NCBI GenBank assembly: GCA_963402885.1
Contig: OY727093.1
Location: forward strand, 22,133,409-22,197,408
DNA from: Antedon bifida
Lineage: Eukaryota; Echinodermata; Crinoidea; Comatulida; Antedonidae
Length of the DNA: 64,000 nucleotides
Reading direction: 5' to 3'
The position numbers were made by a program, and so were the translations under genes. Below are positions 1 to 64,000 of this stretch, in pieces. Every line of letters begins with the position of its first letter. Positions within the stretch are counted from its first letter, which is position 1. The notes below the pieces were generated by a model. The model searched no databases. It worked only from the letters and a program-made list of their open reading frames with translations, and was not told where the DNA came from.

Positions 1-1885
1 GACCAGAAAATTTAGTGCCATGATAATGTTGGAGTACCTCCAGACGTAAACTTGTTGGTATCACAGTTTGTAGGTAGGATATATTCATAGAGTCTGTCTG
101 TTCTCGAACAAGTGTATCATCTACTATTTTAAGGTGGTTAAATTCTTTTACAAATTTATTAATTTCTAAATTCACTTTAGATTTTTGGGGTTCTATGCCC
201 ATTTCAACACAGTGTTTCAATTGACTGATAGTAGGATCGTCATTTTGATGTTTAGTTACATTCATGTGTGCTATTAAAGGATCCTGTAAATCAATGGAGA
301 GGATAGAAGTTAAGGGTTTATTATCATTTGTGGGACGTCTAGATAAGGCGTCGGCATTCCGATGCTTTGAACCAGATTTATGTTCTATTTTCCAATCAAA
401 TGTATCGAGTTCCAGGGACCATCGACATCGGCGTCCAATAATATCCGTGTCCAGTGATAATGATTTAAAATTTAGTAATGGTTTATGGTCGGTGATAACC
501 GTGAAGGGTACATCACGTAAATAATGACGGAAATGTCGGACACTCCAAACAATAGCAAACAACTCACGGTCGTAGGTAGACCAACGCCGTTCAGATGAAC
601 TTAAAGTGTGACTGGCATATGCAATTACTTTTTCGAGACCATCATGCACTTGCGATAACACAGATCCGATTGCAAAGTCGGAAGCATCCGTGAAAAGAAT
701 AAATGGTTTGTTAAAGTCAGGGTAAGCAATGATTGGCGGACTTAATAGTTTCTGTTTCAAGGTTTCAAAGGCGGAAGTACACTCATCTGTCCAATCAAAA
801 GGGGTCAATTTCTTAGTCAACTGTTGGACGGGATAGATGATTGTCGAAAAATCTTTAATAAAGCGACGATAATATGAACAAAGACCAATGAAACCACGTA
901 CTTGTTTAACATTTGTTGGGATGGGCCAATTTCGAACTTTGTCAAGATTAGTTGGATCAGGCTTAATGCCATGTTGGGATATAATGTGACCTAAATATTT
1001 AACTTGCTCCTGGAAAAAATTACATTTGTCTGGCCTTAGTTTCAAACCAGCTTGATTAAGACGTGCAAAAACCTCATGTAGGTTTGATAATTTTTCTTCA
1101 AATGTTTTGCCAAAAATAATCAAATCATCTAGGTATACCATAACTTTTTTCCACAGAAGACCATTAAGCACATTTTGCATTAGTCTCTGGAATGTAGAAG
1201 GGGCATTAGTTAAGCCCATGGGCATGACTTTAAATTGATAAAGGCCATCACCTGTGGTGAACGCTGTTTTTGCCTTATCGGTGGGGTCCATTGCTACCTG
1301 CCAGTATCCAGAAGATAAATCAAGCGTAGTAAAATATTTGTTCCCTGCTAGAGCGTCTAGCATATCCTCAATTCTGGGTAGGGGGTGGCAGTCTTTAATA
1401 GTGTGGGTATTGAGTTTTCGATAGTCTACACAAAAACGGTAAGACTTATCTTTTTTCTTTACCATTACGACAGGGGAGCACCAAGGACTATTGCTAGGTT
1501 CAATAACGCCTTTTTTCAAAAGGTCTTGAATTTGAGAATTAATTTCGTCCCTAATTTTTGGTGAAGTACGATATGCTTTCTGTCGAATTGGTTTAACATT
1601 ATCTGTATCAATAGAATGGAATATTATGTCGGTGTGGCCAAAATCGGTTTTATCCTTACTGAAAATATCGGGAAATTGATTAAATAAATGGCCTACAGCA
1701 GTCGACTGGTCCTGGGTTAAATCACTAGGTAATACACATGGATTAATTGTTGTATTAGGGGCCTTATGAATATTAGTTTCTTGAGCAACAGTATGGTCAA
1801 CGTCATCTACAAATGCCTTTGTGCAAATAAACTCTAATGGAGAATTATCGCAATTGGTACCTGCTGTTGGTTGAATAATAGAAAA
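1..1885 (-). CDS. pol: Gypsy pol: reverse transcriptase, RNase H and start of integrase (partial)
   Basis: The frame read from 1885 down to 1 is open throughout and runs off the edge. RT landmarks in order: RQKAYRTSP and an LLKKGVIEPSNSPWCSPVV segment (about 1590-1475), the FCVDYRKLN motif (about 1430), DLSSGYWQV (about 1315), the catalytic MVYLDDLI box (about 1145-1120), the LGHII thumb motif (about 990) and FIGLCSYYRRFI (about 885). RNase H follows with FTDASDFAIG (about 690) and ITDHKPL (about 500), then an ALSRRP tether and an integrase N-terminal segment near the edge. Upstream coding is separated by the LINE. It copies element RNA into DNA; all catalytic Asp residues visible here are present. 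Confidence 0.9.
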
Positions 1886-3080
1886 TAATTCCCACCATCT
1901 GTAGCTTTCTGACGGATCGTAAAATAAATACTAAACTTGGTTCATCCTTTTCCCCTTATGCCAACATCACATGTGGGATTCCACAGGGTACAAAGCTTGG
2001 GCCAATTTTGTTTCTTATATTAGTCAATGATATCTCTATGGAAGGCTGCAGATGGTGGAAGTATGTTGATGATCTCACTCTTGGTGACACTGTTAAACAT
2101 GGTAATGCCCCTAAACTTCAATCTTGTCTTGATGACCTTACTGAGTGGTGTGATACAAATCACATGGTCCCTAAACCCTCTAAGTGTCATATCATGAGAG
2201 TTAATTTTTTGAAAAGAAATATTCCCCCTCCTAATTATTACCTTAGCGGTACAACACTTAATGTTGTTTCGTATATGAAGCTCCTTGGACTTATAATCCA
2301 GGATGACTTGAAATGGGATAATAATGTCAGTGACATGGTAAAAAGAGCATCCAAAAGGTTGTATACGTTATATCCTTAGAAGGGCCAATGTACCAGTTCA
2401 TGATATGATATCCGTTTATGTTTGTTATATTCGCCCAATCTTAGAATACGCCTGCCCTGTGTGGCATGGAAGCATTAATAAGGCCCAAATATCGACCATT
2501 GAAAGAGTGCAAAAGAGAGTTTTACGTATTATTCTGGGTCCCGCTTTCCGTACGTATGATTCAGCTCTTGAGCTTACTGATATGACCACTCTCGCATCCA
2601 GACGAGAGACGTTGATTCAAAAATTTGGAGAAAGGCTCTTGAAATCGGAATTGTACAGAACTATTTTGCCCGACTACCGCATTATTAATAGAGAGCTTAG
2701 ATCAACCACGGTAGATAAACCCCTAATTAATATACCTGTTTGCAGAACTAACCGTCTTAAGACTTCGCCTGCCCTTACCATAAGTAGAATCCTTAATTCA
2801 AACAGTACCTGATCACGCTGAAGATGGCTATGTTATAAATATTTACATATATTGGCCTATGCATTTGTATATAAATTTTGTAATCTTTTTAACATAACAT
2901 AATTTTATTTTTTTAACTGATTTTTTCAAATTTTTTAATGTTTTGTATAAATTTTTGTATTTTTTTTAATGTTTCTGTTTCCATATATTTATATATATAT
3001 TTTTGTAAATCAACAATTTCAGCCTTCGGGCTGCATGTTTTTTATTGTATAAACCTGAATAAAATAAAATAAATAAATAA
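1886..3080 (+). mobile_element. 5'-truncated LINE inserted in the Gypsy pol region
   Basis: A plus-strand LINE tail interrupts the minus-strand Gypsy. It starts abruptly inside an RT domain at about 1886 and ends in an A-rich AATAAAATAAAATAAATAAA tail at about 3080, typical of target-primed insertion with 5' truncation. AAATAATT-like sequence occurs at both junctions (near 1883 and 3075) and may be the target duplication. The 3' UTR carries a short hairpin at about 3018-3034 (CAGCC-TTCG-GGCTG) that could be a 3' recognition structure. Confidence 0.85.
1888..2812 (+). pseudogene. LINE reverse transcriptase C-terminal part (frameshifted)
   Basis: The first frame (to 2379) reads CSFLTDRKINTKLG, then the RT box GIPQGTKLGPILF, then the catalytic KYVDDLTLG (Asp-Asp at about 2065) and a thumb region ending in KLLGLIIQDDLKW. 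A frameshift at about 2365 moves the rest (about 2366-2812) to another frame with YIRPILEYACPVWH and ERVQKRVLRIILG, the conserved tail of CR1/Jockey-group ORF2 proteins. Endonuclease and RT palm N-terminus are missing. It is a dead partial copy; the exact clade is not resolved. Confidence 0.8.
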
Positions 3081-3490
3081 TTTATTACAGAAATCAATTT
3101 TGACTGAATATTTGTCTAGAAAATCGAGACCTATAATGAAAGACCTAACAACATTCTTAGCTACCAAAAATAATTGGGTATAAGCAACATTATTAATGAA
3201 AAATGGAATTTCAACCGTTCCTACAATATCTAAAGGAGAACCATTTACTGACCGTGTTAAATACCTACTATTACTAGTACGAGTAAGGGTATGCTCAGCA
3301 TGAAGATGAGTTAGGAAGAAATTATAATTTACTATTGAGACCTGAGCACCTGTATCTATTAAAGCATTAACAATCTGGTTGGATACAAAAATGGGAATTT
3401 CGGATTTATTGTTTAATCGAACTTGGAGCCTCTGATGATCAATATAAGAATGGGTAATAACATTCTGAGCTGAGAATTGCTCCTTCTTCC
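3081..3490 (-). CDS. Gypsy aspartic protease region of pol
   Basis: Minus-strand translation gives NALIDTGAQVSIVN at about 3375-3330, the retropepsin active site D-T-G, followed about 75 residues later by FIIGLDFLDKYSVKI, the usual second retropepsin motif. The frame lies just downstream of gag and in a different frame from it, so gag-pol frameshifting is possible. The LINE at 3080 separates it from the RT. Retropepsin would cut the Gag-Pol polyprotein. Confidence 0.8.
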
Positions 3491-3499
3491 CAGCTCTTC

Positions 3500-4675
3500 C
3501 TAGTTTTCCGGTTGATTTGAGAAGGAGACACGCCTATTAGTATGAGGGCTATTACTACCTGAACGATTATGAGGGGAATTTTCACGATTATGTCGTGGGT
3601 AAGGGCTTCCAGATCGCCGAGGGGTGCGGTAGTGAGGAGATTGGGAGCGATTGGAATTATGATATCGGGGTGATTGAGATCTATTATTGTAGTAGTGCGG
3701 TGGACCAGGGCTGTATGACCTGGTATTCCGTTGGTCATAACGGTAGAGGCTTGGACTACTACGACGATCATGAGACCTACGATTATAATCACGGCGATGA
3801 TGATACGGACTTGGGCTGCGTCGGTCGTGCCAACGGGGACTGTTTGCATATTCGGGAAATCTACTTCTACTAGGTCTATCTATATCTATAGTTAATAATT
3901 TATTGACAGCATCTTTTAGTGCCATAACCTCTTGACGAAGGTCGTCTGTCTGAACCATATGAACAGGGGCTGGGGATTGTGATGATGGACCATAAAATTG
4001 AGTGGCCTCTTTTGAGTATTCTACATTTTGGGCCACGCGCAAGGCTTGTGTAATGTTTGTTACACCATGCTCATGGCATTTTTGACGCAACTCTGTATCC
4101 AAACCAGCAATGAAACGTCTGAAGATTTCGCCATCTTGCGCAACCTGACCATAAGTCGGGAAGACCTCGCGTACCAACCGAGCAATGTCGGCGGCATAAA
4201 CTTGTAAAGACTCCCCAATTCGTCTTGGTCGGGACGTGAGAGATGATCGGAATGCCAGGTGTTTTAGTGAATCTTGGTCAAAGGTTTTAATTAATTCAGC
4301 TTGCGCTAATTGAAAGTTAGTTTTGATTCTGTGGGGCAAATTATCCCAAAATGTGAATGCAGCTCCCGATAAACGTGAAGGTAAAATACGAGCCTTTTCG
4401 GCTGGGGTCGTTGCAGGATTTGCTGCATCGAGAGCTACCTCAAGGCGCCGGCACCATACCGAAAAATCTTCGGTGCCATTACCCAGGAAAAAAGGGGGTA
4501 AATCAACTTTATATGGAACGGTGTGAGAATTTTGAGAAGAGGCGTGACTTCTATGTAACGGGGACGGAAGGGTTATCGAGGGGGATGATGGGGTAATCGG
4601 GCTGGTATCTGTACCAGGTATCAGACTGTGTGTGGAAATTGGGGTATTAACAGCCGTATTGGTCCTGCAATTGTT
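3500..4675 (-). CDS. gag: Gypsy gag with Arg/Ser-rich C-terminus
   Basis: The open frame reads from 4675 (just after a TGA) to the stop at 3500. No ATG lies in it before the capsid-like part, so either the start was lost by a frame change near 4670 or translation begins elsewhere; frames of gag-like character continue upstream to about 4790 with stops. The capsid-like region has FFLGNGTEDFSVWCRRLE (about 4490), FWDNLPHRIKT and EIFRRFIAGLD, resembling Retrotrans_gag helices. The last 110 residues are rich in RRS, RSQSP and HNRS repeats with no CCHC zinc knuckle, so nucleic-acid binding probably relies on basic residues. Confidence 0.8.
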   Translation of the reverse strand, partial: NNCRTNTAVNTPISTHSLIPGTDTSPITPSSPSITLPSPLHRSHASSQNSHTVPYKVDLPPFFLGNGTEDFSVWCRRLEVALDAANPATTPAEKARILPSRLSGAAFTFWDNLPHRIKTNFQLAQAELIKTFDQDSLKHLAFRSSLTSRPRRIGESLQVYAADIARLVREVFPTYGQVAQDGEIFRRFIAGLDTELRQKCHEHGVTNITQALRVAQNVEYSKEATQFYGPSSQSPAPVHMVQTDDLRQEVMALKDAVNKLLTIDIDRPSRSRFPEYANSPRWHDRRSPSPYHHRRDYNRRSHDRRSSPSLYRYDQRNTRSYSPGPPHYYNNRSQSPRYHNSNRSQSPHYRTPRRSGSPYPRHNRENSPHNRSGSNSPHTNRRVSFSNQPEN

Positions 4676-4864
4676 TCATCCAATAATCTTCTTTTCTTCT
4701 TCTTTTGCTCTGCTTTGTCTGTGTTCATTCATCCATCAGCATCTGCTGCTCCACAAACTCTGCAAACTCCAAATCTGATCCATGTTTTATCCTCTTGTTT
4801 TTTTTCTTCATTTTTCTTTTTGTTTTATTGGCTTCTGTGGGTCCAAATTGGTGTGGGAACCAGT

Positions 4865-5332
4865 TGTAACGGTTGTATTTTAGTGTACCCGTTACTATAT
4901 CATATAGTCTCAGCGGCAGGATTTCACACAGTCACAAAATGTACCAACAGCAAATATGGTTTATGGTCAGATACAGTTTTATTTAAATATGCAATGTAAT
5001 ACAGTCTGTCCTGGCTATATTACTTACGATTCCTTCTCTCTATTATAAACGTTTTATTCTCTCAAGTTCTCTTTTTCCTCTCTTCTCTCCTCTTACCAGT
5101 ACATCCATATTTTAAGGAACGGTCCTAATTAATATGCATGTACTGGGAGGGGACTATTTTGTAAAGGGAACATTCCATGATGATGAGGAAACAGTAATTG
5201 ATTAAGGATGTGGGTTATAGGATAGTGAACAAAGTGTACCTAGGGATAGGAAGAAACCACTAGGAATGTTAATAGATGGAGTAGGGAGAAATAGTGAAAA
5301 AGGGTTGTTGACCTGATGGTCAGAGTGTTACA
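4865..5332 (-). repeat. Probable 5' LTR of the Gypsy element
   Basis: The interval is bounded by TGTAAC at 4865-4870 and GTTACA at 5327-5332, a six-base inverted terminal pair of TG...CA type. It lies just upstream of gag on the minus strand. Two bases inside, the minus strand reads TGGTTCCCACACCAATTT, a plausible tRNA primer-binding site because it starts with TGG. The partner LTR is outside the window, so identity between LTRs cannot be checked. Confidence 0.65.
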
Positions 5333-5430
5333 ATAATATATTTAAATGGCTCTGGTAATAAACGTTGGGTAGTGCCCTCTATAGTTTTGGAGAAAAACAT
5401 TTACTGTACCAGCTCGCGCGTCAATATTAT

Positions 5431-5535
5431 GGCTCTGGCTGACCGAAATGTCTAGCGCCCTCGGGACCACAGGCTGGCCAAATGTCTAGCGCCCCCGGAC
5501 CACAGGTTGGCCAAAAAAGAACCACAGACTGGCCG
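5431..5535. repeat. GC-rich short tandem repeat
   Basis: About three imperfect copies of a 30-36 bp unit built from GTCTAGCGCCC, GGACCACAGG and TGGCCAAA. It sits between the Gypsy LTR and the hairpin array. The preceding GCGCGTCAATATTATGGC resembles the spacer of the hairpin array, so the two repeats may belong to one element. Confidence 0.6.
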
Positions 5536-5563
5536 TGTGTTTGACTACCCCTGCTCTAATATA

Positions 5564-6171
5564 GGGGGTCTCTGTTTTCGAGTTCTCGAAAAGAGAGACC
5601 CCCACTCACGTCTCAATATTACGTTATATAGGGGGTCTCTGTTTTCGAAAATAGAGACCCCCACTAAAACATCTAAATATTACATTATATAGGGGTTCTC
5701 TGTTTTCGAGAAAATCTCGAAAACAGAGACCCCCACTAAAACGTCTCAATATTACATTATATAGGGGGTTTCTGTTTTCGAGTTTTTCTCGAAAACAGAG
5801 ACCCCCACTAAAACGTCTCAATATTAAGTCAATATTACGTTATATAAGGGGTCTCTGTTTTCGAGAAAAACTCGAAAACAGAGACCCCCACTAAAACATC
5901 TCAATATTACATTATATAGGGATCTATTTTTTTGAGATTTCTCGAAAACATAGACCCCCACTAAAACGTCTCAATATTAAGTCAATATTACGTTATATAG
6001 GAGGTCTCTGTTTTCGAGAAAAACTCGAAAACAGAGACCCCCCACTAAAACGTCTCAATATTACGTTATATAGGGGGTCTCTGTTTTCGAGAAAAACTCG
6101 AAAACAGAGACCCCACTAAAACGTATCATTATATTGGGGGTCTCTTTTTTTCGAGATTTCCCGAGACCCCC
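5564..6171. repeat. Tandem array of nine near-perfect hairpins
   Basis: Nine palindromes of about 32-44 bp recur at about 5564, 5631, 5692, 5764, 5848, 5919, 6000, 6073 and 6136. Each is GGGGGTCTCTGTTTTCGAG, a short A- or T-rich loop, and its reverse complement. Spacers share ACTAAAACGTCTCAATATTACGTTATATA with small variations; two are lengthened by AAGTCAATATTA. The outer edges (CTAATATAGGGGG on the left and CCCCCTAATATAAT on the right) are inverted copies of each other. No coding capacity is seen. It could be a MITE or foldback array or a satellite. Confidence 0.85.
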
Positions 6172-7442
6172 TAATATAATCCCTGTTTATTAAGAGTGTT
6201 GCAAATACCCACCAACGAGCTTGGTCATAAATTATTAAAACCCAACTTTTATCGCAAAAACCGTGAATTTATGTTTATTTATTTATTTTTTTGTAATTCA
6301 TTTCTTTTTTAAGGCTCGCCCAACACAATATATTTGTCTTCATCTTCCAGTCTGCCTCAAAGTCTGACCTCATATCATTTTGTTATTGCATTGTACGTTA
6401 TTATCTTTTATGCTTGTAAATAAATGTTACGAAACTAGTGTCAGCTTTTGAAATAATCTCCCGCTTTTTAGCTTCTAAAAGGCACAGCATGCATTTATAC
6501 ATCTTACTTTTAGGACGTCGACCTTGTATTCCAAAATGACAGTCTTTTAACACGCGTTCAAGAATTCATCAATCTCTTCTTATCGTTGCGGCATGTTCTT
6601 TGATCGGCATATCAGTTACCGTTTATTCGCCGCATATACCTCGCACGTTTGGAAATGATAAATGATGTCTCAGCACAAATATTCGTCGTGCCTCGCACTT
6701 TGTCAACACTCGATCCATTGGTACCTTGGTAGGTTTATCATCCCAAGTCCAGTTGATGTTGTCAAGCTTTTCATGGGGAGTGCTTTTCATGGTAAGCTTT
6801 AATGAATTTTTAAAATCAACATTTCTAGCATTGAAGCCTAGTTTTCATTTAATATAGAATATCCATTTTAACTAAATTATCATGTCGGCCTATTTTATAG
6901 TGGGTAGGCATTGATCTAGTTAAAATACCCTATTGTTGGCCTACAGTATCTATACAATTTTGTTGTTGTAATTTAGTTTAGTTTAGACCATAAAACAATT
7001 GTTTATCTGCTGTTATGTGCACGGAAAAGTGTAATGAATGAATAGGTACTAGCTAGGCGGAAAAAGAAAGAAAACGACGCAATATTTTTTCAACAGAAGT
7101 TAGCGCATGATATAAATTAAACTTTTGCAAAGTTTCAATTTAAAGTGTTATTTGGTTTTTGACCTATGTTATCGTACCTCATTTTCCTGGAATATTGCTA
7201 TGTGTTGACAATAAAATAATACTGTAATCACTAAAATTAAATCAGTGCATTTCAACACAGTTTTAGTGTGCGCTCTCGACGTACGCTTGTCTTTAACACG
7301 CGTTAGCACAAGCGGTAAACATGTTTATCATATCAAACTATTCAGAAACAGTAAATTTTTAGCAACATAAGAACATTATTAACATCATTATTTACTTTAC
7401 TAGTAGTAAGTAGTAATTTTCATCATTGATTGAATTAAAATC
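6172..7442. other. AT-rich non-coding stretch, nothing recognised
   Basis: No ORF with recognisable domains, no RNA gene and no clear element end was seen. It contains ordinary AT-rich sequence with short poly-T and TTTA runs. Confidence 0.6.
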
Positions 7443-7556
7443 TTTTCATCGATGCAATTTTCATCGATGCAATTTTCATCACATCGACGCAATTTTCAAT
7501 ACATCGATACTATATTCATTGACGCAATTTTCATAACATCAACGCAATTTTCATCA
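7443..7556. repeat. Short tandem repeat of TTTTCATCACATCGACGCAA type
   Basis: About six imperfect units of roughly 15-21 bp built from CGATGCAATTTTCAT or CATCGACGCAATTTTCA follow each other. An 84-codon frame overlapping them (7452-7706) is largely repeat translation and is not called a gene. Confidence 0.75.
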
Positions 7557-7854
7557 TCGCCAAAAACTTGCGTAAACGGTGTTCCATACGAAAATCATGA
7601 AATCGCGCGTAAGTTACGTTGCGCAATTGTAAAGAGAAAAAAACAAGACATGACTGTTAAAACGCAATACATTTGGAATGCTGATCTTTTTGCCCGAACA
7701 CCTTGACTTTTAACGCCATTTATCGATAACAAATAACAAATAGATAACAAATCTGTGAGTCTGAACATACCCGTCCCTAGTCTCTGATGTAGGGCCCCAA
7801 ATCAACCATTTTGCTGCAAATACATGCCAATAAACTATTCATATAACTAACATG

Positions 7855-8100
7855 TTTACAGTTAACTATTTATTTTTGGAGTAAAAAACAATATATATTT
7901 GTTACAATAATTGATAAACCCTGTTAAAACTCACAAAAATAAGTAGTTTACAATACAAATGTAATTTGTTTTGTACATACCAAGTGACTAGTACGCTACA
8001 TGATTCAATAAATTTTATGTTGGTTTGCTATGTTTTTTGCGGGGTTTAGCAATTTTAACCAAAAAATGATGTTTCAATTTTGTGGTTAACATTAAAAATG
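7855..8100. repeat. Dispersed copy of the 44.5-kb satellite-like repeat
   Basis: The order AAAATAAGTAGTT, ATACCAAGTG, a CATGATT-like segment, TTTTATGTTGG, TTTGCTATGTTTTTTG, GGGGTTTAGCAATT and CCAAAAAATGATGTTT matches the order in the tandem units at 44487-44900. Here it is a single diverged copy, in an otherwise non-coding stretch. Confidence 0.65.
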
Positions 8101-8949
8101 TCACATTTTTAGTCTATAGTCTATATATAGACTCTATAGTTCACTATGTCGTTCTGTCGGTCGGTTCGGTATCACTTTGCGTTTTATCGCTTTTTCTGTA
8201 CTTTTTGAACTGTTTTGATGTACAGAAAACTTTTAAAGTACATTTCTGAGACATCTGTACATTTCTGAGAGCATTACTTTTTGAGAGTTCATATTTTTCT
8301 GAGAGCACGCGACTTATGGCTGTTGGCCTTGTTTGTTTACATGAAAGAATGCAGGTGTGTTATAATAGCAAATAACAATTGTTTGGCCTAACTATGGGTC
8401 TGTTTCTGCTGCATAACGCAATTTAACCGGTTATTTTAAAATAGATTAAAAATAGATAACAATAACAAGACCGCGTTTCTGCTCAATTTGTGCTCCGAAA
8501 TAACTGGTTAAATCTATGGGTGGTCGTCGAGCAAAACGTCATCATTACCCAAAATGCAGTACACTCAGACGGAAGTAGTAAGTTTGTTTACATCGACGTC
8601 AGTACACACGTGTGTGATATCGCCGAATTAATTCTCATGGCGTCTTCAATAACATGGGGAGGGTCGTGCAGCGCCCGATCGCCTAGCTAGGATAATTATT
8701 ATCTAGCCTAATTCCTCAAAAAAGGCGATGTCATACGGCCCTTCCCACTGTTGTCTTTCGCGAGCGCGGTCCTACTAAACACCAAACGGAAACAAAAACG
8801 AGACTCAGAATGTTGCAATACCTACTAAACGAGAGTAGATAATTGTTAATTAATTATGAAAACCCAATTTTATAGCAAAAATCGTCCGAATTTATGTTAA
8901 AAACAATGAGTTTAGCCACAAAAACTTAAATCAATGTTGAAGACAGGCC
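8101..8949. other. Non-coding stretch, no gene recognised
   Basis: A 66-codon frame at 8490-8690 has no recognisable domain. The motif AGTCTATAGTCTATATATAGACTCTATAG at about 8111-8139 contains a short palindrome. Nothing else is supported. Confidence 0.5.
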
Positions 8950-9365
8950 GATTGCATATTATATGTTATTTACAGTGTTACATTTAAAAAAACAAGGTGA
9001 AAATTAAATATAAAGTTTTGTAATCAATATATCACAGAAAGCACCATTTTTTCTTATGTATTATAATGTATAAAAATAAATACTGATAAGTTTCAAGCTG
9101 AACTAAGTAGACAGTACTTGGTTATTGTGCAACCAAATGATACACAATGTTATTTACAGTGTTAAATATAAAGTTTTGTAATCAATATTACACAGAAAGC
9201 ACCATTTTTTCTTATGTATTATAATGTATAAAAATGAATACTGATAAGTTTCAAGCTGAATGATACACAATGTTATTTACAGTGTTAAATATAAAAGAAC
9301 TGTCCTGTTTAATATAAAAAAAAACAAGGTGAAAACTAAATATAAAGTTTTGTAATCTCTCTGTA
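8950..9365. repeat. Tandem duplication, about 3 partial copies
   Basis: The string TGTTATTTACAGTGTTA recurs at about 8965, 9150 and 9270. The segment between, including AAGTTTTGTAATCAATAT, CACAGAAAGCACCATT, TATTATAATGTATAAAAAT and GATAAGTTTCAAGCTGAA, is repeated almost unchanged. The last copy is shortened and diverges after 9340. It lies beside the transposase remnant and may be part of its non-coding region. Confidence 0.75.
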
Positions 9366-9474
9366 TCATTATTTCTTTTGTATTGCAATAGTGTATATTA
9401 ATACTTAAGGGCAGTATGTACTTGCCACATTGCTAATTTGCCCTACTACTTGTCGCTGCTTCAAAATCTACATT

Positions 9475-10003
9475 TTAATTATCTACGTTTTCATTATTTT
9501 CATTTGTCAGGATAGGGTTCTGAAAGTTTGACAACAGACAAACAACAGTCCAAATTTGGTTTAATGTGCCAAACATTGCTACTGGAAGTGTTGATTTGAA
9601 AATCATGAACGTTTTTATTTTTCCAATAGCCCAGTCTGGATTTTAATTACATCATTTACGTTGAAGTTACCCTTCTCCCTCAGGAAAGGTGGTGAATTTA
9701 ACTTTAAACCCATAGCCCTTAGTTCATCCTCAATAAGAAAACCACGATCAGCCATAACAATGTCACCTTTATGAATTTCACCGCAATTAATTTTTGCCTT
9801 TAAAACATTTAGGAACCCCCTCTATTGACGAGTTCTTTGTCACTGATTGACCCCTCAAATAATTGTGAAACAAAGATAACCCCTCCCTTAGGATCAACAC
9901 CAAGAAGCCCTTTCATGGTAGTGTGGTGCTTATATTGTGAGTAGCTTTCACTTTGTTTTTGTAGAGAACTTGGGATTTGAATGAAAAGCTCTGTAGCAGA
10001 GTA
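9475..10003 (-). pseudogene. PIF/Harbinger-like (DDE_Tnp_4, ISL2EU type) transposase fragment
   Basis: Read on the minus strand it gives ATELFIQIPSSLQKQSESYS, the QYKHHTTMKGLLGVDPKGG segment, FEGSISDKELV, GDIVMADRGFLIEDEL (catalytic-Asp region), LNSPPFLREKG, then AIGKIKTF and NQIWTVVCLLSNFQ. This order is that of the DDE_Tnp_4 domain of Harbinger-like transposases. The part between NDVIKIQ and AIGKIKTF has lost about ten residues with a frame change, and the N-terminal half including the first Asp is missing at the BEL junction near 10003. No terminal inverted repeats were found. It is an inactive remnant. Confidence 0.8.
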
Positions 10004-10703
10004 GGTCTAGCTGTAGTAGCTGTCAAAGTAAGGTGCCCGGGAACCAGAAAGACAATCAAAATGTACGCATTTCTGGACAATGGATCAACTGCAACCTTCT
10101 GCACAGACGCCCTGGCTCATAAATTAAATGCGAAAGGGAGAGAGTCCAGTTAAAATTAACAACAGTAAACGGTCAATCATCATCGGAATGCAACCTCATC
10201 TCATTAGAAATTTCAACCCTGAATGGTGATGCAGTCTTTACAGCACCAAACGTTCACACAAAACCAAAATTGCCAGTCTCAAAAAGTGCAATTGCCACGA
10301 ACGATGATATTAAGAATTGGGTGCACCTGAAAGGGGTAAACATAGATACCATTGATGCAAATGTTGATTTGCTGATTGGGGGAGACCTACCAGAACTACA
10401 CCAACCATATGAAGTGAAACCAGCTATGAATGGTGGGCCATACGCCACACGAACAGCTCTTGATTGGGTTGTGAATGGTCCGTTGACTTCAACTAGATGC
10501 CAAGTTCAAAACTGCAATTTTATTTGTGCAGAACCTCTGGAAGAGCAGTTTAAGCAATTTTGTAACATTGAGTTCAATGATATCCCAACTGAGAAGACAG
10601 TTATGTCTCGGAACGACCTTCAAGCACTACAGATGATGCAAGAATCGACTAAATTAAAAAAACGGCCATTACCAAGTATCAATGCCATAGAAAAGCCCAC
10701 CTG
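10004..10703 (+). pseudogene. BEL/Pao aspartic protease and linker, copy 1
   Basis: The frame opens with GLAVVAVKVRCPG and FLDNGSTATFCTDALAHKL at about 10071-10127; D-N-G-S replaces D-T-G as in Peptidase_A17 (BEL/Pao) proteases. A frameshift at about 10140 moves the rest to the frame that includes DLLIGGDLPELHQPYEV and ALDWVVNGPL, the conserved protease-RT linker. The frame ends at the stop near 10702. It would cut the polyprotein if intact. Confidence 0.8.
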
Positions 10704-10726
10704 AGGAATTTCCAAACAACAAGGCT

Positions 10727-11740
10727 GTGGCGCTGAAAAAACTCAATCTTCTAAAATCTAGGCTGATCAAGGACAGTATACTTCACACGAAGTACACAGA
10801 TTTTATGAACGACCTGTTGTTAAAGGGCTACGCAGAAAAGGCATTGCAGAAAGACCAACCTAGATGGTATTTGCCGCACCATCCGGTGTTGAACCCACAA
10901 AAGCTAGGAAAGGTTCGAGTAGTGTTCGATGGGTCAGCTAAGTATCAAGGTGTTTGCTTAAATGATAACCTTTACCAAGGTCCTGATCTTACAAACACAT
11001 TAGTCGGCGTACTACTGCGCTTTCGTCTGGGACCCATCGCCTTTGCAGTGGACATCGAAAAGAGACTGATAGTCACTACATATCATACTTATGGTGGGAA
11101 GACGGCAATCTGAATATGAACCCACAAGAGTACCAGATGGTTGTACATCTTTTCGGAGGAAAGTCTTCACCTAGTTGTTCCAATTTTGCTCTCCGGAAGG
11201 TTGTCAAAGACCATGCGGATGATTTCGATCCTGTTGTAACTAACGCAGTCAACAACAACTTTTACGTAGACGACTGTCTCAAATCCGTAGACAGCGAAGA
11301 GAGCCAAGGGATTAAAGAATTTGCTGACTCGTGGAGGTTTCAACTTGACCAAGTGGGTCTCAAACTCCAACCAACTTGTATCCACGCTCACAGACAGTGA
11401 ACAGAATGCTTCAACATCATTGTTTGGAGGGGAACAACAAAGAGCACTTGGAGTACACTGGTTTGTAAAACAAGATGCACTTTGATACGTTATTTCTCCA
11501 AAGAAGCAACCCAGTACAAGAAGGGGAATTTTGTCTGTAGTAGCATCCGTCTACGACCCTCTAGGACTAATAACACCATTCATATTAAAGGCAAAGTTGC
11601 TACTCCGAGAACTGTGTTTGATTGGATGCAAATGGGACAAAGCTATTCCAGTAGAACTACAGATTAGATGGCACGAATGGTTAAAGGAACTTCAGAGTCT
11701 CAATAAGTTGAACATTCGACGTTGCTACAAACCGTAAGAT
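10727..11740 (+). pseudogene. BEL/Pao reverse transcriptase, copy 1 (three frames)
   Basis: Segment one (10727-11113) has RWYLPHHPVLNP and KVRVVFDGSAKYQG, ending at a deletion after AFAVDIEK where the next catalytic-Asp stretch is shortened. Segment two (about 11075-11400) has LWWEDGNLNMNPQEYQM and the catalytic NNFYVDDCLKS at about 11250-11280. Segment three (about 11525-11740) has SVVASVYDPLGLITPF, the highly conserved BEL/Pao connection motif. At least two frame changes make it non-functional as read. Confidence 0.85.
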
Positions 11741-11835
11741 TTCGGCAACGTCGCGTATAGAGAGTTGCATCATGTTGGAGATGCATCATCCACGAGCTAC
11801 GGAGCAACGAGTGTGGAAACGTATGCGGGACCCTT

Positions 11836-13608
11836 GTGACTGCGAAGACCCAGACAATTCCTAGATTGGAACTACAAGCAGCTGTCCTGGCAAGTCGCCT
11901 TGACAGAATCATTCGAGAAGAGCTGCATGAAATAAAAATCGATAGAACAGTTTGTTGGACAGACAGCACATGCGTGTTGAGATATTTGAACAATGAAGAA
12001 ACGAGATTCAAGAAATTTTTTGTTGGTAATAGAGTGACAACAATCCTTAACCAAACAACTAAAGAACAGTGGCGACACGTCAGTTCCGCTCAAAATCCAG
12101 CCGATCTAGCCTCACGCGGAATGCCTGCAGAGGATATGATAACAAGTGAAATGTGGTTCACTGGTCCCAGTTTCTTGATGGAAGATGAAAGTGAATGGCC
12201 TCAAATGCCTACCGACTTTAATACTATCGTAGAAGATCCAGAAGTAAAAACTGTAAACGCTGTAACCGTTAAATTAGATGACGACAGAATAAATGACCTC
12301 ATCAACCGCTTTTCAAGTTGGACCAAGTTGATAAAGGTTTTTGCTTGGATACTACGATGGCGACGCAGAGTAAAGAACAAAGGTACCAACATTAACAGTT
12401 TCATATCCGTTGATGAGTGGAAAAACGCTGAGACAGTAATTTTCAGATACATACAAAATCAAGCACTTCACTCTGAAGTTAACCATCTCCAAACCAATCA
12501 ACAAGTCAAGAAGAGTAGCTCTCTCATAAAGCTAGATCCAATTGTAATGAACGATTTGATGCGAGTAGGTGGTAGATTGAAAAGATCTGAAATTAGTGAT
12601 GCAGCAAAACATTATTATCCTTCCAAAGAATCAACATGTAACCTTACTTATCCTACGACACTATCATGCTATTTCCAGGCATTCTGGCGTAGAGCATACA
12701 CTGGCCGCATTACGTCAACGATTCTGGCCGGTGGAAGAGTAAATTTAAAGTCAGTTGTTCGCCGATGTGTGAAGTGCCGTAAGACTACAGTGCCAGTAAT
12801 GCAACAAAAGATGTCCGATCTACCAGCTGATCGCGTTAAATCTACACCACCATTTACCAACATTGGAGTGGACTGTTTTGGTCCATTTTACGTGAGACAA
12901 GGAAGGTCAAGTGTTAAAAGATATGGAATCATCTTCACTTGCTTAAGTGTCAGAGCAGTTCACCTTGAATTATCAAGCTCCTTGGACACTACTTCGTTTA
13001 TTAACGCTCTAAGGAGATTTATTGGCAGAAGAGGAACACCAGTAGAGATTCGCTCTGACAATGGAGGAAATTTTGTCAAGGGGAATAAGGAGTTAAAGGC
13101 CGCAATTGAACTGTGGAATCAAGACCAAATTCACCAATACCTCCTGCAACAACATATTGTGTGGAAATTTAACCCTCCTCTAGCCTCTCATTTTGGCGGA
13201 GTGTGGGAAAGGTGTATTCGAACAGTACGTAAAGTTTTAAGTGGATTAATACAGGAACAAATATTGAAGGAGGAAGGATTAAGAACCCTGTTTTGTGAGG
13301 TAGAAAGCATTATCAATAATCGACCACTTACAAAGGTGTCTGATGATCCGAAGGATAGCGAGCCATTGACTCCGAATCACCTATTGCTGTTACGCACAGG
13401 TTCTCAACTACCACCAGCAACACTTACGCAAGATGATGCTCATGCAACCAAGTGCTGGCGGCAAGTTCAGTACATGGCCGACTTATTTTGGCGTAGATGG
13501 AAACGAGAGTACCTGCCCTCTCTACAGGAAAGGCGCAAATGGCATCACAAGCATGGAAACCTCAAGGTCGGTGACGTTGTAATCCACGGAATTCATGGCC
13601 GCTGGTAG
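11836..13608 (+). CDS. BEL/Pao RNase H and integrase, copy 1 (590 codons)
   Basis: The frame starts with a GTG-read segment TIPRLELQAAVLASRLD and VCWTDSTCVLRYL (RNase H), then SSAQNPADLASRGM. The integrase follows: RRCVKCRKT (end of the zinc-binding domain), VDCFGPFYV (first catalytic Asp), IRSDNGGNFVKG (second Asp) and FGGVWERCIRTVRKVL (Glu). The HHCC zinc-binding part at about 12660-12740 seems to be read out of its family frame between two compensating indels. C-terminal family sequence continues after a frame change near 13590 to a stop at 13745. Upstream RT is in other frames, so this is a fragment of a formerly continuous pol. Confidence 0.85.
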   Translation: MTAKTQTIPRLELQAAVLASRLDRIIREELHEIKIDRTVCWTDSTCVLRYLNNEETRFKKFFVGNRVTTILNQTTKEQWRHVSSAQNPADLASRGMPAEDMITSEMWFTGPSFLMEDESEWPQMPTDFNTIVEDPEVKTVNAVTVKLDDDRINDLINRFSSWTKLIKVFAWILRWRRRVKNKGTNINSFISVDEWKNAETVIFRYIQNQALHSEVNHLQTNQQVKKSSSLIKLDPIVMNDLMRVGGRLKRSEISDAAKHYYPSKESTCNLTYPTTLSCYFQAFWRRAYTGRITSTILAGGRVNLKSVVRRCVKCRKTTVPVMQQKMSDLPADRVKSTPPFTNIGVDCFGPFYVRQGRSSVKRYGIIFTCLSVRAVHLELSSSLDTTSFINALRRFIGRRGTPVEIRSDNGGNFVKGNKELKAAIELWNQDQIHQYLLQQHIVWKFNPPLASHFGGVWERCIRTVRKVLSGLIQEQILKEEGLRTLFCEVESIINNRPLTKVSDDPKDSEPLTPNHLLLLRTGSQLPPATLTQDDAHATKCWRQVQYMADLFWRRWKREYLPSLQERRKWHHKHGNLKVGDVVIHGIHGRW

Positions 13609-13844
13609 TTGTCATGGAAGTATACACAAGCACTGCAGATGGTCTTGTTAGATCTGCTAAAGTGAAGACTAAAACGTCAACTCTCGTTCGACCAATCTCA
13701 AAATTGGTATCGCTTGAAGTCGAAGTGATTTGTTTTAAGATATGAACTTTATTAACTTTTATTTAATCTTTATGTAGTTAGTGTAACTCAAGCTTATTGT
13801 TTGAATTTGTAAAGGCTGGTTTGTGGCGCCTTTAGGGGCCGGTG

Positions 13845-14612
13845 TGTTACAGCTTGAGTATGACGCATTTGGCGTCCCATACTTTATTTTTTAATTACCT
13901 TTCTCATGTTACCGAGGTTACTGTGTTGTTTTCTCCGAAAGTGAGCAGTCATCTTCACCATGTTTCATTCCAAAAGGCATAGTCACAGATAGATGTATGT
14001 TTTATATGCTTTTAATTATTATCATACATTTAATTAATAATTTAGGAATCATATGACGTAAGATTTAGTATTTGTAACTTTATAGTTTTCTTTATTTTGT
14101 AAGTTTAAGTTTCGATCATCCTTGATTGTTACCATCCATTGTGTACAGCATTATGCTAGCCTAAAAGATGCGATTAGCACTGTTCGCCCGACTATATAGA
14201 TTAGTTGGAAGCTTTTAATGATATTATAACTTTATATATTATGATTGACATTCATCGTATTCTGTGGTAGATTTACCCACGATATTGTTCAGTTTATGTG
14301 ATCAACATTTTAGTAGTTTAAGTTAGTTTAGCTATGTAATTGGAAACTTGTATTTTAATATAGAATTCTTCATGGATAGTCCATGTGAGTTATCACGGCA
14401 TACAGAATTATGTTCGTTATGCTTGACTGAGCACAAGTAGTGCGCAGCTGCAGAATAGGCCAATAAGATTGTTTATATGTTATATAAAGGAATTGACTAT
14501 AGAAATTATCAGTATGTACAATACAGTGCTTAATTAGTATTTTGATGCTAATTCTTGTTTATTTTTTCTATTAAATTTCAGTTAAAACCGTTTGACACAA
14601 TAACGCGTTACA
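13845..14612 (+). repeat. 3' LTR of BEL element, copy 1
   Basis: Bounded by TGTTAC (13845-13850) and GTTACA (14607-14612), and preceded by the purine-rich TTTAGGGGCCGG expected of a polypurine tract. It contains ATATAAAGG at about 14479 as a possible TATA box. Its match at 19762-20527 differs by a short indel and few substitutions. Confidence 0.7.
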
Positions 14613-15635
14613 AGTTTCTGTTATTTGCCTTTTACACGTGACTGGAGGTCACATGCCGCTATCTTATTTCTTGGCCTCTATTTTTCAAGTTTTAATGTGG
14701 GATTTTCATCCAGAAATCAATGGCTAAGGCCAGTCGATGGATACTCTGAGCCGGTAAGCTGCAACATTCCTAGCACCACTGTATATAAATGTTGGAATTT
14801 GTATCTATGCGGTCAAAGCAGTCCGAGTGTTGTTGCATTCCAACGTAGTAGCAGACCATCAAGGAAGATCTACAGTGCACCACGTTTGCTCTATTCTAAT
14901 TCTACTGTTACATTCTGTATTCTTTTAAGTGGCGATGTTGAATCGAATCCAGGTCCAGGTAATACTCAGACATCTTCAGTTCAGGTATACTATCAAAACG
15001 TATGTAGCCTGAAGAATAAAATGGACGTATACAACTCAGATCTGATTGCACACCTAATTCAGAGCAATTTGGATATTGTCGCACTTACGGAAACATGGTT
15101 AAACTGCAACATGCTCGATTCTGAACTTTCCGTTTCTAATTACACTTTATTTCGACGCGATAGAGATACTGATAAACGTGGTGGTGGTATCCTGATGCTA
15201 GTGAATAACAAATTTACCTGTAACCGAGTGGAACACCTAGAAAGTGATTCAACAGAGTTCATGTGGATAGAGATTAAGCTAAAGCGGCGTAAAAGCCTAC
15301 TTGTTGGATTATTCTATAGACCACCGAACGCTACACTTGATGTCCTCCGTCGTTTTACTTCGTCTGTGGAAATCGCTATGCTCTACCACAAAAACAGTGA
15401 ATTCTTCATTCTTGGAGATTTCAACCTACCCGAAATTAATTGGAGTAGCAACCCTCATTCTGCTCCAGCTCAGTCTATGGGAGAACACTTACTTGATGTA
15501 TTGCTTTCTAGCTGTGGCCTATTTCAATGCAATACGTTTTGTACAAGACTGGATAAAATGCTTGATCTTGTTATTTGTAGTAAAAACATCTCCGACAAAG
15601 TCTATACTGCTAACGATATTTTTTTATCCGTTTAA
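14604..15635 (+). CDS. LINE ORF2 N-terminus with 2A-like peptide and AP endonuclease, copy 1
   Basis: The open frame begins after a stop at 14601, inside the LTR end, and has no in-frame ATG before the 2A region, so its true start is unclear. A hydrophobic N-terminal segment (AAILFLGLYFSSFNVGF) is followed at 14931-14957 by GDVESNPGP, a 2A ribosome-skipping motif. The endonuclease begins at once: QNVCSLKNKMD, ALTETWL, GGGILMLVNN, IEIKLKRRKS, FILGDFNLPEINW, LDLVICSK. The final Ser-Asp-His motif is missing where the frame changes at 15635. This architecture is known in CR1-group LINEs. Confidence 0.85.
   Translation, partial: RVTSFCYLPFTRDWRSHAAILFLGLYFSSFNVGFSSRNQWLRPVDGYSEPVSCNIPSTTVYKCWNLYLCGQSSPSVVAFQRSSRPSRKIYSAPRLLYSNSTVTFCILLSGDVESNPGPGNTQTSSVQVYYQNVCSLKNKMDVYNSDLIAHLIQSNLDIVALTETWLNCNMLDSELSVSNYTLFRRDRDTDKRGGGILMLVNNKFTCNRVEHLESDSTEFMWIEIKLKRRKSLLVGLFYRPPNATLDVLRRFTSSVEIAMLYHKNSEFFILGDFNLPEINWSSNPHSAPAQSMGEHLLDVLLSSCGLFQCNTFCTRLDKMLDLVICSKNISDKVYTANDIFLSV
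14931..14957 (+). promoter_or_regulatory. 2A-like ribosome-skipping signal in LINE, copy 1
   Basis: It encodes GDVESNPGP, matching the 2A consensus D-(V/I)-E-x-N-P-G-P. In 2A peptides the ribosome fails to join the last Gly and Pro and continues, releasing the upstream product. Here it would separate an N-terminal hydrophobic leader from the endonuclease-RT protein. Confidence 0.85.
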
Positions 15636-16379
15636 ATTTTGATGTTAATTGTAGTAATGATAATTTGAATCGTAAAAGTATAATTTACAATTTTAAAGCA
15701 CTTGATGTCAATGATCTATGTAATACTCTTAACTGTGTTCCATGGAGTGTCTTAATTGATTTTGAAGGTGATTTAAATGAAGCTTTGGATATTTTTTATA
15801 ATTTGCTAAATGCTGCCGTCAATGACACAGTGCCTAAAATTAGAAAGCACAGAAAGCTTCCTCCGTGGTTTGACAACGAGTTGAGAAGTGCGCTTCAACT
15901 CAAAGAAAAGTATTATAGATATCTGAAAAAACATAATAATCGGTTAGCCCAAAGTAATTTCAAATTTGCTCACGCGTCCTTTAAACAAATGTGCAATAAA
16001 AAGTACAAAGATTACTTGGACTCTTTGGCTAAGCAAATTGTCACTAACAGTAAAAGATTTTGGAGCTGGATGAAAACTAAATACAAGTCAAATAATCTTC
16101 CTTCTGTCATGAGTCACGATAATATTTAATTCCAGTCTAATTATGATAAAGCTACCACATTTAATTCTTATTTTATTATATATTCTTTTTTCAGTGAGCC
16201 TTCTCCGGACGTTCCCCGAGACTATCCAGCTCTTCCTGACTATGCGGTGGATAACTTGAGTTCGCCGTCTGTGAATCAGCATTCTGTGGAAAAGGCACTT
16301 AGTGACATTAATATCAATAAAGCTACTGGCATTGATCAGATTAGTAACGTTGTCTTAAAGGGTGCCTCCTCCTCACTCT
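15636..16379 (+). pseudogene. LINE linker between endonuclease and RT, copy 1 (cut at duplication junction)
   Basis: A frame at about 15638-16126 reads KHRKLPPWFDNELRSALQLK and NSKRFWSWMKTKY, the typical EN-RT linker of CR1/Jockey-group LINEs. After a stop at 16127 it continues in the same style with VEKALSDININKATGIDQIS, the start of RT. It stops at 16379 where the second duplication unit begins, so copy 1 has no RT of its own. Confidence 0.8.
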
Positions 16380-17657
16380 GATTGGGTTGTGAATGGTCCG
16401 TTGACTTCAACTAGATGCCAAGTTCAAAACTGCAATTTTATTTGTGCAGAACCTCTGGAAGAGCAGTTTAAGCAATTTTGTAACATTGAGTTCAATGATA
16501 TCCCAACTGAGAAGACAGTTATGTCTCGGAACGACCTTCAAGCACTACAGATGATGCAAGAATCGACTAAATTAAAAAACGGCCATTACCAAGTATCAAT
16601 GCCATAGAAAAGCCCACCTGAGGAATTTCCAAACAACAAGGCTGTGGCGCTGAAAAAACTCAATCTTCTAAAATCTAGGCTGATCAAGGACAGTATACTT
16701 CACACGAAGTACACAGATTTTATGAACGACCTGTTGTTAAAGGGCTACGCAGAAAAGGCATTGCAGAAAGACCAACCTAGATGGTATTTGCCGCACCATC
16801 CGGTGTTGAACCCACAAAAGCTAGGAAAGGTTCGAGTAGTGTTCGATGGGTCAGCTAAGTATCAAGGTGTTTGCTTAAATGATAACCTTTACCAAGGTCC
16901 TGATCTTACAAACACATTAGTCGGCGTACTACTGCGCTTTCGTCTGGGACCCATCGCCTTTGCAGTGGACATCGAAAAGAGACTGATAGTCACTACATAT
17001 CATACTTATGGTGGGAAGACGGCAATCTGAATATGAACCCACAAGAGTACCAGATGGTTGTACATCTTTTCGGAGGAAAGTCTTCACCTAGTTGTTCCAA
17101 TTTTGCTCTCCGGAAGGTTGTCAAAGACCATGCGGATGATTTCGATCCTGTTGTAACTAACGCAGTCAACAACAACTTTTACGTAGACGACTGTCTCAAA
17201 TCCGTAGACAGCGAAGAGAGCCAAGGGATTAAAGAATTTGCTGACTCGTGGAGGTTTCAACTTGACCAAGTGGGTCTCAAACTCCAACCAACTTGTATCC
17301 ACGCTCACAGACAGTGAACAGAATGCTTCAACATCATTGTTTGGAGGGGAACAACAAAGAGCACTTGGAGTACACTGGTTTGTAAAACAAGATGCACTTT
17401 GATACGTTATTTCTCCAAAGAAGCAACCCAGTACAAGAAGGGGAATTTTGTCTGTAGTAGCATCCGTCTACGACCCTCTAGGACTAATAACACCATTCAT
17501 ATTAAAGGCAAAGTTGCTACTCCGAGAACTGTGTTTGATTGGATGCAAATGGGACAAAGCTATTCCAGTAGAACTACAGATTAGATGGCACGAATGGTTA
17601 AAGGAACTTCAGAGTCTCAATAAGTTGAACATTCGACGTTGCTACAAACCGTAAGAT
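16380..17657 (+). pseudogene. BEL/Pao linker and reverse transcriptase, copy 2
   Basis: It is the same as copy 1 with identical frame breaks, starting at the duplication edge in DWVVNGPLTSTRC. Segments include KVRVVFDGSAKYQG (about 16830), NNFYVDDCLKS (about 17170-17200) and SVVASVYDPLGLITPF (about 17445-17500). A one-base loss in the A run near 16575 alters the end of the linker relative to copy 1. Shared frameshifts show that decay came before duplication. Confidence 0.85.
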
Positions 17658-17752
17658 TTCGGCAACGTCGCGTATAGAGAGTTGCATCATGTTGGAGATG
17701 CATCATCCACGAGCTACGGAGCAACGAGTGTGGAAACGTATGCGGGACCCTT

Positions 17753-19525
17753 GTGACTGCGAAGACCCAGACAATTCCTAGATTGGAACTACAAGCAGCT
17801 GTCCTGGCAAGTCGCCTTGACAGAATCATTCGAGAAGAGCTGCATGAAATAAAAATCGATAGAACAGTTTGTTGGACAGACAGCACATGCGTGTTGAGAT
17901 ATTTGAACAATGAAGAAACGAGATTCAAGACATTTTTTGTTGGTAATAGAGTGACAACAATCCTTAACCAAACAACTAAAGAACAGTGGCGACACGTCAG
18001 TTCCGCTCAAAATCCAGCCGATCTAGCCTCACGCGGAATGCCTGCAGAGGATATGATAACAAGTGAAATGTGGTTCACTGGTCCCAGTTTCTTGATGGAA
18101 GATGAAAGTGAATGGCCTCAAATGCCTACCGACTTTAATACTATCGTAGAAGATCCAGAAGTAAAAACTGTAAACGCTGTAACCGTTAAATTAGATGACG
18201 ACAGAATAAATGACCTCATCAACCGCTTTTCAAGTTGGACCAAGTTGATAAAGGTTTTTGCTTGGATACTACGATGGCGACGCAGAGTAAAGAACAAAGG
18301 TACCAACATTAACAGTTTCATATCCGTTGATGAGTGGAAAAACGCTGAGACAGTAATTTTCAGATACATACAAAATCAAGCACTTCACTCTGAAGTTAAC
18401 CATCTCCAAACCAATCAACAAGTCAAGAAGAGTAGCTCTCTCATAAAGCTAGATCCAATTGTAATGAACGATTTGATGCGAGTAGGTGGTAGATTGAAAA
18501 GATCTGAAATTAGTGATGCAGCAAAACATTATTATCCTTCCAAAGAATCAACATGTAACCTTACTTATCCTACGACACTATCATGCTATTTCCAGGCATT
18601 CTGGCGTAGAGCATACACTGGCCGCATTACGTCAACGATTCTGGCCGGTGGAAGAGTAAATTTAAAGTCAGTTGTTCGCCGATGTGTGAAGTGCCGTAAG
18701 ACTACAGTGCCAGTAATGCAACAAAAGATGTCCGATCTACCAGCTGATCGCGTTAAATCTACACCACCATTTACCAACATTGGAGTGGACTGTTTTGGTC
18801 CATTTTACGTGAGACAAGGAAGGTCAAGTGTTAAAAGATATGGAATCATCTTCACTTGCTTAAGTGTCAGAGCAGTTCACCTTGAATTATCAAGCTCCTT
18901 GGACACTACTTCGTTTATTAACGCTCTAAGGAGATTTATTGGCAGAAGAGGAACACCAGTAGAGATTCGCTCTGACAATGGAGGAAATTTTGTCAAGGGG
19001 AATAAGGAGTTAAAGGCCGCAATTGAACTGTGGAATCAAGACCAAATTCACCAATACCTCCTGCAACAACATATTGTGTGGAAATTTAACCCTCCTCTAG
19101 CCTCTCATTTTGGCGGAGTGTGGGAAAGGTGTATTCGAACAGTACGTAAAGTTTTAAGTGGATTAATACAGGAACAAATATTGAAGGAGGAAGGATTAAG
19201 AACCCTGTTTTGTGAGGTAGAAAGCATTATCAATAATCGACCACTTACAAAGGTGTCTGATGATCCGAAGGATAGCGAGCCATTGACTCCGAATCACCTA
19301 TTGCTGTTACGCACAGGTTCTCAACTACCACCAGCAACACTTACGCAAGATGATGCTCATGCAACCAAGTGCTGGCGGCAAGTTCAGTACATGGCCGACT
19401 TATTTTGGCGTAGATGGAAACGAGAGTACCTGCCCTCTCTACAGGAAAGGCGCAAATGGCATCACAAGCATGGAAACCTCAAGGTCGGTGACGTTGTAAT
19501 CCACGGAATTCATGGCCGCTGGTAG
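17753..19525 (+). CDS. BEL/Pao RNase H and integrase, copy 2 (590 codons)
   Basis: It is identical in length to copy 1 and differs by one noted residue (Lys to Thr in the FKTFFVGNRV segment). It has the same RNase H (WTDSTCVLRYL) and integrase motifs (VDCFGPFYV, IRSDNGGNFVKG, GGVWERCIRTVR), and the same apparent out-of-frame zinc-binding stretch. The C-terminal tail continues after a frame change to a stop at 19662. Confidence 0.85.
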   Translation: MTAKTQTIPRLELQAAVLASRLDRIIREELHEIKIDRTVCWTDSTCVLRYLNNEETRFKTFFVGNRVTTILNQTTKEQWRHVSSAQNPADLASRGMPAEDMITSEMWFTGPSFLMEDESEWPQMPTDFNTIVEDPEVKTVNAVTVKLDDDRINDLINRFSSWTKLIKVFAWILRWRRRVKNKGTNINSFISVDEWKNAETVIFRYIQNQALHSEVNHLQTNQQVKKSSSLIKLDPIVMNDLMRVGGRLKRSEISDAAKHYYPSKESTCNLTYPTTLSCYFQAFWRRAYTGRITSTILAGGRVNLKSVVRRCVKCRKTTVPVMQQKMSDLPADRVKSTPPFTNIGVDCFGPFYVRQGRSSVKRYGIIFTCLSVRAVHLELSSSLDTTSFINALRRFIGRRGTPVEIRSDNGGNFVKGNKELKAAIELWNQDQIHQYLLQQHIVWKFNPPLASHFGGVWERCIRTVRKVLSGLIQEQILKEEGLRTLFCEVESIINNRPLTKVSDDPKDSEPLTPNHLLLLRTGSQLPPATLTQDDAHATKCWRQVQYMADLFWRRWKREYLPSLQERRKWHHKHGNLKVGDVVIHGIHGRW

Positions 19526-19761
19526 TTGTCATGGAAGTATACACAAGCACTGCAGATGGTCTTGTTAGATCTGCTAAAGTGAAGACTAAAACGTCAACTC
19601 TCGTTCGACCAATCTCAAAATTGGTATCGCTTGAAGTCGAAGTGATTTGTTTTAAGATATGAACTTTATTAACTTTTATTTAATCTTTATGTAGTTAGTG
19701 TAACTCAAGCTTATTGTTTGAATTTGTAAAGGCTGGTTTGTGGCGCCTTTAGGGGCCGGTG

Positions 19762-20527
19762 TGTTACAGCTTGAGTATGACGCATTTGGCGTCCCATACT
19801 TTATTTTTTAATTACCTTTCTCATTACCGAGGTTACTGTGTTGTTTTCTCCGAAAGTGAGCAGTCATCTTCACCATGTTTCATTCCAAAAGGCATAGTCA
19901 CAGATAGATGTATGTTTTATATGCTTTTAATTATTATCATACATTTAATTAATAATTTAGGAATCATATGACGTAAGATTTAGTATTTGTAACTTTATAG
20001 TTTTCTTTATTTTGTAAGTTTAAGTTTCGATCATCCTTGATTGTTACCATCCATTGTGTACAGCATTATGCTAGCCTAAAAGATGCGATTAGCACTGTTC
20101 GCCCGACTATATAGATTAGTTGGAAGCTTTTAATGATATTATAACTTTATATATTATGATTGACATTCATCGTATTCTGTGGTAGATTTACCCACGATAT
20201 TGTTCAGTTTATGTGATCAACATTTTAGTAGTTTAAGTTAGTTTAGCTATGTAATTGGAAACTTGTATTTTAATATAGAATTCTTCATGGATAGACCATG
20301 TGAGTTATCACGGCATACAGAATTATGTTCGTTATGCTTGACTGAGCACAAGTAGTGCGCAGCTGCAGAATAGGCCAATAAGATTGTTTATATGTTATAT
20401 AAAGGAATTGACTATAGAAATTATCAGTATGTACAATACAGTGCTTAATTAGTATTTTGATGCTAATTCTTGTTTATTTTTTCTATTAAATTTCAGTTAA
20501 AACCGTTTGACACAATAACGCGTTACA
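19762..20527 (+). repeat. 3' LTR of BEL element, copy 2
   Basis: It runs from TGTTAC to GTTACA, with the same polypurine-like AGGGGCCGG just upstream. It differs from copy 1 by the loss of two bases near 19825 and by TAGACCATG for TAGTCCATG. The two are duplicated copies of the same 3' LTR, not the two LTRs of one element. Confidence 0.7.
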
Positions 20528-21545
20528 AGTTTCTGTTATTTGCCTTTTACACGTGACTGGAGGTCACATGCCGCTATCTTATTTCTTGGCCTCTATTTTT
20601 CAAGTTTTAATGTGGGATTTTCATCCAGAAATCAATGGCTAAGGCCAGTCGATGGATACTCTGAGCCGGTAAGCTGCAACATTCCTAGCACCACTGTATA
20701 TAAATGTTGGAATTTGTATCTATGCGGTCAAAGCAGTCCGAGTGTTGTTGCATTCCAACGTAGTAGCAGACCATCAAGGAAGATCTACAGTGCACCACGT
20801 TTGCTCTATTCTAATTCTACTGTTACATTCTGTATTCTTTTAAGTGGCGATGTTGAATCGAATCCAGGTCCAGGTAATACTCAGACATCTTCAGTTCAGG
20901 TATACTGAAAAACGTATGTAGCCTGAAGAATAAAATGGACGTATACAACTCAGATCTGATTGCACACCTAATTCAGAGCAATTTGGATATTGTCGCACTT
21001 ACGGAAACATGGTTAAACTGCAACTCGATTCTGAACTTTCCGTTTCTAATTACACTTTATTTCGACGCGATAGAGATACTGATAAACGTGGTGGTGGTAT
21101 CCTGATGCTAGTGAATAACAAATTTACCTGTAACCGAGTGGAACACCTAGAAAGTGATTCAACAGAGTTCATGTGGATAGAGATTAAGCTAAAGCGGCGT
21201 AAAAGCCTACTTGTTGGATTATTCTATAGACCACCGAACGCTACACTTGATGTCCTCCGTCGTTTTACTTCGTCTGTGGAAATCGCTATGCTCTACCACA
21301 AAAACAGTGAATTCTTCATTCTTGGAGATTTCAACCTACCCGAAATTAATTGGAGTAGCAACCCTCATTCTGCTCCAGCTCAGTCTATGGGAGAACACTT
21401 ACTTGATGTATTGCTTTCTAGCTGTGGCCTATTTCAATGCAATACGTTTTGTACAAGACTGGATAAAATGCTTGATCTTGTTATTTGTAGTAAAAACATC
21501 TCCGACAAAGTCTATACTGCTAACGATATTTTTTTATCCGTTTAA
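20519..21545 (+). pseudogene. LINE 2A and endonuclease region, copy 2 (frameshifted)
   Basis: The leader and GDVESNPGP (20846-20872) are as in copy 1, but a change from TATACTATCAAAACG to TATACTGAAAAACG creates a stop at 20906. The endonuclease reopens at about 21009 after a further 4-bp loss, with GGGILMLVNN and FILGDFNLPEINW, and ends at 21545. These changes are specific to this copy, so it decayed further after duplication. Confidence 0.85.
20846..20872 (+). promoter_or_regulatory. 2A-like ribosome-skipping signal in LINE, copy 2
   Basis: It encodes the same GDVESNPGP as copy 1. Only a short tail (GNTQTSSVQVY) follows before the stop, so skipping here would not yield a usable endonuclease. 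Confidence 0.8.
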
Positions 21546-21654
21546 ATTTTGATGTTAATTGTAGTAATGATAATTTGAATCGTAAAAGTATAATTTACAA
21601 TTTTAAAGCACTTGGAGTGTCTTAATTGATTTTGAAGGTGATTTAAATGAAGCT

Positions 21655-22270
21655 TTGGATATTTTTTATAATTTGCTAAATGCTGCCGTCAATGACACAG
21701 TGCCTAAAATTAGAAAGCACAGAAAGCTTCCTCCGTGGTTTGACAACGAGTTGAGAAGTGCGCTTCAACTCAAAGAAAAGTATTATAGATATCTGAAAAA
21801 ACATAATAATCGGTTAGCCCAAAGTAATTTCAAATTTGCTCACGCGTCCTTTAAACAAATGTGCAATAAAAAGTACAAAGATTACTTGGACTCTTTGGCT
21901 AAGCAAATTGTCACTAACAGTAAAAGATTTTGGAGCTGGATGAAAACTAAATACAAGTCAAATAATCTTCCTTCTGTCATGAGTCACGATAATATTTAAT
22001 TCCAGTCTAATTATGATAAAGCTACCACATTTAATTCTTATTTTATTATATATTCTTTTTTCAGTGAGCCTTCTCCGGACGTTCCCCGAGACTATCCAGC
22101 TCTTCCTGACTATGCGGTGGATAACTTGAGTTCGCCGTCTGTGAATCAGCATTCTGTGGAAAAGGCACTTAGTGACATTAATATCAATAAAGCTACTGGC
22201 ATTGATCAGATTAGTAACGTTGTCTTAAAGGGTGCCTCCTCCTCACTCTCTTATCCGCTTTGCAAATCTA
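21655..22270 (+). pseudogene. LINE EN-RT linker, copy 2
   Basis: It matches copy 1 from the 40-bp deletion onward (KHRKLPPWFDNELRS), with the same stop after MSHDNI. It then reads NINKATGIDQISNVVLKGAS and continues past the duplication edge into SLSYPLCKSIN before a stop. A short TCTATTATCTATCTATTATT microsatellite at about 22289-22315 separates it from the RT. Confidence 0.75.
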
Positions 22271-22307
22271 TTAATTAAAATTTATTAATCTATTATCTAT
22301 CTATTAT

Positions 22308-23652
22308 TTGCTATCTATTAATTCTGGGGTTTTTCCTTCATCTTGGAAACGCGCTAATATTGTCCCAATTCACAAGAGTGGTCCCAAAAAACTAATCTGT
22401 AACTATCGTCCTATTTTGTTATTGCCTACTGTGTCTAAGATTTTTGAGCGCATTGTGCATGATGGTTTGTCATCACATGTTGCTAATGCTTTAAGTCCTA
22501 GGCAGCATGGATTTGTCTCGGGGAGATCATACCAAACCAACCTTGCACTGCTTCTTGCTACATCATACGATGCAATTAACAGCAAGAAGCAGTGCGATGT
22601 GATTTACACTGATTTCTCTAAGGTTTGATTCCATTTCCCATGATTTGCTTATTTTTAAACTTTCCAAATTTGGTTTATCCGGTTCACTTTTAAGTTGGTT
22701 TAAAAGCTATTTAACTAATAGACAACAGCGTGTTGTCATTAGGGGGAGACATCTGATTGGCTCCCTGTGTTATCGGGCGTTTCGCAGGGCTCGATCCTGG
22801 GCCCGCTTTTGTTTAATTTATTTATCAACGATCTTCCTTTAAAATTTAATCATTCCGAGTCTCTTTTATTTGCTGACGATCTGAAATTGTTTAAAGTGAT
22901 TACTACTCCACAGGATGCTTTTTCACTTCAGGAGGATCTGGATGGTCTTGTGGAATGGACGGAGAAGTGGGGGCTGAAACTTAATGCTAATAAATGCAAA
23001 TATTTATCTATAACACTTAAAAAAAGGCCTGTGCTCTTCAATTATAATTTGAATGGACATGATCTTCAGATGGTTTATGTACAGAAGGATTAAGGTATTT
23101 TTATTGATAGTAAATTAAATTTTTGTTCACATATTATTCATGTGAATGATGGGCTTGATATGGAGAAATTGTAGGTTTATCAACAACGGCAGGGCACTTT
23201 TATCTTTATACAAATCTATTATACGTCCTCACCTTGAATATTGTTCCGTAATTTTCAATTCAATTTCTCCATGTCAGGCCCGTCGAATCGACACTGTTCA
23301 ACGGAAGTTTGTACGATTCCTGTCTTATAACTGTGTTAATTTTGCCTTTTCCATTGATTCTGTCAGCAATCGTCGAACGATATCTGATATGGTTTTTTTA
23401 TATAATATTTTAAATTCTAAATATGACTGTTCATTAATTTCACTATTTAATTTAAATGTCCCTGGTCGTACACGAAATAGACATTTATTGCATATTCCTT
23501 TTAGCCGTGTCGACTGTACTAAGAGGGGAATTTTTCATAGACTACCATATACATTTAATAATCTAAATAGCAATCATATTGATATTTTTAATGACAGGCT
23601 TGGTTATTTTAAGAGGAAGATTATGTGTTCACTTCTTGAAAAGCCTGCATAA
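22308..23652 (+). pseudogene. LINE reverse transcriptase and C-terminal domain (frameshifted)
   Basis: Segments in different frames give SINSGVFPSSWKRANIVPIH, CNYRPILLLPTVSKIFERIV, LSPRQHGFVSGRSYQTN, VIYTDFSKV then DSISHDLL, LSGVSQGSILGPLLFN, the catalytic ESLLFADDLKLF (about 22859-22893), and from 23146 LYKSIIRPHLEYCSVIFN with VQRKFVRFLSYN. This order is that of CR1/Jockey-group ORF2. Frameshifts occur near 22626, 22760, 23092 and 23145. Confidence 0.85.
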
Positions 23653-23849
23653 CCTGTTTGATTATTATAAATTTTAAATTGAAATTGTTTATGGCATGCT
23701 GATCTATGTTATTTATATATATATATATAAATCCAAAGGCAAATTACTGAAAAAAATGACAATGCTGTGGGTATCAGTGGCTGGATCTCAATGGAGATAC
23801 AAAAAAAAAAGCGAAAAGCTAAATCAAAATGATAAAGTAAACAGCCAGA

Positions 23850-23895
23850 AAAGTTAGCAGAGCTTTCGGGCAACACTAGCCCTTCATCAGTGCAA
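23850..23895 (-). ncRNA. Hammerhead ribozyme-like motif in the Penelope 3' UTR
   Basis: On the minus strand the box CTGATGA (23890-23884) is followed by one A, a stem GGGC (23882-23879), a 7-nt loop, its partner GCCC (23871-23868) and the box GAAA (23867-23864). A short stem III is possible as AGC-TCT-GCT, with A as the cleavage residue at 23855. Stem I is poor in this copy. PLE terminal regions are known to hold hammerheads with minimal stem III, so this is probably a decayed copy. Confidence 0.6.
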
Positions 23896-24132
23896 GTGAG
23901 GGAATTCGGATGAAGTCATAGCATATGAGTTGGCAAGTGCTGCCTGGGTGGACAGGAATAAAAGAAATATAACAATAGAAACAGCGTGTTGAATAGTGGG
24001 TGGAGACTGAATAAGAGTAGAAAACAAAGAAGGTAGCTTGGTAGAGATATAAACAATTTTGGAATGGAACTAAAAAAAGCTAAAATGGTGGTTAATATTG
24101 AAACTTAAATTTTGGTAGTCAATGGAATAATT

Positions 24133-24760
24133 TTACCGATCTGGGAGTATGTTCCTAATGTTAAGTCCAAAAGGTTTTGTGGTTTTAAGTAGTAATTCCC
24201 AGTGGTTTTCTTTGTCTTTGCGAGTTTTGTCGCTCCATTTGACATCGTGGTCTATTGCAATAACTCTGAAATTTGCAATCGAGTGACCAGCTGAATTAAA
24301 ATGTTCGGCTACAGGTTGATCAAGCTTTAATGTTTTGATAGCTGATCTATGTTGTGTCATTCTCATACGGAGAGTGTTTTTTGTTTCTCCGACGTACTGT
24401 TTGCTACAAATATTACAGTATATGAGATAAATGACGTTTTTGGTTAGACAATTAATTGATTGTCTTATCCGAAAAATGCGGCCAGTTTGGTTACTCTGAA
24501 ATTTTTCAGTAGAATCAACCAATGAACAAGTTTTGCAAGATTTGCCGCAAAGATGACTGCCCAAATTTTGGCTGTCATGAGAGTTAATTTCACTCGTAAA
24601 TTTGGATCTGACTAATATATCACGAAGGTTGAGAGGTCTACGAAATGCAATAATGGGTGGTTCCGGAAAAACAGTCCTGAGACGTTCTGTGGACTGTAGA
24701 ATGGGCATATGTTTCTCAATAATAGCCTGTAATGGAGGCAACCTAGGGTGGTATAAATAT
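24133..24760 (-). CDS. Penelope-like element GIY-YIG endonuclease domain (partial)
   Basis: The frame begins with RLPPLQAIIEKHMPIL and VFPEPPIIAFRRPLNLRDIL, the end of the PLE RT/linker. A Cys-rich CGKSCKTC motif follows, then VIYLIYCNICSKQYVGETKN, the GIY-YIG core in PLE form, and RMRMTQHRSAI, AEHFNSAGHSIANF and NHWELLLKTTKPFGLN with the expected His and Glu residues. It ends in ILPDR. The domain would nick target DNA to prime reverse transcription. The frame of about 205 residues has no internal stop. Confidence 0.9.
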
Positions 24761-24975
24761 CTATATATATATAAACACAGCAGGCAAAGAACATTAATTC
24801 TAAACCGCCCGGTGATATACTGAAATTTAATTAATTAATTTGAAACGATAAAGATGAGGTATATATATATATATATTTATCTGTATTTTATTGTTAACCG
24901 TTTTTGATGCTGTATTGTTTTATGTTTCAAACCTGTTAGTTTTGACTGAATAAAATAAAATAAAAATAAAACTAC

Positions 24976-25400
24976 TACAGAAACAACGCAGTTGGAATTG
25001 GTGCGAAAACTGCAACAAAGCATTCAATGAAGCGAAACGACTGATCACTCAAGACACAGTATTGCCGCACTATAACCCTGAGCTGCCAGTAAAGCTGGCA
25101 ACAGACGCTTCGCCTTATGGATTGGGAGCGGTACTGTCACACAGCCTATAGCATTTGCGTCTAGAAGTCTGACACCAGCCGAAAAAAACTATTCACAAAT
25201 TGATAAAGAGGCATTGGGAATAACATGGGCTGTAAAGAAATTCAGCTCCAATCTGATTGGAAGGAAGTTCACATTAATCACGGACAATCAACCGTTAACC
25301 AAATTGTTGAACCCATCCAGCGCAATACCGGCTACAGCCGCAGCGAGATTGACAAGACAAGCTTTATCATTTGTGATAAATAAAGTCACTGCATTTGTTC
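24976..25400 (+). pseudogene. Gypsy RNase H fragment
   Basis: It reads WNWCENCNKAFNEAKRLITQ, LPVKLATDASPYGLGAVLSH, then after a small deletion PIAFASRSLTPAEKNYSQID, KEALGITWAVKKF and FTLITDNQPLTKLL, the RNase H domain of Ty3/Gypsy pol. A gap of several residues and a frame change occur near 25143. It starts directly at the LINE tail and fades out after 25390. No LTR, RT or integrase belongs to it. Confidence 0.8.
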
Positions 25401-26900
25401 AAGATGATAGAAGCAAGAAACGAGTGAGGGACAAGCTCTGTCACGCTGAAATGTTATTAATTATTAGAACTTAATGGTGTATTTCATCAAAATATTGAAT
25501 GTCCAAAGTTACGCAATAATAATTTAAAAGTTTTAATAATTTTATATTAATTTTCCAAATGTATTCTTTAATACTAAAAGACTTTTGTGCTTTTTTAAAT
25601 GATTATTATAAATACACTTGTGTATTTGACAGTAATGTGAATAGTTTTCATATTATAATGTTTAAAATTAATTCTTTAATATTAAAAGACCCACATGTGA
25701 TATATTGCTTATAATAAATTTGCCAGTAGTATACTTTAAGGCCTACCATTTCCAATGGAAAGTGAACTTAATGTGTTTTCATTGAACTAATTATGTACAT
25801 AGTTTTTACTTTTATATAGTATATTAATAATACAACATTTGTTTACTACACTGATTCTAGAAAACTTTTGTAGACTTTACCAACCATTTCTAATGAAAAC
25901 AAGACTTTTTTTTGGTGTATTTCATGCATGTTGGATTTTTAAGAAATACGGTAGTTTAAATATTTAGATAAAAAAGATAATATACAGTAAATATTAATTG
26001 ATTTACAGTGGTGGTGGTACACAAATACAGTAGTTACATATTAAATAAAGAACTAGATACTACCTCACTAACACAATCCATGAAATGTGAATACTTATAC
26101 TTATATTATATATTATTGTGTAATACAGGTATTATATTTTAGATTTCTTTTTAGATTTGAAATAGTCTTAGCTTTCATTAAAACTACTCATTTTAGAGAA
26201 TACTGTGTTATGTTTTTATAGCCTACATTAATGTTTTTATAACTTTGTTTTGCGCAAACCTCCCAGCCCACATAACTACCATGCCCATATAATTACCATG
26301 CCCATAAAGATAAAGGCATGCAATTTAAATATATCGGTACTCAAAAACTGTCTAAAACCTCGAAAGTTTCTAAATATTTAAAGAAATCATTGTTTTTGTC
26401 AATTTCTCGCAAAGAAACAATTCATTCTTACATGATCATATTTTAACTACCAATTGTCCACACTCTTGAGAACTCATAATAAAAATATAATTAATGATAG
26501 ATAAAGCAGTTACCGAACATCAGCATCTTAAATATAAAAAAAACGTCCAATTGTTACTAATAAATGACAATTTTTCAGTTTTTCGTATGGAATAGATATT
26601 TATTTATGAATTTTAATATTTAGCGTGTGTGTTCAAAAACCAGTTGGCTACCCATATTGTAAATATTATATTATTTGATCAAGTAGTTTTAAACTTATTG
26701 CTTCACAAAAGTGACTGTGGACCTCAAAAAGTGCTATTTTTGCAGTAGGGATGTATACCTTTGAGGGGCAATTGCTCGAAATTGACTGGATATTTTTTTG
26801 AGAACTTTTCATAATAGTGTGGGAAATATGTTTATTTTAAAATATCAACTCTCAAAATCTATACCCCGAACGTTGGGACGAAATCCATTTTCTAGGCCTT
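25401..26900. other. AT-rich non-coding stretch
   Basis: No ORF, RNA gene or element end was recognised. There are weak internal repeats, such as AATACTAAAAGAC against AATATTAAAAGAC and two CCATGCCCATA copies near 26280-26310. Confidence 0.5.
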
Positions 26901-26916
26901 TTTTTAGCTACTGCTT

Positions 26917-27309
26917 ATGGCCTACAAAGACTGTGTTGCAAAGAGCGAAGTGAAATCAATACCAACCACGGATATTAACCTCGAAATATTAGAGCGGTTA
27001 AAGGCTTTAGAGGTACGCATTCAAGGGATCGAAAACAAGCCAAAATGTTATGACAGACCTCGGGCACAACCTCGAAGGAACGCCTGCTTCAAATGCGGCA
27101 AGATTGGTCATTTCGCCAGAAACTGTTATCAGACTAACAATCACCCCGCATCAGTGACACAGCAGCTGCGACAACAGGTTTACTTTGAACATCAGATTCT
27201 GTTCCAGCCACAAGGCCCTTTTCAACAATTTGGCAGACCATGGTATCCCACTAGTCAACAGCTTCCAGTAAACCTGGAACAGCTGCTGCCAACCATCAGC
27301 CTTCTTTAA
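26917..27309 (+). CDS. Gypsy gag C-terminal part with zinc knuckle
   Basis: The frame starts at an ATG and has a CCHC knuckle CFKCGKIGHFARNC at about 27088-27129, followed by a Gln-rich tail (QQLRQQ, FQQFGRPWYP). The knuckle binds the genomic RNA in retroelement Gag. The capsid region is missing upstream, where non-coding AT-rich DNA begins, so this is a partial gag. Confidence 0.75.
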   Translation: MAYKDCVAKSEVKSIPTTDINLEILERLKALEVRIQGIENKPKCYDRPRAQPRRNACFKCGKIGHFARNCYQTNNHPASVTQQLRQQVYFEHQILFQPQGPFQQFGRPWYPTSQQLPVNLEQLLPTISLL

Positions 27310-27346
27310 ATGGGTAGGACTTGCAGACGACGGGTTATCTGTTAGT

Positions 27347-27730
27347 ATGAATTTTTGTGCCCAAACAAATCGATTAATCCGTCCAGTGAATGAAGCTATG
27401 GTATCCATATCTGGTCAACTTTGTAATGCTCTTTTAGATACAGGTTTGCAAGTTACAACCATCACTGCAGATTTCGTCAATAATCACCCAACTTTAAAGG
27501 TAGATGGCCAACGAAGGGTACTTTTGACAAAACTTTACCGCAACAGAGTATTGAAGAGCGTCCACGACAAGCTGGGTCATCTCATATATGACCGCACTCT
27601 CGCCCTTCTAGAAGAACGATGTTTTTGGCCAAACTTGAGAAAAGAAGTACGAACATATATTGAAAGATGTAAAAGATGTACTTTACGTAAAACTCAGGAC
27701 CCACAAGCCAGCACCATTATCTGGAATTAA
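27347..27730 (+). pseudogene. Gypsy protease fused to integrase zinc-binding domain
   Basis: ISGQLCNALLDTGLQVTTIT gives the protease D-T-G at about 27437. After about 25 residues it runs into NRVLKSVHDKLGHLIYDRTL, CFWPNLRKEVRTYIERCKRC, the HHCC domain of integrase. The roughly 1.5-2 kb normally holding RT and RNase H has been lost, and the join is in one open frame. The resulting product would have no polymerase. Confidence 0.8.
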
Positions 27731-27736
27731 ATCATC

Positions 27737-28340
27737 TTGACCATCGGAGTTAGTTTGCCTGGATTTCCTGAGTCTGGAAGCTTCGTCAGGAGGAATAGAA
27801 AATGTTCTTGTAATCACGGACCACTTTACTCGCTACTCACAAGCCTACCCTACAAGGAACCAGACAGCTGTCACTGTGGCCCAGACTTTGTGGAGCAAAT
27901 TTATCATCCACTATGGGACACCTGAAAGGATACACAGCGACCAAGGAAAGTGTTTCGAGGCTGAGGTTATACAGGAACTGTGTAAACGCCTTGAAATGAA
28001 AAAAAGCCGAACCACACCTTACCACCCACAGGGGAATGGCATGACTGAGCGAGCGGTTCAACTCTACATTACTCAATATGTTGGGAACGCTTCAGCCTCA
28101 TCAGAAACCTCGGTGGCGTGACCATGTAGAGACCATGACACACGCCTACAATTGTATCATGCATTTATCAACTGGGTTCACCCCATTTTTTCTAATGTTT
28201 ATGCGTGAACCGAGAGTGTCTTCAGACTTAGTATTTGAACTAGATATAAATGGAGAGGAACTCACTGACACAAATGAAGCTGATTTCGTCCATCGACTCA
28301 GATACCAACTTCAAGAAGCTTACGACTTGGAGTTGATTTG
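27737..28340 (+). pseudogene. Gypsy integrase catalytic core (two frames)
   Basis: One frame has GGIENVLVITDHFTRYSQAY with the first Asp, AQTLWSKFIIHYGTPERIHS, DQGKCFEAEVIQELCK with the second Asp, and TPYHPQGNGMTERAVQ with the Glu equivalent. After a frame change near 28080 the core ends with KPRWRDHVETMTHAYNCIMH and STGFTPFFLMFMREPR. All three catalytic acidic positions are visible, but the frames are not continuous. Confidence 0.8.
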
Positions 28341-28730
28341 AACGTTGGAGACTCTGTTTTAGTCGCTAACAAGTCATTGTGTGGCCATAATAAACTGAGG
28401 GATAGATGGGAGGAAACACCATATACCATTATTCATCACATCCAAGGTCAGCCCACATTCACTGTGCGCCGAGATGATGATGGCAGAGAGCGAACTGTTC
28501 ACCGCAACCTATTGACGCCATGTACCTTTGAAAATGTTGATTGTGGTGGTAGTAGTTGCAACAGTACACAAGAGTCTCCTTCAACTGATGATGATGATCC
28601 AGAAGTTTACAGAACGAATGCAACTGACTTTATTCCTGCTGAATTTTGTACTCACTCCCCCACTACTAACATTATGGATAGGGATGGGCACTGCAGTAAT
28701 TATTTTGACAAAAGAAAGACTCCCACCTAA
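28338..28730 (+). CDS. Gypsy integrase C-terminal domain
   Basis: NVGDSVLVANKSLCGHNKLR, DRWEETPYTIIHHIQGQPTF and TVRRDDDGRERTVHRNLLTP match the integrase C-terminal SH3-like fold that reads GDxVLV, then the strand around the V..R....TVHRN motif. A low-complexity acidic tail follows. It continues the integrase from a different frame across a frameshift at 28338. Confidence 0.75.
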   Translation: MNVGDSVLVANKSLCGHNKLRDRWEETPYTIIHHIQGQPTFTVRRDDDGRERTVHRNLLTPCTFENVDCGGSSCNSTQESPSTDDDDPEVYRTNATDFIPAEFCTHSPTTNIMDRDGHCSNYFDKRKTPT

Positions 28731-28790
28731 ACGGTTTGGAGAATGGAAAACTAATGATGTTTTTTCTCGTAAATAAGAATATGTTTATAA

Positions 28791-29350
28791 TTTTTATCTA
28801 TAATTATGTCGTTGGGACAACATCACTCTTAAGCTGGGGTGGGTGTGAAGGTACATACCTGTACATGTAGACATTATTAAAAGTATTTACTGTAGATAGG
28901 TTACACAGCCTAAATTTGTTTAAATTTTATATCTTTCATTTTATATCTTTCATTTTATCCAATTATGTTAGTATGGTATATCATATGTAATGTTGTTAGG
29001 GACTAACAACGATTTAAGCTGTGGTGGATGTGAGGGTATAAATTGTACACCTCCGCATAGAATAAATAGGGCTGTGTAATATCGCAGCAATGTGATACTG
29101 CCCTCTAGAGAGAAAAGGATAAATAGATATGGAGATGGAATCCAAACAGTCAGTGTGTCCATTGAGTTTTATTGAGTATTCGGCCTAATTTACATATCTA
29201 AAAGTGTATTTACCAACCAACATTATAGGCGGGACAATTTACATGTAATCTGTCTTGTTCCTGTTTACTGCTAGCGACTTTTCTGTTATTAAACAATTGC
29301 GATTAAACTGGAAACTGAATCAGGTCTATTCTATTATGTGTCAGTGATCA
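28791..29350 (+). repeat. Probable 3' LTR or 3' UTR of the deleted Gypsy element
   Basis: AAGCTGGGGTGGG at about 28831 resembles a polypurine tract followed by TGTGAAGG (28844 on). A similar AAGCTGTGGTGGATGTGAGGG occurs at 29015, as if two element ends lie close together. No clear LTR limits could be fixed: CA-ending candidates exist near 29350. Confidence 0.4.
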
Positions 29351-29354
29351 TTAA

Positions 29355-29690
29355 TTGCTCTCCCACAAGCTATTCGAACACCAACGGACACGAATCGAAG
29401 GTCACACTTACCTTCTTTCAAAAGATATAAATGAAACCATTGACATTCTGACCAACAAATCTGATACTACATCATCCAAGGATACTTCGATAAACTCATT
29501 TAGGAACCAGTGTACTAAAGTGATAGAACATTTGACAGTTCTATTTCATCATGAGTCGTCGCTACGGAGTAGTACGAGAGACAGTACCGCGCATGCGTAT
29601 GTCAGTTGTACCGTTCATGTACATGCTGCTAGTCATTTTCACTTATCAGATAGAATAAATTTCCAAACTACAGGTTCAAAGTTTTTGTAG
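29355..29690 (+). pseudogene. Possible DIRS ORF1 (gag-like) tail
   Basis: The frame reads LSHKLFEHQRTRIEGHTYLL, TSINSFRNQCTKVIEHLTVL and FHHESSLRSSTRD. I recognise only the general style of a DIRS ORF1 region lying before RT; no domain motif was identified. Its second half overlaps the inverted-repeat segment at 29543-29600. The function is not established. Confidence 0.35.
29543..29600 (+). repeat. Left arm of DIRS inverted repeat
   Basis: GTTCTATTTCATCATGAGTC, GTCGCTACGGAGTA and GTACGAGAGAC are, with few mismatches, the reverse complement of 37152-37199. The following AGTACCGCGCATGCGTATG also matches the palindrome core near 37360-37390 in reverse complement. Confidence 0.6.
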
Positions 29691-29808
29691 ATTTTCCACC
29701 TAGACTGGTCAATTCAGATAAGTATATAGACACTACAGAGAGTTTACAGGTTATTTCTTGTTTCTCAATGGAGAAACAAATATATTGAATATAAACACTT
29801 TAAAATGG

Positions 29809-30229
29809 ACACAATCAATACCGCATTAAGTATGATAACGAAGAATTGTTGGATGGCCTCTATAGACTTAAAGGATGTGTGGGAATACACAAGGATTCTC
29901 AGAAGTATCTAAAATTCCACTATCAGGGAGAGCTTTATAAACATACAGTATATCCAAATGGTCTTTCCTTTTACCCACGAACATTTACCAAGCTATTAAA
30001 ACCACCACTTAGTTTTCTGAGAAAGAGAGGACATATTCTATGTGCCTATATTGATGATCTACTATTAGTAGGATCCACATACAAGAGATGCGTTGATACT
30101 ATTATGGAAACAATAAATTCAGGTAATATGAAAATTACTTTGACAAGTCCAAAAATTGATCGACTTGCTGACTGTAGCACAGATTATTGGGTATATGGTG
30201 TCAAGCATCCCTGCTGTACAATATGGTAA
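29809..30229 (+). pseudogene. DIRS reverse transcriptase fragment
   Basis: One frame gives NCWMASIDLKDVWEY at about 29849; a frame change then gives DSQKYLKFHYQGELYKHTVY, PNGLSFYPRTFTKLLKPPL and HILCAYIDDLLLVGSTYKRC with the catalytic YIDD at about 30049-30060. The W or DLKDAYY-type motif and PNGL are typical of DIRS RTs. The N-terminal fingers are missing. Confidence 0.85.
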
Positions 30230-30867
30230 ATGCCATTATCGGGCAGTGGAGAGGGATAAGATTAATGCTTTAAAGACAGCCAGAGGAAATTTTGACTGTA
30301 AAATGGGTTTGTCATCCTCGACTATTGAGGATCTACAATGGTGGCTGATAAACCTACCACAATGTTTTAATGTAATTGGACACTTAGCAATTGATTTAAC
30401 TATTTACACAGACGCCTCTCTTTCTGGTTGGGGGGGGGGGGGGGGCGGCAATGGGTGAAGCCGCTACAGGTGGTCATTGGACAGTAAATGAGAGAAAATA
30501 CCATATAAATTAATTAGAGCTATTGGCTGCATATTTTGGCCTGAAATCCTTTTCCAAACAAGTTCTAGGTAAACAGGTAAAGCTCATGATTGACAATACT
30601 ACTGCTGTTTCCATTATAAATAATATGGGAACATGTCACAGTGATCCTTGTAATGATATTACACAGACAATTTGGGCATTTTGTAAAAGTAATAATATTT
30701 GGATTACTGCAGCCCACATACCAGGAGTGCTTAATGTTACTGCTGATTTTGAATCTCGAAGACAGAATATAGATACAGAATGGATGCTTAATTCTAAAAC
30801 TTTATGTGAGGTTCTAACAAAACTTAATGTTCTATACCCACAATTGATTTATTTGCATCAAGACTAA
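30156..30867 (+). pseudogene. DIRS RNase H region
   Basis: LLTVAQIIGYMVSSIPAVQY and DLQWWLINLPQCFNVIG lead to LTIYTDASLSGWG, the RNase H first Asp (about 30408), where a run of 16 G (30431-30446) breaks the frame. The other frame (to 30867) gives LELLAAYFGLKSF (Glu), VKLMIDNTTAVSIIN (Asp) and HIPGVLNVTADFESRR (final Asp). RNase H would remove RNA from the RNA-DNA hybrid. The G run may be a slippage or sequencing hotspot. Confidence 0.8.
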
Positions 30868-30940
30868 ATAAACAATTTGATAAATACATCTCTTATAGGC
30901 AAGATCCATATGCAACAGATATTGATGCGTTTAGAATATC

Positions 30941-31903
30941 ATGGCAAAATATATTATGTTATTGCTTTCCCCCTTTTTATTGTGTTCTCAGGGTTACACA
31001 GAAAATAATACAAGACAAGGCGCAAGGAATTCTAGTAGTACCAGATTGGCCATCCCAATCGTGGTAACCCATGCTGCTGGGGATACTAAAGGAAGCAACA
31101 CAAATTCAACCGGCACCAGACTTTCTGGTGATGCCAGCACAACCGGGCTTGACTCATCCTCTACACAAAAAACTACGACTGCTCATATGTCATGTATCAG
31201 AAGAAGCTTATTATCAAAGGGATTTACCTCAGGTACAATAGATATCATACTAGCATCTTGGCGAGAAGGAACAAAGATTCAATATCAAACTATGGCTAAC
31301 AGATGGTTTGAATTTTGTGAGAGAAAAAATTGTGACATTATTTCGCCACATGTGACATTACCACTTGAGTTTTTATCAGATATGTTTAATTCAGGTTTAT
31401 CGTACAGTTCTATTAATACTGCTAGAAGTATGTTGTCCTCTCTTTTTGCTGTAGGTCAAGAGTATGCATCTTTTGGTCAATTACCTATTGTGAAACGCTT
31501 TATGAAGGGTATTTTTGGATTAAGACCATCTTTACCAAGGTACAGTTATACATGGAATGTCAATGTTGGCTTAGATTACATTAGAGGGCAACCATCAATC
31601 CAAGAATCATCGCTGAAAGAATTATCACAAAGATTGGCATTCTTATTGTGTCTTTTAAGTGGTCAAAGGTGCCAGACGATATTAAATCTCTTGATTGCAA
31701 ATATGGAAAAGAGTGATCATAAAATTGTTTTCTATGTAATTGAAAAATTAAAGCATACACGGGTTGGCTCACATCAAAAGCCATTGGAATTCAATGCGTT
31801 TCCATCTGACAAAAAATTATGCATTGTGTCTTTGTTGACAGAATATCTTTCACGTACAAGTGTTTTTCACCAGGATAAGGCACAGCTACATTTCCCCACA
31901 TAA
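30941..31903 (+). pseudogene. DIRS tyrosine recombinase, N-terminal and first catalytic part
   Basis: The first part of this frame is out of the family frame; an overlapping frame there looks like the RNase H-recombinase linker. From about 31180 it reads SCIRRSLLSKGFTSGTIDII, KIQYQTMANRWFEFC, VTLPLEFLSDMF, and LSQRLAFLLCLLSGQRCQTI with the first catalytic Arg at about 31668. It ends at 31903 by a frame change and continues at 31860-32120. The recombinase joins the circular DNA intermediate to the genome. Confidence 0.8.
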
Positions 31904-32120
31904 GCCGATTTCAAAGGATACAGTGTCCCACTGGGTAGAGAAATTCATGTGTAATGCAGGTATAGATACAGTTCAATATAAGTCCCATAGTACCAGATCA
32001 GCCTCAGCTTCTCATCTTCTAAATAAAAATGTTGACCTAAACAACATCATGAAGTCAGCTGGATGGGCTAAGGAGGAAACTTTTCAGAAATATTATAATC
32101 GTATAGCACCTCCTACTTAG
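31860..32120 (+). pseudogene. DIRS tyrosine recombinase, C-terminal catalytic part
   Basis: SKDTVSHWVEKFMCNAGI is followed by YKSHSTRSASASHLL with the catalytic HxxR at about 31986-31997, DLNNIMKSAGWAKEETFQ and KYYNRIAPP with the nucleophilic Tyr at about 32090. Together with the Arg upstream the full R-H-R-Y set is present, though split by a frameshift near 31870. Confidence 0.85.
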
Positions 32121-32340
32121 GTAGGTGGCGCTGCACTGTGGCGACCCGCTTGGTAAAATTTGTGTCGTTAAATTCTGAATTTATATGTGCTGTTGTATTC
32201 TACTTTTTTTGTAGAATTTGTGTTCTTTTACATTCTATGTATAGTTGTTACATGAAATGTTGTACTTGTGGACATTAATAGTTTTATTTGTCACTTTTAT
32301 CAAACATTTTCCTCCTAGGCCTACGTACGTGTCTATGATG

Positions 32341-33777
32341 GTGCGCTCAATGCGAATCACCTACACGGCAGATGAACTTAAACGGTACTGTAAACCTGAC
32401 TACTCTAAGCCACTTGACCTTGTATCTAAATACTTGCCTAACAAAACGTAAACGTAAAAGGGGGAAAAAAGGTGGTATCCGTCAACGTTTAAGGAGAAGA
32501 GGAATTAAACACCCTCTACCAGTCATTACTTTTGGTAACGTTAGATCACTGCAGAACAAAATGGACGAACTGCGAGCTAATATACGATTTCTCCATGAAT
32601 ATAGAGAAGCTTCATTACTATGTTTTACGGAGACATGGCTCAAAGATGAAATCGCTGACTCAGCCATTGAGCTTGAAAATTTCACACTCCTGAGAAGTGA
32701 TAGAACCATAAATTCAGGTAAAACTACAGGTGGTGGAGTCTGTCTTTATATTAACCAACAATTTTGTAACAACTGGAAGGTTTGGTCAAAAGCCTGTACA
32801 CCCGACTATGAAGTACTTACTGTTGGCATCAGACCTTTCTACTTACTGCGCGAATTTCCGCAAATTTGTATTTTTATAGTATATATTCACCCAGGTGCAA
32901 ATTATACTATCGCGTGTGAACATATTGCTGAGCAGGTCAATAATATTGAATCACATTCCCCAGACGCTGTAAAAATCATTCTGGGAGATTTTAACCAATG
33001 TAACCTGAACACTGTTCTTCCTACGTTTAAACAATTTGTGCAGCAACCAACACGAGGAAATGCAATTCTGGATCTGTGTTATTCAAACATCCCCAAGGCT
33101 TATGATGCTAAAACATGTGCCCCATTGGGAAACTCTGACCACGACAACGTGATTCTAAGACCACTCTACAAGCCAATCTTAAAAAGACAGAAGTCTGTAG
33201 TCAAAGAAAGGCAGATCTGTAGCACAGAGGCAATTGATATGCTAAAGGGTTGTTTTGAATCTACAGACTGGGGTGTTTTCTCAGAATCCGAAAATTCTAT
33301 CGATGTTGAAGTAAATGCTGTTTGTTCATACATAAACTATTGTGCTGATACCATTATACCTAAAAGGAAGACAAAAATTTACCCTAATTGCAAGCCATGG
33401 TTTTTACATGAAACGAAATGTCTCATAGTTAAAAAGAAAAAAGAATATGCAGCCGGTAAGAAAGATGAAGCGAAGCGAATTCAGAAGGAGATTGATGCTA
33501 GTATCTTAAAAGTAAAACAAAAATATAAAGCTAAAATGGAAAAACATTTCAAGGATAAAAACATGCGTTCGGCCTGGAAGGCAATGCATATGCTCACTGA
33601 CTACAAAGAAAAACCGAAAAAATACGTAGGTGACTGTGACAAGAAGTTTGTGGACTCCTTAAACAAATTTTTCTGCAGATTTGATGATGGTCAATATGAA
33701 ACAGACATGTTGGCTACCAGTGAGAAACCTAACAATCTTAAAGATAATGAATATAATAATAATAATAATAATAATAA
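32341..33777 (+). CDS. LINE ORF: basic leader, AP endonuclease and linker
   Basis: A first frame (32341-32451) reads RSMRITYTADELKRYC; the main frame (from 32372) has KRKRKRGKKGGIRQRLRRRG, then FGNVRSLQNKMDELR (endonuclease Asn), CFTETWLKDE (Glu), GGGVCLYINQQF, IILGDFNQCN (Asp-Asn), ILDLCYSN and the final NSDHDNVILRP (Ser-Asp-His). A coiled, Lys-rich linker and KAMHMLTDYKEKPKKY follow to an Asn run. All AP-endonuclease catalytic motifs are present. The leader and main frame are probably separated by one frameshift near 32430. Confidence 0.85.
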
Positions 33778-35169
33778 TCTATATATAAATTATGGTTAAT
33801 TCTGACATAGGCGAGCACAATGCAAAAACTTCGGTACAAATCTCCGCCTTGGATACCTACCTTATCTATCTCAGATGTACCGCGAAACGTAGATTTGATA
33901 ACATTAATGTGCAGTTCGACGCTATTTTTCCATATTTCTATCTTAGCAAGATATTATAAAGAGTTTTTTAACAACATTTATGATTTCAACAGTAGATTTT
34001 CTACTCAATTTCAATTCTTGGCAGTCAAGTTATTTCCGGGTTTATGATAAGTTCACCTTGCAGCAACTTGGTTTCAACTATTTTCTCTCTTTTATACACA
34101 AGGGAGCAGTTAAAATAATAGATTTGACCCTAAAGGTGACTGGAAACAGGCACTTTCCATCAATCAATACAGTGTCCCTTTGGAAGACGGAAGAAAAAAA
34201 CAGATACTATAGTAGGACTGGAGCTTAAGTTGGCCATTAGTCATAGCCATTTTAGTTTTTTGTTTATTTTAGGAACGGACCGCGCGTGTGAAAGGTACAG
34301 TAGTTAAAAAATAAAAATTATACTGCAAATTAATAAAGATCAAATTAAATATACGCCATAAAGAATTGGAATATAATGTGGGGAATAGTATTATAAAATT
34401 ACATAGGGAGATTTGATGATAAGACATTAATCGAGTGAAATCCCGATAGCTGAGTTTTATTAAGTAAGCTGGCAGGAATAACTGTAGGCTATCTGTGTCC
34501 TGTTAGGACCGAGATGTCTGCCCATCTTGCAAGCCGTAATGCCTTCTTTCTTGGGCCGAAATGGCCCACTCTGTCACGGCAGTTAGTTTCAAAAGATGTT
34601 TAAATTAAATAATGTATTAATACTTGATATTTATTTGAATAAACGCCTCTCCAATAAAACATCACTTTGAATAATAATCACCACCCCCCCTCCCCCCCAA
34701 CCCAACTATCTAATAAACGTCCATCCCATCCACATTTATAATAACACAATTATACTATTTGTAGTAGAATTCATCGCACTGTTATCTACAATTTACCAAG
34801 CATTTGTTATTCTTTTTTACCACTTTTCATATCTATTAGATAGAGGATTTCATTTGATTATAAATGTTACCATATTATTAAAACTAAAAAATTTAACATA
34901 TATCCCTCGAATAAGCCCCTCCCTCGAGTCAAATGAACTCCGCCTCCCCACCTCCGCCCTATAAGGGCCCTACCAAATAATAACGACTATACTTTAAAAT
35001 GTTATTAATCATCTAAGACACTGTGAAACAGAATAGTTTAGTTTTACGAATGTCAAGCATTTTCAATAATGGTAACCGACAGAAAACGTAAAAGAAGAAC
35101 ATTATCATTCCGAGAACCATCGTCTACACTTCCTAGAGGGGGAGCGAGCGAAGCGAGGTCACCCTCTAG
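33778..35169 (+). mobile_element. Helitron-like insert in an AAT run of the LINE
   Basis: It begins TCTATATATA and ends CTAG, inserted between A (left) and T (right) inside AATAATAAT, matching the Helitron rule of 5'-TC...CTRR-3' with A/T flanks and no target duplication. The end holds GAGCGAGCGAAGCGAGG and a terminal CTAGAGGG/CCCTCTAG inverted pair. No Rep/helicase frame is seen, so it would be non-autonomous. LINE coding resumes directly after it. Confidence 0.55.
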
Positions 35170-36604
35170 TAATAATAATAATAATAACAATATTGGTAAT
35201 GATGATAATAATAATGTTGTTGTTAATGAAGACAAGGTTTTAAGAGAATTTGCACGTGTAAAAGTCAATAAGGCAACTGGACCAGATGGAATTTCAAACA
35301 AAATTTTAAAAGTGTGCAATATCCAACTATGTCCAATTTTTACTTATATTTTTAATATTATTTTTAGAAATGGTACTGTTCCACGCATATGGAAAACTTC
35401 TATTCCATTGCCTAAAGTTAATAAACCTAGTGTACCAAAAGATTTTAGACCAATTGCAATTACTTCAAATATAATGAAATGCTTAGAAAGGTTGATTGTA
35501 TCTAGACTTAAGGAAAATATTGGTAATGCAGATAAGAATCAATTTGCATATAAGAAAAATAGAGGGATTGACGATGCTGTAAATTCTTATCTCCATGATA
35601 CATATCATCACCTTGATTCAAAAAGAAATTATGTACGGTCTATATTTTTCGATTTCTCCAGTGCTTTTAATACTATTTTACCACATGTTTTAATTGATAG
35701 ATTATTAAGTTTTAATGTCTCACCTCAGCTCGCCAAAGTTATATATAGTTTTTGATTAATAGACCACAGATGGTTAAGTGCAATGGTATTCTATCCAACA
35801 AAGAATCTATCAGTGTTGGAGCTCCTCAAGGATGTGTTATTTCCCCAATTTTGTTTTCTTTTTATTCAAGTAGTTTTAATATTTTAAGTAAAGATTGCAA
35901 TATTGTAAAATACTCTGACGATACTGTAATTAGTGGTTTTCTTTGCGATAGTAAGCAATAATGTAAATGAATTTGTTAATGAAGTTGGAAGATTTGTTAA
36001 TTGGTGAGGATATGAACTTAATACTTAATATTACTAAAACCAAAGAGATGATAATAGATTTTCGTAAAACCGCAGTTGAACATAATGTAATAACTATTAA
36101 AGAAACCGAGGTTGAAAGAGTAACCCAATACAAATACTTAGGTACTATAATTGACAACAAATTAAAATGGGAGTCAAACTCTCTCATGATTTCCAAGAAG
36201 GCATCTCAAAGGCTTTACTTTTTCAGAAAACTCAAGCAAATTAGAGTTGATAACACTATTTTAATTCTATTTTATCAAAGTATTATTCAAAGTATTTTAT
36301 CTTTTAGCATTGGATGTTTTTATGGTAACTTTACTGAAAATGATAAGAAAAATATTGAGAGACCACGAAAATTGCACAACGTATTATTAAAGCTGATCTA
36401 ACGCCTTGTTCATTTATCTATGAAAAGAGTATTAAAAAAAAAGTAAACAATATTATGAAAGACCCCACTCATCCGTTACATTACTGTTATAACTTAAATA
36501 GATCAGGTATTAGGCTACGACCTCCAAGAGCAAATCTTTGTGGAACTAGAAAATCCTTCGTTGTAAATAGCATTCATATTTTAAATTCTAATGTAAGACG
36601 ATAA
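35170..36604 (+). pseudogene. LINE reverse transcriptase and C-terminus (frameshifted)
   Basis: After an Asn-rich stretch come EFARVKVNKATGPDGISNKI, PKDFRPIAITSNIMKCLERL, FFDFSSAFNTILPHVLIDRL, then (frame change near 35750) VGAPQGCVISPILFSFYSSS and the catalytic KYSDDTVISGF at about 35909-35940, then VTQYKYLGTIIDNKLKW, ILFYQSIIQSILSF and a tail to 36604. Ser replaces the usual Ala before the Asp pair. The RT palm is largely present but in at least four frames. Confidence 0.85.
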
Positions 36605-36815
36605 TGCAATTTTTAAATAGTTTTACATTTTTAACAGTTTTTTTTTTATTTTTTTTTTATTTTTAACTCTTTATCTTGTATTTTAATCTGTTATATACTG
36701 CACGTTTTAAATTGTTGCAACATTTTTTATGTTTGTTTTTTATTGTTGTTTTAATCTACCAAGCAAAGTGAATTTCCATTTTTATGGACAAATAAAATTT
36801 CTTGAATCTTGACTC

Positions 36816-37151
36816 TTAATTATATGTTATTATAAGTACTGCAGTTCTTGAGTCATGCTCAAGCGAGAAATGAAGTGTTATTGAAACCATGTTTGCATTT
36901 GTTTAAAGTTAATGTTTCTTATAGTGACTATCCAAGGGTAGGTTATACAGTGTTATTACCTGTAAGCAGTGTATAATACAGGAAATACAGTATTTCAGTT
37001 AATTGTTTACAGACTAAAGTATCGAACTACATTGTTTTGTGGTAATAAAGTGTTTTTCTATTGAAAGAATGTAAACGACTTGAATGACTGTTAATTTGTT
37101 TATTAATCTATTTTTTCCACCATTTTGCGAATACTGGCTCACTGTGCCATA
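36816..37151. other. AT-rich spacer, no gene seen
   Basis: It lies between the LINE 3' end and the inverted repeat at 37152. It may be part of the original DIRS 3' region, but contains no recognisable frame. Confidence 0.4.
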
Positions 37152-37199
37152 AAGTCTCGTATTACTCCGTAGCGACATAGGCTGATGACGAAATAGAAT
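37152..37199 (-). repeat. Right arm of DIRS inverted repeat
   Basis: TACTCCGTAGCGACATAGGC and TGATGACGAAATAGAATT are the inverted counterpart of 29543-29583. The placement right of the YR gene and the LINE fits a DIRS right terminus. Confidence 0.6.
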
Positions 37200-37203
37200 T
37201 GAA

Positions 37204-37465
37204 AATTAAACGAGACTTACCTGTAAGTTGAAGTTTAATTGTAATTCTATGAGTCATCAGTTGGGAGTGGAGGAGTTGTACGCCCTCCCTAACGTAGGTT
37301 TGGCCCAGACTCCTCCACTCTCCTCACCGAGCCTGTATTCTGCTCTAAAGACTGGCATACGCATGCGCGGTACTGTCTCTCGTACAACTCCTCCACTCCC
37401 GGCTGATGACTCATAGAATTACAATTAAACTTCAAGTTACAGGTAAGTCTCGTTTAATTTTCTAG
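37204..37465. repeat. Long palindrome with about 75-bp arms
   Basis: The left arm (about 37204-37282: ATTAAACGAGACTTACCTGT, TTGAAGTTTAATTGTAATTC, TATGAGTCATCAG, GGGAGTGGAGGAGTTGTACG) is repeated inverted at about 37385-37465 with very few changes. The centre of about 100 bp carries GCCCAGACTCCTCCACTCTCC and ACGCATGCGCGGTACTGTCT. The arm end ACAGGTAAGT resembles a splice donor when read outward on the plus strand. Confidence 0.85.
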
Positions 37466-37800
37466 GCGTTCTAATTTATGGAGAGATGGTGTTCTATTTT
37501 ACAAGAAATCATTTAGCTCAGAAGAGCATGCTGGTCAACAGACTATGTGTAGAATGGAGTTGATGGTGGTGCATTACTGTAAATTTTTTTGATCAATTTT
37601 TTTTGCAATCATTGTCAGAATTATTTGAAAAAACTGATATAGGTTATATCCCAAAGCTTTCTGGTGCAAATCCAGTATGATGTGTGCAGTTGCACACAAC
37701 ATAATTCAAAGAGGACCACTGTTTTAGTTCCTTCCAATGTGGTGCTCACCTGTCACCTGTCGGTGTCCTCTGCTCGAAGCAGATTGGCTGTCATGAAATT

Positions 37801-38765
37801 TCATTCTTTCCTCAGCTGCGCCTTTTTCACACACTTCTCGTAACTCATTTTTGTCCATTCCTTTATGTTGGTTGTCCATGTAAAACGTGGTCTACCTCTG
37901 CCTCTTTTCCCGTCTATTTTACCATCTAGTATTTCCCTTTGAAGACTTTCCTTCCTTATGAGGTGACCAAAAAATTCTAGCTTTCTTTTCTTGATGGTAT
38001 AAACTAGACATCTATTAGCTCCCACTCTTCTCAACACCTCTGCATTACTAATTCTATCTTTCCATGTGATCTTCATTATGCGCCTGTATACCCACATTTC
38101 AAATGCTTGAATCCGGTGGACCATACGTAGCATTGTGCTAACTTTCTTCTTGTGCTTACTTTTATGTTTCTGGTAGTAAGCACATCTTTTAAACCTTCAA
38201 AAGCCGTGCAAGCAATTTCAACTGCGCACTTCCTTCTCACATTTACCATCTTCTGTGATGATGTGTCCCAAGTAAACCATGCTTGACACTTGATTTAACT
38301 GCTTGCCATCAAGTTGTATATGGACATCAGGTGTTAATTCTCTTTTATGGATAATCATCACTTTGGTTTTAGTGATATTCATCTTCATTCCGTATAACAG
38401 ACCTTCTTCATTTATCACAGTGATTAAGCTTTGGAGGTTGCTTTCGCTGCTGGATAACAATACTGTATCATCAGCGTACTTCAGATTGTTGATGTTAATT
38501 CCTCCAATCACAACACCTTCTATATCTTCTGCAGTTTTGAAAATATGCTCCACGTACAAGTTGAAAAGATTGGGTGATAAAACACAACCTTGTCTTACTC
38601 CTCTTTTGATGTTGAAGTCGCTGGATAACCCATGTTCTGTTCTAACATTGCCTATTTGGTTCCAATATAATAATGCAATGAACTTCAAGTCTCTGCTACA
38701 CACTCCGATATCATGTAGTAATGATATTAACTTCTCGTGTGTGCTCGCTGATTTATTTAATTAAT
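37801..38765 (-). pseudogene. RTE-like LINE reverse transcriptase C-terminal part
   Basis: Upstream segment (38703-38218): FNIKRGVRQGCVLSPNLFNL, NLKYADDTVLLSSSESNLQS with the catalytic YADD at about 38490-38475, and MVYLGHIITEDGKCEKEV. Downstream segment (38133-37801): HRIQAFEMWVYRRIMKITWK, FGHLIRKESLQREI and GKRGRGRPRFTWTTNIKEWT, the signature tail of RTE/BovB-related elements. Part of the thumb between them is lost. It is cut at 38765 by another LINE tail. Confidence 0.85.
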
Positions 38766-39070
38766 TTATTTATTTTAACCATATTTAATGAGGGTGATCC
38801 ATCCAGCAGTTGCTGATCATTTGGGACCCTCAGAACAGATACAATACACAAAATACAACAAAAACAGAAAAGTTAAAGAAAAACAAAAACCAAAAAATAA
38901 AATAAATTACATGAGAATAAAAATCTGAATAAGAAAATTTGGAATATAGAAAATAACTGATATGTTAAATTAAGCAAAAATATATAATATACATAGAGAT
39001 CTAATATTTTACAATTTAAAATCTGAATTTTTTCTGGGAAAGTCTGAAGAAGAAATCGCTTCTTTGTTAT
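38766..39070 (-). repeat. Minus-strand LINE 3' UTR tail
   Basis: Read on the minus strand it gives TCTGAGGGTCCCAAATGATC, AGCAACTGCTGGATGG and ATCACCCTCA, then AATATGGTTAAAATAAATAA and an A/T tail ending at 38766, the pattern of a LINE 3' terminus inserted into the RTE copy. The rest (38860-39070) is A-rich on the plus strand and non-coding. Confidence 0.5.
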
Positions 39071-39098
39071 CTGGTTATCATCCAACCAAATTATTTCA

Positions 39099-39732
39099 TT
39101 GAATGCAGGAACAGGAAACTTACTATCATTTCTAAATGGTTTAGATGGTTGTAAAACTACAGAAGATATTGGCAGGCTTATTGATGAGTCTGCAGAAGGG
39201 CCTGCCTATGAACAGTTGATTAACTCATCCCAATGGCCGATAAATACAAAGATCGAAATTAACAATTTAGAAGTTCTCAAGAAAATGAGAAGAAGTTGTG
39301 GCCAAAAGAGAAAAACAACTGCAGGCTCTCAGAGATGGACTTGCATTTGTTGGCCTTTTGCCAAGATGTCCTGAAGAAATATAAGGAATATTGCTTTTTG
39401 AAGATATTAAGCTGACAAGAGACTTGATTGAAATTATTCAATGGGATTCTATAGGTGACATTCAGGAGAAAGAATGGCTAATGGACTATGTTAGTGAACT
39501 TTCGTGCCAGGAATTAACACAACTGCTCAAATTTTGTACAAGTTTCTCAAATTATGATACTTTGAATAAGCTGTATGTACAACAACTTTGTTCTTGCCTA
39601 CTGGATACTCCTCGAAAGAAGAATTCCAAAAAAGTATGCACATTGCATTCCAAAATTCTGAAGGTTTTGGATTGGCATGAGTTATCCTATACTATGTATG
39701 TCACACTATATAATAAAGTTGTTGCAATTTAA
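39099..39732 (+). pseudogene. Unrecognised protein fragment, possibly HECT-like
   Basis: Two frames (39099-39374 and about 39391-39732) join through a short middle piece: GTGNLLSFLNGLDGCKTTED, then FEDIKLTRDLIEIIQWDSIG, EKEWLMDYVSELSCQELTQL and LKFCTSFSNYDTLNKLY. The W-then-QELTQLLKF pattern recalls the end of HECT ubiquitin-ligase domains in invertebrate families, but the catalytic Cys segment is not recognisable. It ends in a run of unrelated residues. I treat it as a decayed gene piece with unproven function. Confidence 0.35.
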
Positions 39733-41031
39733 AATAACCATTGTGACACTTTGTACTGGGCTGTCACACTTAAACATATTTTTGTAACACTTTGTAATAA
39801 CATATGTTATGTTTCAATAATTTGCAATTATTTTATTCAATATAAAACGTTCATACAAAATATTGCACTTTGTAGCTAAAAGCCAAATTGCATGCAATTA
39901 ACAATGCATAAAAAAGTATCCAATTCAATAACAAAAAAATATATATAAAACAACAAGAACAATCAATATTCAGTTTCTTATGCAGAAACAGTACAAGTCA
40001 ATGGACATTTACTACAAAGTGCGACAGGCTTTATTACAGAGTGTAATGATTATTTCAAAGTGTGATGTAACATACATATTTGGCGAGGCATGTCATTTGT
40101 ACTGTCACAATCACTTGGTTGGTAACAAAGATAGCGCAGCTACGATGTGTAAGATAGGTAAATGTTGCCAATTCCTACTACTGTATGCCATTTGGGCAGA
40201 TATAATGCTTGGTTAGACACAAAACATAGACACGTTTGTCATGATCAACTTACTTGCGGTGCACTTATGTCAGAGTGAAAACCAAACTTTAGTAATAACA
40301 CATATTATTTATTCTACTGGTGATAATTATTGTCTAAAATTATTTTGTGAACAATTATTCATAATTATTACTTTTTCAATTACTTTCTAATTTTGTAAAT
40401 TTTCCAATTAACTGGGTCTGAATGGTAACCAAGTTCCTTATCCTGGCTGCTATGCTGTGCTATATAATTTTTGGTGGTAATACTGTAGATAGTGCTATAA
40501 GTGCTACTGTGGTCTCAAAACAATTTTTTTTTTTAATTTTTCATAGTAACTAACTAATTAAGCACCTAGTGTAGTCATAATGTGTTTTACCGGAAAAATC
40601 TGCTATAACCACATGGTTGATTTGTTTGCCGATGTTCAAGTTTAAAATTAAAGGTGGGATATATTTCCGAAATAATTTAGTGTGGTGGTAAAATCATGTT
40701 TTTATTTAAGTAAATGGAAGTACAAAAGATCAATATTCAATTATTATGAAAGTATATATAATTGCAAAATTTCCCCTTTCACATTGCCTGGCAAACATCC
40801 AGAATTTGCATACACTAGGGTGCACACCATAACAAAAAACACAAGTTACAATTCGGTGTGTGTAAACTGTAAAGTTTTGCTGGGCTATGTGGAAGAGGTA
40901 CTAATTATATTTAATATGATGTTTTTTTATAAAGTCTTATATCTATAAAGCCTTTATCCACCCGCATGAGGGCGAGTACTAATGCTCGGTTCAAAGCATT
41001 GTAAAATTCTTTAGTATTTTAATTTTTTATT
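39733..41031. other. Non-coding stretch, no gene recognised
   Basis: Several CACTTTGTA and TACAAAGTG motifs in both orientations occur at 39745-40075, suggesting a decayed inverted repeat. ORFs at 39980-40216 and 40682-40948 have no recognisable domain. Confidence 0.5.
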
Positions 41032-41035
41032 TTAA

Positions 41036-41557
41036 AGATGTATTGTCCCTTTGTCAAATTCCAAAAAAATAAAAAATAAAAGATTTCGAAAAAAAGTGGG
41101 TCATTTTGAAGTATCATAATAGTTATTAACTTTCACCAAAAATTAGTCGAAAAAAAAATCATTTAACTGAAATACAGACGTTTTTTGGTTCAAAAAATAA
41201 CTTTGACTTCCAGTCAAAGTTTTCGATCAAAACATATCTCATAATGCAACGTGCTTATTTGGCTACTCTGTATGCATACTCATAAAACTTCCTCGACCGT
41301 GAAGAGTTGTAAACAATCCTAATTAGCATCATGCATAATGTATACTCATGGTTTGAAATCTTTGTTTACTTTCGCTCGCGACGATTTTCCAGACGAAATG
41401 TAATCAAATTAATTTAGCTTTTAATTACGTAAAATTGTTGTTTTTGACTCGAAACTTCGACTTAAAGTGAATAACTTTAATATTACTTTGATATGGCCAA
41501 TTTAAATTTAGAATATTTTGACCTTCATTTTTTTGTGTTTCAAGGGACAATACATCT
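41036..41557. mobile_element. MITE flanked by TTAA
   Basis: AGATGTATTGTCCC at 41036-41049 and its inverse GGGACAATACATCT at 41544-41557 form terminal inverted repeats, each flanked by TTAA. TTAA duplication is the hallmark of piggyBac and Kolobok-type elements. There is no transposase frame in the 522 bp. Confidence 0.8.
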
Positions 41558-41581
41558 TTAATATAAATTTTTGTTTAATTG

Positions 41582-41780
41582 TCTCATGTGGTAACCGTTA
41601 ATATAATTTTGTTGTGGTACAGTATTGTGGTTAATACTGTCTTATTAAATTTGCTCATGTGGTTATAAATTAATATTAAAGTTATGGTACAGTATTGTAG
41701 AGATACTGTGTAGTTTTGCCTCATGTGGTTATAAATTAATATTAGTTATGATACAGTATTGTAGAGATATTTTGTAGCAA
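41582..41780. repeat. Three-unit tandem repeat of about 66-71 bp
   Basis: Units start CTCATGTGGT at about 41583, 41654 and 41720. Each continues with a TAATAT segment and GTACAGTATTGT or ATACAGTATTGT. It lies just outside the TTAA MITE. Confidence 0.75.
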
Positions 41781-41789
41781 TCAAATTAA

Positions 41790-42171
41790 CCATGTCAAAG
41801 CTAAATAAAAAGAGAAATCTAGCTGATCTGAACAAGAAACGAATCCTTTAATTACCTCATCAGTCATGAAAAAGAAGCGGGTGCGACAACATATGAAATA
41901 CCTTGGGTTTGGATACAAATCATTAAAAAAAGCATTCACAATGCAATCTCTGAATACAATGGCTCTCAGGAAGAAGATGAGCGACTCGCTAGATAGTGAA
42001 ACAGTGAAGCAGGTTGAAAACTTTTTCAATCGTGGAGACATATCTAGAAGCCTACCGGATGCTAGGAGCGCAAAAACAATTGGAAACTTGGTTGTTGGAA
42101 GAAACGTGATGGAATGCACATTACATAGTGCTTACACACAGTTCAATACAGATAATCCGGGCACAGGATGA
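41790..42171 (+). CDS. Small basic protein of unknown function (possibly transposon-related)
   Basis: The frame from 41866 to 42171 starts at ATG and reads MKKKRVRQHMKYLGFGYK, SLDSETVKQVENFFNRGD and ISRSLPDARSAKTIGNLVVG. A related basic frame (KLNKKRNLADLNKKRIL) precedes it from about 41795 with a stop between. The pattern of a helical basic segment followed by FFNRGDxSRSLPDARS recalls repeated uncharacterised invertebrate proteins, but I cannot name the family. There is no clear catalytic motif. Confidence 0.4.
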
Positions 42172-42889
42172 GGCACAGGGAACTCATTGGTCGAATGTTC
42201 AGTGTACAATACATCCCATCGTAGCAAGCTACAGATGCTAAGAGCCAGAATGTGACAGCATCATTACAGATTCGATTATGTTCATCAGTGATGACATCAA
42301 GCATTGTTATCACAGGGTTCAACATTTCACCTCTTTGGCTGTGAAACATTTAACAGAAACTGGAGTGATAATTAAAAAGCTTATTCACTTTTCAGATGGT
42401 GCATAAAAGTATATAAAAATATTAACTAATTTTAAAAATGTGATTGATGAAGAAAGTAACCTACATTTTATTTAATAAACCAACAAAAAAATTTCCTTCC
42501 TTGACCATAACAGTGGCGGATCTAGGATCCGACGAGGGGGGGTGGCCACGAAAGTGGCGAACGAGGTGGGGGAGGGGGTGTCCCCCTCCCAAGCCTCAGA
42601 AAATTTTTGAAAAAATAGATGCTTACACACTGTTTAATAGGCTAGAGCAACTGTTTCCATCACATTTAATAACAAATTTTACGTAATGTAAATTTAAATA
42701 AATCCTTCCTAAATACTGTACGGATCTTTTTCGACGAACTAGTAATAAACTTTGATCGAAAAACACTTTAAACGAAATGAACATTTGGTAATGCTGTACT
42801 CCGAAAATGCCTCGATAGTGCATGTTGTGTTGTGTTTTGGTGGTCTGTTAACCTCAGATATATACCCTACAGCCGGATGAATAACTCAA

Positions 42890-43482
42890 TGTAATTACCT
42901 CCGCCATGGAGGTTATGTTTTCACCCCTGTATGTTTGTGTGTGTGTTTGTGTGTGTGTTTGTCTGTGAACAGCCTGGAGGCCACAGTTTTTATCCGATTC
43001 TCACCAAATTTGGCAACAATGATCTATGCCCCAAAAGCTTGAACGAGTTCGAATTTGAGGGGGAAAGGTCATAGGTCAAGGTCACAACTAACAAAAAACT
43101 ATTTTACTGCCTAGAGACCACAGTTTTTATCCGATTCTCACCAAACTTAGCCACAATGATCAATGACACATCATATAATTGTGGTTAAATTTTGAAGGGT
43201 CAGGGTCAAAGATCAAGGTCCACAAAAAACTAAAAAAAAAGAAATAAAAAAATAATAAAAAAAAAAAAAACCTCAGTGGGACTTGAACCAGCGATCTCAA
43301 CTGTGAGAGGCTGGATACATAACCATTACACCACACTGTCATCCACAACATTGTAGTGTGCAGTTAACATATTTACACTTAGAACTAATAAAAAAAAATG
43401 TAAAAAAAATATATTTAGGGGGCATTTTATGTAGGGGAATTTTACAGTAGGCGGAGGTTTGTACTCTCGGAGTACCCTCTAG
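42890..43482 (+). mobile_element. Helentron-like (HINE) non-autonomous insert
   Basis: ACCTCCGCC at 42897-42905 is matched inverted by GGCGGAGGT at 43450-43458, which is internal to the end. A hairpin GTACTC-TCG-GAGTAC (43461-43475) follows, then CCCTCTAG before T. Asymmetric inverted repeats plus a 3' hairpin and CTAG end are Helentron/Helitron traits. It contains two copies of ACAGTTTTTATCCGATTCTC (about 42985 and 43120) and a tRNA-like piece. Confidence 0.5.
43271..43341 (-). pseudogene. tRNA-like sequence with Glu-type anticodon loop
   Basis: The minus strand reads CAGTGTGGTGTAATGGTTAT (A box), an anticodon-type loop CTCTCAC as in tRNA-Glu(CTC), and CTGGTTCAAGTCCC (B box). CAGTG and CACTG can pair as an acceptor stem. 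A run of T follows at once, like a pol III terminator. The anticodon and T stems pair poorly, so it is a decayed tRNA or SINE head rather than a working gene. Confidence 0.45.
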
Positions 43483-44486
43483 TTTAGTATACAATGATTG
43501 CAGTAATCGCCGTGTCTATAACACAAATCAATAATACACCACACACTTTTTTTCGGCCGAGTACATACAAGACATTTCATGTTTATTTTAGGCCTATGAA
43601 ATAATAAAAGAACACCATGTATCTTGTTTATTTTTATCGTTTATACTGCATACCATTATTATATAAAAAACCTTCATACGCGAGAAAAAAGTTCACGATA
43701 TTACACTCTACTCAGGGGTGTAAATATATCACGCTAACGCTTGCACACACGGAGGGCCAAGGCAGTAATTAAAACTGAAATGGTAAATGGTGTTTTGTTG
43801 GAGCGTGATGACGTCAGCATTCACACGAGGCGCGAGCTACAGTAGACAACGTGCTGCTGGTGGTACTGTAGGAGTGCGTGTGTTTTGAAAATAACTCAGT
43901 TGTGGGTGTTTTCCGAAGATTTTAAATCGCGTTTTCTTTTTAAACTCTTGAATTCATAAGTAGTAATTAAACTCTTAGCTCTTTCACTATGTAGGCCTAT
44001 TTACACAACTAATGCTAACCCTAGCTCTAGGCCTACTCTTCTTAATTAAAAAAGTCAGGTGCGTCCAATCCACATCTAGCGACGGTCGCGGGTATGTTGC
44101 ATCTTTTTTTTCCTCTTTTTTTTTAAAATTAAGGGGGGTGGCTAGCCACCCTATTCACCCCCACTAGATCCGCCACTGCATAATGACCATATAAATGAGG
44201 TATATTGGACACCACCATATAACAAATGTTATTTTGTTTGACTTATTTGATTCAACACTCTGTAGCATAAAAAGTGTGAGGAAATTTATCATGCCCTTGT
44301 TATTTTCAAATAAGGGAAAGGTGAAATATATTGACAAAAAATAAAGTTGGTTCTGGAAATTATAATTTTGGACACGATGACCCCACCCTGTTTTCCAATA
44401 GCATATCCTTACACATAAACAAAGTCCATGTATATTGTAAAAGTGAACCAAAATATTAAATGTTGATGGCATTGATAAAGCAAACT

Positions 44487-44900
44487 TTTATGTTGGTTCG
44501 GTGGGGTTTACTATGTTTTTTTTTAGGTTTGTGGGGTTTAGCAATTATTTTTAACCACAAAATTATGTTTTACCCCAAAAATAAGTAGTTAACAGTAGAA
44601 ATGTAATGTTTTTTTACATGGATGTACCAAGTGGGTTGTACACGTCTGCATGATTAAATCACTTTTATTTTGATTCGGTGGGTTTGCTATTTTTTTTTGG
44701 AGGTTTAGCAATTATTTTTGACCAAAAAATGATGTTTTACCCCCAAAATAAGTAGTTAAAAGTAGAAATTTAATATTTTTTTTACAATGGATATACCAAG
44801 TGGGTTGTACATTGCATGATTAAATCACTTTTATGTTTGTTCGGTGGGGTTTGCTATGTTTTTTGGAGGTTTGCGGGGTTTAGCAATACCCCTAAGACCT
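44487..44900. repeat. Satellite-like tandem repeat, about 166-177 bp units
   Basis: Units start at about 44487, 44664 and 44830 with TTTATG or TTTATTTTG then TTCGGTGGG. Each full unit has a GTTTAGCAATTATTTTT segment, ATGTTTTACCC, AAATAAGTAGTTAA and ACCAAGTGGGTTGTAC. A single diverged copy is at 7855-8100. Confidence 0.8.
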
Positions 44901-47010
44901 TGTGTAAACCTCCTCCAAACCACTTAGTATGAGAAAATAATTTCTGAAAATAATACATAAAATTATTGTAATTTGACTTTTTTAGAGGTAAAAAACATCA
45001 ATTTCTTAATTAAAATTAACACATTTCGTGTCTGCACATCTTGCAAACCTCCAAAAATATTATGCAAACCTCCAAACCACTTAATATTGAAAATATCACG
45101 ATTAACACTTTGACTGCCACAGGTTTTTCCAGTTAGAAACTGCCACCGCCAGCGTTTTTAGCCCAATTCGATGTTTTTATTAAAGCTAATTGAAACCATG
45201 TATGTGATCTGATTTATATGTAATTTAGACTAAAATAATCATAAAGATTTTAGCTTTACAATGGTACCAAGAACGATTTTTAAATCGCAATATGTAAATC
45301 GTAATAGTAAAATGAAAGTAACCCACTTTTTTGAGTTTTTCGTAGTTTCGCGCAAGAAAGTCGAGATATTCGCGATTTTGTGCAAGACATCACAATATGA
45401 AAATATCGCCCGGTGAGATCAACAAACAACAAAAAAGTTACTTACACGGCACCGATAGGCCTATAAAAACAAGTTATCACTATCGAAAAATGTATTACAT
45501 TTTATAAATCATAAATCTTACATCAATGTTTCGCCAAAATCCACATAGTAAAGACACCAGGCCTAGTTAACCAGGCCTAAAGTTGGTCCGGAACCGTTTT
45601 ACGACTAGGCCTAGGCTAGCCTAGTACTACTAGCCTAGATAGTAAACTGATGATAATATCCATACCATTTCAAAACAAGTTTGTTGCGTGAAAATCGGTC
45701 ACTTTCAGTAAAACACCAAAACAATTAGGGTATACATACAATAATAAAATTAAAGACTTCATATTGAAAATGACTCCATTATTTTTTATTCAGATAACAA
45801 ACAAACATGTCAATCCACAAAAACCTTTGTAATGCTTCGGCGGCATAGCTAGCGCGACTGATACACAATGCGCCAAGCCATCGCTCTACGCGCTACTGTG
45901 ATGCGCGGTGTTTGTTATTTCGACAGGTACCATTTTGACAGTCGTTCGTAACCAGATTAGTTACTTTCAAATTGTAAAATATTGACGGTCCAGACCAAAT
46001 ATAGTGTTCATATTTATAGTATATACCAATAACGAAGATCTTCGTGTGTGGCAGTCAAAGTGTTAAGACTATAACAGAAAACAATTTATAAAAAATAAAT
46101 TGAAATTCTTTTAAAAATTGTTTGGCATCAAAACATCACATTCATGTGTGCAATCTCTAAAAACCTTGTCAAAAAAGGATTCCATTATGACTAGGGATTT
46201 CTGGGAAAAAATTGAAAATAATATAAGTTTAACTTTTTTTGAGTAAAAACATTTTTTTTGGCAAATATGAGACACATTTCAAAAACCTTGAATAAACCAT
46301 GGAGATATAACATTTTATACCTCCATGCATAAACTTTCTCCAAACCAATTAATTTCACAACTAGGTATATAACAGAAAACAATTTATAAATATAAATTGA
46401 AATTTCTGTAAATATTGGACATTGTTTGGGTGAAAAACATCAATTGAAATTATTATACTTTTTTTTATACTTTTTTGCAAATCACTCAAATCTCCAAAAA
46501 CCTTGCATAACCTCCTCCAATAATATTATTGATTCTATTATTTGGGGTGAAAGACCTACATTTTTAATTAAATTTTATGTGCGCAAATCATGCAAATCTG
46601 TAAAAACATTTGACGAAATTCTTCATCTAAATCACCTAATATTGATTCTATTATAACTAGTATCATGCAAACCTAAAAAAATATTGCATAGACCTCCTCT
46701 AAACCACTTTATATTGATCACTATTAGGATAATTATTTAAAAATTATTTTTTGATAAATATTGAGTTGTAAAATTGACAGTGCAAATCTTGCACAAACCT
46801 CCTTCAAACCACTAAATATTGATTATATCATGACAAGGATTATACCAGAAAACAATTTAAAAAAAAAAATGAAATTGTTGTAAATTTAATATTTTTTGGA
46901 TGCAAAACTTCAATTTTAAAATTGACCTCCAAAAATCTTGTGCAAACCACATCCAAACCATTTAATATTAATTTTATTACAACTCGGACTATAACAGAAA
47001 ATAATTTCTG
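44901..47010. repeat. Diverged tandem repeat array (about 170-210 bp units)
   Basis: AAACCTCCTCCAAACCACTTA and related forms, followed by ATATTGA, CAGAAAACAATTTATAAA and a CAAATCTTGCA-type segment, recur about ten times across the interval. The array is interrupted by a piggyBac-type MITE at 45106-46062. No protein is encoded; ORFs are short and AT-driven. Confidence 0.75.
45106..46062. mobile_element. piggyBac-type MITE flanked by TTAA
   Basis: CACTTTGACTGCCACA at 45106 and its inverse TGTGGCAGTCAAAGTG ending at 46062 are inverted repeats, each next to TTAA. CACTTTGACTGCC resembles piggyBac terminal sequences. The flanking repeat array continues across it. There is no transposase frame in 957 bp. 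Confidence 0.85.
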
Positions 47011-47559
47011 ATATATATATATATATATTTAATTATTTATTGGTCATCACTTTTTTTATAAAACAATAGAACAAATGAGGAAAATAAAAAAATCAAATCA
47101 TAACAAACTCAAATAACTATATGGTATATCAAAGGGAAAAACAAACAAAAACAAAATATTAAATATAGAGGAAAACCAAATAAATAAAAAAGTAAGCAGA
47201 GCAGAAATGTTAAAATGCAAAAGTAAAAATGCAAAAAAATAAAAAAAACAAATAAATAAAAAAAACTTGGTGGTAGGTAAGTAGATCTCCATTTTATATT
47301 ATAAAAACCTATTTCTAGAAGCCCAAGAAGTGGTCAGATATTATTTACAAGTATGGTAAAAAATGTTATTTAACATTTTGGACAAATTATCAAGTAACGA
47401 ATGATTTGTATTCAACAGAGCCATTTTTAAAGTTTTCTCAAGTGGAATAGAACCCAACAGTAATATAGTTTGTTCTTTAGTTCTTTATACATATCTCTTA
47501 AAAAGTGGTTGTCTGTTTCATTTTCATTATCATCCAATTTTTTTTTTTATCGTATATTA
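47011..47559. other. AT-rich low-complexity stretch
   Basis: It includes an AT dinucleotide run at about 47013-47029 and A-rich sequence to 47290, possibly a minus-strand LINE tail. No gene was recognised. Confidence 0.4.
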
Positions 47560-48985
47560 GCACATATCATAAACTTTGAACCTATAATAAACCCTAGAAA
47601 CACCAGACTTAATAACCCATTATATTTAATGTTTCTTGAATTTCGTTCCTCACTTGCCTAGAAAATGTTATTAATCAAGGCTCAAAACTATGGAAAAATA
47701 TTGTTCCTACTATATTTTACATTCATCAGTTCTATTGCTATTCAGTGACATCTATTATTTTGTGTTTTATTATTATTTCCTGTATTTATTTATATGCTAA
47801 ATTCCAACTAGTTATAAATGAATCCCTCACTTTAATTGACCATATTTATTCAAATATTTGTAATTCTTTTATTCATACTGCCACTTTAGCATGTGATATT
47901 TCTGATAATTTCCCTGTTTATTCAATATTTGAAAATAAATACGTTACCACCAAAGAAGATATAATTTTTGTTCGTGACTATATTTCAAATTCAACTCAGA
48001 AGCTTTAATGTTTTATCAAATGTTGATTGATTTGATGTTTATTTTGATGTTTATTCATGTTCTGATAAATCATATAATTTATTTTATTCTAAGTTTAGTC
48101 AACTGTGTGATTTGCATGCCCCTGTTGTAAGACGAAGTCTTACACAAATTAAAAGAAAAAAAACACTTTGGATAACCAAATAAAAAAAAAATCTATAAGA
48201 AAGAAACATAAATTATATTCTATTGTTATAAAATCAGATTTCAAACCAATGTTATTTTTTGATAAACAATACAGAAATACTTTAACCAAAATACTCAGAA
48301 CTGCAAAAAAATGTTTTATAATGATAATAATAATAATAATTCAAATAACAAGAACAACTACACAAAAATATGGCAGATAATAAATAACTTACTTGAAAGG
48401 AGAACATTACCAACCAAACTACCAGACAAAATCACAGTCTCTAAACCGGACGGTGAAATTAATTTTATGGATGGTAACGCAATCGTTAATGAATTTAATC
48501 ATTTCTTTACTAATATTGGTCCTGAGTTAGCTACAGTATGGTTTTAGAAAGAAATATAGTACAAGATTATCTTTTAATTAATCTTGTTAATAATCTCCAA
48601 TACAACATTGATCATAAACAATCTTCATTTGGTGTTTTTATTGTTTTCAGAAAAGCTTTTGATACAATTGATCACTTTATATTATGTTCTAAATTACGTT
48701 ATTATGGCATTCGAGACAATACACTTAAATGGATATAATTGTATCAAGTAATTATACTTAATACATTATATAACATGTGGTGTTCCCCATGGATCTGCTC
48801 TGGGACCTACCCTTTTAGTTTACATTAATTATTTACTAAACTCTTCTGATTTTTTTGATTTTCGACTATTTGCTGACATAAGTAATAATCTAACCCAGGA
48901 TTACCATGCTGTAGAAGCCTTTCAAATCGCTGCATTTAATAATCTTCACAATAAACGCCACCTCAACTTGGATACGATCTTTCGT
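47560..48985 (+). pseudogene. Highly decayed LINE fragments
   Basis: Pieces recognised: a C-terminal tail near 47590-47700 (INQGSKLWKNI), an endonuclease end at 47800-47950 (LTLIDHIYSN, CDISDNFPVYSIFE), an EN-RT linker with LCDLHAPVVRRSL and an Asn-run (48060-48530), then RT bits KAFDTIDHFILCSKLRYYGI (about 48650-48712) and CGVPHGSALGPTL with FRLFADISNN (about 48775-48890). The finger and palm parts are deleted. At least two LINE copies are involved. Confidence 0.7.
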
Positions 48986-49375
48986 TTATATGATGGATGT
49001 GGACAACAATACAAAGACCATTTTCTGATGTAAGATACGCATCGTCTGATTTTGGTGTATTGATATCTAACAACTTTTTGGGCTCAAGACATGAAAAAGG
49101 AGTATCAGATGGCGAAAGCTGAAATAGGTAGGAAATGCTGTTATTAAAGATGCCAAAGAACTTTTTTAGTACAGTTCCAATAATCTGACCAAGGATGCTG
49201 ACTCAGAAACCTGCATTCAATTTCGAAGAACATGTTTTTACATTCCATCAGAACATATTGAATGTGGTAGAACAAATCGTCATACTAAGACTGTTCCAGG
49301 AACTATGAAAATCCATTGTGTCAAGACAGTTGAAGATGGAATTGTTGCTACACGCAATTTAAGTTGTTTTGCCAA
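48986..49375 (+). pseudogene. Fragment of an unnamed invertebrate multigene family
   Basis: Allowing for frameshifts it reads DGCGQQYK at the start, YASSDFGVLISNNFFGSRH, then an SETCI..FRRTCFYIPSEH segment, NRHTKTVPGTMKIHCVK and GIVATRNLSCF. The pattern DGC..QYK, FGSRHGK and VPGT..LHC is familiar from repeated uncharacterised proteins of marine invertebrates; I do not know its function. Stops occur in every frame. It meets an L1-type ORF1 in the opposite orientation at 49376. Confidence 0.4.
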
Positions 49376-50219
49376 GCCAATTTATATATTCATTAGGAGA
49401 ATGAGCCCAGCAAAGAATCAAAGTCGCACACCCTTCTTGTACAGTTCCTTAACTTTATCAGAATACTTGTTTTTTTCCTTCAAGTCAGAACGCGTGAGAT
49501 CATCCACAATAAAGTAACCGCTCCCATCTAATTTCTCTCTCCTGTTTCTCATTATGGTAATTTTATCTTGATAACTCAGGAACTTCATGAGAATGTGGTG
49601 CGGTCGCGAATCCTTTCCAATATGGAGCTTCCCGTCCCGATGAGCTCACTCAACCACAATATCCTCCAAGTCAAACATGTCATGTAATATTCTGCACAAT
49701 GGTTTCTGCATGTTCACCTTTCTCTTCTTTATAGCCAACAATACGAATATTTTTCCTCTTTGAATGTCTCTCCAACTTATTCATATCTCTGTACAAATTT
49801 TCAATCTTGTCTTTTTGACCGTCAATTGTAAGCCCTTGTTGGGTAGTAAATTCATCCACACGTAGCATGTCGGCCTTCAGCTCCGTAATTTCCTCTGCTT
49901 GAAAATCAACTGATTTAATAATATCACGCCTAAATTTGTCAGCATCCAGTCTGATTTCCACTTGGCTTTTGAGTATTTTTTTAAGTGTCGCCTTTACATA
50001 GCTTTGGAACTCATTAGCATCTTCCCCGCCAGCTGCCACTGAACACATTGTTGTTAGGTCACTAGAGTCTGGAATGGAATGGTATGCTGGGTTTACCGCT
50101 TGACCTTCACGAGCGTCATCCGCCTTGGTAAAAGTGTTTGTATGACACTGGTTAGGCTTAGATCCAACAGGTACCATCGATTGTTTTTTTTCTTGTTTGT
50201 TATTCTTTTTAGTAATCAT
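49376..50219 (-). pseudogene. L1-type ORF1 protein (RNA-binding) with break near 49680
   Basis: The open part (50219-49680) starts at an ATG and has a Lys-rich head, a long coiled-coil-like region (about residues 75-155, QVEIRLDADKFRRDI and DKIENLYRDMNKLERHSK) and KNIRIVGYKEE, the start of the L1 ORF1 RRM. After a break it reads RPHHILMKFLSYQDKITIMR and REKLDGSGYFIVDDLTRSDL, the C-terminal domain, down to about 49380. ORF1p forms trimers that coat LINE RNA. No ORF2 follows to the left. Confidence 0.75.
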
Positions 50220-50469
50220 GTTTAAGGCTTACAAGAAGCATGTACTAGTATTTAACAATTATAGCAACTATGCTTGTCTGGTAAGAAAAAAGACGAAATA
50301 TATTAGTGTTTTTTCTCTGAGCACTCAGCCAAACGTGTTTAATACACGCCATTCAATCATTTGACTTGCCTCTATGGCTTAAGGCCATGAGAATAAAGAT
50401 TGAGAAGAATCTACCCGTTGTTCTACGCCTAGGTGGTTTTCACATGCTCACTTTTTGGGGTGTATAGGC

Positions 50470-51812
50470 AAAATAATGGAGGGATCTGGCCTCAAAGAAA
50501 TAATTGGTATGCTTTATGGTACAAATACAGCGCAGCACATGTCTGGTGCAGCATATGCTAAAGTCGTACGCACACATGTTAATTGATGCTGCTCTTTGCC
50601 ACTCGATTCTACAGACCATACTTGCTGAATTACCCCCCATTACGGTTTCAGAGATTTTGCAACAGGCTGAAAACATAAATTTGCAGTTAGCAAACAACTA
50701 TAGGACCGCACAGCTGTGGACCGAGTTTCATTATATCGTAACAATAGTATGAAACTTCATAAGAGCTGAACGAGAAAACAACTGGGAACTACACATGAGG
50801 CAGTTGGACAAATGCTGCCATATTTTTTAGCTTGTGGATATGCTCACTATGCTAAAGGCAGCCGTATATATACCTTCAGACTATGTTGCAGCTGAAAAAA
50901 GTGAACGTGTTAACTTTTCACTACGTGAAACATTAAAATATGAACTGACATCTCTACCAACATCCCTGTACGATACCTCTGAATTTTTACGGAAGCCTGA
51001 CAAGGCGTCTCAAAACCATATCCGAGTCAGCCAGTGTTCAAACATCAACAATCCAACCCAGTGTGTACGTTATAGATGGAGGATGGACTCAAACTCAAAT
51101 TCAAAATTCCTAGATATAATTAAATCCTACAGTAATTATATCAAAAAGAATTTCCAGGGAGGAACAGTAGAAGTAATTTTTGACACTTACACACATGCAT
51201 CAATAAAAGACCATGAATACAAACGCAGAGCAAAGCAAATTATAAGGTGTCAACAAACCAAAGATGTATTGTCCAAAAGACACAGTTTCTTTCAAATTTG
51301 AAACTTATTAGGATCGACTTTAGCCGAGGATGGAGTTAATGTTTACCATGCTGATTCAGATGCTGACATGCTCATAGTTGAACGTGCAAGACAATCAACC
51401 GAACTAAGTTCCAATATATTGGTTGTAGTCGAGGACACGGACATAACAATTGAGCGTCTACCTCCAACTGAAGGTGCCATCCTACAGCACTCATTGAGGG
51501 TATGGTTTCGAGTACTGAACTGGAGGAAAACATCATGAAATTGATGCCACCAAATACGGTTGGAAAAACATCAATAGTGAACTAACACCAGTCCCAACAT
51601 TAGACGAATATGCTCCTATGTCACTCGTAAAGTATATCTGTTGTAACTGTAAATCTGGAAATGGTAATGAGATGTGTACAACGAATAGATGTAATTGTAG
51701 AAAGAGTAAGCTTAAATGCTTAAGTGCATGTGGGTTATGTATGGGCAAATGTGAAAATGGCTCATGTAACTTTTCATTAAGTGACCATGATTTTTCTGAT
51801 GAGAACACCTAG
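50470..51812 (+). pseudogene. Decayed member of a Cys-rich (CXC/tesmin-like) invertebrate family
   Basis: Frames in order: MEGSGLKEIIGMLYGTNTAQ (50477 on), IDAALCHSILQTILAELPP, AERENNWELHMRQLDKC, PDKASQNHIRVSQCSN, FQGGTVEVIFDTYTHASIKD (about 51150), then past one stop YHADSDADMLIVERARQS and HEIDATKYGWKN, ending with ICCNCKSGNGNEMCTTNRCN and CRKSKLKCLSACGLC (about 51638-51740), a Cys-rich segment resembling CXC motifs. Four or more frameshifts or stops. The family is often repeated in invertebrate genomes; its function is not known to me. Confidence 0.55.
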
Positions 51813-52963
51813 GCTTTACTGACACAGTACTAATCTGGCTAGTCTCAACAAAAAAAAATCATCAGCTTTCGTCTAAGTGATGGTGTATGTTTTAAATAAA
51901 GTTGATTATTTGGTAAAAATTAACATATCATTGTACGTCTATAATTACATGTACTGTAGATTTTAAACTATTACCAATAATAAGAAATCTTTAGTAAGCA
52001 AACGACTTGGAGCAACATCCAAGTTTTGGTGTTATTGCATGATGAATAATCCCCTCCCCCACCCCCCAAAAAACATTTATATAAAATGTGATTTTTTTCT
52101 CAAGTTTGGTGCTCTTTTCACATATAAGGTTAAAAGTCAATAAAACTATACTTCTTGTAACAACTGGACATAATGTTCCATTACCAAATAGGAACATACA
52201 TGTTCTTAACAATTTGAGACCACTATGAAGATTATGCGACCAGTAGTTATTGAGATATAATAAGCTGAGGTCAAAGGTCAAAATGTCAGAAATGTCATTT
52301 CTGGTCAAAATTTTTCATTATGAAGAGTAGGAATATGTATCTTCTAAACAATTTAAGACCAAAACCAAGTCTCCATGATTAATGGTTACCAAGATACAAG
52401 CATGTGAAGTTGTAAGCGGCCATTTTGAAAATGGTGCCATAAAAAAGTTTCCTATGGGCCAAATCCTTAGAACTTTTTTTTTGTGGTATTTTAGATTCAT
52501 ATAAAGGTTTTCCCATAAAAATCGCTTTGTAAATAATTTTTTCTAGGTTTGGTGCTGCTTTTCCCTAACTATCAACATTACCGAAAAACATTGATCGAAC
52601 ATTGATACATTGATGTAATCGTAAGTCGGTTCAAACCTATACAGGGCCTAAAGCCAAGATTCACGTTAACGCTGATGCCACGCCCTCATATTACAAGGCA
52701 AGAGCTGTACCATACATGCTTCGCCAGAATTTCTTTATTGTTTTTCATGTAAATTTTGTCAGATTTTAGAGCCATGTTATTTATTTTTTGTACATCATAA
52801 GATTTTATTATTTTCATCTGTCTTATGTCCATATGAAACCTTTGAAAACAGCAGCACCATCCGTTTTTAAATAAAAAGCATCAATAAAAAGATCTCGTTT
52901 CCTCTTCAAATTCAAATGTTGTTTTTTCTGTATTTTTTAATCATGTTCGTTATTTATTTTTTC
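51813..52963. other. Non-coding stretch with related internal segments
   Basis: Sequences near 52200 (CTTAACAATTTGAGACCACT) and 52337 (CTTCTAAACAATTTAAGACC), each followed by a GTTATTGAGATA or GGTTACCAAGATA segment, look like old copies of a unit of about 140 bp. It may be the 3' flank of the family above. No gene was recognised. Confidence 0.5.
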
Positions 52964-53072
52964 AGCTTAAACCAATGATTATCGGACGTGCTGAAAACCC
53001 AAGATGCTTTAAAACCATAAAGAAAGATCGACTTCCTGTAGTGTGGAAAGCTAACAGAAAAGCCTGGATGAC

Positions 53073-53076
<4 letters not shown>
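52964..53076 (+). pseudogene. Tigger-like transposase, middle part
   Basis: It reads LKPMIIGRAENPRCFKTIKK and LPVVWKANRKAWMT, the DDE_1 segment following the first catalytic Asp region in JRK/Tigger proteins. The preceding TATTTTTTCAG at about 52954-52964 resembles a splice acceptor, which may mean an intron precedes it. It stops where AAT repeats of the inserted LINE begin. Confidence 0.75.
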
Positions 53077-53104
<28 letters not shown>

Positions 53105-54120
53105 TTTATTCGGCAAAAGTTCATAAAGTACAATTCATCTTGCCAGGAGCAAGTAATAGGCATGAGCCCAAACAGAAAACTGCTCTTACTCCATCATTAC
53201 TTATAAAATACAAAAATAACAAAACTAAGTAGCACAAATTAAGTCAAAATAAAACAAAACAAAACAAAACAAAGTTATAATGAGATACACCAATTAAAAA
53301 TAAGCTGCATTGAATAAATAATATAAACAATTACAACTTAATATTTTGAGATCAAATGTTTGGTGAGTTGGGATTTAAAGTCTGAAATTGTAGCACATTG
53401 TTTAATTTCATTGGGAAGTTGCTCCCATAATCTAGGGAAAATAACAAACGATGAATTTAAAAATGTATTGGTCTTTGCCTTCCAATGTATTAACCGCCCT
53501 TCACACCTCTCACTTGATCTCACAAACTCATTAAAGGATGAGGGACAGAGGCCATGCATTATTTTAAAACCTAATGTGAGTCTATACACTTTAAATACAT
53601 CTTCAATACTTAAAATATTTAGGGTCTTCAACCTATATAAATATGAAGTGTCCCAATTTCCTTCTTTTCTGTACATAATTATTCTAGTGGCCTTTCTCTG
53701 AACCCTTTCAAGTCTATACATATGAGATATTTCAGTAGGTGCCCACATACAACAACAGTAAGTCACAACAGGTAGTATTAGTGCTTTGTAAAGATTTAGC
53801 ATTGCCATCCAAGACATTGCTTTACTACATCTTGAAACAAAACCAAGAAGTTTGCTTGCCTTACTACAAACATAATCTACATGAGAGTGGCATGTTAATT
53901 TACTGTTGATATATACACCAAGTAGTTTAATTTCATGGACTCTTTCCGTTGAATCGGAATTGATATCGTAAGCAAATATGATGGGATCTTTACACCTGGA
54001 TAAACTCATTGCTGCACATTTTGATGCATTTAATGGTAGTTTATTTAAAACTGACCATTCATAAATCTTATTTAAATCACTCTGTAACTTTATACAGTCT
54101 TCTAATTCATGAATAGGTCT
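53077..54120 (-). pseudogene. LINE reverse transcriptase C-terminal part and 3' tail
   Basis: From about 54115 the frame reads PIHELEDCIKLQSDLNKIYE, then (54009 on) VHEIKLLGVYINSKLTCHSH, LYKALILPVVTYCCCMWAPT, RLERVQRKATRIIMYRK and ENFxR-type tail residues ending ISKY at 53338. The 3' UTR ends in a run of ATT (minus strand) at 53077-53105. It is 5'-truncated; RT palm and catalytic Asp pair are absent. A CR1/Jockey-group origin is likely. Confidence 0.8.
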
Positions 54121-54124
54121 TGAA

Positions 54125-54165
54125 ATGGTATGGTATGGTAAATGGTATGGTATGGTAAATGGTGC
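54125..54165. repeat. TATGG/TAAATGG microsatellite at the LINE 5' junction
   Basis: ATGGTATGGTATGGTAAATGG is repeated twice directly between the LINE 5' end and the transposase. It is extra sequence relative to the joined transposase frame. Confidence 0.7.
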
Positions 54166-54910
54166 GTTGTTTGATGATTATTTGACGGACTTAAACAATC
54201 AAATGAGGTTTCAGGGTAGAAATATTTTATTATTTCTTGATAACGCCTCCTCTCATGTTGGATTAGAGAAGAGCACCAAGCTTGCGTTCCTACCACCAAA
54301 CACAACGTCTGTTTTACAACCGCTTGACCAAGGAATAATTAAAGCGTTTAAAAGTCGCTACAGAGCAAAGTTGTTGCGGAGTGTTTTAGCAAAAGTTGAT
54401 GATGCACAATCAGCAAGCGACATCACAAAACAAACTAACGTTCTGGATGCAGTAAACTGGACAGCAACATCATGGAGAGAGACATCAGAGACTACAATAA
54501 TTAAATGCTTTAACCGTTGTGGATTTAACTGTTTGAACAATACCCAGATTGACGACAATAATGTTGACATGGTGGAAGGAGAGATTGACACCAATTTAGA
54601 CGTAGAAACATACATAAACATTGATAATTTAATTCCGGTAGAAGAAATTAGCGATGAATGGGAACATGAACTAATCAGGATCTATAATGGTGACAAGGAA
54701 GGAGCTGATGATGAACCAGAAGGCGATGAGGATGAAAACACTGATGATTTTAGAACTTTATCTTTTAGCGAAATGTTATCTATGATTGGTCAAATTAGGA
54801 ACAGTGTTCGTTCAAAGGCACATCACTTTGAAATTATCGAACAACTTCAGGAATTAACGGAAATTATGGAGAAAGAAATTTTAATTAAACGCAGAAACAG
54901 GCGTCTTTAG
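54160..54910 (+). CDS. Tigger-like transposase, C-terminal DDE part
   Basis: LFDDYLTDLNNQMRFQGRNI leads to LLFLDNASSHVGLEKS (second catalytic Asp, at about 54238), LAFLPPNTTSVLQPLDQGII (third acidic position region) and FKSRYRAKLLRSVL, all typical of DDE_1 transposases. The C-terminal part is acidic (GADDEPEGDEDENTDDF) and ends with a helical, basic tail. The frame is intact to the stop. Its upstream ATG region (54125-54160) is repeat-derived and not native. Confidence 0.85.
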
Positions 54911-55519
54911 ATGATTGGTTTAAAATCTGATAAAATGTAAATGTCTGCCATAATTTGTTAATTTTAATTTTATAGTGTTAATAAACTTTGAAATGTTACC
55001 AATTAATTATGACACCTCTGCACATGCGCATCAATCAAATCCGCGCTCTCCTATTTTTATCACACATGCTGCTGCTGCTAGCTAGCTCACGAAAAACAAT
55101 AAACAGACCGAAATTATGTTCACCGTACGTACGACGAACTTGAATATTTTTGCAAGTCAGTAAAAATTTTTTCCAGCAAAAAAAAACGGCCCTCTATAGT
55201 TGTATTATCGTCTTGAAAATAATGCACCCTCTATAGTTAGTTAATTACTTTTAAAAAAATTTAAAAAACGTATTCCATAAGAATTTCTTATAGAAAATAT
55301 AGTTTTTATCATTGATTCGATAAAAAACACGAAATCCAAAATACTTGTAATGACGTCATCAATATGCAAATTACTTTTTTTTTTATACCTAACTGTAGAC
55401 TAACCCTTTGCCCATCACACACCACAAAAATAATTACACAATTATCTCAATTAGTATTTTTTGCAATCTATTAAAATATCATGTTTTTCTTAAATATATA
55501 TTACGCACAGAGGTGGGAA
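54911..55519. other. Non-coding stretch
   Basis: Two copies of CCCTCTATAGTT (about 55193 and 55230) also resemble a string at 5374. No gene, but this could hold the 3' end of the Tigger element. Confidence 0.4.
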
Positions 55520-57175
55520 TAATGCTCCGCAATGAAAGGGTTAAAGGCAGATGGAGACACGATAAGAATTTGTGGCGACTACAAATTGATAGTGAACAAG
55601 CAGTCTACGTTAGACAATTATCCTATTCCTAAAGAGCAGGATTTGTTCGCATGTTTGGCTGGAGGCAAGTACTTCACCAAACTGGATCTCGCAAACGCGT
55701 ACCAGCAAATGTTGTTGGATGAAGATTCAATGAATTATACAACTGTTAACACACACAAGGGACTGTTTATATATGCACGGTTACCGTTTGGGGTCAAATC
55801 AGCCCCAGGAATTTTCCAAAGACAGATGGAAAATTTTCTAAAAGGTGTGCCACACACAGTTGTTCGTTCCGACGACATATTGTTAACAGGTAGCTCAAAG
55901 TCAGAACATCTTAATAACCTAACCAAGGTTTTGAGTCGTTTGTCAAGATCTTCTAAAAACCGGAGGTGGTATTCCTTGGAAAACGTGTGACTGCTACAGG
56001 AGTAAGTCCAACCGAGGAGAAGGTACAAGCAATCAAGAATGCACCACCACCGACAGATGTGACTCAGTTGAAATCATTTCTTGGACTCTTATTATTGTGC
56101 ATTTTTATCTAATGTATCAACCATGCTCGAGCCTTTAAACAGACTCTTGCGCAAAGGTGTTCAGTGGTGTTGGTCAAAGAGTGAGCAAGCTTCCTTTGAT
56201 GAAGCTAAGATGTTATTATGTTCGGATAAAATACTAGTGCATTATGACCCTTCAAAAGAAAATAGATTGTTATGCAATGCATCAGCCTATGGCATTTCGG
56301 CTGTTTTGGCACACCACATTGATGGTTTTGATAAGCCTATTGCATACGCTTCGCGCACTGTCTTTGGCAGAGCGGAATTATAGCATGATCGAAAAGGAAG
56401 GTCTTGCTTGCGTATTCGGTGTAAAGAAATTCCACCAATACTTGTATGGGTTGCACTTTGTATTATCATCAGATCATAAGCCACTCCAATCTTTATTTAA
56501 TGAATGTAAAGGTATTCCGTCAATGGCCTCTGCTAGAATACAGAGATGGGTCTTAATTTTAGCTGCTTATGATTACACTATGCATTATCGCCCTGGTAAT
56601 CAGAATGAGGTGGCTGATTGTTTAAGTAGATTGCCTTTACCTGTTACTGAGAGCAATGTTCCCGTGCTGGGTGATGTGGTTTTGTTGATGGAACACATCA
56701 ACAACGCCTCCTCTCCAGTAAAGTCCGATGACATCAGAAAGTGGACCGATAAAGATCCCATATTATCTCATGTCAGACATTGTATATTGTATGGTAATTG
56801 GGTAAGACTAACTTACATTTTACTCACAAGATGAGACATAAAGATGAATTAAGTGTACATGATGGGTGTTTATTGTGGGGTCCCGTATAGTGGTCCCTGC
56901 AAAGGGCCGCAACCTCATTATCAAGGAATTACATGATTGTCACCCAGGGATAACCCTAATGAAAGCTATAAGTAGACAATACGTATGGTGGCCAGGTATT
57001 GATAATGAATTGGAAAAATGTGTTATCACATGTACCAAATGTCAGGTTAACAGGAAAAAAAGTATGTGGGAGTATCCAATAGAACCGTGGTCTCGAGTAC
57101 ACATAGATTTCATGGGACCATACATGGTCAAGTCATTTCTGATTATTGTAGGTTCTTACACTAAATGGATAGATG
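55520..57175 (+). pseudogene. Gypsy pol: RT, RNase H and integrase start (frameshifted)
   Basis: RT: GDTIRICGDYKLIVNKQSTL, YFTKLDLANAYQQMLLDEDS (first Asp), RLPFGVKSAPGIFQRQME and VRSDDILLTGS, where Ser-Asp-Asp replaces the usual x-x-Asp-Asp context (about 55867). Then TGVSPTEEKVQAIKNAP and LEPLNRLLRKGVQWCWSKSE. RNase H: LLCNASAYGISAVLAHH, where Cys-Asn-Ala replaces the usual TDAS, and LSSDHKPLQSLFNE. Integrase: KELHDCHPGITLMKAISRQY, CTKCQVN and HIDFMGPYM. Frame breaks near 55970, 56090, 56380 and 56830. A DNA transposon end cuts it at 57176. Confidence 0.85.
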
Positions 57176-58555
57176 CAGTGGCGTATCCAGGATTTTGAAG
57201 TTGGGGGGGGGGGCGGGGGGCCGGGAATTGCCAATTTGCCGACAAAATTAGTGTCATTACTGTTTTTTTTTTTCTTTTTTGTGCCTTTATTTAAGTGTTT
57301 TTTGTTCTCTCACTTAAATTAAATAATTAAATATATATTTACTTATCTGGAGGACCAAACTTAAAGCCTTGGCTTAATTACCTGTGTACATACACCTGAT
57401 CAATATATGGGATTGCATAGTCATGTTGTCTTATACGGGATAACGATGCAAAATTAAAATATATAAAGTTGCTTACTTAACGGAATTCGGACAAATTCAT
57501 TGCTCTAACTTTGTGTAGTAACGATCAGAGAGACCATGTGGTACACGCGCGAGAGAAAACATTCGCATCCACCAATCAAATCAGCCAGAATCCAAAATCA
57601 TTCAACCGTGAGCAATGCCAATCACAAGAAAGCTCAGCTTTGATTGGCTTACGATGACACCATATCACAAAATGGTGGTTTTGTAGTTGAGCCTCACGGA
57701 ATAATCTGTTCCAAAAATGAAATACATGGATATTTTTTATGGTATGTGTGCTTTTTCTTTTAAAAATTTGAATAATACAGGCCTCATATCAAGAAAAAAT
57801 CGGGTTTTTGGCACTTATAATAAATATATCTTAGAGAAAAAAGCACATAGCATTTGGAACTATATAATCTTAGCGTAGGAAGACATACAAATCCCAGGTC
57901 ATGAGAGGCTTAACTGCAAAAACAAGGTTGAATAGGGTAAGGTCACCGGACCGTTCAAAGACTTTTGAGTAAACAATCTAGCGTGTACGGCCATACGTGC
58001 TAGATGATAAGATATTTTAACCACATTTTTTACGTGTTTGGTTAGATGTAATGAAAATAAAAAATTTTTGATCTGAAGGAAATATGATATGTAAATAAAC
58101 AAACACTCAAAAGAATTATTTTTACAGTTTAATTATTGTCAGAATAATAGTTTATTCTTATTTTCCTAACTTTATTTTTTCCCCTTTGTTTGCCGACGGA
58201 CACCAAATAAGGGGGGGGGGGGGCGTTACCATGATAACCATGCCCCGGATGTAGTACGCGATGGGCACATGTGCAACTGTATCACTCAGATTGAGGTAAC
58301 AATAAAAGAAGACTCGTTTTACTTTAGCGTACGTGTGCTTTTTATATTAATAACTCTAAGTTATTACAGTTAATATACCACACTTGAATATCCCTGTTTG
58401 AAATGGACTAGTCCGAATTTTTATTCTTTAAGCACAACATTTTGAGGGGGCAAGGTCACACCCATAACCTTGGTAATTCATGATCTTTAAATTTACTGTA
58501 TACAGTATATCGTCTAAAACTTAACACAATCCAATTTGTATTTTACATATATGTA
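57176..58555 (+). mobile_element. DNA transposon end (CAGTGGCGTATCCAGG) and non-coding body
   Basis: CAGTGGCGTATCCAGGATTT at 57176 followed by a G run matches the style of hAT-like termini and resembles the 42511 element. No matching right end was found up to 58555, so the limit is arbitrary. A second G run lies at about 58210-58224. No transposase frame seen. Confidence 0.5.
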
Positions 58556-58605
58556 TCAGGGCAAATTACTGGAAAAATTACAATGCTGACAATTATGTAC
58601 CGTAG
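58556..58605 (-). repeat. Fragment of Penelope-like element tail
   Basis: ATCAGGGCAAATTACTGGAA and AAATTACAATGCTG match, with few changes, the end at 23739-23775 (AAAGGCAAATTACTGAAAAA, AATGACAATGCTG). It is therefore another copy of the same PLE 3' end, in the same orientation. Confidence 0.5.
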
Positions 58606-58730
58606 GCCTATTACCGAAATATATAACTGATTTAATACAGATACAAATTAGATAAAATTATTTTTTTATTAATGACACTGAAAAAGGTTTTTTTTTTTAT
58701 TAAAGACCATAAGTATAAACTTTTATCACT

Positions 58731-59381
58731 GAGTGGATTGACAATGAGGAAGAATTCCCACACGAAGCAAAAGAAATAGAAGTAGGAATGCAAGAGGAAG
58801 TGCAAGTGCAAATGGATATAGAAGAGGAAGCATAAATAAGCGTAGAAGAGGAAGAGAAAGTAGACATAGAGGAGGAAGATGAAGAAGATGAAGAAAAGAT
58901 ATTAGACATCATTGAAGAAGAAAATAAACAAGATGAAGCAACAAGCAACGTCATAGTAGTTCTAGAAGAACTGCTTAACAAACCAGTTATGCCAACAAAT
59001 ACGCCCGAATCTATAGAATTAGATGAAAAGGTTCAGCAAATTATGAAGGAAGCCATAGACAGAGTGAAAACAATAAATCAGAAAGATAATGAAAAAATGC
59101 AACCACAAGACCAAAATAATGAAAAGAAGAAGCAAAGAAAACGAGATAAAAAAAAAGCAAGCAATGTTGAGCAAACAAATAAAACTGTTGAGAGAGCAAG
59201 TAGTATAAGCAAGGGTATGAGACCAATTACAGATTTCGCAACTACTATCAAAACAGATGCCTATAATACCAAAGCGATAGTTGCTAGAGAGCAGTTTGCA
59301 TCTAGCAAAAGGAAAAACCTTACTGAAAGTGGGGAAAAAAATGTTGAAAAGAGAGATAGAAAATCTGATTCAGTAAGTTAA
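58731..59381 (+). pseudogene. Tx1/L1-type LINE ORF1, C-terminal part
   Basis: The frame is Glu-rich (EEEEKVDIEEEDEEDEEKIL), with one stop near 58832, then reads DEKVQQIMKEAIDRVKTINQ, EKKKQRKRDKKKASN and ends in EKRDRKSDSVS. The acidic-then-basic arrangement fits the end of an ORF1 of Tx1-like LINEs, which lie just before ORF2. No zinc knuckle remains. The 5' part is missing. Confidence 0.5.
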
Positions 59382-59523
59382 ATTACGTTGTTCTTGCTTT
59401 AAATGTTAACTCATCTAAGTTAAAATATCACTTAGAATAACTCAATAGAGTATTTTCAAAAGTAAATGTTTTTTTTTGCTTTTGTTTTTTAAATCAAAAA
59501 TGTAAAAAAAAAATACATATATA

Positions 59524-60391
59524 ATGAAAGAAAATCCAAAAAATAATTCTCTACATTTAATATCTTTAAATGTAAGAGGTCTGAGAGATCAGTCTAAGAA
59601 AAGAAAAGTTTTTAAATGGTTCGAAGACCAAAAACCTGATATTATATTTCTACAGGAAACACATTTTGACAAAAAACTACTAGTTGTAAAGCAAAACTGT
59701 GGAAAGGTACAGCATATCACAGTTATCGTACAACAAATAGTAGAGGTATTTCTATCTTATTTAAGGCAAATTTTGATACGAAAGACATAGATTGTAAATA
59801 TATTGATAGTGAAGGTAGAATGATTATTCTTAGTATAAAATATAAGACAAAAATAATTAATTTAATAAATGTGTATTCTCCGAATAACTACAAAGAAAGA
59901 GCCTTGTTCTTTAAAAAAGTTGAAAAAAAGATTGACACTCTTTGTGGTTCTGCTGACGAATACATCATTTTAGGTGGTGATATGAACTGTATTCTAGATC
60001 GAAAGATAGATCAGAAAAATAGTTATAATAGTTATGATAACTCACCATTAGTTCTGAAAAAAACTGTACGAAAAAACACAAATTGACAGATATATGGAGA
60101 CAATGTCATAAAAGTAAATCTCAGTTCACTTGGCGTCGTAAAGATACCTACAGACGATTAGACTTTTGGTGTATTACAAAAGCCATGTATAAGAACGGAA
60201 TTGTAAAGTCAACAGATATAAGACCTTCCCTTTTTTCTGACCACCAAGTCATTTCACTTAAACTGTTAAATGAAGACAATAATCGGGGACCTGGTATTTG
60301 GAAATTAAATAACAGCGTCATAAATGAAGAAAAATACAGTACTGCCATAAAAAAAATAATCTCAACCCAGAAATGTTATGGGAATATCTAA
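59524..60391 (+). pseudogene. Tx1-type LINE endonuclease (frameshifted)
   Basis: Starts at ATG with HLISLNVRGLRDQSKKRKVF (Asn) and DIIFLQETHFDKK (Glu), then after frame changes IINLINVYSPNNYKERALFF, YIILGGDMNCILDRKIDQKN (Asp-Asn), TDIWRQCHKSKSQFTWRRKD, RRLDFWCIT and SLFSDHQVISLKL (Ser-Asp-His). The APE motifs are complete, but at least three frame changes (near 59700, 59800 and 60080) break the chain. Confidence 0.85.
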
Positions 60392-60864
60392 AAATAAAAA
60401 TAAAAGAATTCTCTATCAAATATTGCATAAAAAAACAAAAATGCTCTGAAAGACAATTTGAATAAAGAGATCCAAATTTTAACTGATAAATTAGAATGTA
60501 GCTATAATGAAGAACTAGATAAAGAATTAAAAAGAAAAATAAAAGATCTTGACAATATTTATCAAGCTGAAGCACAAGGTGCCAAGATCAGATCTAGAAT
60601 AGAGTGGTTCGAAAACGGCGAAAAAAACACAACATTTTTTTTACGGTTAGAAAAAACCAATGCAAAAAGAAAACATATTACGTTGCATAAAAAAGAAAAA
60701 TGGTAAACACACTTCAGATAAAGACAAGATTTAAAGGAACAAGTACTTTTCTATGAACATTTATATACAGATAAACTAATCAAAAAACAAAAAATAGAAG
60801 ATGTGACACTAACAAATGTGAAGGTCCGATTCTAGTAAAGGAGATCACAAACGCCGTAAACAAA

Positions 60865-62508
60865 ATGCATTTAAATAAAAGTCCAGGATCAGATGGATTA
60901 AGTGTGGAATTTTACAGAGCATTTTGGGATGATGTAAAATACATGTTATGCAATTCACTAAATTATTGTTATGACCAAAATAAATTATCTAACACACAAC
61001 GTTTAGGAATAATTAATTTATTATTTAAATGTGGAGAGCGAGAAAATTTAGAAAATTGGAGACCAATTACTTTACTTAATGTAGACAATAAAATTATGGC
61101 ACATGCCCTAACTAACCGAATGCATGAAATTATTGGATCAATAATAAATTTCGATCAAAAGGGTTATATAAAAGGAAGATTTGGAGGAGAAAATATAAGA
61201 TTAGTGGAAGATTTATTAACTTATACAATAGATAAAAATATACCAGGTGCGATGATATTCCTTGACATCGCCAAAGCCATTGATTCAATAGACAGAAACC
61301 TAATGTTCAAAGTTCTGGAAAAATTTAGATTTGGTAAATCGTTCATAAAATGGATACAAATAATTTACACATCTACAATGTGTAAAATAACTAATAATGG
61401 TTGGATATCCAAAACTTTTAAAATGAACTGTGGAGTAAGACAGGCCTGTCCATTGTCCGCATTGTTATTTATTTTAGTTGCCGAAATCATGGCAATTAAC
61501 ATACGAGAAAATCGACACTGCAAAGGTATTAAACTACCAAGCACAGAAAACAATAATAATATAGTAAAAATTGCACAATTGGCAGATGATACTGTAATTT
61601 TCACAAGTGAAGGACGCAGTTTAGAATTTTTTTTTAATGAAATACAAACGTTTTGTAACATATCCGGTCTAAAATTGAATAAAAAAAAAACAAAAGGCAT
61701 TTGGATTGGTTCAAGTAGATTTAGTAACTCCACTCCGTTCAATATTTCATGGACGAAGGAACCAATAAAATTTCTTGGAATATATGTTGGCTATAATACC
61801 AATTCTTGTGAAAAAAAAAATTGGGATGACAAAATTATTAACTTAAAAAATACAATAAAATTATGGGAAAAAAGATATTTATCCTTTCTTGGGAAAATAA
61901 CAATTATTAAAACACTGGTTATATCCAAACTTATATACAACGGTAGTATTATAGATGTACCTACACATATTTTTCCTCTAGTTGAAAAAGAAATTGTTCA
62001 TTTCCTATGGGGAGGAAAAAAGGAAAAAATTAAAAGAAAAACGCTTATCAATAAAATTGAAGACGGTGGTCTCAACATGGTAGATTTTAATGTTTTAGTT
62101 AAGTCTTTAAAACTGAGTTGGATCAAGAGGCTATTAAGCCCTGACCCTGGAAAATGGAAATTCATTCCGAAATACTATATGTATCCATTTGAATGTAGAG
62201 TTAAAATTACTAAAATGAATAAAGGAAACCATACAATTTTAAAAGACATGCCAATATTTTATCTACAATTATTAAATGCGGCTGTGATTCTAAACAATAT
62301 TATAAGTTCAGAACCACTAACTGCAAATGAAATCAAATCTCAACAGCTGTGGGAAAATAAATATATAACTCTGCAAGGTAATTCAATGTACCTTAGCAAT
62401 TGGTTAAATTCGGGATTCCGAACAATAAATGATATCATTATTAATAATGAACTAATAACATACCAAGAGTTGCTTCCCAAGTTGATTTATAAAAAAATGG
62501 TTTCATAG
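60865..62508 (+). CDS. Tx1-type LINE reverse transcriptase (547 codons)
   Basis: It begins with MHLNKSPGSDGLSVEFYRAF, LENWRPITLLNVDNKIMAHA, FDQKGYIKGRFGGENIRLVE, MIFLDIAKAIDSIDRNLMFK (first Asp), CGVRQACPLSALLFILVAEI and IAQLADDTVIFTSE (catalytic Asp pair at about 61585), then FLGIYVGYNTNSCEKKNWDD and a thumb and connection with FLWGGKKEKIKRKTLIN. One stop separates it from the C-terminal part (62509 on). The upstream linker has stops near 60450-60720. This is the most intact LINE RT of the window. Confidence 0.9.
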   Translation: MHLNKSPGSDGLSVEFYRAFWDDVKYMLCNSLNYCYDQNKLSNTQRLGIINLLFKCGERENLENWRPITLLNVDNKIMAHALTNRMHEIIGSIINFDQKGYIKGRFGGENIRLVEDLLTYTIDKNIPGAMIFLDIAKAIDSIDRNLMFKVLEKFRFGKSFIKWIQIIYTSTMCKITNNGWISKTFKMNCGVRQACPLSALLFILVAEIMAINIRENRHCKGIKLPSTENNNNIVKIAQLADDTVIFTSEGRSLEFFFNEIQTFCNISGLKLNKKKTKGIWIGSSRFSNSTPFNISWTKEPIKFLGIYVGYNTNSCEKKNWDDKIINLKNTIKLWEKRYLSFLGKITIIKTLVISKLIYNGSIIDVPTHIFPLVEKEIVHFLWGGKKEKIKRKTLINKIEDGGLNMVDFNVLVKSLKLSWIKRLLSPDPGKWKFIPKYYMYPFECRVKITKMNKGNHTILKDMPIFYLQLLNAAVILNNIISSEPLTANEIKSQQLWENKYITLQGNSMYLSNWLNSGFRTINDIIINNELITYQELLPKLIYKKMVS

Positions 62509-63228
62509 AATATTTCTCAATTATCAATGCTATACCAAATAAATGGAAACAAATAGTAACATCACCAATTGTTGAAAATGTAAATGATAAATATGTAGAT
62601 ATAAGTTTATTTTATAAGAAAAACAAATCTTCAATATTTTATAGACACATTGTTAATAACAAAGCATCCATTCCAATATCTCAAGCAAAGTGGGAATTTG
62701 AATTAGGTGTTGAGTTAAATTGGCATGAAATATGGTTTAATAAAGTTGTTGGCTCTAAACATATAGTTAAAGTTTGCCAATTTAATTTCAAGCTGTTGCA
62801 CAGAATTTTAGCATGTAGTGCAAAGCTGAAATTATGGAAGTTAGTGGAAACTGACCTATGCAAAAAATGTAAAACTGAAATAGAAAATGAAAAACATATG
62901 ATATTTCTTTGTAAAACAATTCAACCAGTCTGGAGAAAGTTTGATTTAAAGATTGTAACGTGTTTCCCTGCCAACGAAACACGCCATCAATTTTCCAGTT
63001 GGATAAACATTGTTACAGGGAATACTAACAGCAAACTCATAAATGAACTTATTTCTATTTTCTGTTTTTGTATTTTATAAGTCAGGTTTTACCTATAATA
63101 ATTTATTAAAGGAAGAAAATGTTTCACAAACAATATGGAATGTATACAAAACGGAACTTTCCAATTTAATAAAATATGAACATGCATGTAACTTTATCAA
63201 AGCTGAACAAAAGTGGGCTAACTGTTAA
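62509..63228 (+). pseudogene. Tx1-type LINE ORF2 C-terminus with Cys motif
   Basis: After a frame change, reads SIFYRHIVNNKASIPISQAK, then FNFKLLHRILACSAKLKLWK and LCKKCKTEIENEKHMIFLCK, a C-x2-C...H-x4-C motif at about 62857-62913, as in L1/Tx1 ORF2 ends. After a second frame change near 63065 it ends LLKEENVSQTIWNVYKTELS to 63228. Confidence 0.8.
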
Positions 63229-63792
63229 GACTTTTTTAGTACGTTTTGATAGTTATAATATATATCTATGCTCCTCCGTAATACGACGAGGATGAAAAAG
63301 ATTCGCTATCCAATCGAAGATGAAAAATACCATAAAAACCCCAGTGGTTTAAAGGTTAAGAAAAATCTGCATATCAAGCAAACTGTTCCGGTTTCGATTT
63401 TAGCGACTTTTCCATCTTTATCGTTTTGAATTTTTCTGTGCCTGTGATGAGTATATGTATAATATGTATTTAATTGAATAGATATATAAATATTTTAATA
63501 TTGATGTATAAAGTTATTTTAAGTCTTTTTATTGGAATAGATATATATATATATATTACATAGCCTATGTAAATACGTGAACGTGATTGGTTGAAACTGC
63601 ATCACATGACTACCGTTGCGAGGATCGTAAATCGTATATATCCTTGAGAACGATGATATTGACTGAGTAATTTTCGCGTAATTATCGTGTCCCTGTCGTT
63701 AATCATATAAATTCTCGAGTTCGATGATATTGACTGTGTAATTTTTGTGTGGCAACACTCGCGTTATTGTTAAATAAAAGTCATCTACTGGA
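63229..63792. other. Non-coding tail with a duplicated 75-bp segment
   Basis: CGATGATATTGACTGAGTAA at about 63650 and CGATGATATTGACTGTGTAA at about 63722 lie in a tandem duplication of roughly 75 bp. An AT run is at 63541-63557. No gene seen. Confidence 0.6.
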
Positions 63793-63862
63793 TCTTGAAC
63801 TCGCGCCGCGATGGAATTGTCACTCCATCACAAGACAACGCTTCATGCGCTGCGCCACGGAA
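63793..63862 (-). pseudogene. tRNA-like sequence (A and B box)
   Basis: Minus strand reads CCGTGGCGCAGCGCATGAAG (A-box type) and GCGCGAGTTCAAGATCC (B-box type) about 50 bases apart. Stem pairing is weak and a longer variable region is implied. It may be a tRNA-derived SINE head or a tRNA pseudogene. Confidence 0.45.
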
Positions 63863-64000
63863 CTTGCTTGAAGAAATTAATCAACTAAACTATTTAAACT
63901 ATGCATATATAGCGCCCTCATTTGAAACGACCTGGGCTAGTGGATATTTTATTGCCAAGGAATCATTTAGTAATTATTTATCTGTATATTATTCTTCGCA

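Follow-up and report, generated by a model that had tools for sequence, protein, structure and literature searches.

A probable tandem duplication with almost no junction homology in transposon remnants of the crinoid Antedon bifida

In the assembly of the crinoid Antedon bifida (315.6 Mb in 27 contigs), two nearly identical 5.9-kb blocks lie head to tail within the window, that is, the whole stretch of 64,000 bp analysed here (G000:C1:22133409-22197408). Judging from the sequence, we consider it likely that these blocks represent a fairly recent, real tandem duplication that occurred through DNA repair, nearly free of homology, with both copies having decayed separately since. Pairwise alignment places unit 1 at 10462..16379 (5,918 bp) and unit 2 at 16380..22249 (5,870 bp), both on the plus strand, as are the element parts, the filler and the differences between the units described below, and reproduces the coordinates, lengths and head-to-tail order proposed in an earlier note on this DNA. 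Adjacent blocks of such size and similarity are far beyond chance. At the junction (16379/16380), CACTCT is joined to GATTGGG, as the earlier note had it, with 1 bp of homology, and no gap letters are present there or anywhere else in the window.

Seven events separate the two units. Five of these change the length, by 1, 2, 1, 4 and 40 bp, with unit 2 being the shorter in all five cases, and their sum is exactly the 48-bp difference, as had been calculated before. The roughly three substitutions noticed previously resolve into two isolated substitutions and a short complex change consisting of two mismatches and a 1-bp gap.

The shared content recognized earlier (BEL pol, LTR and the 5' half of a LINE) was identified in both units as the 3' part of a BEL/Pao pol, an LTR-like stretch and the 5' part of a LINE. 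The BEL pol frame, located at 11761..13605 in unit 1 and at 17678-19522 in unit 2, scores above the Pfam cutoff for Peptidase_A17 (PF05380) and DUF5641 (PF18701) and below it for rve, so that the unit contains the Pao peptidase-type pol with integrase that is characteristic of BEL/Pao elements, the integrase being a below-cutoff match. Downstream is the LTR-like stretch (13903..14654 in unit 1, with approximate limits), in which positions 14555-14649 match the sequence upstream, and positions 14563-14654 the sequence downstream, of a BEL pol on contig C9; further LTR-like matches, to L028, are weak. Apart from the duplicate, no second LTR was found around the BEL coding part in the window, and thus, the BEL/Pao element is a remnant. 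A piece of the same pol occupies the left flank (9998..10461) and runs on into unit 1, the relative L013 aligning with 9998-10499; a search of the LTR against the window detected no 5' LTR for this piece, and comparison of the left flank with the C9 BEL copy further left showed no homology. The nearest other BEL copies are 73-75% identical, so that the BEL part lies about 25-27% from its closest relative. The left flank also contains a 99-bp direct repeat (9004-9260; 97% identity, with the copies 158 bp apart).

The LTR-like matches stop at 14654 and homology to the LINE copy L037 begins at 14663, which places the LINE at or in the BEL LTR. The 5' part of this LINE, recognized by L037 homology, Pfam and translation, extends over 14663..16379 in unit 1 and 20578-22249 in unit 2 and contains the endonuclease domains PF03372 and PF14529. 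The remainder of the same LINE, with the reverse transcriptase (RVT_1, PF00078) and the 3' end, makes up the right flank (22250..24971), where it extends to about 24971 and is broken by about 1 kb of other sequence (~23733-24751). Endonuclease and reverse-transcriptase domains are thus found in one element, as in endonuclease-type LINEs. The frame at 14604 carries, ahead of the endonuclease, what we take to be a 2A-like motif. Motifs of this kind have been documented in non-LTR retrotransposons (PMC4981915). The nearest other LINE copies are 94-95% identical over long matches and 92-98% over shorter ones, and the LINE part of the unit differs from L037 by 5.1%. The inserted sequence near the LINE 3' end (23733-24751) lies between TA-rich stretches, and an associated minus-strand frame (24136-24834) has a GIY-YIG match just above the cutoff; we presume that this insert is perhaps a Penelope-like remnant.

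The two breakpoints fall in unrelated elements, the left one inside the BEL/Pao pol remnant and the right one inside the LINE reverse-transcriptase region. Among related copies elsewhere in the genome, the BEL relative L013 is unbroken across 10461/10462, L014 and L015 likewise but along a shorter alignment, and five LINE relatives (L037, L039, L040, L041 and L042) cross 22249/22250, L037 by only 18 bp in one of two alignments. Because the relatives are continuous over both breakpoints, a single copy is the ancestral arrangement, leaving 16379/16380 as the sole new join. Unit 1 is continuous with the left flank and unit 2 with the right flank, which is the arrangement of adjacent direct copies that defines a tandem duplication. 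The absence of long repeats at the edges, pointed out earlier, is borne out: 1 bp is shared, as in 29% of random point pairs with the same spacing in the window (n=20,000), 52% of which share 0 bp, and comparison of the 600-bp stretches surrounding the breakpoints gave a single match, 10 bp long and inverted (E 0.27). No long homology thus connects the breakpoints, as in non-homologous tandem duplication, and the homologous repeats at both edges that characterize NAHR are absent from the unit edges.

Comparison with relatives indicates which copy has changed, and the derived changes are distributed over both units. At the 1-bp difference in an A-run (10656 in unit 1), unit 2 aligns with L014, L015 and L016 in a single piece of 101 residues, a stop among them being common to all, whereas unit 1 falls into two frames; by this comparison, the change is derived in unit 1. 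The same holds for the substitution at 12014, where the codon of unit 2 is that of L014, L015 and L016, which are near-identical copies lying here beside an alignment gap and so amount to hardly more than one witness. At three other sites, namely the complex change with its net loss of 1 bp (14992 in unit 1, 20907..20908 in unit 2), the 4-bp loss (15110 and 21023..21024) and the 40-bp loss (15703 and 21612..21613), L037 has the length of unit 1, and at the first of these also its bases, differing from unit 1 by single bases inside the 4-bp stretch and both inside and beside the 40-bp stretch. With L037 as the single witness, all three changes are derived in unit 2. The 2-bp difference (13907 in unit 1, 19823..19824 in unit 2) probably arose by loss in unit 2, going by L026 at a poorly aligned spot, with L013 being ambiguous. 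The substitution between 14380 and 20295 has no polarity; no relative covering the site was found. By eye, 14372-14386 in unit 1 forms a short inverted repeat around a 3-bp loop, which the base at 14380 makes perfect; unit 2 has a mismatch there.

The derived changes therefore number two in unit 1 versus three clear ones and a weak one in unit 2, with one event lacking polarity (two-sided binomial for 2/6, p = 0.69). The earlier note saw decay in unit 2 only, a reading that is contradicted by the changes at 10656 and 12014, and one-sided decay of unit 2 is rejected. Its suggestion that the 40-bp loss was a replication slip holds in part: the loss did occur in unit 2, given that L037 keeps the stretch, but the edges share 2 bp (by eye), so that slippage and end joining are both compatible with it.

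A feature new here is an AT-rich filler of 42 bp that replaces 7 bp at 22268..22309, 18 bp past the right breakpoint. It is carried by none of the five LINE relatives aligned (0/5) and is private to the locus. Its first nine bases recur shortly downstream (by eye), as in filler copied from nearby, and among the sequences compared, only weak AT-rich matches were found as a source. Relatives cover 1,480 bp of the right flank, and in this span only two indels of at least 10 bp set the window apart from every relative covering the site, namely the filler, with a net gain of 35 bp, and a loss of 17 bp at 23144. The probability that one of these lies no more than about 20 bp from the breakpoint by chance is about 3%, a proximity noticed post hoc and judged against relatives (L037-L042) that are themselves mutually related. 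The filler is perhaps a repair scar of the duplication event and is what break repair in the animal can leave; being single-copy and outside the unit, it may also predate the duplication. At the left breakpoint, no scar is apparent relative to L013, the 503 aligned columns containing a single gap base.

The history that best accommodates these observations would begin with a decaying BEL/Pao element that took up, at or in its LTR, an endonuclease-type LINE with a 2A-like motif. Thereafter, 5.9 kb reaching from within the BEL pol to within the LINE reverse-transcriptase region would have been duplicated head to tail by an essentially homology-free route, and units 1 and 2 would then have decayed separately. 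Template switching during the repair of a replication fork and the end joining of sister chromatids broken at staggered positions are the candidate routes, and both fit the sequence equally well. The next copies are far more distant (73-75% for BEL, 94-95% over long matches for the LINE), which argues against a mix-up with another repeat and gives no support to the idea that unit 2 was imported from another copy. With two to three substitutions, the divergence over 5,870 bp amounts to 0.03-0.05% (95% range 0.004-0.15%), and if the differences postdate the duplication, the latter is much younger than the splits from L037 (5.1%) and from the closest BEL relative (~25-27%). Against this history, length changes make up five of the seven events, a proportion that is unusual under neutral divergence.

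A comparable array was encountered on contig C14 (10988179-11015217; L009-L012) by chance, when the BEL search returned three hits on C14 at intervals of exactly 9,013 bp, a find that carries no rate. The array consists of three head-to-tail copies of 9,013 bp with one difference, between the first copy and the others, and like the locus described here, its copies are near-identical and its edges share no more than one base; it differs in having three copies with a single difference and a G-rich run that ends at the left edge. Similar arrays thus occur elsewhere in the assembly, which does not in itself establish that either is real. A scan of 16 loci (L013-L016 and L037-L048; matches of at least 250 bp), outside which the C14 array lies, found no multi-kb tandem duplications. 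Three pairs at 98% identity or higher were detected, of 322 bp (L014), 714 bp (L015) and 417 bp (L044, starts 1.2 kb apart), the first two of which we read as putative LTR pairs; the remaining listed pairs are 81-95% identical, mostly short-period arrays. In Drosophila, 35% of the CNV breakpoints reported in one study are blunt and 41% have at least 2 bp of microhomology, in a set consisting mostly of insertions and deletions (PMC4056370), and by these figures, the junction here is ordinary. The tandem duplications of that set are likewise head to tail and lack long edge homology, although they are rare among the CNVs reported there, and the crinoid locus differs in lying wholly in transposon remnants.

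Tandem duplication, which the earlier note proposed as one possibility and as very recent, remains the best-supported reading, given the continuous relatives and the 1-bp junction; its alternative there, a false (heterotype) duplication, in which the copy of one haplotype was placed after that of the other and the differences are alleles, is improbable but deserves to be taken seriously. The order of left flank, copy A, copy B and right flank is the layout that such an error predicts as well, and private changes in both copies are expected of two alleles. Like the heterotype false duplications described in one study, the locus comprises two near-identical neighbouring copies in one scaffold; it differs from them in being gapless, false duplicates in that study mostly having a gap between them and in some cases a link of unsupported sequence (PMC9516828). 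Here, there is neither a gap at the junction nor an overlap to prompt joining by the assembler, the low substitution divergence makes an assembly error less likely, and two haplotypes alone cannot produce three copies on C14, though the C14 array may differ in cause. Somewhat less probable still is that the duplication and the filler are products of one error-prone repair event, by template switching or polymerase-theta-like joining, with some of the copy-specific indels made during that synthesis.

We regard it as rather remote that a real duplication joined copy A from one homologous chromosome to copy B from the other, with differences older than the duplication: the layout would be identical, and the unit 1 changes do lie in the left part and the unit 2 changes in the right part, a partition that is not significant with so few changes; nothing specific speaks against this route, and the one assembly fits it and a simple duplication equally well. 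Unequal crossover between repeats or a second retrotransposition is hardly credible, for even though the unit is made of repeats, which are able to recombine, its breakpoints share 1 bp and lie in two unrelated elements that both run on into the flanks, which rejects retrotransposition of the unit, and the present edges lack the repeats that a crossover would use, although a repeat lost since would escape detection.

Elsewhere in the window, an array with periods of about 72 bp and about 155 bp, the unit of which also has inverted matches, spans 5559-6164, and transposon remnants lie at 35042-35752, 54113-54907, 56238-56831 and 60775-63077, which among them contain two reverse-transcriptase frames, a DDE_1 transposase, an RNase H domain and zf-RVT below cutoff. 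No RNA families at gathering scores and, in a scan with the bacterial setting, no tRNAs were found in the window.

We view the locus as ordinary genome biology, the unit consisting of broken transposon genes that suggest no function, and its lesson, with little meaning beyond the locus, is that outgroup copies are needed before one of two near-identical neighbours is named as the decaying one. Together with the C14 array, it marks two places where the assembly deserves caution. If duplication and filler did arise in one event, the locus and the C14 array would suggest a genome prone to tandem duplication of 5-10 kb nearly free of homology, and both arrays and the filler, if real, would be usable examples of how such duplications form.
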